Source: Tricholomella constricta
Taxonomy: Eukaryota > Basidiomycota > Agaricomycetes > Agaricales > Lyophyllaceae
Direction: 5' to 3'
DNA: 64,000 nt
NCBI GenBank assembly: GCA_013368375.1
Contig: JAACJP010000028.1
Location: forward strand, 248,001 to 312,000
Shown: positions 1-64,000 of the stretch, piece by piece
How the letters are laid out: every line of letters begins with the position of its first letter
How positions within the stretch are numbered: position 1 is the stretch's first letter
Notes under the pieces: generated by a model
Databases searched by the model: none
Told to the model about the DNA's origin: nothing
The model's input: the letters and a program-made list of their open reading frames with translations, nothing else
Made by a program: the position numbers and the translations under genes

Positions 1-214
1 TCATTGGTGCATTGATAAGGAAAATTTTTATTGGCATTGGGTCCCAGCATCGGAGGAGAGAGGGCCCCAAGACGGCGACAGCAACGATGAAGACAACAAC
101 AGAGCGCTGAGGGACCAAGCGTTGATCCGTGGGATAATTATTGGTGGCCGGGTCCGAGGTCCGAGTCCGAGGTCCAGGTCCTAGGACCTGCCTCCCAGTC
201 GATCCGACGTTCTC
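1..214. repeat. 214-bp direct repeat, copy 1
   Basis: This stretch matches 16245-16458 base for base by eye and diverges right after the shared GTTCTC. The second copy abuts the start codon of the CxC5/CxC6 gene at 16244. The first copy begins exactly at the window edge, so a second copy of that gene, or of its 5' end, may lie just outside. It contains the 14-bp palindrome AGGTCCTAGGACCT. Positions 215-668 hold no feature I can support. Confidence 0.85.
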
Positions 215-668
215 CAAGGTGCAACAGGAGAAACTGTGACTGCGTGACGAGAAAATGCAAGCGTCCTCCAGTTGCGGACAGCCGACAAAAATAATGACCT
301 AATTATGAGGCCCTGAGAAATCATTAAATTATCTTCAAAACCGTGAAAACGTGTAATTTAGCATATGAACAGGAATCAACGAGCTGATTTCTCGATTTCC
401 AAAATTTTCAGAAAATGACCCAAAATTTTGGCCACCCCCAAAAAGTAATGCTAGAAATATGAAAATATGTGCAATCAACTCCTTTCAACTAGTGCTGCTG
501 CGGTCTGGAGTGGTTCGGTGTGATGTTGTCAAACCGAATCTTACAACGGTGCGGGTGCGCAACATTCTGTAATTTGTGACAACGTCCTGACCTGAAAAAA
601 TAGTTCCACGCTGTCCAGCCAATCGGAATCACCCCGAAACCAATATGTAATCAATAGTGTATATATCT

Positions 669-1100
669 TCATGGCAGCTCCGGAGACCAGCCGTCGTCCC
701 AGCCTGCAACATCACTAAAATGAACTGGCAAAGCACCCCCTGTTAACAACTCGTAAAGCTCGTCACCCTTACCACTCAACACCAGCTCACGAACAGCACT
801 CTCAGTTACCTCCCCACCAATGTTGTAGTCCTCCTCCTTTGCCAACCAGCCCTCCGTAAAATCCAACCTATCTTGCTTATACGTGTATTTCAAGACTTGT
901 AGCATCTCCATCAGCCCCGGAGACAGGCACGAACGATGGAGAGTAGTGGTTTCCTTGCTCGAGGAGAACACCTGCTCACATGGGACTGCTGATGCCTGAA
1001 CGGGGAGTACATCCATCACAACCGAAAACATGAGTGGCAGATCCTTCTCGTTAACCTGTAAATATAATGTTGTTAGCAATGTAGTAGAGCACATAGGCAC
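669..1100 (-). pseudogene. hAT-family transposase, C-terminal dimerisation fragment
   Basis: The minus-strand reading frame encodes the end of a hAT transposase. It has the dimerisation-region pattern VLPVQASAVPCEQVFSSSKE, then a segment ending DFTEGWLAKEEDY, typical of fungal hAT proteins. In the family this region holds the transposase dimer together and carries the last part of the RNase H-like fold. Only the C-terminal roughly 130 residues are present. The zinc finger and catalytic core should lie upstream (higher coordinates), but no continuation is seen there, so this is a truncated relic. The first residues of the open frame may be intron sequence. Confidence 0.7.
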
Positions 1101-1993
1101 AGTACATACATCCCAGTAGCAGAGAAGTGTCTGGCCGATTTCAAGATGTTAGTCGGGATGGACTTGCCAAGACCGACTTGGCGTGTGAAGCGCCCAACGT
1201 TTCCTTATCGGGCAAATTGCCTTATCAAGAACGGTTATACCTTACGCCACGGCGCAGAGCGTCGTGGCACGAACTCCTCGATCGTTCACCGTATTTGCTA
1301 GTCTTTATGGTGAACCTTATATATTTTATATACACATATCTTACAGTTTCTAGAATGCCCCCTCAGTCGTCTTACACATTGTGTCGAGACCTGAGGGTGA
1401 GCAATTTACTTATCTTATCTCACAAGTACTTACTAACTGTTACCTGTAGCTAAACTAAATCTACAGGTCAATACAGTCGTCTCTCACATTGTGTCGAGAC
1501 CTGAGGCTTAACTAAATCTACACAAGACCTCAAGAAATATATGTCAGAAATCCTTTCTCTGCCACGACTCGGTCATGCCGTAAATCCTGTCGCTCCTGCT
1601 CGGCCTTCTGTGCAGCACTACAAAAGGCAGGGACAGACACAGTTGTTGCTGGAGGCCCAGATGAGGGAGGTGAGGATTGCCGACCAGCGCTTGTTGGAGA
1701 TTGAAAAATCACGCTGGGGAGAGAAGCCATTCGACGGTGTGCCACGCCAAGGCTGCTAAGCTTTGCCAGACCATGGACCTGTTTCTTGGCAGCATCATCT
1801 CTCTGAGAAAAATATGATGCCGGGGCTGTAGAGGAGTGCTGGATCGGAAGCGATGTGCGAGTAGCGTGACATCGTGATGTGGCAAATGAAGTCATCTTGT
1901 ATCGAAATTTAGTCAGAAAAGAAAAGACAAACATGCGAAATAGCTTACTATTTCAATCATCCACTCTTTTGCATTGGTGGCATCGAGAGAAGA
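1101..1993. other. unassigned stretch with a short repeat pair
   Basis: No gene is supported here; the open frames are short and overlap on both strands. A sequence of about 35 bp containing CACATTGTGTCGAGACCTGA occurs twice in direct orientation, near 1363-1397 and 1471-1506. The first copy is bounded by CCCTCAG and CTGAGGG and could fold back. The role is unknown. Confidence 0.4.
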
Positions 1994-2469
1994 TGTTAGG
2001 GCGACCTCAGCTGCAGAGCTTAGTCGTGCTGACAGAGGGGAATCCAATGTTATATTATGTACGGTAGAGAGAGCGTAAGTAAACCTACCTGACAGAGGGG
2101 AATCCAATGAGAATAGAGTAAAGGATTCCCCCATGTCGGGAGGATGACTATATACGAATAAGATGCGTGAGGGCCGGCTCTCTGGGGTGTATGGTACGTA
2201 AATGATAACGGATGGGCAGTGGCGCGTGTATGTACACATTCCCGACGCTGTCCGATCCTCGTGGCTCAGGGCGCGGGCACGAGGTCGGGCGACCGACATC
2301 GGGATCGGGCGCGCGCTGGAAGGGGAGGTAGCGATAGGGGTGTATAAGTATGTACACCGACGCTTGGGTCGGAGCGTCGGGGTCGGGGGCGCGATCGGTC
2401 GGGAGCGATTGCACGTGTCGGGGGACAGTCGGTGAACGTCGGAGGGCGTGAACGGGTGTTCCCCTAACA
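1994..2469 (-). repeat. 3' LTR of element A
   Basis: A 476-bp LTR with TGTTAGG/CCTAACA termini. It contains two direct copies of a sequence including CAGAGGGGAATCCAATG (near 2033 and 2093). It is closer to the solo LTR at 31949-32438 than to its own partner at 7828-8354, which differs over the segment holding the CACGTG repeats. Confidence 0.9.
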
Positions 2470-2484
2470 TCACCCCCCCTTTTG
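2470..2484 (-). other. polypurine tract of element A
   Basis: Read on the minus strand, an A/G-only run (AAAAGGGGGGG followed by TGA) directly precedes the 3' LTR. This is the expected primer site for plus-strand DNA synthesis. Confidence 0.8.
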
Positions 2485-5400
2485 AATCGCAACGACTCGG
2501 TGCGGGGCCGCGGTGGCGAAGACGGCCGGGGATAACGTGAATATGCCACGAATGTGGCGGGCAGCGTCAGGGTTGTCATGGTGGAACTTTCGCACCAGAT
2601 CGGGGGCGGCGACATTTTCGCGAGGTTCCCAAGAAGCTTCTTCGTAACCATAGCCCTTCCACAGGACCTTGTACTGTAATTTTTTGCGGAAGGTTCGGCT
2701 ATCGAGGATCTTTTCAACTTCGTAATGGGGTTCGTCGTCGATTATGTCGGGGGCGGAGGGGATCGGATCGACGACCTTCGATCGGATCAGCGACGGCGGG
2801 GATGAGCTTCACGACGTGGAAGACTGGGTGGATGCGCTTCATGGACTGAGGCAGCAGGAGGCGGTATGCAAGCGGGCCGACTCGCCTTTGCACGACGAAA
2901 GGGCCAAGGTAGCGATGCGACAACTTCTTAGATGGTCGGGTCGTAGAAATGTCGGTCGCGTCCAAGTATATCTTGTCGCCAGGCTGGTAGTCGGGCGTTG
3001 GGGCGTGTCGCTGGTTGTAATACCGCTCCATGTCGTCTTTGGCCTTTGAAAGCGCTGCCTTGGCTTCCTCCTGTGCTTCCTTCATGCGCTCCACGAACTC
3101 GTCGGCTGACTCGTTCTTGGAAATGCCCCGACGCGGCTCAAAGCCCATGCGCGGATGCCGACCAGTGTCAAGCAGGAAGGGGGTCTGCTGCGTCGCCGAA
3201 TGTACATGGTTGTTGTAACTGAATTCAGCGTCGGGCAGGAGATCCTCCCAATCGTTCTGGCGCTCATTGCAGAAGACTCGCAAGAACTGTTCCAGTTCCT
3301 GGTTGACACGCTCCGTCTGTCCGTCGGTCTGTGGGTGGTACGCCGTCGAGGCCGACAGCTTGATACCCAGAAGTCTGTACAGTTCGCGCGTGAACTCGGC
3401 GACGAACTGTGGACCTCGATCGGAGACGAATGCATCGGGGAGACCGTGCAGCTTCCAGACGTGGCGACGGTAGAGGTTCGCAGCTCCCAGGGCCGAACAA
3501 GTCGTGTGCGACGCGATGAAGTGCGCGCGCTTTCCGACCGAATCCACGACATTCATGATCGCGTCGTGGCCGTTGGACTCTGGAAGTTCGGTGATGAAGT
3601 CGACCGATACGACATTCCATCGGCCTTCGGGGATGGGAAGCGGCTGCAGCTGTCCGACGGGGAGTTGGCGGCGAGGTTTCGTGCGCAGACACATGTCACA
3701 GGTGCTGGTATACGAACCGATGAAGCGCGACATCTGGGGCCACCAGTAGTTGCGCGACACCAGTTCGAGCGTCTTCCAGCGACCGGGGTGACCAGCGACC
3801 TTGGAGTCGTGGTGCTGCTCCACAATGCGTCGGCGAAGGTCTGGGACGTTCGGGACATAGATCCTCAACGGAACGTGAGCAGACCGCCTTCCTCTCCCCA
3901 CTCGCCAAAGCGAAGGGAGCGGCCGGCGATCTTGGATGCTTTGACCAGTTGCGCCGCTTTCGCGACCACATCCTCCTGAGCTCCATCGCGATTGCCCTTG
4001 CGGATCGCTTTCAGCACATCATCCTCCTCTCCGACCAGTGCAAGGCCTTCAGTTGCACGAACAGCGAAGAATTCTGGTTTGAGCAGCACGATGTTGGCGT
4101 TGTCGGCGCTTCCGTCGCCATGGTCGGGGCGACGCGATAACGCGTCGGGTTTGCCCATGCTACGGCCAGGACGGTGGTGGAGGGCGAAGTCTAAGTTAGC
4201 GAGGTAAAGCGACCATCGGGCTTGACGCCGATTGAGTTTCTTCGCGGTGAGGAAGTACTCAAGGTTCTTGTGGTCGGTCCAGATCTCCACCTTGTGCTTT
4301 GTGCCTTCTACGAAGTGTCGCCATTCCTCCAGGGACCGGATGATCGCCAGCATCTCTTTGTCATGGATCTCGTAGTTCCGCTCGATGGCGTTCAAGCTCT
4401 TCGAGTAGAACGCGACCGGGTGCCACTTGCCATCGGACGGCGACTCTTGCGACAGGACCGCGCCCGTTGCGAAGTCGGACGAGTCGGCTTCGATGCGGTA
4501 CGGTCGGTCATCGTCGGGGAACATGAGGACTGGCCCCGACGTGATCGCGGACTTCAGAACGGCAAAGGCCGACTGCTCCGACTCTCCCCACCACCAGGCA
4601 ACATCCTTGCCCGTCAGATCGAACAGGGGTCGGGCGTGGTGCGAAAAGTCCTGGATGCACCGTCGGTAGAAATTGGTGAAGCCTAGGAACGCTTGCACCT
4701 CCTTCTTGTTCTTTGGCGCCGGCCATTCCAACACTCCAGCGACTTTAACCGGATCCATTTCCGCTTGCTCTTGCGAAATGATCAGCCCGAGATACTCGAT
4801 CTTAGTCTGCTCGAATTCGCATTTCTCGGGCTTTAAGAACAGCTGATGTTCGCGGAGTCGGTCCAGTACCAGTCACGTGACCCGACGGTGTTCCTCTAGC
4901 GTCTTTGTATAAATCAAGATGTCATCGAGGTACACGCAAACAACACCTTCAGCGATCAGATCGCGGAAGATATCATTCATCATGGTCTGAAATGTGGCGG
5001 GGCTGTTCGTGAGGCCGAAAAACATGACGAGCGGCTCGAAGAGGCCGCGATTCGTCCGAAACGCTGCCTTCCACTCGTCGCCTTCCTTGATCCGGACGTT
5101 GTTGTACCCCCATCGGACGTCCAACTTGGTGAAGTACCGCGCGCCGCGAAGGTTATTTACCAGTTCGCTAATGAGGGGCAGCGGGTATCGGTTCTTCACC
5201 GTGAGCGCATTGAGCGTCCGATAGTCCTGAACCAGACGGAGCGACCCGTCCTTCTTCTTGATGAAGAAGACCGGCGACGCCATGGGCGACTTGGACGGTC
5301 GGATGCGACCTGTCTCGAGGTTCTCCTTGAGGAACGCGTCGAGTTCGACCTGTTCTGCCGGTGAGAGCGGGTAGACCTTCGTGCCCGTCGGCGACGTGCC

Positions 5401-6504
5401 CGGCTCCAGTTCGATGGCATGGTCCCATTGCTTGCGCTCTGGAAGCTCATCGAATGCGACTTTAGAGAAGACGTCTTCAAAGTCGTGGAGGTGGGTCGGT
5501 ACTGCGTCGCGGAAAGTTCTGGGCACGGAGTTAGCAGCGTGCGCTTCCGCAAGTCGCTGCGATGTCGTTTGGCTGGCCCGAATATGTTCGGCGGTCGGAG
5601 TCGGATGGATCGCGGTCGCGAAGATGCGATCGCCATTCAGGAAGGTTTCCACCAGGAAGTCGTCAGACTCTGGGTCAGGTTCCTCCAGGATCGGGGTGTA
5701 GGGGAGGAACTCCTCCTCATCAGAGTTGTCCTCAACATACGGGTTGGTCGGGGCTCGCAGGTCGGGCTCAGTCATCGGGATACCATCGGCTCGACAGGCG
5801 CAGATCGCTGCGCGCACTCTGGTGCGTGCGCGCCGATCGGCTTTGACCTCGTCCTTGCAGGTGTTGCACTGCGTCGGACAGCGACTCATCTTCACCTCCT
5901 TGGTCTCCCAGTCGATCTCGGGGTTATGGTTTTTAAGCCAGTTGAACCCGAGGATCATGTCTTGCTTGCCTAACTGGGTGACCCCGAAGACGGCTCGTTC
6001 GGTATGACCGTTGTATCGCAAGACAGCTTCTACGATGCAAGAGACTGAACCGCCTTCGTTGAGGGTGCCGTCCACATTGTAAACCGGGGATGGCCGACTA
6101 AGCACCTTGGTCGTGAGCTTGTGTTTCTCGACGAAAGCGACATTGAGAAAACTGCCGGTCGCTCCGCTGTCCACTAGGGCAGTGACGGCATGCGACTCCT
6201 GGGTGTTGGTGGTCTCCAGTTCGACGTTGAGCCACAGGGATCTGGGGCAGGGGGAGGCAGCGGCGATGAAGCGACTAGGAAGTCGCTTTTCCCAGCGGGG
6301 TAGGCCACGACGCGACGGGGCGATCGGCTTTGCGACTGCGATCGGTGTCGTCGGGTCGGAGGGGTTTTGTACGTCTTTGTTGGTCGGTTCACTCGTTGGA
6401 ATAGCAGCAATATTAGGTGTATTGGCGTATTCTACGGATAAAGGAGCGAACCGATTACGACTAGACAACGGGGGCGTACGTTCCACCCGTTGTGTGATTA
6501 AAAA
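2485..6504 (-). pseudogene. pol of element A: protease, RT, RNase H, integrase, chromodomain (broken)
   Basis: Reading right to left: a retropepsin with DSGATGSF near 6160; RT ending in YLDDILIY near 4930; RNase H with acidic residues in EADSSD, DKEML and TDHKN (4200-4500); an integrase HHCC finger and DDE core (DFITELP, SDRGPQF, TDGQTERVN) at about 2900-3860; and a chromodomain ending in a KVLWKGYGYEEASWEP-type core at 2480-2770. Lesions seen: an in-frame TGA at 4873-4875 in the RT, a frameshift near 3870 between RNase H and integrase, and a frameshift near 2760 before the chromodomain. The frame is -1 relative to gag, with a slippery heptamer at the junction. Unable to act as an autonomous source. 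Confidence 0.9.
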
Positions 6505-7699
6505 CCCTCCTCGGCGTCGGAGGTGGTCGCGTCGGCCGACGATGGAGTCGGGTCAGCGGGGACTGCATCCTTGCGAGCTAGATGCTCCATGATAAGCGCC
6601 TCCAGCTCATCATGAGCATGTGGCGCACGTCCCAGCGCAAAGGGCAGTCACGAGAGTAGTGACCCTTTTTCTTGCACCGGAAACAGTGGTCGTCGGCAGG
6701 CGCGACTCGATGGTGCATCCGATCTACGTCCATTGGGATGCCCTGGGGGATCGGCCTGGGGGCTGGTGCGACAGGAGCGCGGGGGGCGGGGGGAGCGGGA
6801 GCGGGGGCAGTAGCAAACGCCCATCGTGCAGCTGCGGCGGTGGGCTGGCGGCTGTCGGGCGCCTTTGTCGGGACCATCCGACGATGGAAGTCGTCCTCCG
6901 ACCTCATGATGAAATCTTGAGAACGAGCGATCCTCAGCCACTCCTCAATCTTCTCGTCGTGCGGGCGACCCGTGGTGATGCTTCCGAGTCGCCTCGAGAG
7001 CTTCGGGTCCATTCCTCGATGGAACTTGAGGACCAGGTGACGCCCATCTGGGTAGCCCGCCTTGACCCACAGGGATCGGAACGAGTCGATGTACTCGTCG
7101 ATCGATCGACCGTTCTGGAAGTACGCCGTCGACTCCAGGATGAGCGCGGCATCGGCGACCTCGTCGAAGAGGAAGAACTCGCCACGGAAGGTGTCTTCGA
7201 AGTCCTTCCAGGCGGGAAAGACGTCCTTGGCGGTTCTGAACTGGAACACCCGACTGACGAAGTCGGCGGCTCGCCCGTGCTGCATGTACGACAGCACCCA
7301 TACTATTCGGGCGTGGTCGTCGGCGAAACTTCCCCCGCACAAGGAGAAGTAGAGCTTGCAGGCGTTCAAGAACGCGCGACCGCCCGATCGGGCGCCGTCG
7401 TAAATGGGAGGGGGCGACGGTCGGAGGTGGTGCGATCCCGATCGCGGAGAGCCTGGCAGCGGGGTGGTCGTCTCAGGCGGCGGAGGGGTCGTGTCTGCTT
7501 CGGGAGCCGCGGGGGTGGGATTGGGGGGTGTCCCCGACATGAATTTTTCGAAAAGAGCGGAGAGGCGGTCCATAGAGGCCGAGTTGGATGTGTTGGAGGC
7601 AGAGAGAGCCGAAATTGTGGCTTCCATATTCGCCAACCGCTCCTCCGTCGTGAGGAAGGGAGAGAACGGTCGCTGCGACATGTCACCAAATTCGAACAT
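6498..7699 (-). pseudogene. gag of element A
   Basis: The capsid precursor packages element RNA. The start is a proline- and serine-rich N-terminus (ATG at 7699, or the in-frame ATG six codons later). A retrotransposon-gag domain follows (segments AFLNACKLYF and FEDTFRGEFF), then a single CCHC zinc knuckle, CFRCKKKGHYSRDC, near 6640. A one-base deletion near 6617 throws the current frame to an early stop at 6578. The original frame continues to a TAA at 6498-6500, immediately after GGGTTTT. A long plus-strand open frame over the same bases is a shadow. Confidence 0.85.
6501..6507 (-). promoter_or_regulatory. candidate -1 ribosomal frameshift site, element A gag-pol
   Basis: On the minus strand the last two gag codons are GGT TTT before TAA, preceded by G, giving the heptamer G GGT TTT (X XXY YYZ pattern). 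Slipping back one base places ribosomes in the pol frame, which is open from this point to the nonsense codon at 4873. The site is well placed for making Gag-Pol. The upstream gag deletion means it could only work in an intact relative. Confidence 0.6.
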
Positions 7700-7827
7700 C
7701 TCGAAACGGGACTGGGCGGGCGATCGGAGCGAGCGCGCGTTGGACGGTCGCGTGTAGCAGACGCGTGTTTCGGCGCGGAAGCGGATCGGTCGGCTTCGTC
7801 GGGTTTCTAGAGTTTACTCTATTCTGC

Positions 7828-8354
7828 TGTTAGGGCGACCTCAGCTGCAGAGCTTAGTCGTGCTGGCAGAGGGGAATCCAATGTTATATTATGTACGATT
7901 AGAGAGAACGTAAGTAGACCTACCTGGCAGAGGGGAATCCAATGAGAATAGAGTAAAGGATTCCCCCATGTCAGGAGGATGACTATATACGAGTAAACTA
8001 CTTGAGGGCCGGCTCTCTGGGGTGTATGGTACGTAAATGATAACGGATGGGCAGCGGCGCGTGTATGTACACGTTCCCGACGCTGTCCGATCCTCGTGGC
8101 TCAGGGTGCGGGCACACGAGGTCGGGTGACCGACGTCGGGACGTCGGGAGTCGGGATTGGGCGCGCGCTGGAAGGGGAAGTAACGACAGGAAGTTATAAG
8201 TATGTACACCGATGCTTGGGGCGGAGCGTCGGGGTCGGGATCGCGATTATCTGAGGAGCGGTCGGTCACGTGCTCGTCCGAGGAATCGGATGGTCACGTG
8301 CTCGTCCGAGGAATCAGGTGGTCACGTGATCACCAAACGGGTGTTCCCCTAACA
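7828..8354 (-). repeat. 5' LTR of element A
   Basis: A 527-bp LTR with the same termini as the 3' LTR but about 50 bp longer. Near its upstream end it holds three CACGTG boxes at 8267, 8295 and 8323, in 28-bp spacing, two of them within near-identical repeat units. The partner LTR at 1994-2469 lacks this array. Confidence 0.85.
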
Positions 8355-8886
8355 GAGCTCGGCTGTTAGAGGACGTCCAGATGGGCGAAGGTGAGCGAGG
8401 AGCTGCAAGCCGGCGCGAGCCAAGAGGGTCCTGAATGTGATCAAGTGAGCAATCAACAGTGCGAAACATGAGGAGGGCGACGAGAGAGCCAGGAAGTCGG
8501 ATCGGCCAGGTCACAGGTGCAGGTCAGACCTTGGACCCAGACCTCAGACCTCGGACCTGTGGTCAGTTGTTTACTTATGGCTTTAATGAGCAATATAAGC
8601 AAAGCCTACATGATGTCTCGTCGCCATCAATACCAGCGTCAAAGCCCTCATCGCCATCGTCAAAGCACTGGTCATCAGTAAACCCACCGTCAAAGCGCCA
8701 TCCACTATCAAATCCACCATGTCGCAACCCTCCTTGCTGCTCAAAGCTTCCTAGTAAGTGATCTCACTCTCCTGTCAAAGCTGCTGAAGACTCCCGTTGC
8801 CAAAGCTGCCCTCCGCTCGCTCCTCCCGCTTGGCCCTCTTCTAGCATTTATATACCACCACCCTGTACTAGACTATGCAATACAAG
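8355..8886. other. no gene seen; upstream region of the Cys-rich gene
   Basis: No coding region is supported. There is a GACCT/GACCC-rich patch at 8525-8566, several short CGTCAAAGC repeats around 8640-8700, and a TATA-like TTATATACC near 8847, about 40 bp before the ATG of the next gene. Confidence 0.4.
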
Positions 8887-10726
8887 ATGCCTGATCCTGA
8901 AATTACTCGTATCGTGTCTTGCATTCAGTGTCGACAGCCAATGGGCGCACTCCGAGTATACGAAGGTACCTCACCAGGAAGGCAACATCTTAGGGGAAGG
9001 GTGGTTCAAACAGTATGTCATCATTAACTTCAGCTTGTTTTGATGCTTACTGCCCTCTCAGTGCATTCAAGGTTCATGCCACTGGACCGTCTTTCATACC
9101 AACATTTCATACCAGCATACCGACGCCGAGAAGCTTGTACAGCGTGTACTCGCAAGGGAGACTCGGGCACCTCTTCCTGATGACATCACCAATGCACCTC
9201 TTCGCCCTGCTGCACCCACTCTCATCACCGAAGGTGCAGTCTTCTGCATCAATGCATGCAAGACGAAAGGTGGTAATCGAACGCGAGGAAGCCAAGCTTG
9301 TATCGAGTTGAAATGCAAGACATGCTGTAGGGATGCCGCACAGGACGCGAAGGCCAACAACTGTCCACGAGATCCATGCAAGGCACACAAGATCCTTGCT
9401 GTCACTGATATCCAACCTTCCATGTCCCAACGAAGTGCATCTCGGGCCTCGACTCCACGAGCGCAATCACAGTCATCAGAATCATCAGATTTTTCTACTC
9501 CGGAGCCACTTTCGCCCACTCCCACTTCCTCTTCTCGTCCAACGCCATCTCAGCCATGCCCTCAGCCTTCACAATCACAATCACAGCCACACTCTCAATT
9601 TCTTACTGCTACAAGCCGTCGTCGTGCTCTTGCGCAACCCATAGGCCCCAACTGGCTCGAGAGAAAGACTGCGGCTGATCAAGAGAAGACATCAATAGAA
9701 AGTCTCAAGGTTCGCCGGCAGCAGATGGATGAGATTGTCAAAAAGACTTGTACATTTGTAATTTATCGCAAGGTATGTATGCTCTCTAGTCTTTATCTCG
9801 CAACGTTACTGATAAATGTGTTCAACAGAGTGGTGCGTCCTCCTATCGAGCTCCGCCGTGAAGTCAAGACCTATCCGCAGCTCGAGCTCTATGCGACACT
9901 TGCAGACTTGATGGAAGAATTCAAGCTCACGCGCAAGTCTTTATTCGACTTTTGGGATGCGGGACACTGGGCGGTTGTTACCGCAGAGACACCCATTATT
10001 GTAGAAAAGGGTCGCCGCATTCTCCTACGCTTTCGGCCATCTTTCGAGGAGCAACTTTCCCTCACCGACTGTCCAGGAATTACCGACGAGCTGGCATGAC
10101 AACCTCGTACAACAGGAACCAAACGTGGGGGGGAAATCGAACTCGTATCACCCTTGAAGAAGGCCGCAAAGTCATCAACAGCTTCGTCGTCAGTCTCTTC
10201 ATTGTCAGTCTCCTCATTTCTCCCAGCATCATCTCTCCCTCCCCGCATCTCTATGACACCTCTTCTCAAACTCGAGCCTGACGCGGCTCATGTTGCACGA
10301 GATTTTATGGAAATTGATGGCATTGCAAGGGTCAAGACACTCCAGGAGCTTCCTATCGCAAGCTGGGATGCCGGATGGAAGCAGATCGCACAACTCATCG
10401 ACAAAGATCCTCGCAACGTCATGGAGAGCGAGAGCTTTCCCAAGGTCTTCGGAATTACTTATTCAAAGTCGTCGGTCTGCAAGTACAAGAGCGACTTCAA
10501 GAAGGCACCCAAGGAGCTTCGAGACGAGTTCATCATGATGGGCAACGTCAAAGCTGCCACTTGGCGCGAGTTCTCTAGGGCGGCGAGAACATGGAGGCCT
10601 ATAGATGCTCATCACATTCCCATTGCTTCTGCAATCGATCTCACCATCGACGACTCTGATCACGAGGATCAGATCCCTGTAGTCCCTACTCTGACCCCTC
10701 CTGCTTATTCTGCATCAGCAAAGTGA
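8887..10726 (+). pseudogene. Cys-rich basidiomycete gene of unknown function (broken)
   Basis: Exon 1 (8887-9012) starts at an ATG and has CIQCRQP. After an intron at 9013-9061, exon 2 has a dense Cys/His region (CINAC, then CIELKCKTCC, then a Cys-His pair ending CKAHK), probably a zinc-binding module. A Ser/Pro/Gln-rich linker and a segment ending VIYRK follow. A 56-bp intron at 9773-9828 is predicted; after it the frame is off by one base (near 9836). An in-frame TGA lies at 10097-10099. The remaining frame ends with IDLTIDDSD, which resembles a SUMO-interaction motif. I do not recognise a named family, though the layout resembles a family common near mushroom transposons. Two lesions make it a likely pseudogene. 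Confidence 0.6.
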
Positions 10727-12572
10727 GCAAATGGCTTGTCAGGCTTTTTCTGACTTGTCACGACCTGTTGACCTGCGACAAGTCAACAGGCCCGAAAAGC
10801 ACAAAAGGCTCACAGGTTTCAAGATAAGGCAATATTGATTTTAAAGTAGTATTGTATATAGTATTGTATATAGTACCTACATCAAAAATGTGCGACAGCG
10901 GAGTGGTAGACAGAGATTCGACTATGGAATAAAGGACATTCGTCGAGAGGGACTAGGTCAGCTGAGATGTTGGAGTCGAGGTGAAGCTGAGCCCAGAGAA
11001 AGCGACGCAAAGCTTTGAGAAAGTGGGAAGGCCAATGTGTCGTGCGAGTGGCTGAAGATAGCGATGATATCCGGATTCTGGACTATCTGGTAAGTTCACG
11101 ATATCCAAGTATTATGAATGCAAAACATACCTGTGCGCCGGGCGAGTTTGATGGATGATAGAACCTTTGGACCTGATACCGGGCCAAGGTCCTCGTTCTA
11201 AGGAAAGTCGGTCCTCAAAGGGGACCATGGATTTCAGGGTCAAGAGTTGTAGTAGAGGGCACCGGAGGTGGGTGAGGGGGGAGAAAGTTGCCATCTTCGT
11301 CACAGGGCCTTGCTACGGATACTATGGTGTAAGTAATGAGAATACAGAGTAGCAAGATGACTCACCTGTCAATATAGGATGTCAGGCATAGGTGAACGAG
11401 TGATCTTCTGTGTGGTCCTCGTCATTAGGTGGGAGAGTAAGTTCTCGATGGGGGTGTTGACGTTGAGGTGGTGTGTCAAGCCACCCTAGTGTCGAAACTT
11501 TTGGTGACAGTGGGCACAACGAATATGAGCTGCGGCAGATGGAATTGCATTGGGCATTGTAGAGAAAAGATGTGCAATCAACGTGTTGTGTACAAAGCTG
11601 GAACGAGGAAATTTTCAAAGCCAAACACTCCAAATATGATGTCCCTACCTTGACGGGGTCACGACCATTCAACGTTCCATGCCCACTGCCTCTCAACATT
11701 TTGCATTCTTCTCCTTGCTGCCATTATGCCCCCCCGACGATCGGCACGACATTCAGCATCTGAAACGGCAGAACCTATAGACCAATCTAAGTTAGCATCA
11801 CTTCCGAAACCAAAATCTCCATCCATGGAAGGCCAACACCAGAAGAATGCGAGGTGAAGACAAAGAAGATAGAGGATGGGTATATTGTACGCTTCGATAC
11901 CTCTGTTTGTGTAGTTGACTCACCCAAAGGACGTGTTCGAGTCCCGATTTGTCATTGATACTGCTAGCCCCTTGCTCAAACTCATGAAGGGATCTGTGAG
12001 TCAAAAATAATCCAAGCTTACCATGTCCTGTGGCTAATATCGCCTTCGTGATAATGTCGAGCGAGGATTTCGCGTTGCTAAGCTCCGGCGCAAGGACTCC
12101 AAGGCAAAGCCTCCGGTATTTGGATGTCACCAGGTCGGTCCTGCGCTCAACAGTGTTTTGAAGATCGCTCGAAAACTCAGTGTGCAACGCTGAGACAAAC
12201 TTTTGGACCTGTTTGGACTCATTGACCGCCAACGTTGCACAGGACAGTTTGAAGAAATGTGCGCTCATCGAGGACGACAGTGATGATGAGGACATGTATA
12301 CCTGTACGCGTTATTTCCCTAGTAGCCCAGAGATATGTTCTCGATACATTGCACTCCAAACATGTCTCTTTCGCTCACATGACATGGAATTTCGCCAACT
12401 TGTCTAACCTGTACAACTTGTCGAGGCACACAAATTGCTAACCTGCAGAAATATTTGCTCAACCTGTTGACCTGTGACTTGCGAGGCCTTTTTCGTCCTT
12501 TATGGCCTGCTGCAGGCCAAAAAGGTCCCGAAAGGCAATTTGCGGAAAACCTGATGTGCAAGACCATCTTCT
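10727..12572. other. mostly unassigned; weak minus-strand ORF 11798-12295
   Basis: No gene is firmly supported. One minus-strand frame at 11798-12295 has a plausible coding texture in its first part (AHFFKLSCATLAVNESKQVQ onward) and possible intron borders, but matches no family I know. AT-rich repeats of GTATTGTATATAGTA occur near 10852-10875. A CCTGTTGACCTG motif occurs near 10768 and again near 12464, which could mark related element ends. Confidence 0.25.
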
Positions 12573-13786
12573 TTGACAACATCTGCCTCGATCATCACTA
12601 CTGCAGCTTCGGCGCCCGTTCCCGCTTACGTTCTCACTGCAGGACCTCCATCTCCTGTTCCGGCTGCTGTTCCCAGAGACTTCCCAGTGCTTTCGCCAAT
12701 ACCACGCACACCACACACTCCTCTGCCTTTAGCTCCCGCAAATACTGTCGGAATAATCTCTGCGCTTGCGAATATCATCTGCGACTATGGCTCCGACAAT
12801 GACGACAATGACAACAACATCGATCACACCCTACTATGCCCCTTCTGCGACCAACAACTTCCGGATAACCCAACTCCTGGCTTGCTTCACCAGCGCGCAT
12901 CATTGAAAAACGGTCAAGGCTCGACCCAATGCCCAACAATCGCTTTCATCGCTCAACAGAATCTTTTACCATTTTCGTGGACTTTTGTCAACGTCATACT
13001 TTCGAGCACGAGCAGCTTCCTCGTGCACGTCAGGCTGGCTGGCCCGTTTCTCCTATTTTTGCAACTCTTTTCGATCGTGTTGTTGCACACTATCCTATGC
13101 TTACAAAGGTGTTGATGGACACCAAGAACACCTTCTTTGCCGATGCGAAGCAGTTTTACGGGAGGACCAGTGCAGCACGTATGCAGGGTGCATCAACACA
13201 GTATTCAAGTGCCAGATTTGCTCAATTTGGTGCCGGCTAGTGAGTTATTCGGGCCTTTCTCGTCTCACGCGGCATATCTGACTACTTTGCAAACAGTTAT
13301 GGAGAGCGAGGCTACCAAATTATCTTCACCGCGCTACAGCATCGCTTTTCCTTCTCCATTGATAAAGCCCACATCCACCCACTTTCTCAAGACACTTTTC
13401 TCCGTGAAGTCCTAGTTCCCGAAGCAGCAGTCCTGATTATCCAGGAAGACCTCCGTCTCTCGCGCTTCCAGGCTATCGAAACATTGCGAGCAAGTCACAC
13501 CTTTGGAAACATGTTGCACCCGATAGACGATACTTGCTCCATAGTTCACGCGGCTACTCGACGAGGCATGTATATTTTTCGATGCTTACAGCCTTTGTTC
13601 CGCTTCTGGCAGGCCTCAAAGACATTACTGGACTTCGAGACTTGGGCCAAGGAGCAGAACGATAAGGAAGAAGAGCACCGAGTAAAGCAGGAAGAGATGG
13701 ACTTTGATGTAGTTTATAACAAGTCTCAGGAATCTGGTACGGGGATTGAGGGCAATCCGATTGACTTAACGTTGGATTTATCTTAA
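12573..13786 (+). pseudogene. RTC4-like domain gene (frameshifted)
   Basis: The protein has a Pro/Ala-rich start, a CPFCDQQLP motif, then the RTC4-like core: FCQRHTFEHEQLP and GWPVSPIFATL in exon 1. A 57-bp intron (13240-13296) follows, then exon 2 with YYGERGYQII across the junction and REVLVPEAAVLIIQEDL. It ends at a TAA with IDLTLDLS. RTC4 is named for restriction of telomere capping in yeast; the function of the many mushroom copies is unknown. The CPFCDQQ part and the HTFEHEQ part are in different frames, so there is a one-base lesion between about 12895 and 12930. The true start is uncertain; the coordinate given is the beginning of the open frame, not a proven ATG. Confidence 0.65.
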
Positions 13787-13870
13787 CATAATTTTACGAC
13801 CAGACATGATTGTGAACTTATTTTGTGTAGCGTCTAGCATTAGCTTTATCAAAAGCAACAAGATATGTAT

Positions 13871-16244
13871 TTAGTCAGGACGAAGAAGGTCATCTCGAGG
13901 GATACTATAAGGTGCTTTGAGCTTGCGACGGAGCTCCTTAATGAGAATGCGATTGCGGCGTTTAATCATCTCATCAAGAAAAAATTCGTAGCGGTCAATC
14001 TGCATCTCACGGACCATTGATTGAAAGCCACCGAACCAAGCATTCGCTTGCTCAGCAGCAGAAGAATTGAAACACCATTTCCCATCATCTGTTCGCAGCT
14101 CCGGCCAGATATATGGGTTGCAGTGTCGCCCACAGTCCTCGTCTGACTCTTTATGCTTGCACTTGAAGTGGAAGACGTCAACCGGAAGCGCGCAGTTGTC
14201 AAAATAATGTCGCATGTAAGGGTCTTCTTCATTCTTGAGCATAGCGACGATTCGGCAGTTGTTATCATGCCAGAGAACGGCGGGAAGCGAGGCTTGAGTG
14301 GGAAACAGCTTCATCCAAAATGTCTAGAAAGAAATACGTCAGAGATTGCGATGAGTGAAGAGAAAATAATGTACTCGGACACCATTCGGAGCTTCAGACC
14401 CATAAAATGTCGCTCTGCCAAGGATCACACCACAAGAACCAACACAAAGCTGTTCGTTGTGGGTACGCCGTCGCCCAAACCGAGCCCTGACAGCACGGTT
14501 CCCAGCCTCAGGTTTCCCATCGCAAATCCCCCGTTCATCGACAACAATTTCGTCATCTTCATCAACGCCGGGCCCCTCGAGTTTGTCGTCATCATTACTG
14601 TCATCGTGGGTGTCTGGCTGCAATGCGGCGGGTGATAGGTCAGCTTCATTCGGAAGTCGGCCACGGGTAGTCGACAAGTCAGAGCCCGTTGCCAGAGAGT
14701 CATGAGTCTGCGAGACTTTGAGGCGTTCCAACCGGTGCTTGAGCTGAAACATTGCTTTCCCTTTTTGGTAATGGTAAACTTCGATAGCGCGATGATCTGG
14801 GAGGGGACAAGTACGAAAACCGAGCTCGATAGGAGCCCCACATGCAGTGACAGCACATATTCTTGAAAGATGGTGGTGAGTGGGGCAATGGTGGTGCTTG
14901 ACCGAAGCCAGGGGGATGGGGCAGTCGTGTGAATCACAACAAGGGCACCCAATAGTGACGCCATCGGTAACAGTGGAGCGGCAATGATCTAGACTGGTGT
15001 CAGTAAAAAGATAGATAATGAATGCAAGGGAACTCACAAGAGACGCCGTCTTCATCAGTATACACCCAACAACACAAATCGCATGCGTGGTTCCAAGCCT
15101 CCTGACCAGGCCCAGCCATCTTCTTGTTGCGCTTTTGCAAGGCTGGCTGTAGACGTACTGCCTGAGGTGGCGCGTTGTGAACGAATTCGAGTGTCGTCGA
15201 TGTTTCTTGATGGTCGAGAATGAGGGCGTGGATGAAAAACCCATTCCAGACATCTTCCACATCGAGCTCGAGACTTGTGGGCCAATTGACTGGCAGCAAC
15301 GGCTTGATGTGTTCATTCTGAAGTCCAGTGTTGTAGATTCTTGCACAATTGGTAGCCGATGTCCTATGATCAAGGCATTAGTTGATTTGACATAGAATAG
15401 AGAATGTAGGGCATACCAGGACGTGACCATCATCATCGCAAATAGCTCGCAGACCTCTGCCGCCATATAAAAATGCTGTGAAGTTTGAATGAAGGGCATT
15501 TCCTTGTTGCAATAATAAGTCCGCGTCGTGGCTTTCGAGTGAACGTAGAAATTGGCGTAGTAACGTGTATTGCACTCTGTCAACATAGGAAACAATTAGA
15601 TATGGTCAGTGAGACTTAAGAAGAAAGTATTGACATACTACGACAATATCGAGAGGTAGCATACCCTGGTACAGCTCCAAACTCCTTCGAGAAGATGGTA
15701 ATGGGAAACGACAATGGTTCCACCAAGTCGCGGTCCCGTCGCACAGTCTCGTCTGCAAGGAGAGGCCGTGAGCATTGAGGGTCAATGCATACCTGCGTTG
15801 GGGGTTCCAAATCATAGACTCCTAATGAACATGATGATTTAAATAACTAAAAGGCAAGGTGCAATGAAACATACCAATTTGACGTGATAAGCCATGATCC
15901 AAGAACAACTGCACATATCGGGCACGGAATGCGATCTCCTCAGCCTTTTCCAGTGGAGGAAGCTCCCAAGTGAGTTTCTTCAATGAGTGCCATGCTAACT
16001 TGCCGACGCGATCTGAAATCCCAAGAGATAGCTTCAAAAAGTCATGTATGTGAACGGGGAGTGTTTCCGGTGCCTCAGGTCGATAAGAAGGCTGGAGTCG
16101 GCAGAGCTTGGGCTTCAGGAGTCGGATGAGATCAAGATATCTCACCGTGGTAGCATAATCGAAGGTAGTCTGTAGTTCCGGGTGCTCAAGGAGGGTGGCT
16201 GAAAGCTTGAAGATGTCCATAATAGTGGGAGTTGCGGTGCTCAT
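13871..16244 (-). CDS. CxC5/CxC6 cysteine-cluster protein associated with KDZ transposases
   Basis: A multi-exon minus-strand gene starting at the ATG at 16244-16242. Exon 1 is 16244-15875, exon 2 15821-15639 (with CIDPQCSRPLL), and exon 3 starts at 15576. Splice phases agree across these joins. The middle holds the CxC5-type region with WNHACDLCCWVYTDEDG. Next comes a CxC6-type cluster (GCPCCDSHDC, HHCPTHH and CAVTACGAP), then a conserved C-terminal part with LWHDNNCRIVAML, FKCKHKE and FNSSAAEQANAWFGGFQ. Such genes accompany KDZ (Kyakuja-Dileera-Zisupton) DNA transposons; the cysteine clusters probably bind zinc and DNA. No lesion was noticed in the parts read, so it may be active. The catalytic KDZ transposase itself is not in the window. 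Confidence 0.8.
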
Positions 16245-16458
16245 TCATTGGTGCATTGATAAGGAAAATTTTTATTGGCATTGGGTCCCAGCATCGGAGG
16301 AGAGAGGGCCCCAAGACGGCGACAGCAACGATGAAGACAACAACAGAGCGCTGAGGGACCAAGCGTTGATCCGTGGGATAATTATTGGTGGCCGGGTCCG
16401 AGGTCCGAGTCCGAGGTCCAGGTCCTAGGACCTGCCTCCCAGTCGATCCGACGTTCTC
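16245..16458. repeat. 214-bp direct repeat, copy 2
   Basis: Identical by eye to 1-214 and directly adjacent to the start codon of the CxC5/CxC6 gene. It is therefore probably the promoter/5' leader or terminal region of that mobile unit. Confidence 0.85.
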
Positions 16459-17751
16459 GAGAGAGCAAGCTAAGAGTCAATCAATGTATAAACCCGAAGA
16501 TACTGTTATTGTTCAGGTTGGAGATATTCCATCTCCAACCCAGGCTTATATACTACATCGCCGAGCCAGTGACTAAGGCGGTATGTAAAGGCGCTGACTA
16601 CTGATGAGTAACAATTGTCCAGCTGACTGATAGGAATCTAAGTAGTGGTGCCAGTGTGGGAGTAATGGCTACGAAAGGGGCGTAAGAACAGTATGGCGGT
16701 CAGCAAGTATGTCTAAGGCGGGGGCCATGGGGGCCGATGACAGAGGACAAGAGACTAAGCAATAATAGGAGTGGGCGCACGGTGCATCCCCTTACATCGG
16801 CAGTGTCGAGGCTTAGAGAATGACACCAGGCCCAGAGAGCCATAGCGATGTGTTGTAGAGTAGTGTTCAGTCGGTTATTGGGGAAACGACTGTATTAGCT
16901 AGTACCTGTTGTAGAGTAGTGCTAATACGAGCATGTAAGTAAATTGTCCGTAGATAAGTAAACTTGGCCACATACCTCAGTCGGTTATTGGGGAAGCAAC
17001 TGAGGTATCTGTCCGATCGTTAGTCAATATATATTGATGGTACTGCATAGTACCATATCTGCCTCCGTCTCCTTTCTTTCCCTCGACGCCCCGGTCACAT
17101 GGTTCCTGGCGCGTCAATAGCGCGAGTCGCGTAAACAACACGATGATGGTGTGCGGTTTAGATCTGGAAGTGCATCACTATATATGGCTATTTCGCTTTA
17201 TATGGTGCATGGGACAAAATCCTTCATTTTTATTATAGAGATGTACGCGCGAGCCTTTTTTTTCCCTTGGGCTAGCCGTGCGCGCGTTACGTAGCCCTAC
17301 ACCACGAAAGCAAACTTTTCCCAACCTTATGTAGATTGATTATGTTGTAGAGATAATGGCCAATGATGACTGCATTTGATACAACGCTTGTTTGTTTGAC
17401 GTTGTCCGGCATCATGCCCTTTTGACACCATCAGTGTCCATTTTCTGACATCTTCATCTACCGTTGAGTAAACACCATTTTCAAAGCTCATACTGTTACT
17501 TCTACTTGATCATTTTGACAGTTCACCTGAGAATCTGTGAACACCTGGATGTGGCCGTAATTTGGAGCTCATCACTGGCCAAAGCGTGACATGAGCAGTC
17601 TCAATCCAACCTGACCTCGAACGCCAAAGCTTTCAAGTAGGTTCTGCATCGTGCCTTTCACTCGCTTTTGCTCGCTTTGACTGCCTTCTCTGAATATAAA
17701 TTCGTCTTGTGGATTCAATGTCATCAGTATCTCAAGATTCTCTCCTTCGCG
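16459..17751. other. unassigned, with an LTR-like segment at about 16851-17099
   Basis: No coding gene is supported. TGTTGTAGAGTAGTG occurs at 16851 and 16907, and CAGTCGGTTATTGGGGAA twice (near 16869 and 16977). The segment from 16851 or 16907 to 17099 begins TGTTG and ends TCACA, followed by TGGTTCCTGGCGCG, which could be a primer-binding site. It may be a remnant LTR of a Copia-type element, but no partner LTR or pol is present. Confidence 0.3.
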
Positions 17752-18247
17752 ATGACACTTCCGGATATCGATATCACTACCAATGCCTCAGAGCTGTCCG
17801 GACATGCACCCGCTATGATCAGCAATGGAACGTTGACTCTCATTATACATCTGACGGGACCAGGTCCAGTTGTTAAGCCGTTCAATTCACTTGATGCAAA
17901 TAAAAATTAACATCCTTCGCAGACTATCAATATCAACCTTTGCCATCCCACATTGATACCAGCATCATCCCAGCCCGAGGACGAGATTCATGTCGGCGAC
18001 ATCCACAAGATTCACATCGATGACAAGTCTTTTCCGGCCATGAACTCTCTGACGTCGTCTGGATCAATGACAGATCCGGAGTCTGACCCAGGCTGTGAAG
18101 AGACATTTGTACGTCCTCTTTTATCATTTTGCACATCTTGATTGAGCTTAGTTTCGGCAGCTTCGGGAGGTGACGAAACTCAAGAGGAAGATATCAGAGA
18201 CCGACAGTTCAAATCTTTCATACACGAAACGAGTATATCAGAAGTAA
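17752..18247 (+). CDS. small unknown protein, three exons, about 129 residues
   Basis: Exons 17752-17868, 17923-18108 and 18161-18247 join in phase 0 at both introns (54 and 52 bp, GT-AG), giving one uninterrupted frame from ATG to TAA. The C-terminal end is basic (LREVTKLKRKISE). No domain is recognised. It converges on the 3' end of the Plavaka transposase gene, so it could be a passenger of that transposon or an unrelated host fragment. The gene model rests only on frame continuity. Confidence 0.45.
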
Positions 18248-18282
18248 TCACATCGTACTTGAAGACATCTCAACATAATGTA

Positions 18283-18732
18283 TCATCTCCATTTCCGTTT
18301 AAGACTGCGTTCATTCCCCCCACCATCATCTCCAACATTGTCGTCATCACTTTCGACTTCATTAGAGTCATCAACAGTGTTGACAATTTTCCTGGCTTTC
18401 TTCGCTGCAAGTGTGGCCTTCCGCTTCGCCTGAGTAATAGCACGTTTTGCTGTCTGTGACACTCGGAGATTAGCTGCAATGCCATCATGAAAGAGTCTTC
18501 GGTTGGCATGGAGTGGGCGAGGAGCAAAAAGCTCGCGCGGCAAGGTGCGCCGGACCAATTCTGCATTATGCAGTCCATAAAGGTTGAGCAGGAAGTGTCT
18601 GTCATCGTCGTGTGCGATAAGTTTACTTGTTCGTGTTGTTATTTCGCGCTCTTGAAGCTGGGGCTGAAGTGCCGTTGGCTTGCATTTCGCCAGCCTACAG
18701 TCGTGTTGGGCAGAAAATACAAAGACAATGGA
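18283..18732 (-). CDS. Plavaka-type transposase, last exon (split by element B)
   Basis: The terminal exon of the minus-strand transposase whose main part is at 28335-31943. It reads SIVFVFSAQHDCR, LLNLYGLHNAELVRRTLPRE, then a Lys/Arg/Asp-rich tail ending SLKRKWR and a stop. The acceptor AG is at 18734-18733. Joining this exon to the one ending at 28335 keeps phase 0 once element B and one target copy are removed. Plavaka elements are fungal relatives of CACTA DNA transposons; this tail follows the catalytic region. Confidence 0.7.
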   Translation of the reverse strand, partial: SIVFVFSAQHDCRLAKCKPTALQPQLQEREITTRTSKLIAHDDDRHFLLNLYGLHNAELVRRTLPRELFAPRPLHANRRLFHDGIAANLRVSQTAKRAITQAKRKATLAAKKARKIVNTVDDSNEVESDDDNVGDDGGGNERSLKRKWR

Positions 18733-18782
18733 CTGACATGTTCAATCGTGAGATGCAGAAGATATCAGGAAGAAACCGGCAG

Positions 18783-19016
18783 TGTAACGACGGCGCGTTA
18801 CAATACGTCTATATTGAGACGCGACCTGTTTGGCATTACCTTCTGGTAATGCACGACCATCTTTGTTATGTGTATATAAATGTCCTGTACAGTTTATGCT
18901 TAGATAATCCTTTGCACCTTCACCCTGTACACGTACTTAGCAGAATCCCACAGATTGGTCTAGCTTAACGTGTCTGGTGTCTCGCAAGGATCCCCCAACC
19001 CCGTACAACCGTTACA
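18783..19016 (+). repeat. 5' LTR of element B
   Basis: 234 bp, TGTAACG to GTTACA. It contains an 8-bp-stem hairpin at 18833-18852 and a TATA-like TATATAAA at 18873-18880. The sequence after the LTR begins CTTTTTTAAGC and does not start with the usual TGG of a tRNA primer-binding site. Confidence 0.95.
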
Positions 19017-19130
19017 CTTTTTTAAGCTACCCAGCTTTGCTATCTGCTTAACTGCTCTCTATCGTCGACGTCGACTCGCTTATCAGCGCCATCACCATCA
19101 CCACAACCCTGAAACGAAGATCTATCTGCG

Positions 19131-22100
19131 ATGGATCCAAACCGAGCGCCACCGAGCGCTACCAGCTCTGAAAACACACCAACGATACAATCTATCGTCG
19201 ATCCGCCAGTACCGCGACCTCCTATTGCCTATGTGCCGCCTCAACGTCGTTCGGACGAAGTCGGGCAAGGTGTAGCAGCAGCAGAGGGACCAACAGCGGT
19301 AAGTAGTCTGGAGCTACTATCAATGCACGCCACAGAGCGCCCAGCCGCAAGGTTAGGCACTCTGGGGGTCGAAACTGCTGAAGATGCGAGTCTTAGACAT
19401 GCATCGGACGATGGCCCTGTACGATTGGCTCTGCAACAAGCGTACGCCGCGTACGCCGCCTCCCCGGCCCCCACTGCTGTGCCACAGTCTTCGGTACAAG
19501 CCCCGGTACACGCCAACACGGATAACCAGTCGGTTACGAGTGCGTACCTTCGACGACGGGCGTTATCGCCTGTCAGCTCGACGGCAGAATCGGACACCGG
19601 GACCCTGAACATCTTCAGGTTCTCGCCCCTCCTTAAGCGCCAGGTGCACCTCTACTGGTCAGAATACCAGTCGATGGTCCCAGACGCTAGTCGACGTACT
19701 CAGATGAATGAGAACGCGCTAGGCTCCGCCTACGTACACTGTGCGATCATGGACACGGAGCCTGATACGAACAGTATCGAATTTGTAAAGCTAGTTATCG
19801 AAGGCATTCGCTTCGAAATAGATAACTATTCTATGGCCACTGTCTTGGAAGCATCGAGGTCTTCGACACCGAAAGCTCCGCAAGCAACAGTAGGAACGAC
19901 ACAAGCAGCCGACAGCATCGGCCCTGTGCTCACTATGCCTGTAAAAATCGAGGATCGTGTGGATGAAACACACGACGGCGTCAAACCGATTGAGGAAAGG
20001 CCTGCGCCTGCTCAAACACTACGGTTCACAACTGAGACATCACCGCCTGTGATACAAGTCCCTGGGAATGCATCCCGTCGATACCCAATGGCAGACTCGT
20101 GGGCAGACAGAGTCGCCCTCCAGCGCGAGCGGGATCGAGACTTGCAGCAACAGGGTCATTCGGTTTACGATGACCAGGGAGTGATCTTTATCGGACGTCA
20201 GCCCGTCGACCAAATGAAGAGCATTTATTTCGAGTCGATTGAACAACCTCACGAACAGGATAATAATGTGCAGAGTGCCCCCTACGATGAGCACCTGCAG
20301 GGACGTGATCAACAGCAAACATTTGCTAGAGATCGACCTCCTCATGAGACTCCCGTAGTTCGTACGCATTTTACCAATGCTCGTGGACGCGGTAGGGGAA
20401 TGAGTGTCGTGAACCCTATATCACGAAACCCAGGTAGACCAAGTGAAACCCCTGGGCGTGGGTTCTCGATGCCTCCGCAAGTGCGGTCAACTTCCCGAAA
20501 CCCTGGAGTCGCTGAAGCCGTGGAACAACACCGAGATTCTATGCATGTACGCTTGAAAGCGCTGCTAGAAGAACAACTCGGTACACGCCTGCAACTTCCC
20601 GAGGGTAGTAAATTGAGGCGATCTGACGCGTCCAAAACTATAACTCCATACGCTGGAGGAACCAAGTTTAGCGACCTTGAAAGGTGGCTAACGGACGTGT
20701 GCGTTCATTTAGCCGCATGCCAGTATGGTGGCGACGAACGCGACCGTGAACGCGTGCTCGTTGTACCAGAGTTTCTCAGAGGAGAAGCTAAGACATGGTA
20801 CCAGCGCCACGTCGTTCATGTAAACCGTCGTCAACGTCATTGGACGTTTGAAGACGTCATTCTTGGATTGTATGATCGCTTTGTACAGCCGTAACAATGC
20901 AGGATGCACGAGAGGACTTCTACGATGCTACTTATAATGAGAGCATTGGAGTTCAAGGGTTTTATGACGAGCTCATGGACCACGCACAAAATATGGCTGT
21001 GTTCCCAGATGAATACACCGTGCGTGATACCTTCCTGGAAGGTATACCCAAAGATATGCTCGTCGCCCTAATTAAGGAAGGCGGATTGTCACCTGAGATA
21101 AATACAGTCGATGAGTTTGTCTCCGAGGCGAAGGCGTATGAGTCTGCCTCTAAGACAGCTGCACACTACCTTGCTCGAAACTCACGCCGTCGCTCGCGCC
21201 GGAGTCCCGAAGTAACATCTTCGAGGCCCCGCGGAGGTGGGCGAATCGGTACCACTTTCATTCGCAAGTCCGCCTTAGCAGGAGGACTACACGCGAGAGT
21301 GGTGGCTACGCCACTGCGTGGACGAGGAGGAAAGGTGGGAGTGCAAGCACGCCCTGACCCGAACTCGGGTGCGCCACCCAATAGACAGTTGGAATGCCCC
21401 CAACTGCATTCATCTCCGACACCGAATCCGTCACCAGCGGCAGATGTCATCTGCTACAAATGCGGAAAGAAAGGTCATTACTCGAGAGAATGTAAACAGA
21501 AACCGTACCCCGTGCGTGCTCAGATACGAGCCGCTCGGACCGCAGTTGATGAAGAGGACGATGATTCGGACATGGATCAGGAGAATGAGGCTGATGACGA
21601 GAGTGGACATACCTCTGCTAATGAAGCGGATAATCCACCTGAGTCGTTGGTAGACAGCGACAGCGATGAACTCATTGAGGTCGATGTCTATGATAATGAC
21701 TACTACTCCCGAGACAGCGAGACTGAAGTCCTGAGGGCGATAACGGAATTACCGTTGGATGAAACTCGCCAGATAAAGATGCGCAAAGTACATCTTCGCG
21801 CATCGAAAGTAGCTAAGGCTCGCCCAGTGCATAAGCGCGACGACAAGGAGTGTTTGGCCACATATGTCAATGTAGGCGGACACGACGCGTGGACGCTATG
21901 GGACTCGGGTAGTACAACTACGGGCGTAACCCCGGCATTCTCCCAGGTAGCAGGACTGCGCGTGTATCCGTTGGATGCACCGATAACGCTGCAATTGGGA
22001 ACGATTGGAAGTCGCTCGACAGTGAACTTTGGGTCTGATGCGTTAGTTAAAACACACGGATCTGAAGAAATGCTGTATGTCGATATAGCAGACTTTGACC

Positions 22101-22273
22101 GATATGATATGATTATCGGTACACCGTTTATGCGAAAGCATGGAGTAATCCTTGATTTCGCGACGAATACAGTTGTGGTCAACGGTGTATCAACCGAAGC
22201 CACGAAGGTAGACCTCCGGGATACTGATGGACGGCTGCGCCGCTATCGTACCACGGATAAACCCCGGGATTGA
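19131..22273 (+). pseudogene. gag-protease region of element B (frameshifted)
   Basis: The first frame (19131-20894) has a long disordered N-terminus, an RG-rich stretch (ARGRGRGM) and a retrotransposon-gag domain reaching LGLYDRFVQP, where TAA stops it. The domain resumes at once in another frame from 20897 (MQDAREDFYDATY), so one base is missing at about 20892. This second frame carries a CCHC knuckle CYKCGKKGHYSREC near 21452, an acidic linker, and a retropepsin-type protease with WDSGSTTTG near 21899 and DMIIGTPFM. It ends with a TGA at 22271-22273. The next ORF lies in the same frame after that single TGA. Confidence 0.85.
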
Positions 22274-23262
22274 CTCCCACGAGTCACAGTAGAAGACGTT
22301 CCGGAGGAAGAGGTGCACAAAATGCATAGTCTTCCGTCGGATGCGCCATGTCTACTGATGAGCGAGGAAGAGTATATAGATACTCTTCAGGGGGAGAAAG
22401 GGTCAACCGAGTATGAAAAGAAAGACAAAACGCACAAAATGCAGCACAAAGAACCCAAATCTTCGCAAATCGATAATTTGGATAGCACTGAGGAGAAGGT
22501 AAAATTACCGGAACCACAAGTGTCGCCACAAGTGGCGCAGGAGAAACCCAAGCGAACATTTTGGGATCGACCTGTACCACATCCGCACGTCGATTGGGCG
22601 TACGATCCTCGAATGCCATTGGAATGGAACGAGGTAATTGCGTCCATGCGTGCATATACGCGAGTCCAAGCGCCTCAAGGCGAGATATATCGCGATGCGC
22701 GCCCAGACGAGATATCCGAACCGTCAGTATACGTCAGGACAATAGCTGGTAGTACTACAGGAAGTACGCCACAGTCACGGCAAGTACGACTGGAAGTACC
22801 AGATGAGACGGAAGAACGGATACAAGCCCTCCGCGATAGGTATGAGAAACCAACCACGGAAGGGAAGCGACGAAAGGATGGGAATACAAAAATCAAAAGT
22901 AAACTCACTACTGAAGATTATCCCCGCCTACGTCAGCAATGGCATGATGAGTTTCAAGATATGGTGAACGGAACTCCTAACACGTTACCACCGTGGAGGG
23001 AAGTTAACCATGAGATTCATTTAATCGATGAGAATGCACGGTATCACTATCACTTACCGCGGTGCCCAAATTCGCTGAGAGAAGAATTCCACGCGAAGAT
23101 AAACCGCTATGTGGATGCTAAGTGGTGGGAGCCATGGTCCGTCAGCCAAGCAGCCCCACTACTGTGCATACCGAAGAAAGATGGTTCGCTACGAACTGCA
23201 CTCGACGCACGTCAACGAAACGATAACACCGTGAAAGACGTGACACCACTACCCGATCAAAG
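22274..23262 (+). pseudogene. reverse transcriptase N-terminal remnant of element B
   Basis: Directly after the TGA the same frame continues through a linker to an RT N-terminal part (NHEIHLIDENARYHYHLP, then LLCIPKKDGSLR and VKDVTPLPDQ). Normal RT sequence, including the YxDD catalytic motif and RNase H, is missing. After PLPDQ the sequence jumps to LNKVADCLSRYF, which normally follows RNase H. The deletion joint is at about 23256-23265 and changes frame. No active polymerase can be made from this copy. Confidence 0.85.
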
Positions 23263-25145
23263 GAGAACTGAACAAAGTAGCTGATTGCTTATCCCGCTAC
23301 TTTGAAGGAGACGCACCTAATGAGGTGCAGAGCGTCAACGACTATGTACGCGCTGACGCGCGAATAGATCCAGACGGAGAGGATCTCCCACCTTCACGAC
23401 TGCAAGAAGTGGCTGAACGAGTTATTGAAATTCGAGCCATGCAGGACGTGGAAGTGAGGCGTAGTCGCCGCCTCCAGGAACGGCGTGAGGATCGAGAAAT
23501 CGAAGCCGCCATCCTGGAAGAGTTTCAGCAACCTACCGTACAGTCTGAATCCTCGACCGGTCAACAACCGGATGGGGCTACTTCAGAACGCGAACAAACG
23601 TTGGGCGAGGCATTGTTTCAACAGCCCGCACCTGCGCTGCGTCCAGACCCACACCCACGGAATGGCGATGCTTCATTCCTGGAGGTAGTACGGAAAGGTT
23701 ACAAAACCGATAAATTGTTCACGGTAATAATGGACAAACCCGGTGAATTCACGCATTTTACACACCGAGATGCGTTAATTTGGACAACGAATCCAGCCGG
23801 CGTAGAAGTTCTATGTGTTCCTCGTGATCGTAACTTGATCACTCAACTCATAGAACAAGCACATACGTCCGTTGGACACTTTGGAGCCCAGCGTACCACG
23901 GAATACCTCCGACGCTGGTACTGGTGGCCCACCATTACCGCAGAAGTTCGCAAGTTCTGTCAAACTTGTGAGTCATGTCAGCGAGCCAAGGGTTTGAATC
24001 AAAAACCTGCTGGCAAAATACATTCGCTACCAGTGCCCATTAAACCATGGGACTCCATTGGAACGGACTTTATAGGCCCGTTCCCTGAATCAAAAGGCTA
24101 TAATTACCTGTGGGTAATTATGTGCCGCATGACGAGCATGGTGCACTTAATTCCAGTACATACGCGCATGACCGCGTCGGAATTGTCCTGGATATACATG
24201 CGCGAGATTGTTCGTCTGCATGGTCTTCCTAGTTCCATCGTGAGCGATAGGGACTCGAAGTTCACCTCCAAATGGTGGCGAGAACTTCACAAGATCCTTG
24301 GATCGAAACTGCTCATGTCCACATCGTTTCATCCTCAAACGGATGGACAGACTGAACGTGCAAACCGCAGTATCGGACAAATATTCCGTACTGTGGTGCG
24401 CCACGACCAGAAAGACTGGGTCGATCGCGTAGATATGACCGAGTTCGCACTTAATGCGAGTATATCGGAGACAACCAAATACGCGCCATTCGAACTCAAC
24501 AGCGGATACATGCCCTCCATGATCAAGGAAATTCGCAGTGATAATGTGATTCCTCGGGGTATTCGCCAGTTCACAGAACAAGCCCTTTCGAATCTCGCGG
24601 AAGCCCACGATGCTATTATCGAGGCCCGCGTGTTCCAAGCGCTGAATGCAAATAAACGCCGGAGTGATGATCCTAAGATTAGCACTGGCGATTTAGTTTA
24701 CCTTTCTACGAAGAATTTAAATCTTCCAAAGGGTAGAGCACGCAAGTTGTGCCCCAAGTTCGTGGGGCCATATCGTGTATTGAAGGCGGAGCCAGAAACG
24801 TCAAATTATACGTTGGAACTGCCCTCCGCGCTTCAGCAGCGACGCCTGCACGCGAAATTCCATGTTTCCGTGCTGAGACCGTACTACGCTACGGAGGACG
24901 CACTGTTCCCGAATCGAGCGCACCCAGAGCCTTACGACTTTGGTGCACCAGACGACCACGAGTGGTTCGTCGAGGAGATTCTGGGACATAGATGGTCCGC
25001 GGGCGCCATTGAATTTCAAGTTCGATGGTCCCTGGGGGACACTACGTGGGAGCCGCGTGAACACTGCGAATCCCTGGCAGCTCTCGATAGATACCTCGAG
25101 CTCCAGGGGGTGAAGCGTATATCGCAGCTCGCAAAGCTGCGCTGA
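23263..25145 (+). CDS. integrase with chromodomain, element B
   Basis: The open frame runs from the deletion joint to the stop at 25145, with GTG at 23325 or ATG at 23344 as later possible starts. It has an HHCC finger (HTSVGHFG, then CQTCESCQ), a DDE core (GTDFIGPFPE, SDRDSKFTS, TDGQTERANR), a basic GPY/F-type segment (KFVGPYRVL) and a C-terminal chromodomain (VEEILGHRW, VRWSLGDTTWEP). In the family, integrase inserts the cDNA and the chromodomain can steer insertion to marked chromatin. No stop or frameshift was seen. It lacks an attached RT, so normal Pol processing is not possible for this copy. Confidence 0.9.
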
Positions 25146-25286
25146 GGTGTGGCATGCAATGTGCGCCACACAGCCACAGCGTGGCTGGACTCGATCACTT
25201 CGATCGAGTGGAGCTCCGATCGGGGGAGCGAAAAATTTTCTCTCTGCCCCCTTGTGCACTACCACTATCACTAAAAATCGCACCTA

Positions 25287-27935
25287 ATGTCGTCTGGACA
25301 AGAATCAATGAGTTTTCGAGGAAACTCAAGAGGGGGAGGAACGCGTGGACGCCGCGGTCGCAATAACCGCAGCGCTACGAGTAATTCACCTCGCGTACAA
25401 CATGCGCAACAAACTACGCAACTGCAAAACCAAGCACAGTCTCCACTGTCGTTTGGATCGATAGCATACCAGCCAACAATGGTACCGAGCTATCAGCCGT
25501 TCGAAGGACAGAATCCTTCCAACACAGGCGAGACGCCTGCTCCTGGACCCGCCGTTGAGCGCCTGCACGCTCCAATGGATGTCGATGGACATGGAGCAGG
25601 GCAACTCGAGCCTGGACAGCTGCCTGATGCTAAGAACAGAAGCGTCGAGATGGGACGCCCCTCACACCAGCGTGGTGGTAACAAACCACACCGCCCAAAG
25701 GGGGGTGAACGAGCCGTCGAAGAGAAGGAAGGAAATCCCTCGAACTCTCACGGAAATACTCGAGGTACGCATGCTGCGACACGCAACGCACCACATGCTA
25801 ATATGGGAACGAACCCAGACGGTATATTCAACCGCCTCGAGACCGTCGGAGTAGCACCCGACTTTGTAGTCGACTTTATCCATGATGGAATGGCAAGGGT
25901 CGTGATAGGACAACTACTCGACACCATTGACCGCCTTCAACGAGAAGTTGACCAGCAAACTATGGCTAAACGCCACATCACCGAGGAGCTGCAACGCGCG
26001 CTACGTAAGCGCCCCGCATCGCCGAACGCGATGCCTTATACCGACAAGCGTAGTCGGACGCAGGGTCCTCAGACCGCACCCACATCGGTGCAGTCCACGG
26101 CGCCAGCGCAAGAAATAGGATCTGCGCCCACAAGCGCCGCCAAAGTACCTCTAGTGATCCCCACTATTGAGGTACCCTTTCCTCTTGGCGTACCTCCGCA
26201 CATTGATGCTGGACGTATTGTACTTACGATACATCAGGCCTTTGCGGTGCCCGAGCAGATGCCCGTCGACGATGTACGATTGGTCGACGCTAGCTCGCCT
26301 GCCGATGAACCAATGCAAGAGACTGTAGAGCCCTCTACCATCGGTACGCTGAAGGAGGAACCAGCAAGCGAAACCGCCGACGAGCGTAGCTTACGAATGA
26401 AGCACAACGCCTCAGTCCGCCACGACCGCCTTGCTGCAGACCGAGAAGCCAACGAACGCTTGAAGTATAACTTCGAGACATTCGTCGGACGCATTCCAGA
26501 TACTATTGGCGTACTACACATCAATGGTACTCCCGAACGCCACAACACGTTTGGTGGACTACTTCACCGACGCCTGTACTGGTCACCGTACAGTAATACG
26601 GTGTTTGCCTCTCAGAGCGCTAGTCGCGCTCTAGAATACGAACGTGAACACAAAACCGCATTCAATGCGACAGGCTCACCTTTGTACAAGTGTGCACCTC
26701 GTGGGTTCCCTATGTCCCCTCGAGACATCCGCAATCTGGTTCAGTTCCGTGACGATAACTTCAACATGGATACCAAACGTGTGGAAGCCCACTACCTACT
26801 CTGGGACTTCTATCGTATCGCTTCACGATACGCCGAACCCCACAGAGACCGGACTATGAAGTTTATCCTTCAACGAGAATACTTCGATCCGGCTCACAAA
26901 CCATCGATACGCGATGACGCTGCGTGGACACGACCTGTGTTACCACCGCCCGCTGGAGTATTGTCCACTTCAGCGCGCAACCCTCGAACCCGAGGTGCGG
27001 GTTTACCCATACCATCGGTATCGCAAGCCCTGGACTTCAACGTGTGGGGACAATATATTGTACACCACGGAAGGCCAGGCCTAGACAACGTATATAGCGG
27101 ACTAGTGATCGACTACAACTTCTCGATCCACTTCCGCACTGTGGTCGGGTACGCCCTTGGTCGCGCCATAAGCCCTACCCGAGCCGCATCTCGTGTCGCA
27201 TTCATGCGCCTATACACCATGATCATTGCTCGACCGAACCTCTATCGAGAAGCGGTGGACTCGTGGAATGCCATTCACCCATTGGATCGCATCCCCGACC
27301 ACTTACCTTCTACGGCAAGCCTTGGTCGCTTAGCTCTTCCTGAGGAGCATGCCGCCAACTTAACCGAAACGGACGTAATCCGTACGCTTTTAGCCAATCG
27401 ACTACCCGTCGCTTGGATTGATCACGCCTATCCCTACGGCCTCCACTACTTGGATGCGCATTATACGGGAACCACAATTGATCGTACACTATACGACAAT
27501 GTGGACGACGACCGACTTGTTCGGCTATGTCGTTACGGGATACCTCCGGCCATTCCTCAATGGGATGGATGGCGACAGCCGACCCGCGATGATATCGCTA
27601 GACTCCACGTACTACTCGACTGCGAGAAAGAGCGAGGACTGGACACTGCGCACGCTCGCGGCCTACACCCTGTAGGATACGACATCACGTCGATGAAATT
27701 CATCACCGGACGTGACCGCGAAGCTACTGTACTCTACGACGGCGATCTGGTGTTTAACGATACCACTGACCCGCCTGCGCCACCACCTATGGTGGAAGGT
27801 CCTCCGCTCCCAACTATCGAGTCCACTACGTCGCCAGCACCCTCTGCTCCATCTAGTTCATCCGCACCACTGGTCCTTCTACCAGAGGCTAACGCTTCTG
27901 ATGACCATGCGATGGATGTAGCCGAGAAGGCTTAA
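25287..27935 (+). CDS. element B third ORF (ORF3), 882 residues, unknown function
   Basis: A long intact frame between the integrase stop (25145) and the 3' LTR, the place where env-like or accessory genes sit in some retroelements. It starts with ATG and a basic RG-rich N-terminus (GRRGRNNR), then a disordered region. Block I near residue 180 has DFIHDGMARVVIGQLLD followed by a likely coiled coil. Block II near 400-480 has RIPDTIGVLHINGT and APRGFPMSPRD. A large globular block near 570-770 has TRGAGLP, HHGRPGLDN, YGLHYLD, NVDDDRL and PPAIPQWDGW. It ends Pro/Ser-rich. The same blocks occur in element C ORF3. No signal peptide, membrane segment or zinc knuckle is seen, so it is not an obvious envelope or gag copy. 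I recognise no family. Confidence 0.85.
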   Translation: MSSGQESMSFRGNSRGGGTRGRRGRNNRSATSNSPRVQHAQQTTQLQNQAQSPLSFGSIAYQPTMVPSYQPFEGQNPSNTGETPAPGPAVERLHAPMDVDGHGAGQLEPGQLPDAKNRSVEMGRPSHQRGGNKPHRPKGGERAVEEKEGNPSNSHGNTRGTHAATRNAPHANMGTNPDGIFNRLETVGVAPDFVVDFIHDGMARVVIGQLLDTIDRLQREVDQQTMAKRHITEELQRALRKRPASPNAMPYTDKRSRTQGPQTAPTSVQSTAPAQEIGSAPTSAAKVPLVIPTIEVPFPLGVPPHIDAGRIVLTIHQAFAVPEQMPVDDVRLVDASSPADEPMQETVEPSTIGTLKEEPASETADERSLRMKHNASVRHDRLAADREANERLKYNFETFVGRIPDTIGVLHINGTPERHNTFGGLLHRRLYWSPYSNTVFASQSASRALEYEREHKTAFNATGSPLYKCAPRGFPMSPRDIRNLVQFRDDNFNMDTKRVEAHYLLWDFYRIASRYAEPHRDRTMKFILQREYFDPAHKPSIRDDAAWTRPVLPPPAGVLSTSARNPRTRGAGLPIPSVSQALDFNVWGQYIVHHGRPGLDNVYSGLVIDYNFSIHFRTVVGYALGRAISPTRAASRVAFMRLYTMIIARPNLYREAVDSWNAIHPLDRIPDHLPSTASLGRLALPEEHAANLTETDVIRTLLANRLPVAWIDHAYPYGLHYLDAHYTGTTIDRTLYDNVDDDRLVRLCRYGIPPAIPQWDGWRQPTRDDIARLHVLLDCEKERGLDTAHARGLHPVGYDITSMKFITGRDREATVLYDGDLVFNDTTDPPAPPPMVEGPPLPTIESTTSPAPSAPSSSSAPLVLLPEANASDDHAMDVAEKA

Positions 27936-28059
27936 CGACAATGTCGAGTGTACGCCACAGTCATGGTAGTCGTCGAAATACATACGCGATCACTAATTGA
28001 GCGGGAGTTGTATACTCACGCTTTGTACTTATAATAATAACCATGCACATCCATCTGCT

Positions 28060-28089
28060 GAGATCATACATTGATCTCAAAGGGGGGTG
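28060..28089 (+). promoter_or_regulatory. hairpin and polypurine tract of element B
   Basis: GAGATCA (28060-28066), loop TACAT, TGATCTC (28072-28078) form a perfect 7-bp stem that abuts AAAGGGGGGTG, which runs to the 3' LTR at 28090. The run is the plus-strand primer site. The hairpin has a counterpart in element C with a different stem sequence. Confidence 0.75.
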
Positions 28090-28323
28090 TGTAACGACGG
28101 CGCGTTACAATACGTCTATATTGAGACGCGACCTGTTTGGCATTACCTTCTGGTAATGCACGACCATCTTTGTTATGTGTATATAAATGTCCTGTACAGT
28201 TTATGCTTAGATAATCCTTTGCACCTTCACCCTGTACACGTACTTAGCAGAATCCCACAGATTGGTCTAGCTTAACGTGTCTGGTGTCTCGCAAGGATCC
28301 CCCAACCCCGTACAACCGTTACA
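28090..28323 (+). repeat. 3' LTR of element B
   Basis: Identical by eye to 18783-19016. The hairpin copy lies at 28140-28159. It is followed by the GGCAG target duplication. Confidence 0.95.
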
Positions 28324-28334
28324 GGCAGGCTTAC

Positions 28335-31300
28335 AGTCGCGTAAAAGGCAACATGCTGTGGCTCCTCAGCTCCAGGCCGCTGAAGTATTGGCAAGTCGAA
28401 ATCTGGATGTAACTGACTTCCGAGCTTGAAATTCTCAACTGTCACAAGGGCAGTGGGTGCTGATGCAATATCTGGAACGGCGAGCTCACAAATACACCCG
28501 ATCAGCACAGGATCCTACATGTGAATGGTGAATAAATTTAAATTGTAATAAGTACTTGCTCACCTCTTCTTGGATATGGAAGAATATCCAAGAGCCTTTG
28601 TAACAGCGATCACCAGACTGTGCTATGACACTGTGACCATGACGCCAGGAGAGCGATGTAGGAAATTCGATCCTCGGCAACGCTGGATGAAGATATTTTG
28701 AAGCTAACAGCTCCTCCCATGGACGTGTTGACTTAGCCTTGCCTTCAAGGCGGACAGTACCTGCGAAGCAGCTCAATAAACAAAGGTTATTCACTAAAAA
28801 TAATAGACTAACCTGGGATTAGTGCACGCGGTGGTACCCAGCCCAGATGACGTTGAATCACTGGCTCAGAATGTAGAACTTCACGGACATTCTTCCCTGC
28901 CTGTACCCACTGACCCTCTTGCAACCAATAACCTCCACTCAAGATGTGCTTGACGCGATCCATAGATGCAAATTTATTAGCGATGTCACGACTCGGTGCT
29001 TGGTGATTGCTCAGAATCGAACAGAGTCGAAAAACCGCATTGAGACACTCGAAAACTTCAGTTGAGTTGCGAATTGTGGGTCCGAACCGCCGAATATCTG
29101 TTGAGAGGTGTGCAAGGAGGTGGAGCTTGACCTTGATGATAATTTTTGCAGGATCGATAGCGGCAAAAGCATCAAGGACATTGCCAACCAGGATATCCAG
29201 ATCACTCTATAATATCGGTCAATTTATCACCTTAAATAATAGAGATATTTCGCACCAAATAGGTGTCCATGTCATCAATTTCATAAACCCAAAGGACAGC
29301 ACCCAATGCACCAACAGCCTTCACCAGTGAGAACTGGCATGGTGTGACAAGGTCATGCATATGGAAGGCCATCGTTTGCATAAGTGTCTTGAAATGTTTA
29401 CCAATTAGATTGTTCCGATATTGCATCATGTACGCTCCATGAATCGGAGGAACATTCAAGCCATCAAGGTCTGTTGATTGAAGTCGGATTGCAAAAAGGT
29501 CCCGGTCGCTGTCGGACCATGATGTGTGTAATAAATGCCAGACATATCTGATGATTCCGAGTAAAATGGTGTGAAGAATTTCCACAGGTGTATCTTGCGT
29601 CGGATCGAGGCCTGATATATGAAAGAATTGTCAGTATCATCGATTTTGTCGAATTCCGATTCTGTACCTGCAACGCTCAGCAGCAGATTGATTTTGTCAC
29701 CTGGTTGTCCTTTCAACCAGTCTCGCAACTCATCAGCAATAGACTCAGCGGAGCGCCCAGGCTGTTCACTCTTCATTTCACGTGCTTTTCGTAAGAGGAT
29801 ATCGATCCAGTGTTGTGCGACCTTATCTTTTGTTCCCGTCGCTGTTTGCTGGTCCAAGATTGGCTTCTCGACACCATACATTGCGAGATCGATCTGTTCT
29901 TCTAGCTGTTTCTGTGTTTCCGCTGCACTTCTGATAATCCCACTCTGTACGATGTACATGTGTTTAGTTCCATGAATAATACCACAATTATGACACGTAC
30001 AGAATACATCGAATGATATCCTTCATTTGACTCTGTGTGCGTGTGAGGACCACCTGCCTTGCACTTTCGACAACCACAATTTGCATTCCCACCCATATGA
30101 GAAGCCTCTTCCGACTGTTGTGGATTATCAGCAGGCAAAGCTGGCACTCGTAAGATTACACGACATGGACACTTTGTCTGCGAATTGTAGCAGTGAATAG
30201 GGTCGGATTCAGTAGCACTAAAGACCAAATAAATTGAAAGATCGGAACACTCAGATTGAAATGTCTCACTTTATCTGTTCCCTCAAGGCCGAGAACTGTT
30301 CTGGTGATGTCGCGTGAGGGGATGTTGAAACGAAACGAACAAAATACTCTTGTTGGAGGAGACGACCAGGAATATTGGAGTTCACCATGTACATATTGAT
30401 GTGCTTGTTGTACTGTTGTGATTTGTTGCCAGAGACGTCGTCACACCATAACGGCACCATGATGACATACAGCTCTTCACCTCCTGCGAGTTTCCGGAGA
30501 GGATTGGGCATTTCGGGAGCAAGTGATTCACCTGACCAACAATTAAGAAACGCAATGTGAAAGATAACATCAAATCTTTTTTACCTGTCCACCGCATATC
30601 CCCGCCAATACGTGCAACAACATCATGGTAATTCCACTGGAATCGAGAGGATGGTACAATTTCAAAGCTGTCCTCAATGCGCCATCCAGCCTTGCAAGTT
30701 CAAGTATGAGGAGCATGAAACCTCTCACACGGGCTCATATTACTCACCGCAGTTATCATAACGACTGAACAGCGTGCTGTAAGCTCGCCGTTGCGAATAA
30801 CCCAGTCTCGTGGAATGACCATCTGCTCATTGCTGAGCTGAGCTACCTCGTCAATGTAGAAGTGGTGTAGGCCACGTGAAAACATTGGTGTCAATTGCGA
30901 AGGTGAAAATTCCTTCCACCGATCAGCTTGCCATGTTTCCGATATCGGGCCTTCGGTCTCCTCAGGGTAGAGGTGAAGATGTTTCGCAACTTCAGGATTA
31001 GCAAAGTCCTGTATGAAGTTGTAACGTAAACTGTTCAAGTCAGAGAAGTTTGACTCACTCGGGCAACTGATTCGCGAACATCGTTAGTGTAGAACACGTT
31101 CCCGAGGCTTGAGGTATGTTTTCCTGGAGTACTGCCACAAAGATCGCGGAGACTGGTTTGCATCTTGCGAAAACTATCGTAGGAAGGAACATCGCAAACA
31201 CCGGACTCTCCGAGCAGCCACAGAATTATGCGAAATTGGCTGCTTGACATTCGAAGGCGTGGTAAGTTGTCAATGATATCAAGAAGCATCATCTTCAAAG

Positions 31301-31943
31301 AATTCAGTGTTCAGAAAAAGCTACAATGAAGCAACTTACCGTCTTGTTCGGATATGGTGCATAATCACTTGAAATCGGAACACTGTTGAATGCGGCGTTG
31401 ATGGTATTTTTTTCGTGGACAGAGTTAATTTCTACAATATTGCCTGTCAGTAAATTCAGAACAAAAAAGCCTAAAGTACAAACCAAGAGAGCGAAAGTCA
31501 TTCATTATGTTCGTGAAGTCATCGTCGCTGGGCCCTATTCCAAACTCGTCTTCATGCTCGGCTTGCAGCATCATTTCTTCAAATTGTCGGCGTAGACGCT
31601 CCCGCTCGGCTAAAGGATCGTGGATAATGGGCTCGATATGGGTGGGTATCAGTGGCCGAGTGGGTCCGATATATGTGCTTGTGGAGATATTGATGGACAT
31701 TTCAGTTGCATCGAACAGACTGATTCGGCGTGTGCCCACATCATCTACAGCATCGGGAAGTAAGTCTACTGATCCACTGCCGTATGTCTGCTGTAAAAGA
31801 GCTTGATCAGCTGCCATCTTCTCGTTGTGCTCAGCTTTGCGCAAGACTTGGGTTCGGTGGGCGTCAGATTCTAAGTGTTTGCTGAGAGAATTCTTGTTGA
31901 TTCAGACTCCCAGCTGAAGGACATCTCCTTCTTTGCATATCAT
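28335..31943 (-). CDS. Plavaka-type transposase, main part
   Basis: Many minus-strand exons with short introns. In coding order: MMLLDIIDNLPRLRM and CDVPSYDSFRKMQ (31050-31300); LHHFYIDEVAQLS (about 30850); PLRKLAGGEELYVI, PLWCDDVSGNKSQQYNKHIN and FVRFVSTSPHA (30270-30510); LPADNPQQSEEASHMG and CGCRKCKAGG (30040-30160); LHTILLGIIRYVWHLL and MMQYRNNLIGKHFKTLMQT (29380-29580); and FECFNAVFRLC near 29030. These are features I associate with fungal Plavaka (CACTA-related) transposases. The exon ending at 28335 (HVAFYAT) continues at 18732 across a 56-bp intron that now holds element B. The N-terminus near the ATG at 31943 has a C2H2-like segment with an in-frame TGA about 13 codons in, so the start may be broken. 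Confidence 0.75.
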
Positions 31944-31948
31944 GCAGC

Positions 31949-32438
31949 TGTTAGGGGAACGCCCGTTCATGCCCTCCAACGCTCACCGACTGTCCCCCGA
32001 CACGTGCGATCGCTCCCGACCGATCGCGCCCCCGACCCCGACGCTCCGACCCAAGCGTCGGTGTACATACTTATACATCCCTGTCCCTACCTCCCCTTCC
32101 AGCGCGCGCCCGATCCCGACGTCCGACATCCCGATGTCGGTCGCCCGACCTCGTGCCCGCACCCTGAGCCACGAGGATCGGACAGCGTCGGGAACGTGTA
32201 CATACACGCGCCGCTGCTCATCCGTTATCATTTACGTACCATACACCCCAGAGAGCCGGCCCTCACGTATCTTACTCGTATATAGTCATCCTCCTGACAT
32301 GGGGGAATCCTTTACTCTATTCTCATTGGATTCCCCTCTGCCAGGTAGGTCTACTTACGCTCTCTCTACCGTACATAATATAACATTGGATTCCCCTCTG
32401 CCAGCACGACTAAGCTCTGCGCTGAGGTCGCCCTAACA
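31949..32438 (+). repeat. solo LTR of the element A family
   Basis: 490 bp with TGTTAGG and CCTAACA ends, inverted relative to element A's LTRs, with a perfect GCAGC duplication on both sides (31944-31948, 32439-32443). It is the footprint of a full insertion lost by LTR-LTR recombination. It ends five bases from a possible start codon of the Plavaka transposase. Confidence 0.95.
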
Positions 32439-32995
32439 GCAGCGCACCTGCTTGGTGGTGGGATCAAGTTCTACGTCTGTTTAATATGTTAGCCTGAATC
32501 AGTGCCGCTTTAAGATGGAGGTTCACCGGGCGGTAATGGTTTAGCTCGGGCCATTTTGCTGGATGAAGGTTCTGTGAGGGACTGTGAGGCAAAGCGGTGA
32601 TAAATAATCTGCAGCATAAAAGTTATTGCTGGTCAAAGCACGTCATTCCATCTGTTGTCGGGTTGTCCTTCCATACAAGATCGAAAACAAATCACAGGTC
32701 TAAGCGGAAAAAAAGACACAACAAAGCAAACTTAATGGTCTCCACAGACATCAATAATAAAGGAGGGCTTGCAAAGCGAGTAAAGTATAATCATTCTTGA
32801 CTGGAGGGAAGGAAATTGACGACGGACAGACAAAACAGCAGGAAAATGTCATGTGATGACCAAACAAGCGGTACAAAATGAAATTCACGATGTTGCGTCC
32901 TCTATGGCCCCCCGACTCACGCTTTGATTTTCTCTACGTCCATATAAAAAATAGCAAAATGCCTGGACTCACCATTGGTCTACATTTCACTCACC
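32439..32995. other. intergenic, no gene seen
   Basis: AT-richer DNA between the solo LTR and the next gene. It contains a CATATAAAAAA-type TATA candidate near 32941, about 55 bp before the ATG at 32996. Confidence 0.4.
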
Positions 32996-34302
32996 ATGGA
33001 TCCCAATATCGACCCTGCTCTTCAACAATCAGTTTCCGATCCAACTTTGGCCTTCATTAATGGGCTCAACTTTCATGCCACCGAAGATGCCGCCAATTCA
33101 GATGTCGAAGATGACTTTCCACTCCCTGCGCATCTCACCACCTCAACTTCCAATGGCTCTTCTTCTCGCAATGGCGTTGCTCACTTTACCAGCCTCATCA
33201 AACAGAACGTCAAGCTCAGCGGAGAGTCAGAAGCCGATTTCGATGCATTTTGTTCGGTGAGAAACTTTGTCTACTTGATATTCCAAAACTAACCATCCCC
33301 TGGGCAGGCGGCCTCTCTTGAAGAGCGCCTTGCAATGCTGTTTGCCAGTGTCCTCGAAAACAGGGATCTCTTGAAGCAATCGCAGAAGGCTGAGCATTTC
33401 GAAGTGAGCAAGGGACTCCAGGTATGCTTCTAATTCTTATCAACTTGTTTCTGAACACTACGAGCTGTATTCTTATACAGAAGACAACTCGGTCCTACAT
33501 GTACTCATTTCTTTTGTCCCCGACAACTTCGTCATATCGCGGTAATGTTGCCGACCACATTTTGGTAAGATTTTTCGGCATTACCATTATTGTTGGCTCT
33601 TTGAAATTGTCTCCACAGAAAGCGATGCGCGACCTCAAGGTGCAAGATCTCCCACCTGAAAAAGAAGTTACACAAGTGAAGACGGTCCTGGGGATGATCG
33701 GGAAATTGCTGACCACGGGTCGCAACGTCATTAAAGACAAGGTTCGTCATTCTGAGCTTCATGATGTCCTTTTTAACGGGATTTTAGATCAAGGCCTCCC
33801 TGGAGCCGGGCTCTTCAACTCGAAACATCGCGGATTTGACTCAAGCTCTTGTGTCGAGCACTCCGGTCAAGGCCACAGCTCAACATTATGTTCGTTTTGC
33901 CTTTTTGGTGAGTCGGTTTCCTTTCCTTACTTTAAACAGTTAACTGACTCCATTGCAGCGTTGGCAGCTCGTCCAATACCCGGACCTTGAAGACGACTGG
34001 TGGCCCACTGTTGACAAAAACCTGACAACATTCCGGAACTTGGGAGATGCCGCGAAAATCAACATGTCCGTTTTCTCGTTGTCAATTCTATATACATGCT
34101 GATGCTCATTTAACGTCACAGGGCCTTCAACGATGTCTACAAGCAAGATGTCACCACGTTCGGTGACCCTGCAAACACTGGTCATGTTGTCACCGAGCCG
34201 AGGGATGTCGTTGCATGGATCAAGACAGTCAACGATCATGCTGCGCATGTTCAAGGGCAGACCGTGACCAGGGGGTCGAAGAGAAGGAGGGTCGAAGGCT
34301 GA
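32996..34302 (+). CDS. uncharacterised basidiomycete protein, seven exons
   Basis: ATG at 32996 (ACC ATG G context), TGA at 34300-34302. Exons are separated by short GT-AG introns, the first beginning GTGAGA after FDAFCS at about 33258. Others begin after KGLQ, after NVADHIL (GTAAGA), after RNVIKDK, after HYVRFAFL (GTGAGT) and near KIN. The joined frame is uninterrupted. Recognisable segments are ERLAMLFASVLENRDLLKQ, DLPPEKEVTQVKTVLGMIGK, ASLEPGSSTRNIADLTQALV and DWWPTVDKNL. The C-terminus is KRRRVEG, a likely nuclear localisation signal. The pattern resembles a recurrent agaricomycete family without known function. Overall composition is acidic at the start, basic at the end. No lesion seen. 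Confidence 0.65.
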
Positions 34303-35049
34303 TTAGGAAGTCCTATCTAAATCCATCTCCATGTATCACTTTTGTCTATGTATTTGCTTCAAATTACCATTGTTTTCCATTTCTTTCCTGCTTGAAGAAC
34401 ATTGAACTGTGAGGATTTGAAGCTGAGAGCTTCCTCAGTTAGACGCGCAGTGAATGTGATCATGATCAGAATTCAGATAAGCCGAGGACCCATAATTAAT
34501 GAAATTTGGAGGCATGGTTTATGTCAGAATCAGCAATATATGAACATGACAATGATGTATCTAGCGATGTTCTCATCATGCCTGGGATGACATTCGTTGA
34601 CTGTTTGACCAAGGAGCTTTGTTGAATACCAACTGCAAAGCTTTGTCAAAGCTCCGTCCAAGACATGTCAGAAAAATATCAGCCATCAAAGGCACATGAA
34701 ACTAAGTTATCTCCTGAGCACGAGCCGACGTTCGAAGTGTGGCCAACTGACGATTCTCCGCTGATATTTTGTGGCCACCTCACTCATCTCATTCGAAGAC
34801 TTGTTTCATTTTGCGGTGTAGTCTTCAATAGGCGATGAATCCAAACTTGAATTCTATATCTATGCCCGATTAACACCAGGCATAAGTACCTTCCTTGGTT
34901 TACAAGGCACCATTGAAATTTAGAAGGATTGCGATCGAGGGCTTGAATTAAGTCTGCAGAAAACTGAATCATTGACCAAGCAAGGTAAGCCGAAAAACAT
35001 GGGTAATTGAGCGTTATCGCTACTACAGAGAATCAGAGGTACAGATGAC
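34303..35049. other. intergenic, no gene seen
   Basis: AT-rich sequence with only short overlapping frames. It ends at the target duplication of the TIR element. Confidence 0.5.
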
Positions 35050-35857
35050 GGGCTTATTCTATCCAGCAACCCCCCTTCGTTGGACTAACCCCCCTTCGTC
35101 AAATCTTATCCAGCAACCCCACTTGTCATGCGGCTCATGCCCGTTACTGCTGCCGGCCTCCTCCGAAATAAACTTTAAAATGTGACTCCCGTCCCATCAT
35201 TGGCTTCATTCCCATGATCGTCATCGTCGGCTCACTGGCGGTGGTCGTTTAAGTTGTTGCCCACGACGAGCTCGACATTCCTTTTTTGATTCCTTTATGT
35301 ACAGCTTTCCTACATGTTCCTACTTGCATGGATAGAACAATACATGCCTTCACCTTTTCTCAAGTGTTTTTCCAATGCAGATTCCCTTCACAGAATGGGA
35401 AATACATATTACCTGTACTATACCTAACGGGATGGGCAGCAGATAAATAGCTACATGAAGGGATGGATCAGATACTTCAGTCTCTATACATACAGGAAAT
35501 ATATCTAGAATTATTTTAGAACAAAAAAAATGTGTGGAGAGCTTGTCGATGCACCGAAAACAGCATTTTATATCTCATACTATATGAACACCCAAGTGCC
35601 ACCGCGATTCGCATGAACGAGTATCCGAGTTGTAACAGACTCAGAGAAATTAACTGTGGACAGAGTCCAGGCTAAGACGGAGTGCACCCAGTCAACTGTG
35701 CCGTATATATATTATCCTGAGAATATATACAAGTATGGTAATCCCCCTCCACCGTCGCCGGCCGTCCCCAACCCCCTTGCTAAATAGAGAATCGAAGGAG
35801 TTCGTCCACGAACCCGGGGTTAGTCCAACGAAGGGGGTTGCTGGATAGAATAAGCCC
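35050..35857. mobile_element. 808-bp non-autonomous TIR element (MITE-like)
   Basis: The left end GGGCTTATTCTATCCAGCAA and the right end are inverted copies over about 44 bp, extending through CCCCCTTCGTTGGACTAACC with one indel. The 7-bp AGATGAC flanks both ends (35043-35049 and 35858-35864). No ORF of note inside. A second partial copy of ATCCAGCAACCCC lies at about 35108. The ends suggest a cut-and-paste DNA transposon derivative; the superfamily is uncertain because 7 bp is not a standard duplication length. Confidence 0.8.
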
Positions 35858-35883
35858 AGATGACGGTCTACATGAAAGAGTTC

Positions 35884-37311
35884 CTAAAAGAAATCGAGTT
35901 TCATTGCTTGACCGTACTTTGCCAAGTACCACGCTTCATTCATCTCTTTATACTTGCGGTATTCATCCATCCTTCCGAGGCCGAATGAAGCGGCTATCAA
36001 CATCGAAATGTGAGAGCCATATTCTTTGAGGTTTTGCCGGCCAGCCGCCTCAATCGCCGCCATCCAATCTTTGCTGTACTGCATTCTGTCTTTGTTACCG
36101 TTGAGGTTACGGTTGTGGGACCACACGGAAGGTTCCAAAGTGCTCTCCTTGATCTTTGCAAGCAGCGCATCAGAGGTTGGGTCAGAGCAGAGACTGCAGG
36201 TACACTCGAAATCGTAGGACTTGAGGTTCGCCTGGCGTTCAGCGGTAGGCTCCGAGGTTGAGCAATAGGCGATAAAAACCTCTTCATCTTTCTTAATGTC
36301 GCGGATGGCCCGAAGCTCCAATGAGAAAGAGGACATGGTGAAGCCGTATGCGGCATTTGGGGCGCAACTGCACGATTAACGAAGTCAAGCTCGACAAGGT
36401 GTCTTAATCTGGTCATTGATGCGCACCTGTGGTTGATACGAGAGATGTCGTTGAAGACCGCGCTATACCCGTAATCGCCTGCATCCAAGTCGGATTTCTC
36501 TGTCTTTTCTATGATTCCGATCCCGTTCGTCCTGATTCTGCCAAAAATAGGCCCGGAGCCGTCTTCCGTGTGAGAATTGTGCAACGCGAGGAACGCAGCA
36601 CGATTCTCAGGAAGCATCCTGCCGAGACAAATTTCGAGGGTTTTCTCATACTCAGCCATTCTCCCCTGCGTGAACTGAAGAAAAGTCGGTTTAAAGCCTT
36701 TTGGGAAGTTTGGAATCAGAGGGGGGAGAGCACTAGGAGACACCAGGAGAGGCCGTTCGGATACGATGAGATCGCCCATCTTGATATTTCGGGTGGCAAA
36801 CATACCAATCCCAAAACGAGATGGTTTGATGCGATGACGAATCTGAGGTGGCCTGGGTATAGGCGATGGAAAGCCAGGCGTCGATACGATCTCGCGCTTT
36901 TGCTTTCCTCCCAAGAACAGACATTCGGTCCAGTTATCCGGATTGTCCGCGAGAGTGTCCCCAAAGGATTGGGAAGGGAGAGTGGTGCAAAGACGTGCAT
37001 TATCAGGATAAATCATGTTACGACTATCGCACTCTTTCACGATAGCTTCGGAAGGTTCATAGCCTTCGGGAAGAGCTAGATGCCAGATTAGACGCGCACG
37101 CTGCGGGTGCAAGGATTAAGTTACATACTTGTATCCACTTTCCCAATGGGAAGCTTCACTTTCAGCATTTCTTTAACAAAGGACATTGAGCGATAGATCA
37201 GACAGATCGAAGGAAAAAGCAACAATACACACCTGGTTTTACGGGAGTGGGGGGCCCACGAGTTTCCACGGACCGTTTGGCCCGTTTCGTATTCAAGAAT
37301 CCTCGTTTCAT
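35884..37311 (-). CDS. SET-domain protein (SMYD-like, no MYND finger), copy 1
   Basis: Putative protein-lysine methyltransferase. Minus-strand exons: 37311-37233, about 37170-37139, 37100-36427 and 36367-35884, ending LDFF and TAG. Motifs: FGIGMFATRNIKMGD (SET start), and NHSCAPNAAYGF formed across the 59-bp intron 36368-36426, which is the substrate/cofactor signature. Next come EEVFIAYCSTSE (with the SET tyrosine) and a post-SET-like CTCSLCSD. No MYND cysteines seen. Between 37101 and 37138 the genomic frame has a TAA after VDTSM. A 38-bp intron starting GTGGAT would restore phase, otherwise the copy is broken. It is paralogous to 56864-58222, including flanking DNA. The substrate is unknown. 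Confidence 0.7.
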
Positions 37312-38336
37312 AATAGGGTGGAGAGAGCGCGCGATAGTACAATCTTTTACAAGGGAGCAGTCAGTAGTGAGGGTTGGGTGTTTGACGATAAGATGGATCA
37401 TCAAGTGCATGCTTATATCCATTCTGAATCAGCTCGGAAGCTCTCCAAACGAGGACAATGGACGATGATTGGCGACACGTGTAGGTAATGGATCCACACA
37501 AGGAGTTATGGACCTTTGGGAACCATCGCTGATCCCAGGGGATTCGTGGTGACTCGTTGACTCGTTTCGCAGCGTTGAACAAAGCATTCCATTGTTCTTT
37601 TAACCCCATGACTCGGACAGCGACTGACAAAGTCCTTTGCTGCACCAAATCAAAGCCAGACAATTAGAATAGAAACACGGCAAATCGAATCAGTGGAAGA
37701 TGTGAGCAAGACAATTGGCAGAGGTCGATGAGAGTCATGCGAACAATCGCGAAGGTCAACTTGGTAAGGGTCTGCATAAGTGTCTGTGCCTGTTGATTGA
37801 CCCCGCAGTGGCCCGCGTAAGAAAACATTGCTTTCCGTCATCGGGAGAAAAATGCTGTTGATCGCATTGTAAGGAATCTTTGTGAGAACATATGAAAATC
37901 CTAAGAAAACTGACCAAGTGAATATTCTCCGAATCGTACAAGTAAAGGGTCCTCCTCTTAGACGGGGTCCTCGCTGGTCCTCGTCTCAATCATATGATGA
38001 AGCTAGAAAGGGTATAATCGCATCACTGTCAGCTTTACATCGATTCATATCATCAGAATTCCTTGCATCGTGCGTGTCCTAATACAGTTCAGTACTACAA
38101 TGCCATGTCGAAGAGCTAGCAGCTGCCCTTGCTGACCCACCAAAGAATATGGTCATCCTGAAGATCAGTCTTGTCACGGAAGTGAAAGAACAATAACCCA
38201 GCCTCTCGCGATCAGAAGTGCCAGCTCTAGAGTGACCGGACAAAACAGAACATGTTACATGCATGGGCGTGACCTGCAAGCGTCCTACGCGGCGGTCAGC
38301 AGGATCAAGGCGGCTCTCTCCCTGTCATCAAAAAAG
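37312..38336. repeat. upstream part of a segmental duplication, no gene seen
   Basis: Non-coding by my reading, but similar segment by segment to 58223-58920. Shared patches include GTGCATGCTTATATCCATTC (near 37408 and 58316), CAAACGAGGACAAT and GTCAACTTGGTA. With the SET genes it makes a duplicated block of roughly 2 kb in direct orientation. Confidence 0.6.
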
Positions 38337-38419
38337 CTCTCTGCCTGGGAGTCGAACCCAGCTTTCGCGCGCATCCTGAACATGACAAGCGCGTGTACTA
38401 ACCGATATACTAGCAAAGA
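38337..38419 (-). tRNA. tRNA-Asp (GTC) with a 9-nt intron
   Basis: The minus-strand cloverleaf has acceptor stem TCTTTGC paired with GCAGAGA (one G-U), a D arm with the A-box-like TAGTATATCGGTTAG, and anticodon stem CGCGC/GCGCG with loop TTGTCAT (anticodon GTC). The T arm is CTGGG-TTCGACT-CCCAG. The discriminator base is G. The loop is extended by 9 nt after the base 3' of the anticodon, the usual position of tRNA introns. It is followed by CTTTTTT, a polymerase III terminator. Transcribed by Pol III from internal boxes. Confidence 0.85.
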
Positions 38420-39757
38420 AGCTGACTGCCTTGCATGTACATGGAATATATCTATGATCTCTAACGAGGAACAATGGAACTCCTCGAGGAAAGTGCAACC
38501 ATCTTCAGCACCCTCGAGCACGATCTCAACGAGCCTATCGCTGGCGAAATCATGCCTAGGAACTTGAGAATCTCTTGGAGTGTAAATCTCAGAGTCTGTT
38601 GCTCTTCTGGTCAACTAAACCTGTTGTCTTCTGGTCTGACTCGCTGGGCTGAACCGCGAATCTGGCAGCAACACAACTCTTGTCAGTTTATTGGCTAAAA
38701 CGGACATGCACCCACTAGCAGGACTCCTTTTTTCCGAATATACTGCCTTTCCTGGAATACCAGCAACGTTATTACCTGCAATTTCCCGAACGATCCCAGT
38801 CTGATACATCTTGATTCTTGGAGACAGAGGAAAAATACGACCGTGGCAAAACTTCTGAATCGTCAAACGAGCAATCCGCCCAGGCGCAGGCGCATACTTC
38901 ATTAATGCAGAGGCATTCCAGAGCCTGTATGCGCGAACATGTGATAGTCAGCAATGTCTCGAGCAACAGTGCATGATTGCATACAGTCCCTCTCGCAACA
39001 AGTGTGTCGTCTCCTCAAAGTTTTTAGCGAACACTGCCCACTCCGCGTCGTGGCCGGGGTTGAAGGCGGGGGGACATGACTTGTCGATGCCGCGCGATGC
39101 TCGCCAGGGCAGCCATGGCGGTCTGGCAGCAGGCGCGAAAAGATGCTTTCCATGATGATGATGACAAGGTGAGTTTGTGTGGTGATGAAGAGACCGGCAG
39201 ATACTTTCTCGATGCGTCACATAGAAACATAGAAACGTGTCCAAGTTTTGCAAAGTTCATCGTTCTCATTCAAAGTTCTCACTTTCACTTACAATACAAT
39301 GATCAAAGCTGGCTCGTTCCTGAGATCAAACAAAGTTTCAACGCCTTTCGACATGAGGCAATTGCAATTGCCCGCTTGAAAGGAGGCGGTATTTTGTCGG
39401 GCATGAAGTCAATGCTTACAGAGACTCGAGGGAGAAAAGTGATATAGGCGACCTTTCGTCACTCCCAGAATTAAGGCTAATTCTTAGAGCCAGAGGTTGG
39501 CCCCAGGCTCTGCATTGCAAGTCGAATTACAGCTTATCGGACGGTGAATAACAGAGCTTCGCTCTGATCTTGTGGAGACCGAGCTCATCTGACTCCTGGA
39601 CCGATTCACGAAATTCAATTCAAAGGTCCGCACAGTCCAAGGCATACATAATACTGCCCCGCGAAACGTCTACGCGAAAACGTCCACACCGCACCGTCCA
39701 AAGAATAAGTTACACCAATAAATAAAAACAGTCACCATGACCATGACCAAAGCAAGG
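38420..39757. other. no supported gene
   Basis: Short frames on both strands overlap, the longest minus-strand ones at 38615-39253. None shows a family signature, and no intron set joins them convincingly. A small unrecognised gene cannot be excluded. Confidence 0.3.
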
Positions 39758-42700
39758 CTACAAAACACTCGGGAGAAGAATTGCGTCGGTGACGATCTTG
39801 CTTTCATCCACGGGTTTGGACCATTTATCTAGAGAGATGGCGAGTTTCAGATCTGGGATGAGGGACTGTGAACGTAGACTGTGGCTTACCAGGACAAGCC
39901 AGGAAGTAACCCTCGAGGGCGCTGACGAACCGTTCCTGATATTCCGCGGGCGGTATCACCGTGATATCTTTCCCAGCGTTGAGACCGTGTTTCGCCTTAT
40001 ACTCGAGCGTCTTGGCAAACGTATAGCTCCCTTTGAAAAAAAGGAAAAAAGAAAAGTCACTGTCACTGGAAAGCTCGCATGAACAAGAATTTATAAAATG
40101 TAAACATACCGATGGTGTCCACGAGGCCACACACAATCTGTTTGCGCTCTTCATCGACGCCCACAAGAAGGCTGTACAAGAGTGTGAGTACGAACATAAC
40201 AGAGCACGAAGAGGAAGGGCCGGGGAAGGGGGGGCACTCACGAGTAGTCCATGATATTGCTCTTCGCAAGGAACTCAGCGTCACTTCTGACCGCAGCACG
40301 CAACACCTGCTTCGAGTGCGGCCGAACCAGCACCAGGGCCTTCTGCTGACCTGCGAGTAGTCGATCAATCAATCAATTAGATAGCGAAAAACCAGAAGGG
40401 CCACCCACCTTCGATCCACTCTCCATCAAACAACGTCTTCGGATTATGCGCCACCTTGCCTCCACTCGACGGCTTAACCTTGCGGCCCTGTATCCCTTTC
40501 AGATCAAACGTCTTCGCCACCTTCTGGTCATAAAACAAATTCTCCATGACCAGCAGATCGGCCTTGGATTGTACGGCGCCAGTCTCCAAGTTGCGGATCT
40601 CGATGGTATAGAACCCCATCATCTTCGCCAGCACAGTCGCCTTGTTCGCAGTCGCGTCCATATACCGGAAATAAGACGGTGCCAAATCGATCAGCACTTG
40701 TCTTCCATTTCACATATCCCAATAATAATAACAACATCAGCTCAAACCCCCACACGATTTTCTTATGCGTTTGAATCGAACACACTCACAGGTCAGCAAC
40801 GTTCCACGCATCCAGCAGAGTCTTGATGATAAACCGATCATCGCCCGTCTTCCAAAAATTAGACCGGCTCTTCCCCCCCTCCGCCGCCCAGTTCGCACTG
40901 CGCTGCAAACTCCTCAGATACACCTCGTCGACCGCACACCGCCGGCGCAGCAGGTCAAACTGCTTCGCATAATAAACCGTGCAGCTGAATTTAAGCCGCT
41001 TCCCGATCGTCCAGTCGTATTTGATGTGCGGCCGTTCGTCGATCCCCGCCGCCGCCCCGTCCAGAGACCCCAGCAGTAGCCCGTGATGCGCCTTTGAGGC
41101 TGGCGAGGCGGGTCGGGAGGCGTCACCACCAAAGCCACCACCACCCACGCTCCCCGCATTGCTGTGGAGCATGAAACGCATGGCGTTGTTCAGCCCGCTT
41201 GTCAGCGTGCTGGCAAAAGAGGACGTGGTCGCCGTCACACTCGACACGTCCCTGGGCCGTTCTTGATCGCGAGGCATAGATCGTCCATCCTTCGGAGGCG
41301 GCAGCGGCGGCGGGGGCGGCACCTTGAGCGAGCTCCCCTCAGCCTCCTTCCCATTCTCCTTCCCAATCGTCGCCTCGCTCTCTGTAGAAGTCACAGACGA
41401 AGCCTTGCCTTTATAGACATTCGTCTCCACGGGTGGGAGAAGGATAGTAGGAGTGGGAGTGAGACTAAGCACACTCTCCGACGCCGGCGACACAGGAATC
41501 GAGGGGCGCGCAACCGGCTCCCCTGCCGCGGCCGACTCAAACTCCTGCAATATCTTCCCTGCCGCCTCAGAGCCCTCCGCAGAAACCACACCATCTGCCT
41601 CGTTCCTGCTCACCTGGACGTCCGGCTTTGCCCACGCCAGCGGCGGGGCGGGTCCGCGTCCCAGGCTGCCGAAACGGGAGGGGTCGGGCAAGGGCGATTT
41701 TTGTCCTTGGCGGAGGACTTCGCGGATGGAGAGGATGGAGGTGGCGGGGTCCCTTGGGTGCTCCTTTCGGGAGACTACGGCGGAGAAGAGCTCGGGCTCG
41801 CTCCAGGTGACGTCGTCGAGATCTGGGTCGGGCTGTGTGAGTGCGGAGGAGGTGAAGAGTTTGTAATTCATGGCTGCTGAAAATAAAGAGGATTGATTGG
41901 AGTGAGTAGAGAGCGCAGGCGATTCCATGGGCGGTGGTTGGGGTAGCACCGCTGCCTGGTGTGTTATCGAGGCCTGGCGGGCGGCGGCCAGGTGGGCGAG
42001 TTCGCGCTGGTAGTCAGGTGTACTAGAGATAACACAATAAGCGAGCAAATTCGAGAAAAAGTAGGGGGATTGACAAACCTAAGTGTAAACGCAATGACGC
42101 TCCCCCAATCATCCTCCCTAACAATGATATTGCTCCCCGGCAACGCATGACACCCAGTCTTCCACCATTCCGGTTCCTTCGCGCCTGTCCACTTCATACT
42201 CTCATTGCCACCATCCTTCGAAGTCTTATTATCAATCAAGTGTTTCTTCTGCCACGCACAAAGCCGCTTCTCCGCGCCCCTCGCAGCAGCGACGAACGAG
42301 CGCCGCACATCGTTCAGCGCAGCCCCACGCGTGCGCGAAAGCTGTGTGTACAGCGACTGCTCCGTGCGGTGGAATGTCTGGCGGAGACTCGAAAGGCGCA
42401 CACTGGGCTGAGGCTGAGGCTGAACTTGTTCCTCTTCCGACTGCTGCCGAATGCCTGTACAGGATGTTTGGTGCGCTGGGGTAGGGGGAGGAGGAGCGGG
42501 TGCGCCGGGAGGTGTCTCGAAAATTGAATTATCGCTTGGAAGAGGGTTGGCGGGGCGAGGAGGTGTGGTAGGGATGTGTGGAAGGCCCGTCACATGTGCC
42601 TCCTCGGGCTCAGGCGGATCGTCATCGACGTAATCATCATCTGTGGATGGAAGACGGGGCAGCGCTTTGAGTTTTGACTTGACGAAAACGTCAGTTTCGT

Positions 42701-44928
42701 CGTCGTCGTCGGCGAACACAGCCTCCTGTAGCTTGCAATGAATACCAACCAACCTTGATGATGAAACGGTAGAACGCACGAGCTTATCCATATGGTCCGC
42801 GACGCCTTCCCACCACCACTTGATCTCCTTTCTAAGCTCTCTCCTCTCCCGCTCCTCCTCGCCCTCCTCCACGCTCTCGTCGCCGCTCGCCTGCCCCACG
42901 GATGACATCGAATCACGCGAACACCGCTCCCCACGCGTAATCTGAAGCCGCGGGACACGCAGCTCGAAGATGTCTTCCACCCGCGAGCAGGCAAAGGTTA
43001 CCGTGTGGGTGCGTGTGCCAAAGTGGCGCCGAAAGGTATATCGTTCAGTATGTGCGCAGAGGGCGGGACTGGGAGCACCGAGGGTTGGAGAGTAGATGAG
43101 GAGCTCGAGGAATTTGCCAAAGGAAAGGACACTGTTGATAGAATGTTAGCGGAGAACCCAGGCGAGGGTATGATGCATACTAGGTGCCGTCAGACATCTC
43201 GCGGCGTACAGATTGTGCCGCACACGTCGCACAACTTTCCCAGACCTCAACTTTCCTGTCATCTCGTTCCCATTCCTCCTTCCGCTCCTCAACTGCAATG
43301 GATACCTTTACCCCTCCGTGCACAAGCCTCGTTTCGTGCAGCCCACGTATGCACTTGCAGCCCACAACCTCACACGCCTTTGGGGCTCCCGACACAAGTT
43401 CCTCGAGTATCGCACCAAGTGACTCGTCCTCCTCCTCTCCGGCATAATATCGATACGTCTTCCAAACCGCGCGCCCGCACACAGTCGAGCCTTCCGCTTC
43501 ACCCTCTCCTGGGACATGGCGCGACTCCAACAGCTCGATACCCTGCTGCCTCACGAACCCCGCCGTCCCCGTCATCCCCTTGCCCAGGTTCTCCTTCCCC
43601 TCCCACCCCAATATACTCGCCAGCCCTGCGCGCTCGTCGCCTTTCAGCCTCCGCGCCCTCCCCTTCTCACGCGCAGCGAGCTCGACGATCAGCGGCGGCG
43701 GGTCGAAACGCACGCCGGGCGACGTCGAGAGCATCCCCGCGCCTGCCTGGATCTGCTCGAGGGCCTGTGTGAACGGGGGTCTCGACTCCACCACGGGGGG
43801 CGGTGTAGGTTTCTTCATTGCGGATCCTAGGATGGAGAAGCGGAAGGTGCTGCCGAGACCGACGCCCCCTCCGAACTCGAGGGACGGGCGCGGGGGCGTG
43901 GTGGGTGCCGGCTGGAGACCGAGGTCGCGGCCCAGAGGCATGATGGTGCTCGAGCGATGGCCTAAGCTGGACTTGGCGGAGAAAAAGGAAAGCAGGCCGG
44001 GTGGGAGGAAGGACGTGGTGGCGTGTTTCTTGGCCTTCTGGTCTGTTGTGGATATCGTGGCAGAGGAATGACCGGGTGCGGATGGGCAGGGCGGGGGGAG
44101 CTTCGGGCGTGGATAGGTCAGCGCAATGTTGGAGTCGACGAGCAGATGCTGCTCAAGTGTGAGTGCAAGATGGACGTAGATTGCCAGGCGCAGAACGCGA
44201 AAGAGGTGCTCGTGTTGTATGGGGGACGTGACACCTTTGAATGAGAATGTTCCGCCCACTGTCTGTGCAGTGCTGGCTTCTTTATTTATACACGCGTAAG
44301 ATTCAACGTGAGGCTTCAACAAATTGACACACAGACCTCCGCTGCCAAAGAGAATCGTCGAAGTCTCCGGATGTTGGAGTGAATAGGTTCCCGGTAGAAA
44401 GCTGCATCCGATGTTGGCGGGCACGATGTCGAAGCCACTGTCCTCAGAAGGTGGCAGTATCTGGCTGCCAGGGGGCGCCGCACACAAGAGAAGGTGCTTT
44501 TCACCTGTCCTGGGCGCCACAGCCGGCTTCGGAGGTAGCTCTTTGGAGGAAGTCAATGAACCCTCCGCTGAGTCGGCTTGCTTCACAATCTCGCCCTCGT
44601 CTTGAGCCTTAGCACTCTTCTTGGCCTTGATCGTGTCCTGGCGCTTCAGTTCCCGTTCGATCTCTCGCTCACGCTCACGCTTCTTTGTTTCCCTCTGCCG
44701 CTCTCGCCATTTCCTCACGCCCTCAAGCCACTTGCCCTGGCTGAGACACTGGCCCAGCTCGTCCAATACCTCCTCAAGAACGTATGCCCATCCCTCTCGC
44801 CTGCTTTCGATACCTGGTTCATGGATTTCCGAAAGAAATTGCCGTAATAGGTGGCCACGGTGCTGCCTCGCGTCGATAGAAAGTGCAGCGGGCACCGGTA
44901 GAGCTGGGAGAGGCTTTTGGTCGACCAT
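39758..44928 (-). CDS. Fab1/PIKfyve-type phosphatidylinositol phosphate kinase
   Basis: Probably makes PtdIns(3,5)P2 from PtdIns3P on endosome or vacuole membranes. Start ATG 44928; stop TAG 39760-39758; at least seven introns (for example 43132-43180). The Lys/Arg/Glu-rich N-terminal helix is followed by a CCR-like conserved Cys region: CEVVGCKCIRGLHETRLVHG, WESCATCAAQ, and SDGTYVLSFGKFLELL across intron 1. A long disordered middle follows. The kinase domain has DDRFIIK (ATP lysine), FDLKGI, NIMDYSLLVGVD across an intron, and VDTIGSYTFAKTLE. It ends CPDKWSKPVD. All joins examined stay in frame. I see neither a FYVE finger nor a chaperonin-like (TCP-1) domain, which classical Fab1 proteins have, so the N-terminus is shorter than usual or starts further upstream than I can see. 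Confidence 0.85.
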
Positions 44929-45373
44929 GGGAGCGATTAAAACGGCACAATGGAGCCAGTTGGAAACATATATGTCACCACTGAAATCATGCGAATGTCA
45001 TGTCCAACGTTGGAGCTTGGAGACACAGGCAGCGTGGTGGTTGGTAATGGAAACCGAAATGACATTGGCTAGTTACGTTACATAAAAAACTCAAATAAAT
45101 AAAGACCGAGCTCTAGCTATAGTCAATTGCAAGTAAAAGGTAAGTTAAGTTTCAAGGAAGCATCGAACGGCAGTAATTTAACTTGTGGATATAATCAAAA
45201 TTATATGTGGCCGGCCCGGGTGTCCTTTCACATCGCTGGTCCCCGGGCCTGGTCCCAAGTCCAAACCGTAGCATGTCACAGTGTATTGTCAAATATATGC
45301 ACAATATATGCGTCTGGCTCCCAGGATGCTCTCACTTACTAACACCCTTTTCACCTGACCACTGCAACGAGTC
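44929..45373. other. divergent promoter region, no gene
   Basis: The space between the minus-strand kinase gene and the plus-strand reductase gene. AT-rich, with no clear core elements beyond AT-rich runs near 45085-45105. Confidence 0.4.
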
Positions 45374-46762
45374 ATGCCCTTCGGAACGGTGAAGCTGAAC
45401 GACGGAAATGAGGTCAGTCACCTCAAGCCGTTCCAACGAAGCTGATGACCTCCAGGTACCAGCAATTGGGTATGGAACGGGAACTGCCCTCCGGGACAAG
45501 GATGCGCGCGACTATGTCATCCAGGCGATCGAAGCCGGTTTCTCGCATATCGACACCGCCCAAAGTGAGTCTGCGTCCGATTGTCGAAAGCGAAAGTGAA
45601 AGCTTACAAAGTGTCGTTAAGTCTACCATAACGAGGCCAGCGTCGGGGAAGCGATTCGGGAGACTGGACTCGCGCGGGAGGATTTGTTTGTGACCACCAA
45701 GTACTCCTCAGGGCCGATACAGCAGGCTGTTCGTGGAAGTCTGTCGAAGGTGCATTTGCGTTCAGTCCGTCGAAGTACTGCATCTGACGCGGACGGCACA
45801 GCTCGGGCTCCGTTACGTCGATCTCTATCTCATCCACTGGCCTGATTTCGTGGGAGGGAACTTTGAAGGCGCGTGGAGGGAATTTGAGAAGGTCAAGGAG
45901 AGAGGGTTGGCAAGGTTCACCAGGGCTTTCTTTCTATTCTCTTTAGCGCTTGGTAACGCGTCCGCTACTTACCAGGAGCATCGGCGTGAGCAACTTCACC
46001 GTCGAACAACTTCAGGAGATTGTCAAGATCGCGAAAATCAAACCCGCCGTCAACCAGGTGCCTGTACACCCACACGACCTTTTCGCGCATTCTATTCTTA
46101 CCGCGAGCGACAGATCGAATTCCACCCATACACTTATGGGTCGCATAAGCCTCTTCTCGCGTACGCTGCCAAACACGACATCGTCATCGAAGCCTATAGT
46201 ACCCTAGCGTATGTCATCCGCCACTTTACGTCCTTGACTGCCGTCCGAGTCAACGTTGACCCCTACGCTGACAGCCCGATAACCAAATTCCCCGGCGGCC
46301 CCGTGGACACGCCTGTGGACGCTGCAGCCAGGCGCCTCGGGATCACGCCGACGCAAGTCATCCTTGCGTGGGCGAAAGCGAAGGGCGTCGTTATCGTGAC
46401 GTCAGTACTTCCGATATCTCCCCTCTTGGAACAATCGTTGAACTGCTCATGTATAGGACAAGCTCGAGCAAGCAGCATCTACGAGAATACCTCGCCGTCG
46501 GCGATCTGCGTACGTCCCCCCCCCACCTTTCCTCCTTACCGACCCACCATTCCCCTTGCTCGAGTGCTTATCATCACATCTCGTGAAAATAGCGCCTTTG
46601 AAGGATGACGAAATCGCCGCCATCGATGACGCGGGTGCGAAGGGCCCCCCGTACATGTACACGAGCACGGCGAAGTGCGGTGTGTTGGCGTTCGCTGCTG
46701 CATGCGCCGTGTATACGCTGGTTTTGCTTAGGATGTGGGGGAACGGCTGTGTGGTGACGTGA
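45374..46762 (+). CDS. aldo-keto reductase with C-terminal membrane segment
   Basis: NAD(P)H-dependent reductase of aldehydes or ketones. ATG at 45374 (MPFGTVKLNDGNE), first intron 45413-45455, then VPAIGYGTGTALRDKDARDY. The catalytic tetrad is visible: Asp in HIDTAQ, Tyr in VYHNEAS across an intron, Lys in VTTKYSS and His in LIHWPDF. Later segments are SIGVSNFTVEQL, AVNQIEFHPYTY (across an intron), ITPTQVILAWAKAKGVV and TSSSKQHLREYLA, where the cofactor phosphate would bind. After the usual end (DDAGAKGPP) there is a tail with VLAFAAACAVYTLVLL, a probable transmembrane anchor, then RMWGNGCVVT and TGA at 46760-46762. Substrate unknown. The exact exon set is inferred from frame. Confidence 0.8.
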
Positions 46763-48232
46763 ACTGCACATATTGTAAAATGTTGCCTTACAGCTGGGGT
46801 GTCTCTTCGCATATGAATGCGTCTACTTTTCATGTTCTCGATGTATCATGTATTGATGGCCCCCCGTTGAGGCACGGTGACCTTCGTGTCACAATGTACT
46901 CGAGTACAGGATATGGGGAAAGGTCAGGAGGAAAGGTGTAAGTTAGGAATGGTGGTATGAAACAAAATCTTATCTTATCTGATTGCTAAATACATTCGTC
47001 GACCGCGGCCTTGTGACCAACCCAGGCTTGTCAACATCAGCCTCACGCTGTATGTACCCCACTGCTTTCACAGCCTATCTCTCTGTCTTTGCACCCTTTT
47101 ATCTTCCCAACTCTCACGTTTCCATCAACAAGGTCTTCCCAGCACCGCTTTCTGTTCTACGGGCCCAATATACAACATATTCGGCATCCTTCAAGGTGTC
47201 CAGTATGACCGAACCACTGACTGCTGTTAAACATTTCAGGCGGCTCGACCACTAAGCACATCTATCAATGCTTCCGACACTAACCTGGGGTCTTACTCAC
47301 ACTCTTGATCGCCTTGCATCGAGGGATCCGAGCAACCTGAACGTGCGACGGCTACAATTCCCGGCCCTCTCATTCCCAACCACGTAATTGCTCGGACATA
47401 TATTCAATTTCATTCTCACTTCAAATGTCATAAACCAAGCGACATGAACGACTTCCGACTGCGATTTCGTAAATGACAGGACTGGGTGCTGCGGTTGGGC
47501 TTAATCATTTAGCCCGGGCTTCTCGAGGGGCAGAAATAGGTGGAGATGTGACATGGGTCCAAGAAAACTGACGCTGCTCGAGGAACGCAGCCTTAGAACC
47601 CACGAGCTAGCCTCTACATCTGGCCATGAACCATTCACCACCACCATCCTCAGCTATTTCTCGGGTTCTCAACGTTCAAGTCTCGAAACTTCATCGATCA
47701 TCCCTTCTCTATCTTGTGAACCCAACATGTCAGCGATACCCCGCATCGCATCTCACGCTCCAACCACTAGTATGGGCATGTGCCCCCCTGATCGGCCTTA
47801 CCCCGCATCCTCACCCCGCCGCTACAGTCTCCCTTAATCACCCCCTCTCGGCCCTTGCGTCATTTGACCCATACCTCCCTGCTCTCCCAAGCACGCTTCT
47901 CACCGCACAAAGCCAGCAGACCCCACACTGCATATAAATCACTTGAATGGCGTGTGGACGCTCCTAGCTCAATGGAGAACTCGAACTATCGCCCCCTCCC
48001 TTCCTGCATCCACGGGTGCGATCATGGGACTGACTGTTCTGACCTTTCTGGCCACTGCAGCTCCCAGGCCAATCATAGGTATCTACTTATGTTGGGCTCT
48101 GCGAGGTATATAAAGCCCAGACGCTGCTCTCCCAAGCTGCCATTGTTGAGCTCTTCAGGTCATCTCTGAAGCCCTCATAACATACTTCTCTCTCTCTCTC
48201 CTCTGTTGAACTACTAAGGAACTTGCAATAAC
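46763..48232. promoter_or_regulatory. intergenic region with alcohol oxidase promoter elements
   Basis: No gene seen in 46763-48060. Near the alcohol oxidase start there is a CCAAT box at 48069-48073, a TATA box TATATAAA at 48107-48114 and a CT-rich tract (TCTCTCTCTC) at about 48187-48203, followed by the ATG at 48233. This is a typical strong fungal promoter layout. It fits the high expression known for alcohol oxidases in wood-decay fungi. Confidence 0.6.
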
Positions 48233-51200
48233 ATGGGTCACCCCGAAGAAGTAGATGTCATCGTCGCAGGAGGTGGACCAGCAGGTTCGTCGTGTGCTCG
48301 GAATCCCCGCGTTTCGGCTACATATCAATCATATCGTCGTCGTTACAGGATGCGTCGTTGCGGGGCGCTTGGCTTACGCCGACCCCAACCTCAAGGTCAT
48401 GCTCATCGAAGGCTAGTCTTTGCACCTTGGGCCTCAGTTCCCAATTAACGAAATGATTGCGATTGCAGGTGGTGCGAACAACCGCGACGACCCCTGGGTT
48501 TATAGGTTCGCCCCCCATACTGAAATGCGCCCCCCTTGAATTTGTCGTTGATGTCGTGAATGGTGGGTTAGGCCTGGTATTTACGTCAAGAACATGCAGA
48601 GAGACGGAATGTAAGTTCTCTCTTTTTTTTATTCTTTATTTTCGAAAGGCGCTTGACAAGTGTCTTCTTGTTCTTGCAGAAACGATAAGGCGACATTTTA
48701 CACTGATACGACGGAATCGCCTCACTTGCGTGGGCGGAAGAGCATCGTCCCGTAAGGAAATCTCTTTTTCATCATGTAAAGACCCATGCTAATCTCATTA
48801 AAGCTGTGCGAACATTCTTGGTGAGTACTTCTCGATTGAACTCGATCGGCGCTTTTGGGCCTTACCTATGTGTGTGTGCGTGGAGGTGGTGGAAGCAGGT
48901 TCGTAGCTCCTCTCACTGACAATTCTGTCTTCCTGCTGAAATCAAGTTTTCGGTATCAAGCATCAATTTCCAGGTTTGTGTATTGCCAACGAATCCGTCA
49001 TGAAAAACTAATATCCCGAATTTGACGTGTTTAGATGTATACTCGAGTAAGTTTTGCGATTCTTCACGTCTGATCGTGAAATCTCATGACCTTTCGTCAC
49101 GGTCAGGCATCCGCGTCAGACTGGGGTAAGCCACCCCATGCTATATATCACTAAAGCTCACGAAACCCTCGTTTCCACAACTAGATGACTTCAAGACTCC
49201 AGGCTGGACAGCGAAGGATCTCATCCCGCTCATGAAACGCGTGAGTTTTCGCGCCCCCTTTGTACAAACCACGCATTTATTTACCATTTTCACGATATAT
49301 ACAGCTCGAGAACTATCAGAAACCCACCAACAACACCACTCACGGCTATGATGGACCCATTGCCATCAGTAACGGCGGCTCCATCACTGCCCTCGCACAG
49401 GATTTCTTACGCGCCTCCGACGCAATCGGCGTGCCCTTCAGCGGTACGCCCCTTCTCCGCTCTAAAAACTGGACTAGTCTTGACGTTTGTGTTCAGATGA
49501 CATTCAAGATCTGGACACGGCTCACGCGTCCGAGATCTGGGCCAAGTACATCAACAGGCACACTGGCAGGCGCAGCGACGCCGCAACCGGTACGTACATC
49601 CTCCCCTTCCTTCCCCACCCTCTGATCTATACCAACTCAATGGCCCCTTTTTTTGAAAAAACGCAGCGTACGTCCACAGCGTGATGGACACCCAGACGAA
49701 CCTCTACCTCCGCACCAACTCGCGCGTCTCCCGCGTCATATTCGAGGGGAACAAGGCCGTGGGTGTCGCCTACGTCCCCGCGCGCAACCGCGTGCACGCG
49801 GCGCAGGTCAAGGAGACGATCGTGCGCGCCCGCAAGTGTGTCGTCATCAGCAGTGGAACGCTCGGCACACCCCAGATCTTGGAACGCTCGGGTGTTGGCG
49901 CGAAGGAGTTGTTGCAGAAGTTGGATATCAAGGTCGTCAGCGATCTTCCGGGCGTTGGGTGCGTTTCTTACTTTCTTCACTCCCTTTTGTTATTCGGCTA
50001 TGTAGTCCTTCGTTGTTTTGAGTACTCATGGCTCGTTTCAGGGAACAATACCAGGACCACTACACGACGCTCTCCAGTGAGTAACCTGGTTCTGCATATC
50101 GCTCAACGCGGTCTGACAATGGCATCAGTTTTCCGCGTTTCCAACGAAACTAACACGCTCGACGACTTCCTTCGGGGCGACAAGGAGACACAGAAAGAGG
50201 TACGCCTCAAGCATCTTCCTACAACACAACACAGCCATGCTGACACTTCCCACCGCAGCTTTTCGCGGAATGGGAGACGAGCCCCGAGAAGGCCAGGCTC
50301 TCGTCCAACGCCATCGATGCAGGATTCAAGGTTCGTTCACTTTGTCCTTGTTGAAGGAATTTTAACGGTCGAGCTTTCGTCTCCTAGATTCGTCCGAATG
50401 CGCAGGAGTTGAAAGAGATGGGCCCGGAGTTCAACGCATTGTGGGACAAGTACTTCAAGGACAAGCCCGACAAGCCTGTCATGTACGTCGTGGCCCCATC
50501 ACTTCCATCCCGTTCCGACCTGACTGACTTTTATCGATCGATAGGTTCGGCTCTATCGTCTCCGGAGGTGAGATATCAGACTTGAATTCGTCCTCTAGGT
50601 TGAATCTAAGCTTGTGTTGTAGCATACGCTGATCACTCCCTGCTTCCCCCCGGCAAATATATGACCATGTATGTCCTTGACATCTCTACGCCTTTCACCT
50701 CACTAACGTCTACCTTTTTCTCAGGTTCCAGTATCTCGTAAGCTTTCGTCCTACACTCCCGCAATCGTCAATCCCTAACACCCTAACAGGAATACCCGGC
50801 CAGTCGTGGAAAGGTCCGTTCATGCATATAGTAGAAAACCACACCCTTGCTGAGACCATTGCTAGATCCACATCTCGTCCGCAAACCCATACCAGGAGCC
50901 CTTCTTCGACAGCGGATTCATGAACAACAAGGCCGACTTTGCGCCCATCCGATGGAGCTACAAGGTGACGCGCGAGGTCGCTCGCAGGATGGACGGTGCG
51001 TGCAGTTTTTGAAACAAATTCCCTATCTCTGAGCATTAATTGGCTTTCGTACATTGTACAGCCTTCCGCGGCGAGCTCGCATCGCACCACCCGCGCTTCC
51101 ACCCCGCCTCTCCCGCTGCCGCGCGCGATATCGACATCAAGACGGCCAAGCAGCTCCTCCCCGACGGGTTCACCGTCGGCATCCACATGGGCACATGGCA

Positions 51201-52004
51201 CAAGTACGTAACGAAAATGCCTCCTTCCCGCTAAATCCCCCCACACGAGATCTTGAAGAAAGTACTGAAATCCGAATTTTAACAGCCCGGGAGAGCCGTA
51301 CGATGCTGCCAAGGTCCATGAGGACATCAAGTATACGGCAGAGGATGATAAGGCCATCGATGACTGGATCTCCGGTGTGTTGCCTTTAGAAGCTTGTTTT
51401 CCTTCACCAAGAATTCTGAGCGAGGATTATAGATCACGTTGAGACGACCTGGCACTCTCTCGGTACGTTCTTCTCCTGCTATCCCAGTCCTCTTTCCCCT
51501 TCTTACCGAGCTCTTAATTACAGGAACGTGCGGTATGCATCATTTCTCTTTGTCTTCTCTTAGGGATCCCGTGCTAAACTGGATTTGCGGGCGACAGCGA
51601 TGAAACCGAGAGAGGAAGGTGGTGTCGTTGACGGCCGCCTCAATGTGCATGGCACGCAGAACCTCAAATGCGTCGACCTGAGCATCTGTCCGGTATGTCA
51701 CCCTACCTACCTTCGTCCTCGCCAATCAATTAATGGGGACGTTCCGGTCGTGATAGGACAATTTGGGCACCAACACCTACTCCTCTGCGCTCCTTGTCGG
51801 TGAGAAGGGCGCCGATCTCCTGCTCGAGGACCTTGGTCAGTGTTCATTTCCTTCTTGAATGTCTTCATGAGGGGGCCAGGTTGACGAGGACGACTTTACT
51901 GATGAATGTTTGCGTTCGTAGGCCTGAAGGCGAGGCTCCCTCACGCGCCTGTCCCGCATGCTCCGATCCCCAAGGGCGTGCCTGCCACTCAGCAGGTCCG
52001 CTGA
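48233..52004 (+). CDS. alcohol (methanol) oxidase, GMC oxidoreductase family
   Basis: FAD-dependent oxidase that converts methanol and other short alcohols to aldehyde and H2O2, a peroxide source during lignocellulose decay. It starts MGHPEEVDVIVAGGGPAG (Rossmann GxGxxG, completed across intron 1), then VMLIEGGANNRDDPW, SIVPCANILGGGSSINFQM, DDFKTPGWTAKDLIPLMKR, SSGTLGTPQILERSGVGAKE, HVETTWHSLGTCAMKPREEG (active-site His) and NLKCVDLSICPDNLG. The stop is at 52002-52004, about 650 residues. The gene has very many introns, including five consecutive exons of 17, 13, 13, 12 and 19 nt (48804-49125) and one GC-AG intron at 48412-48468. All joins checked are in frame, so it looks functional. The C-terminus does not end in a standard SKL-type peroxisome signal. 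Confidence 0.85.
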
Positions 52005-52429
52005 GTGCGTTGCTGATAAGCATTCACTCGGTGACGACTCGAAATCGCGGTTGTTCGTGAGGTACGCAGAGGTAAACGACGCGTGCCTGTGCGGATTGTG
52101 TGATTTATGTCCCGGAAGTCGAATTTATGACGATCTTCTCTATGCCTGTATCTGTGTATGTATGCTTGATTGTATGTACCACCACCATTTACCTCCTATG
52201 GCGTCGTCTCGTACGTCTTGGTCTATCTATGGATTACTATCACAATGAAATTGGACTTGATTTACGTGACAGTAACGACCTACATCGCGGATGACTGAGA
52301 GAAAACAAACATCATGATTTGAATGGAAATTTGTCAATGAGTACACTTGAGAGAGAGAAGAGGAATGCGAGAAACACGGAAAGAATTTCTCGAGGCGAGA
52401 TGGAAAACTCAGCGAGTCTTCTCAAGTCG

Positions 52430-53153
52430 CTAGTATCTATAGCGAGTCGAGTAGTCTGAAACGAGGAACAATAAGATAAACAGTGAAGCAGCGACGGATA
52501 ATGCATACCTTTCGGTGACACCACCAAACCCCGACCCTTCGATGCTCCACGATAGACCGTTTCAACGATATCGATCATCTGGAACGCCGATGTTAAGCCC
52601 TCTACGTTATCGCCTGAGCACATCTACAGACCTCTTGTTTGTTATCCATTGCCCAGTTACTGAAAACAATAAGGCAGATCAGAACTGATATCTGCGAGAT
52701 GGATTGCTCCCATCCACGTACATTTTGTTGTTATTACCAGTCCCAAGATCAATCATTATATGCTTATTTCTGAAGTGATTGAGAAGGTCCAGTCAAATGA
52801 TACGAGCCTGAAGAGAGAAGAGCCCTTACCGATAGAAAAACATGACCGTGCATGGATCATACAACTCGTACATCTAGAGGGAGTATCACAAGGTACTCAT
52901 CAAGGAAGATCCGCAGGAGGAATATGGACCGACGACGTACCTTGTTGAAGTCAGGCACCTCAGTGATGTCGACGAGGTAGATGACTGCAAAGTTCTGCAC
53001 TTTCTCGGCGACACCGTAAAGAGTCTCGTCCATCGTCATGCACTGTGTATCCCAGTCATGGCCGAAGCGAATGACTACTACGCGATCTTCTTCGGATTTG
53101 ATGGCCTCGTCGACGTGCCAGCCAGAGGGGAGATGTGGTAGGAAATACGACAT
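52430..53153 (-). CDS. DIB1: Dim1/Dib1 thioredoxin-like U5 snRNP protein
   Basis: Spliceosome subunit of the U4/U6.U5 tri-snRNP. ATG at 53153 gives MSYFLPHLPSGWHVDEAI. Next come VVIRFGHDWDTQCMTMDE, VIYLVDITEVPDFNK, then across introns MYELYDPCTVMFFYR, NKHIMIDLGTGNNNK, INWAMDNKQE, MIDIVETVYRGASKGRGLVV and DYSTRYRY with TAG at 52432-52430. Length about 142 residues, as in the family, and almost every segment matches the highly conserved consensus. It converges with the alcohol oxidase gene, 425 bp apart. Confidence 0.95.
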
Positions 53154-55489
53154 GGTGGACGTCCAACCTTAAGGGCGGCTGAGGCCCAGGGATCAGCATC
53201 ACGTTGTTGGCGTGAGAATGAATATTAATGTCACGACCGTGCGTAATCAGTTGACTTGGTAAGGTAAGGTAATACTACACGGCACGGTCCCGCTTAGGAA
53301 CGCCGGTTTCCAGGAAGTATCCCGATGTATGCAGGCTATATACACCTTCGTCCCTGGGCCTCTAAATATCTTCTAAGCCGAGCTCACATCCAGTTTCCCG
53401 GCCTGCGGTAGAACCTAGGAAAATATAAAGAGACAAAATACACGGAGCCGATTGGGTAGTCCCTCAATTTATCGCGTGAGCAAGAGTCATCGCGCATTCG
53501 GTCTCGGTGTAGAGTGGCACGAGCATGGATCGCTTGTGTACGTTGAGTCTCGAAGCTAAGCTAATCTGTACATCTTGGAGTTTTGGCGACGTGTACGTCT
53601 TCTGCATCAGTGAGATTTTGTATCACTGGACGCGGTGACAGTCGACTCATGCCATGTAGAGTTGTCTTCGTTCCAAATGCCCAGCGAGGCCCTCAACCGT
53701 AATAATGCGGTGTCCACAGTATCGTGCAGTGCCCGCTTTAATTGTGTGGTCTTCAAATGGTTGGATGGATGGATGGATTTGTTGGTGTTGGTACGTTGGA
53801 ACTGTACAGTTGTCCCATCATTAAAGCTGCCGAAAATGTGGGTGGCTGACGGCCTTGTCGAAAGTGACAGTTTTCCCAGGGTGAGGGGGCAGGGGACACC
53901 GAATGTTATACAGCAAGCTCAATTGCACATTAACTTCTGCAAAGAACAATTGTTCGTCTCGTAGCGCGAAAATATGTTAGTCTGTTTTACGGTACTATGG
54001 GGTGATTCACAGTACAGGCGGGGTATTCTTTTGAGCGGTCGGACGGGGATGCTTCACATCGTAAGTCAGGGTCAGGGGCGCGTGCGGGTCCCGCGGTCGA
54101 TGGGTGTGGTACTGGCTCGCTAAGAGGGCCTGTGGGCTGAGGAGATTGGGATCTTTGTGTAGAGTTATAGTCAGTGCTCGTCTGAGGCGGGTAATTAAGG
54201 CTCATGTATAATGTTCTGGTCAGATGGCACTGCCTGTGGTAAGAGCTCCCAGCTAGTCACTACCAGCAAGCTGATGTGAGAGCAGGGGAGGGTTCCCGAG
54301 GGACTGTGTGCAACAAATGACGAGAGGAGAGGCCCTAACTGCGCATCTTGCGCCGCCAGGGAAATGGAAAGGGTCAGAAGGAGTACCAGGAGGAGATGAT
54401 GATGGTGCGCAGAGGAGAAGAACGAAAAAATGCTCGTGTGAACATGACGAGTTCGCGAAGCGGTGGTGGTACAGGGAAGAAGGTGTCCTTTCACCCCATT
54501 GCAAGTGATGCTGGAATCCAGGTGAGAGCGAGATCCTCGAAAGTTATTCTTTTTTTTAACATGGCAGAAACGCTACATGTGACATGAATCTTCCCAAGCG
54601 GTGCATCAAGACCTATTCTTGTCGGCGTTATGAAAAATTTTGATACACTCGGGCAAAAGAGGGGACTGGCTCGAATATTCCCAGATATGTCTTCTTGAAG
54701 GACTGAGATTTGTTGCTGGATATCAAGGGACTTTTGTGTTCGCGGGGAAATAAGATTTAGAAGTCTCCAGTTAGCAATATTTTGGTCGGGTTTTAGTCTT
54801 GTTGAGTCCATCCAGAATCAGAATGCATGTGCTCCAGTGCCATTATCGTGTCTTGCATTCATTGGGACTTGGAGGAGGTGAAGGAAGGAAGATAGCCATT
54901 TTAAGACCGAATGCGCCTCGATAAGCTCAAGGACGCCACGTCGCCACTCGCTTTTTGCCGTGGAAAATCCAAATTACAAACACGTATGTCAAGAAGAGAC
55001 GGTGTGTCCTATCCGCGAGCTTAGGCAGACGAGGTGGACGACGTTCTACTGCCTCAAACGCTACTACACCAGAAACATATATAAAAATCTGAGAAGGCAA
55101 TATCAACGAATTGATGATCATCTTTAGTCCCAACATCACCGCGCCTCAAACTATCAAATGACTCTAGCTTCACTCAACAGATAATGTAGACTTCAAGCTG
55201 TGAGGAGAGCCAAGCAAATCTCTGGTGTTCAGAGCAAGCCGGTTGGACACAGCGTACAGAGGTCGATCCATAACGCTCATACTCGAGTCCCGCTGGGTAT
55301 TCATCTGCGCCTCCACAAAGAGATGTGGCAGAATTTTTCACCCTTCCACCTTGCAACATCCAGCATGGGATGAGCGAACATATGTCGCTGGGGTGATCGA
55401 TAACCAACAACTATACTTGTCCGTGATCACAGCCTATGGACCCCAGATTCAGAGGTTAGAAACCCCTCATTGAAGTGGTCAAGCTACAC
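53154..55489. other. long stretch without a supported gene
   Basis: Only short overlapping frames. A 72-codon minus-strand frame at 53987-54205 is Pro/Ser-rich and could be a small exon, but nothing joins to it convincingly. The 3' end of the minus-strand gene that starts near 56660 may reach to about 55350. Confidence 0.35.
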
Positions 55490-56663
55490 ACCTTTCAAGC
55501 GCAAAGAACTGAAGAGCCTTCATGCTGCTGGTGGGGTTGTTGAGGTCCATACTATATGGACGATTCTTGTTGCGATATCTAATTTGTAATAACTCGCCCT
55601 CGCAAGGCATTGGCACAGCCATGTCATACATGGGGATGACAACCTTGAGGGGCTCAAGGATCTTGAGGACGCGAATCACAACGACATCGGAGCCGGCATG
55701 CTCGGGTAAGGTGGAACGTTCGAAGCGGAGGAGGAGGCGGCCTGGGTGAGTTACTTGAAATAAGAAAAAAACACTCGCGGATAGACACAGGTCACTTTAC
55801 AGACCGGTATATGGCGATGCGCCTATGTCACTTCTATAATCCACGAGGAAATTATGGATACGCAGCTCATCAAACGCATGGGGCGTTACCACCCGTAGGT
55901 TAACGAGTGGTGTTTTGGGCTTGAGGATGGCTTCGAACGGCTGTTCTAGGTAGTACAGCATGCGCATTGATTGACAGAATCTAATCCCCACCCAAGATTT
56001 TTCGATCGTGCGAAGGAATTTTGGGTCAAGGAGCTCGTCCTTCCCCAGTATTTCCTTGAAAGCACGGTGGATTTTTGAATTAATGAGCTTCAGAAGGTGG
56101 ATCGACCAAAACGTCCCATGTGGGTCAAGGAGATCCTTCCCTGCATCGAACAGTGCTGGATCGGGGCCTGCAGTGACGCGAAACCGGATCTCTCCTGCTG
56201 TAAGGGGAAGGCGAGGGTCTTGGTGGTAGTACAAGAATCCGCGCGCATCAGGGGGAAAACGAGACCGAATCATTTTATGGCGCTCATAATCAAGATGCGA
56301 AGTATGCCCGTAAGCTATGCTTGCTTTGAGAGAGTCCATGGCGATAGGAGATGTCGTCAGATTCGAAAGGTCGACAAAGTCGCGCGGCGTTAAGCGATTG
56401 CGGTCGAGGGTGTGGATTCGGGGTATTTCCGCCCGCCGCCGCCGCCTTAAGTTCTTCAGCGGGGCAGATTCCAGTGTTGCCTGAGAAGTGGTATATTTAC
56501 ATCCGTCAACATGGATCCGGAGACGCGCTGCAGCTGGCGGATTCTTGAAGGGTGGAAGGGTCGATATTGAATGACGAAAAAAAATGAGAAACATGACCCG
56601 GATACTGTGGGCTAAAAAAAACTTAGCACAGCCTTGTGTGTACACAGTGTATGTGGGGGTCAC
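55490..56663 (-). CDS. uncharacterised basidiomycete protein, at least two exons
   Basis: A large first exon (up to 56663, lower end about 55797) encodes FVDLSNLTTSPIAMDSLKAS, AYGHTSHLDYERHKMIRSRF, DARGFLYYHQDPRLPL, GEIRFRVTAGPDPALFDAG and KDLLDPHGTFWSIHLLKL. After an intron of about 60 bp, exon 2 (about 55740-55490) encodes RLLLRFERSTLPEHAG, VLKILEPLKVVIPMYD and SMKALQFFALER. The texture is that of a real, conserved fungal protein, but I know no domain. The start is uncertain: ATG 56339 and upstream ATGs are both possible. A last short exon may follow near 55350-55430. Confidence 0.55.
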
Positions 56664-56863
56664 AAACGTTGATAATAACTGGATGGAACCAAGATGGAAC
56701 GGCTTTAAACGCGTCAGTCGGTGGTCACGATGACCGTGACTGTCGCGGTGTATTATGTAATTATAAAAAAAACAATCGTGTCGAAATTATGGCGCACAGA
56801 TATAGGTGCTACTATCGAAAAGCAGGCGCGCCGACAACAGGCTACATGAAAGAGTTTCCAAAA

Positions 56864-58222
56864 TTAATCGAATTTAATTGGCTGACCGTACCTTCCCAGG
56901 TACCACGCTTTACTCATCTCTTTATACTTGCCGAGTTCGTTCATCCTCTCGAGGCCAGCCGTAGCGGCCATTAACATCCGAATGTGAATGCCATACTGTT
57001 TGAGGTCTTGCCGGCCAGCCGCCTCAATCGTCGCCATCCAATATTTGCTGTACTGCAATCTCTCCTCGTTACTCTTGGAAAGGCGCTTCAGGGAAGGTCC
57101 CGAAGTGCTCGCCTCAATCTTTGCAAGCAGCGCATCAGAGGTTGGATCAGAGCAGACGCGGCAGGTACATTCAAAACCGTAGGGCTTGAGCTTCGCCTGG
57201 CGTGCAGCGGTCGGCTCCGAGGTTGAGCAATAGGAAATGAAGATCTCTTCGTCTGTCTTGATGTCGCGGATGGCCCGAAGCTGGCACGAGAAAGAGGCCA
57301 CGGTGAAGTCGTATATGGCATTCGGGGCGCAACTACACGAACAATGAGATCAGTTTCGATAAGGTGTCTAAATGTGGTTTGTCTTTGATGCGCACCTGTG
57401 GTTTACACGGGAGATGGCGTTGAAAACCCCGACGCACCCATAATCGCCTGCCTCCAAGCCGGATTTCTCTGTCTTTTGTATGATTCCGAACCCGTTCGTC
57501 CTGATCCTGCCAAAAATAGGCCCGGAGCCGTCTTCCGTGTGACAATTGTGCAACGCGAGGAACGCAGCACGATTCTCAGGAAGCATCCTGCCGAGAGAGT
57601 TCTCGAGACATTTCTCAAACTCAGCCATTTTTGCCTCCAAGGACTGAGAAAGAGTCAGTTCGAAGCCTTCTGGAAAGTTCGGAATCAGAGGGGGGATAAC
57701 AATAGGAGACGCCAGGAGAGGCCGTTCGGACATGATGAGATCGCCCATCTTGATATCTCGGGTGGCAAACATACCGATCCCAAAAAGAGACGGTCCGATA
57801 CGATGACGAGTTTGAGGTGGCCTGGGTATAGGCGATGGAAAGCCAGGCGTCGATAAGATGTCGCGCTTTTGCTTTCCGCCCCAGAGCAGACATTCGGTCC
57901 AGTTATCCGGATGTTCAGCAAGAGTGTCCCCGTAATTTCGGGAAGGGAGGGAGGTGAAAATGCATCCGCCTTCAGGATAATCCACGGTACGACTATCGTA
58001 CGCTTTCACGATAGCTTCGCGAGGTTCATAGCCTTCCGGGAGGGCTAAATCCCACATTAGTAGATGCGGACGCTGGCGGGGTGCAAGGAATAAATACATA
58101 CTCGTATCCACTTTTCCAATGGGAAGTTTCACTCTGATCGGTCTTGACTTCACGGAAGCGTCGGGACCATGGGTTTCCACAGACCGTTTGGCCTGATTCG
58201 AATTCATGAATCCCCTTTTCAT
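56864..58222 (-). CDS. SET-domain protein (SMYD-like, no MYND finger), copy 2
   Basis: Paralog of the gene at 35884-37311, same strand. Start ATG 58222 (MKRGFMNSNQAKRSVETHG); exon to 57396; 63-bp intron 57333-57395; last exon 57332-56864, ending PIKFD and TAA. Motifs: FGIGMFATRDIKMGD, NHSCAPNAIYDF across the intron, EEIFISYCSTSEP and CTCRVCSD. Compared with copy 1 it lacks the first intron and reads through the region where copy 1 has a TAA (the aligned segment is 39 bp, a multiple of three). So this copy can be intact without that intron. Expected role: protein-lysine methylation, substrate unknown. Confidence 0.75.
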
Positions 58223-59498
58223 ATGGAGTAGAGAGAGGGTTCGATAGTGCAGTGTACTTCAAGGAAGCAGTCAGTGGTGAGGGTTGAGTGTTTGATGATA
58301 AGATGAGTTATGAAGTGCATGCTTATATCCATTCCAAATATCCAAACGAGGACAATACGCGGTGAGTGGCAACACATGTAGGCAGTGGCCCCACACGCAG
58401 AGACGATTGAAATGGAAGTGCCTCAAAGAATTATTGGATACGATGGTGAGGAACACAATTAGCAGAGGTCAATGAGGATCATGCGAATAATCGTGAATGT
58501 CAACTTGGTAGGTGTTTGTGCCCGTTGATTGACCCTGCACTGGTCCAGGCAGCACTGCCTTCCGTCATCTAGAAAAAATTGCTGTTGATTGAATTGTAAT
58601 TGAGTCATCGAGAGAACACATCAGATCAGAAAGACTAGAAAACTGAACACGTACAAGTGGATATTTCTGAATAATACTAGTAGCAAGTCCTCACCTTGGC
58701 CGGCGTCCTCGTCCATGCAAGAATCATGCTGTCTTCCTTGTCCTAGAGTTATCTGGCTTGAACAATGCCGCGTCGAACTACGACTCCGACTGAAAGCTGC
58801 CCTTGCCAACTCACCGGAGGATAAAATCATCTTGTAGATAAGTTCTATCAGAATGAGTTTGAAGTGAAAGAAGAATAATTGAGCCTCCCACGATCAGAAC
58901 TTAGAAGTGGCACCGGAGGTGCTATTATATAGAACAAAAAAGGATGGCCCATCGATCACCCTTTGGAAAATCACCATTCTAGCACATCAAGTCCGGCACC
59001 CTGCAGATACACCATTATCATCAATCAGGGTTATGCTGGGACAGAGGAGTCATCGGGTGCAACATACATTCTGCTCGAATCGAGTTGTCAGTGAGGATGC
59101 CAGTGTCGGAGCATGACGACGTACGGATAGAATGTTCTTCTGTAGCCCTGTGACTGCAAGTTGACTCCGAGTCTGCAAAATGCATCTTAGATTTGAATGA
59201 TTGGACAAAACTGAAGCCTGAAGGTCGCCAACGTTAACTTACGTACTAATAATATCTGGGAAATGAGAAATGAGATTGAATTCCCGACTACGTTACATCA
59301 GCAACTCAGGTAATGCGCTCAGCACCCACCACCACTCGACCACCACCACCACCACCACCACCACGACCGCAACACACGCTACACTTCGTCTTTCACCCCT
59401 ACTCTGACTGACATAGTCAGGGCTCATATTCTATACGCATACCTACGTTACCAACGAATTTAAAGTCACTTGTCATCTCCAAGCACATCTGAAACAGA
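58223..59498. other. intergenic; first part duplicates 37312-38230
   Basis: 58223-58920 is similar to the DNA upstream of SET copy 1. No gene seen in the rest. A CCA/CAC trinucleotide microsatellite lies at about 59328-59374. Confidence 0.5.
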
Positions 59499-59642
59499 AT
59501 GGCCACGGCCACTGCCCCGTCATTTGAGCTCGATGGGGAGTACCACCCTCCCCCGCTGATGGGAAACGCGGCCGATGAGGGGTACCAGCAGGAGCTTGTC
59601 GCCCAGGCCCAAGCGCACCTCTCTGCCGGGGTGGAACTTATC
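59499..59642 (+). pseudogene. 5' end of an ORF cut by element C
   Basis: ATG at 59499 opens a frame (MATATAPSFELDGEYHPPPL, later YQQELVAQAQAHLSAGVELI) that runs without a stop straight into the LTR of element C at 59643. It may be the first exon of a host gene interrupted by the insertion; the rest should lie beyond the window. No family recognised. A minus-strand frame overlaps and I judge it the shadow. Confidence 0.4.
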
Positions 59643-59863
59643 TGTAACGGGGTTACAAGATTGGGGACCTTGCTGTGCACGCTAGACGTAAGCTTGACAA
59701 GTCTGTCGATTGCTACGTATAGGTGTACAAGGTCTACTATTTAATTATGTAATGTAAAGGATTAAATAGGCAACACCGGAAGGTGTTGCCAAACAATAGC
59801 ATAATCGTGTCGATAAGATACGATTAGATCAGATTAGTCGATAAGATAGTAAGCGCCCTTACA
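59643..59863 (-). repeat. 3' LTR of element C
   Basis: 221 bp. On the minus strand it begins TGTAAGGGCG and ends CCCCGTTACA, resembling the element B LTR termini (TGTAACG, GTTACA). It contains a perfect hairpin at 59769-59790, GGCAACACC, loop TTCC, GGTGTTGCC. Confidence 0.85.
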
Positions 59864-59895
59864 TACCCCCCTTTAAGATCGCTAGTAGCGATCTT
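59864..59895 (-). promoter_or_regulatory. hairpin and polypurine tract of element C
   Basis: On the minus strand, stem AAGATCGC, loop TACTA, stem GCGATCTT (59895-59875) abuts AAAGGGGGGTA (59874-59864), followed by the LTR. It has the same layout as element B (28060-28089), with different but still paired bases. Confidence 0.75.
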
Positions 59896-60238
59896 CACCA
59901 GGGAGTAATGCAATAAGTAATAATAAAATTAAGGCAAGAGGGAGGGTGTAGGTCCCGGCGACCTACACCCAATATCGCCTGCAAAGAAATACGTATTACT
60001 GGTACGTATTCATGACCGAATACATAGTGGAGACAATAGTTCCACTACACGGCCTCCAAGTGCCGCCCGAGGTGGCATGGGATTGAGGACATCCGGTGTT
60101 GCGTATATTTGAGTACGCGACCTGCGGGTTGCTCCTCGGGAGTAAGGTGGTCTACACCTGACAATGGCGGTCGTCCCGACGATACCTCCTGCGTGTCGAG
60201 GTCGGTTCGTTGACGGGGGATTAAGTTGTCTCCCCGAC

Positions 60239-63200
60239 CTATGACTCCATCACTGTGTCGGGGTCGGTGGGGTTGGATTCCACCGGACCCTGGCTAGTGG
60301 TAATCACTGCCAGTGATAGAGGCCCTGTGAGGGCCGACACGGGGTCCACTTGGGTTTCGGTAGCTCCTATTGGAGCTGCCACGACTGTGGAAGGTGTCAC
60401 GGGGGCAGGTGTGAGTGCCGCCGGGTCCGCCATTTCGACGTTGGTAGACGTCGATCCCGATGGAGCGGGAGTGTGCAGGTCCGGAGGGGGAAACTCCCCT
60501 CTCCGAACACGGAGTTCTCGGAAATGTGGGTCTTCACCCACAAACATCCATTCCACGCTGGATAAACAATCCAGCCCCTCGTTCTGAAACTCCAAGCGCA
60601 TTAACGTTTGAATGCGCGTGATGTCGTCGGTGGTGGGATGGTACCACCCGTCCCATTCCGGAATGGCGGGTGGCACGCCCAATTGATCGAGTCGACACGC
60701 GATCGTCGTCAACATTGTGGAACAGGTCCTTATGAGGACCTGCAGTAGAGTAGTTATGGTCTAAATAGTGTAGACCATAAGTATAACTGTGGTTTATCCA
60801 ACTAATTGGAATACCACAGTTAATAAGGTGTTGTAGGACACCTTGTTCCGTCAGCCGCCCTTCGGGAGCGGTAGGTTGGATCCGAGGGATAATAACCTCG
60901 GGTGCGGTAATCGGCGTGAACGGCCGATCAGGGTTGGCCCCGTTATGGGCCGCCACCGCTTCTGCATAGAAGTATGGCCGTGCGGTGATGGTTGCAAAGA
61001 TTCGCATAAACCATGCCCGCATACTATGAGTTACTGGCGACAATACGTTTGCCAGTAAGTATCCCCAGGTCCCGCGACGATGAACGCGGAACCGGTAGTC
61101 CATGACGATACCTCCATATTGGTTCTTAGAACCAATACGCCCATGGTGAATCATATGTCGACACCAATGTTCGACATCCAATGCATGAGCTGGGCCGGGT
61201 TGGGGGAGACCAGCTCCTCGTGTCGGCTTGTCATGCCGATATTCGAATGCTTTACCCGGCCGTCTAATGACCGGGGCATTCCAGATGGGTGACCGTTCAC
61301 TGAACGGTCGTGAGACGCTTCGGAATTCGTCCATGGCTGCACGAGCCATGGCTCGGTCGCGCAAGTGAGGCGCGACCGACAGGGTGATCCGACGGAATTC
61401 TCTGAAGAGCATAAAGGCCTCGGCCCGCTCTTCATCCCTCACTCCATGGCGTCGGTTATTGATCAGCTCATAGAGCTGATCAACTTCACGGGGGTTCATT
61501 GGGAACCCACGTGGTGCGACGGCATACAGCTGTCCATCTGAGGGACGGGAGTTTTGTCCCGTCCCTAGCTCGCTCTCTGAGACGCGAGCTGCTGTGCCTA
61601 GCGCAAAGGCACGATTCTGGGCAGACGACACATATACCGTCCGCGACACCATATCCCAGAAGCGGTTGTCCTGCTCGTGGCGGCCGTTGATAAAGACCAC
61701 CCCAAGCTCTTCAGGGATCCGTCCCGGCGCCTCCTTCTCAGCTTTGCGAGCCATATTCTCGCGATGCTGCTTCTGCCCGGCAGCCTTCTTCTTGCTGATG
61801 GGTTTCTCATCGTCGGAGGACTCGCCGTAGTCCGACTCGTCCATAAATTCGGCGTACGGGTCAGACGCCTTTTGTTTGCCTTTGCCCTTTGGCGGAGGCG
61901 ATGGGGGCTGCACCATCGTAGTGGGTGGTGCAGGGGATGGTGCCGGCAAGGTATACTTGCCAACAGGTTCCTTCTTTTGGGACCCTCTCTCCGGGTTTCG
62001 TACCCGGCTTTCTCCCGGGGTCGGTAGTGGGAGTAATGCTCCCGCTATATGTTGCTGTTGCGGTGCCTGCACCGCGGATGTCGACGATGTCGACGCCCTT
62101 CGCTCGACTTCTCGAGCCGGTAAGGGACGCACTTCGCGTGTCCCTTGGTCCTCGCGACGCTCCTCTCGTTGAGGACCATAATCAAGTGGGCGCTCATCAC
62201 GCCACACTTCCTGGTCGGGATGGCGGTCGAACCGCCGATACTCTTGTTCCGGGCGTCGTTCCTGACGCCTGGGTTCATATAAGGTGCGTTCTTCTCGCCG
62301 CACCTCGGTCTGCTGTCTTTTCATGGGTCGGGACGATGGTCCCTCCCCGCGATCTGGCGACGCCACTGCCGGTCGCTTTTTTGCCAGGCTGAGTTGCTCA
62401 GCCATGGCCGACTCTCTCGCCTTCACGCGTCTCAAGTCCGCGCGAACTCCATCGTACGCATCAAGCAGCTGGGTTACAACCAGCTGCGCCATCCCGTCGT
62501 CCAAGAAATCACAAAACTCGCGGTGAATACCCGCGTCTTCCAATCGGTCCAAGATAGACGAAAGGAGACCATCGTCTGCGAATGGTCTTGACGCAGACGA
62601 CGCTGCGCGATCGTCTGCCGGCCTCCGCGAACTCGACGCAAACGAACCTCTTTGTTCGTCTGCATATGGCGCGACATATTGCCGCGCCGGTTCGCTGCGC
62701 GCCACTTGCGCCGGTGGAGTAGGTGTTTTTTGACGACTTTGGTCGTCCACCTCCATCTTCTCTGACTCGTTGTACCGCGTATTTTGCGGTACGGTTGGGG
62801 CGGGCATTTGGGGGTACCACGTCGGTGGTGGGTACCCCATGAAGCTCTGCATTGATGGCATATGTTGATATGCCATCGACGGTGGGTAGAACCCACCCGT
62901 CTGTGGTTGTTGCCCCTGGTGGGGCGGTTGGCTCATGTGGCCAACCATAGGGTAAAATTGTTGCCCCTGATGGGGCGGTTGCCCCTGGTGGGGCAGTTGG
63001 CTCATGTGGCCAACCGATGGGTATTGAAATGCTTGGGGCTGCACGCCCATATAGGTTGGGGGCGGGGGCGCGCTTTCCGCGCGTCCCTGCACCTCCTCCC
63101 CTTTTGGACTCGATCCCGAGGCCATATTTTGATAGTCGGTGCGGCTGTCGCCGCCCCGAGTCGCGTCGTTGCTTGAATTTGCTCCTGCGGTTGGGTACAT
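60239..63200 (-). pseudogene. element C third ORF (ORF3), one frameshift
   Basis: ATG at 63200 (MYPTAGANSSNDATRGG), following the integrase stop at 63326. The N-terminus is Pro/Gln/Gly-rich with repeats of HQGQ type. Conserved blocks shared with element B ORF3: DFLDDGMAQLVVTQLLD plus a coiled coil, RIPEELGVVFINGR, VAPRGFPMNPRE, TRGAGLPQPG, HHGRIGSKN, MRIFATITARP, YGLHYLD, NVDDDR and PPAIPEWDGW. The last block is in another frame because of a one-base shift at about 60691-60702. The C-terminus ends TVMES. The internal Arg/Glu-rich part is specific to this copy. Function unknown. Confidence 0.8.
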
Positions 63201-63325
63201 GTTGTGGTTGTTGGTTGAAAATTTGGTTGCGCGTCCTAGCGCCAAAACATATTTAACCTTCTGTCATAACTTTTGATGGTTATGTAATTTTTCTGATCGC
63301 CGTGATCACATGACCGCGCCACATT

Positions 63326-64000
63326 CTAGGTTCGTCGCGGCAACCTCGATGCGCTGCCCACCCCTTGCAATTCCAAGTAGCGGTCCAATGCCGCTAACTT
63401 GTTACAATTATTGTGCGATTCCCAGGTGGTGTCACCTAGACTCCACCTAACTTGGTATTCCACTTTATTATTTTGGGTCCATCTATGGCCCAAAATCTCT
63501 TCGACAAACCATTCGTGATCGTCCGGCGCCCCAAAATCATAGGGCTCCGGGTGAGTTCTATTAGGGAACATTGCATCGTTTGTTGCGTAGTATGGGCGCA
63601 ACAGCGATATGTGAAATGTTGGATGTATTCGACGCTCCATAAGCGCCGTAGGTAATTCCAGCGTATAGTTCGACGTGTCTGGCATGGCCTTCAATACTTT
63701 GTAGGGCCCGACGAATTTCGGACATAATTTCCGGGCGCGTCCCTTGGGAAGGTTCAAGTTCTTGGTAGATAAATATACCAAGTCACCCCTCTTTATTTCC
63801 GGACCAGTGGATCGATGCCTGTTTGCCTCGCGCGTTTGAAATACGCGCGTTTCGATTATAGCGTCATGCGCCTCCGCTATGTTCTGCAATGCGCGTTCAG
63901 CGTATTCCCGAATTCCCTTTGGTATTACGCTGTCTGAGCGTATCTCTTTCAACATGGACGGCATGTAACCATTCAACTCAAATGGAGCGAACTTGGTGGT
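63326..64000 (-). CDS. integrase C-terminal part and chromodomain, element C (partial)
   Basis: The frame is open from the window edge to the stop at 63326. It matches element B integrase closely: GYMPSMLKEIRSDSVIPKGI, DLVYLSTKNLNLPKGRARKL, KFVGPYKVL (GPY/F-type), DFGAPDDHEWFVEEILGHRW and VRWSLGDTTWE (chromodomain). The catalytic DDE core lies beyond the window. No lesion seen. Confidence 0.9.
   Translation of the reverse strand, partial: TTKFAPFELNGYMPSMLKEIRSDSVIPKGIREYAERALQNIAEAHDAIIETRVFQTREANRHRSTGPEIKRGDLVYLSTKNLNLPKGRARKLCPKFVGPYKVLKAMPDTSNYTLELPTALMERRIHPTFHISLLRPYYATNDAMFPNRTHPEPYDFGAPDDHEWFVEEILGHRWTQNNKVEYQVRWSLGDTTWESHNNCNKLAALDRYLELQGVGSASRLPRRT

Follow-up and report, generated by a model that had tools for sequence, protein, structure and literature searches.

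A conserved third open reading frame behind integrase in Ty3/gypsy chromoviruses of Agaricales

Introduction

Gag and Pol are usually considered enough for LTR retrotransposons. In the accessible text of Muszewska et al. 2011 (PMC3248453), gag is the sole other ORF in most of these elements. Extra ORFs are already known as a kind, including in fungal gypsy elements, as the accessible parts of several papers attest. Plant LTR retrotransposons carry additional ORFs (aORFs), and the 3' accessory gene of Grande is reported to encode a nuclear protein and to have its own promoter (PMC11963269). For fungi, a figure legend in Novikova et al. 2010 (PMC2864245) refers to a further ORF in Gypsy elements, its function being unknown.

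Here we describe a third ORF (ORF3) in Ty3/gypsy elements of Tricholomella constricta. ORF3 takes up about 2.6-3 kb of each of these abundant mushroom elements and is annotated as a 'hypothetical protein'. A first-pass annotation of the locus knew of no prior description. This held for the protein, on which we found no paper in the open literature (most subscription papers and bioRxiv preprints being outside the scope of the search), and not for additional ORFs in fungal Gypsy elements as such, given the legend cited above.

Element B carries an intact ORF3

The window, that is, the whole 64,000-nt stretch of T. constricta DNA analysed, contains on its plus strand a young Ty3/gypsy element of the chromovirus lineage, element B, whose two LTRs are 100% identical and are flanked on both sides by the same 5-nt target-site duplication (Table 1). 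As read from the window copy and a sibling copy, the element runs gag, CCHC knuckle, protease, RT, RNase H, integrase, chromodomain, ORF3, polypurine tract and 3' LTR. ORF3 starts with an ATG and is uninterrupted over 882 codons, exactly at 25287-27935 and on the sense strand between chromodomain and 3' LTR, where the first-pass annotation had placed it. Outside ORF3 the window copy is defective: gag is split into two frames, which in sibling L051 form one frame open for 1053 aa, and a gap of about 995 nt relative to a sibling leaves it without most of RT/RNase H. The domain order PR-RT-RNase H-IN is present, with PR taken from the window (RVP_2, slightly under the cut-off) and the rest from the sibling pol P0016, which is open for 1288 aa and contains RT, RNase H, IN and chromodomain. 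The chromodomain (PF00385) occupies the expected position both in B and in a second element, C, with E values of 2e-4 to 6.6e-4 and scores of 20.0-21.6 bits, under the Pfam gathering score of 25.1; it is also annotated in several pol relatives. In a search for a primer-binding site, the DNA 3' of the 5' LTR in B, C and the related family C2 was found to consist of a T-run and AAGCTACC, with no TGG start and a longest self-complement to the LTR of 8 nt.

Table 1. Features of elements B and C in the window.
Feature	Position	Strand	Basis
5' target-site duplication GGCAG	18778..18782	.	sequence; same 5 nt at 28324-28328
5' LTR, element B, 234 nt, TG...CA	18783..19016	+	identical direct repeat
ORF1 piece 1: gag, start of Ty3-type capsid region; frame broken in window copy	19131..20894	+	weak Pfam match; sibling L051 open 1053 aa, weak Retrotrans_gag match
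ORF1 piece 2: capsid end, CCHC knuckle, aspartic protease; stop UGA then CUC, pol in frame	20897..22273	+	domain matches and junction sequence
pol piece 1: start of RT; gap of about 995 nt in RT/RNase H, junction near 23259	22313..23284	+	comparison with sibling copy
integrase (H2C2, rve, SH3) and chromodomain	23325..25145	+	domain matches
leader, 141 nt, pol stop to ORF3 ATG; in-frame TAA four codons 5' of ATG	25146..25286	+	sequence, copy comparison
ORF3, 882 aa: disordered N-terminus, coiled coil ~201-240, KR-x11-KR 241-257, helical domain ~401-796, disordered tail	25287..27935	+	sequence, alignment, AlphaFold
polypurine tract AAAGGGGGGTG	28079..28089	+	sequence
3' LTR, element B	28090..28323	+	direct repeat
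3' target-site duplication GGCAG	28324..28328	.	sequence
3' LTR, element C	59643..59864	-	sequence
ORF3, element C; 11-nt deletion in window copy, sibling copies open 990 aa	60534..63200	-	open frame from first ATG at 63200
integrase C-terminus and chromodomain, element C, runs off window	63326..64000	-	domain matches

ORF3 recurs in at least four element families

Element C lies on the minus strand (59643-64000 and beyond) and repeats the order of integrase, chromodomain, ORF3 and LTR seen in B. An ORF of 880-990 codons had been claimed for it as well; sibling copies are indeed open for 990 aa, whereas the window copy carries an 11-nt deletion past which the frame differs, its reading closing with ...NVDDDRV and then an unrelated tail. 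The ordered blocks said to be common to the two proteins are not due to chance, because B and C share 34% identity over 408 residues (E 1e-63); one of them, PPAIP.WDGW, is out of frame in the window copy of C, since the deletion shifts the frame. A third Ty3/gypsy element in the window, element A (about 2.0-8.4 kb, minus strand), has no space for such an ORF because only about 245 nt lie between its 3' LTR (about 2469) and position 2714, where its integrase ORF ends.

ORF3 is carried by at least four element families of the T. constricta genome, B, C, C2 and C3, and the copy counts for the first three are lower bounds. With the B protein as query, at least 53 matches were obtained in the same genome, the window copy included (51 of 258 candidates scored); among the matches listed, 21 span residues 1-882 and 14 of these, again with the window copy, are free of stops. 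The C query gave at least 51 matches (50 of 293 candidates scored). Those listed comprise C copies at about 96-98% identity and 26 C2 matches at 82-83%, 22 of which have no stop within the matched part. When the DNA downstream of eight further integrase copies was read, ORF3 sequence was present in every case: one is open throughout, one holds the first 134 residues only and six are split by frameshifts. Two of the eight belong to the fourth family, C3, which is about 77% identical to C and C2. ORF3 copy L037 and the protein P0007 (hypothetical protein D9615_006027, T. constricta) have the same end, ...IESTTSVRVVTG.

Relatives occur in other Agaricales

A search of residues 395-775 against 5.8 billion proteins returned eight matches: T. 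constricta's own protein, one from Lyophyllum shimeji, two from Psilocybe cubensis, one from Arthromyces matolae, two from Infundibulicybe gibba, and P0008 (source 'lgn'). A second protein search added one more relative, from P. cubensis, and all relatives from both searches are hypothetical proteins without a functional name. P0008 and a related pol, P0023, agree in source and in longest contig (11,971 nt), and thus appear to lie on one contig. We built a pol tree from 108 of 122 proteins (P0016, P0137 and the 120 matches listed out of 999), after dropping 14 that were under 950 aa. B and C group closely in this tree, and P0023 branches below them, lowest in a 31-row clade with a support of 98. 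Because P0023 branches lowest there, ORF3 plausibly dates from the ancestor of this clade; the test of ORF3 labels on the tree comprises three rows and carries no statistical weight.

ORF3 is a soluble-looking protein with a helical domain

In an alignment of 11 ORF3 sequences, 27 columns are invariant, all of them within residues 433-751 of B. The helical domain spans about 390 residues; its AlphaFold model is mainly helical, with a mean pLDDT of 70.8 and a pTM of 0.56. The full-length model (pLDDT 57.0, pTM 0.48) includes many 10-residue blocks at pLDDT 80-93 within residues 431-720, in places 48-74, and a long helix at 201-240, with low confidence at 1-174, 242-362 and 803-882. As the first-pass annotation had observed, ORF3 bears no mark of gag, pol, envelope or any recognised domain: sequence searches against Pfam, NCBIfam, PHROGs and the PDB gave nothing above cut-off, domain searches gave no gag or CCHC match, and a profile comparison with the gag of these same elements yielded an hhalign probability of 0.1. 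A fold search with the models, which are of modest confidence, returned no match. By hydropathy scan, no clear transmembrane segment or signal peptide was found: the 19-residue maxima of all 12 proteins lie under the 1.6 cut-off for transmembrane segments (up to 1.59 in P0015, followed by 1.31), nor is the N-terminus hydrophobic in any member that retains it. ORF3 is a soluble-looking protein. Some members have an arginine/glycine-rich N-terminus; 8 of 12 have zero or one RG pair in the first 120 residues.

Immediately C-terminal to the coiled coil is a KR pair, and in eight of nine proteins tested a second basic pair, [KR][KR], follows 11-17 residues further on. This KR-x11..17-[KR][KR] arrangement resembles a bipartite nuclear localisation signal. 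When the following 60 residues were shuffled and a window of 10-18 was allowed, 1.6 of 9 were expected by chance (P0009, from which this part is missing, P0014, which nearly duplicates P0012, and C3 were left out). The weight of the motif rests on few independent lineages, because P0008 is the exception, without the second cluster, and the shuffle rates are high in C (0.37), C2 (0.47) and P0013 (0.22), C and C2 being close relatives. Of the roles that the first-pass annotation had proposed for ORF3, namely packaging, nuclear entry and host interaction, nuclear entry gains indirect support from this motif.

ORF3 is under purifying selection

Between C and C2, the 976 codons of ORF3 compared gave a dS of 0.533, a dN of 0.098 and a dN/dS of 0.184, well below 1. 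In 90-codon blocks the ratio was 0.05-0.24 over codons 188-914 and 0.41-0.48 at both ends. Within families, taken over all pairs of distinct copies, pN/pS was 0.255 in B (18 copies), 0.280 in C (19 copies) and 0.190 in C2 (10 copies). Variants common to at least two copies had an N/S of 0.26, 0.33 and 0.21 of the neutral expectation in B, C and C2, respectively, compared with 0.56, 0.94 and 0.44 for private variants, the expectation retaining the observed substitution and CpG spectrum. The stronger constraint on shared variants is expected if selection works during replication and copies decay after insertion. In family C, two of the variants found in several copies introduce stop codons, and therefore some broken copies were multiplied. 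Taken together, these measures establish that ORF3 is under purifying selection and is functional, which bears out the first-pass view that so long a frame is kept for a purpose. The ratio near 1 across copies that the first-pass annotation had named as counting against this view was not observed.

ORF3 is also the least constrained of the regions compared. The C/C2 dN/dS is 0.047 for RT, 0.089 for integrase and 0.115 for gag-PR (599 aligned residues), and in the same eight B copies pN/pS is 0.058 for integrase and 0.239 for ORF3. B and C are 34% identical in ORF3, 38% in gag (48% for the part compared with C2) and 70% in pol. The synonymous distance between C and C2 itself differs by region, at 0.24 in RT, 0.27 in IN, 0.40 in gag-PR and 0.53 in ORF3. 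This suggests that element lineages have recombined with each other, so that the families have no single age; dN/dS is still valid within regions.

Independent initiation is the simplest account of ORF3 translation

At the junction of gag-PR and pol stands one in-frame UGA, followed by CUC in B and by CUA in C and C2; UGA-CUA is a known readthrough context. The junction of pol and ORF3 is of another build. The gap from the pol stop to the ORF3 ATG measures 125-128 nt in C, C2 and C3, where ORF3 lies in a different frame from pol. In B it measures 141 nt and ORF3 shares the pol frame, with two stops in between, the pol UGA and a TAA. The latter, four codons before the ATG, is found in 16 of 18 copies and is absent in two. 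With a start codon of its own preceded by a conserved leader, a frame other than that of pol in C, C2 and C3, and two stops ahead of it in B, ORF3 would most simply be initiated apart from gag-pol. Readthrough fusion of pol to ORF3 in B is conceivable, given the common frame and the two copies without the TAA, and is unlikely.

The leader itself is conserved. In its first 84 nt, C matches C2 at 79 sites and C3 at 73 sites; in the remaining leader the corresponding figures are only 24 and 30 of 39. For comparison, C and C2 differ at 38% of synonymous sites in ORF3 and 22% in integrase. Among eight B copies the leader varies by 1.6%, compared with 3.5% (ORF3) and 6.4% (integrase) at synonymous sites. 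In B the frame runs open onward from pol, which could be another cause of low variability there. Its lower variability compared with synonymous sites makes the leader a probable cis-acting element, for instance a promoter or a region involved in splicing, with its short length, the unequal CpG content and the open frame in B as caveats.

Discussion

Our data leave little room for doubt that an Agaricales chromovirus lineage of Ty3/gypsy possesses, in ORF3, a genuine and conserved accessory gene that is not an envelope gene. As to its function, we tentatively favour a nuclear, nucleic-acid-handling accessory protein made from its own mRNA. Gag-PR and pol form one frame interrupted by a leaky-type UGA; in such a scheme, ORF3 would be translated separately from an mRNA made from an internal promoter or by splicing. 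The coiled coil may allow ORF3 to form a dimer or oligomer, and the putative bipartite signal beside it would direct nuclear import. The helical domain, together with the arginine/glycine-rich N-terminus in some members, could then act in the nucleus on RNA, cDNA or the integration complex of the element. That ORF3 acts in the nucleus at all is possible, and any given partner there is less probable. It is more doubtful that ORF3 represents a new, fast-evolving family of nuclear retroelement proteins with its own fold, a third obligatory gene of an old Agaricales chromovirus lineage with its own internal promoter. If this were true, ORF3 would be a regulatory or nuclear-delivery protein ranking with a retroviral accessory gene.

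A structural role, in which ORF3 forms a second coat, matrix or tegument-like part of the virus-like particle beside the Gag capsid, is somewhat unlikely, even though several observations are in accordance with it. The long, mostly helical domain would suit such a part, ORF3 evolves at about the rate of gag (34% identity between B and C compared with 38-48%, and 70% in pol), a virion role would give the same selection pattern, and a pol readthrough fusion in B would put ORF3 into the particle. However, the elements already encode a Gag that includes a capsid region and a CCHC knuckle, the ORF3 profile is unlike gag (hhalign probability 0.1), and a cytoplasmic coat needs no NLS-like motif.

It is unlikely that ORF3 serves counter-defence, by blocking RNA silencing or DNA methylation in the host or by countering host control in another way. 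In favour of this are its being the least constrained region (C/C2 dN/dS 0.18 compared with 0.05-0.12) and the frequent CpG-type changes (114 of 304 private changes in B), which hint at a host methylation response. Against it, neither the domain searches nor the fold search linked ORF3 to a known suppressor, the dN/dS is well under 1 and the domain blocks are kept across Agaricales families. An envelope-like or cell-entry protein, as in errantiviruses, is very improbable: a third sense ORF behind integrase, probably initiated separately, would fit, but hydropathy stays under 1.6 in 12 of 12 proteins (1.59 at most, in P0015) and members having an N-terminus show no hydrophobic one. A captured host gene or functionless passenger is equally hard to credit, since the absence of a relative of known function, and own-genome lists (at least 53 and at least 51 matches) that could miss a distant single-copy gene, stand against matches that, where listed, are all at least 82% identical to the query, as members of a repeat family are, and against the presence of ORF3 under selection in several diverged families (B, C, C2 and C3).

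The nuclear accessory protein that we favour would give a handle on how these elements reach or control the fungal nucleus. Whatever its role, the presence in several families of a large, selected third protein, less constrained than the other regions and lacking any known relative, implies that the life cycle of mushroom elements includes a step that is unaccounted for.

ORF3 can be compared with several described systems, as far as the accessible parts of the respective papers describe them. Like the Grande aORF, it is an extra gene between pol and the 3' LTR that is kept across copies, and it may likewise encode a nuclear protein from its own transcript. ORF3 differs in its sense orientation, its place in a fungal chromovirus and its want of a known domain: the genes of Grande and Retand run antisense to gag-pol, and TRP28 is found in most of the Retand ones (PMC11963269). 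Bdelloid rotifer LTR retrotransposons also have an ORF3 beside gag and pol, with various non-envelope types; the types described there are GDSL esterase, DEDDy exonuclease, envelope and small transmembrane ORFs (PMC5408684), and our searches with the T. constricta protein gave no match above cut-off to any of them, nor to a dUTPase. The additional ORF of fungal Gypsy elements in PMC2864245 is likewise extra and of unknown function and may include the ORF3 lineage; the text on it gives no sequence, clade or position, and the comparison is thus one of description only. The elements share with the basidiomycete chromoviruses of that paper (MarY1, Laccy1, Laccy2 and Tcn2 clades) their LTRs and the order gag-PR-RT-RNase H-IN-chromodomain. 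Whereas most basidiomycete chromoviruses have one or two ORFs (PMC2864245), elements of the B/C lineage possess a third one, some 690-1090 codons long.

Coding organization of the ORF3-bearing families

In three families a single in-frame UGA, with CUA or CUC as the next codon, lies between gag-PR and pol, as seen at 22271-22273 of the window in element B, in its sibling copy L051 and in L053 and L055, the copies representing the related families C and C2. This stop-codon context suggests programmed readthrough at the gag-PR/pol junction. In family B, the third ORF (ORF3) shares the frame of pol, both in the window copy (25143-25286) and in 18 B copies. The stretch is open from the UGA of pol up to a TAA located four codons 5' of the ORF3 ATG, and this TAA is replaced by a sense codon in two of the 18 copies.

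The RT/RNase H region of the window B copy is short by about 995 nt, at 23259. Its LTRs are nevertheless identical, which implies either that the copy was mobilised in trans or that the missing segment was deleted only very recently.

Unequal divergence was observed between C and C2, with the synonymous distance (L053 versus L055) rising from 0.24 in RT to 0.53 in ORF3, which suggests recombination among element lineages.

Other elements and repeats

A third ORF would not fit in element A, which predates B, given that ungapped pieces of its LTRs are 88-94% alike.

Additional features of the window
Feature	Position	Strand	Basis
Element A, Ty3/gypsy distinct from B	about 2000-8400	-	gag, protease, RT, integrase
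ORF with CxC5 and CxC6 cysteine clusters, type typical of KDZ transposases	14339-15595	-	cysteine pattern

A 98% direct repeat (1-224 and 16245-16468), with copies 16 kb apart, perhaps represents the LTRs of one element enclosing nested insertions. Another stretch is duplicated at 35854-37429 and 56828-58339 (ungapped pieces 81-86% identical), each copy having an ORF weakly like a SET domain (E 0.02-0.03, below the cut-off). P0013, an ORF3 relative from Psilocybe cubensis annotated as a single protein, has a weakly Plavaka-transposase-like C-terminus (below the cut-off), and is probably a gene-model fusion spanning a nested insertion.

Sequence adjoining the 5' LTR

A TGG-type tRNA primer site was not found at its usual place next to the 5' LTR in the three families; instead, a T-run and AAGCTACC follow this LTR in all of them (window 19017-19032; L051, L053 and L055). 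The LTR of B contains an 8-nt self-complement.
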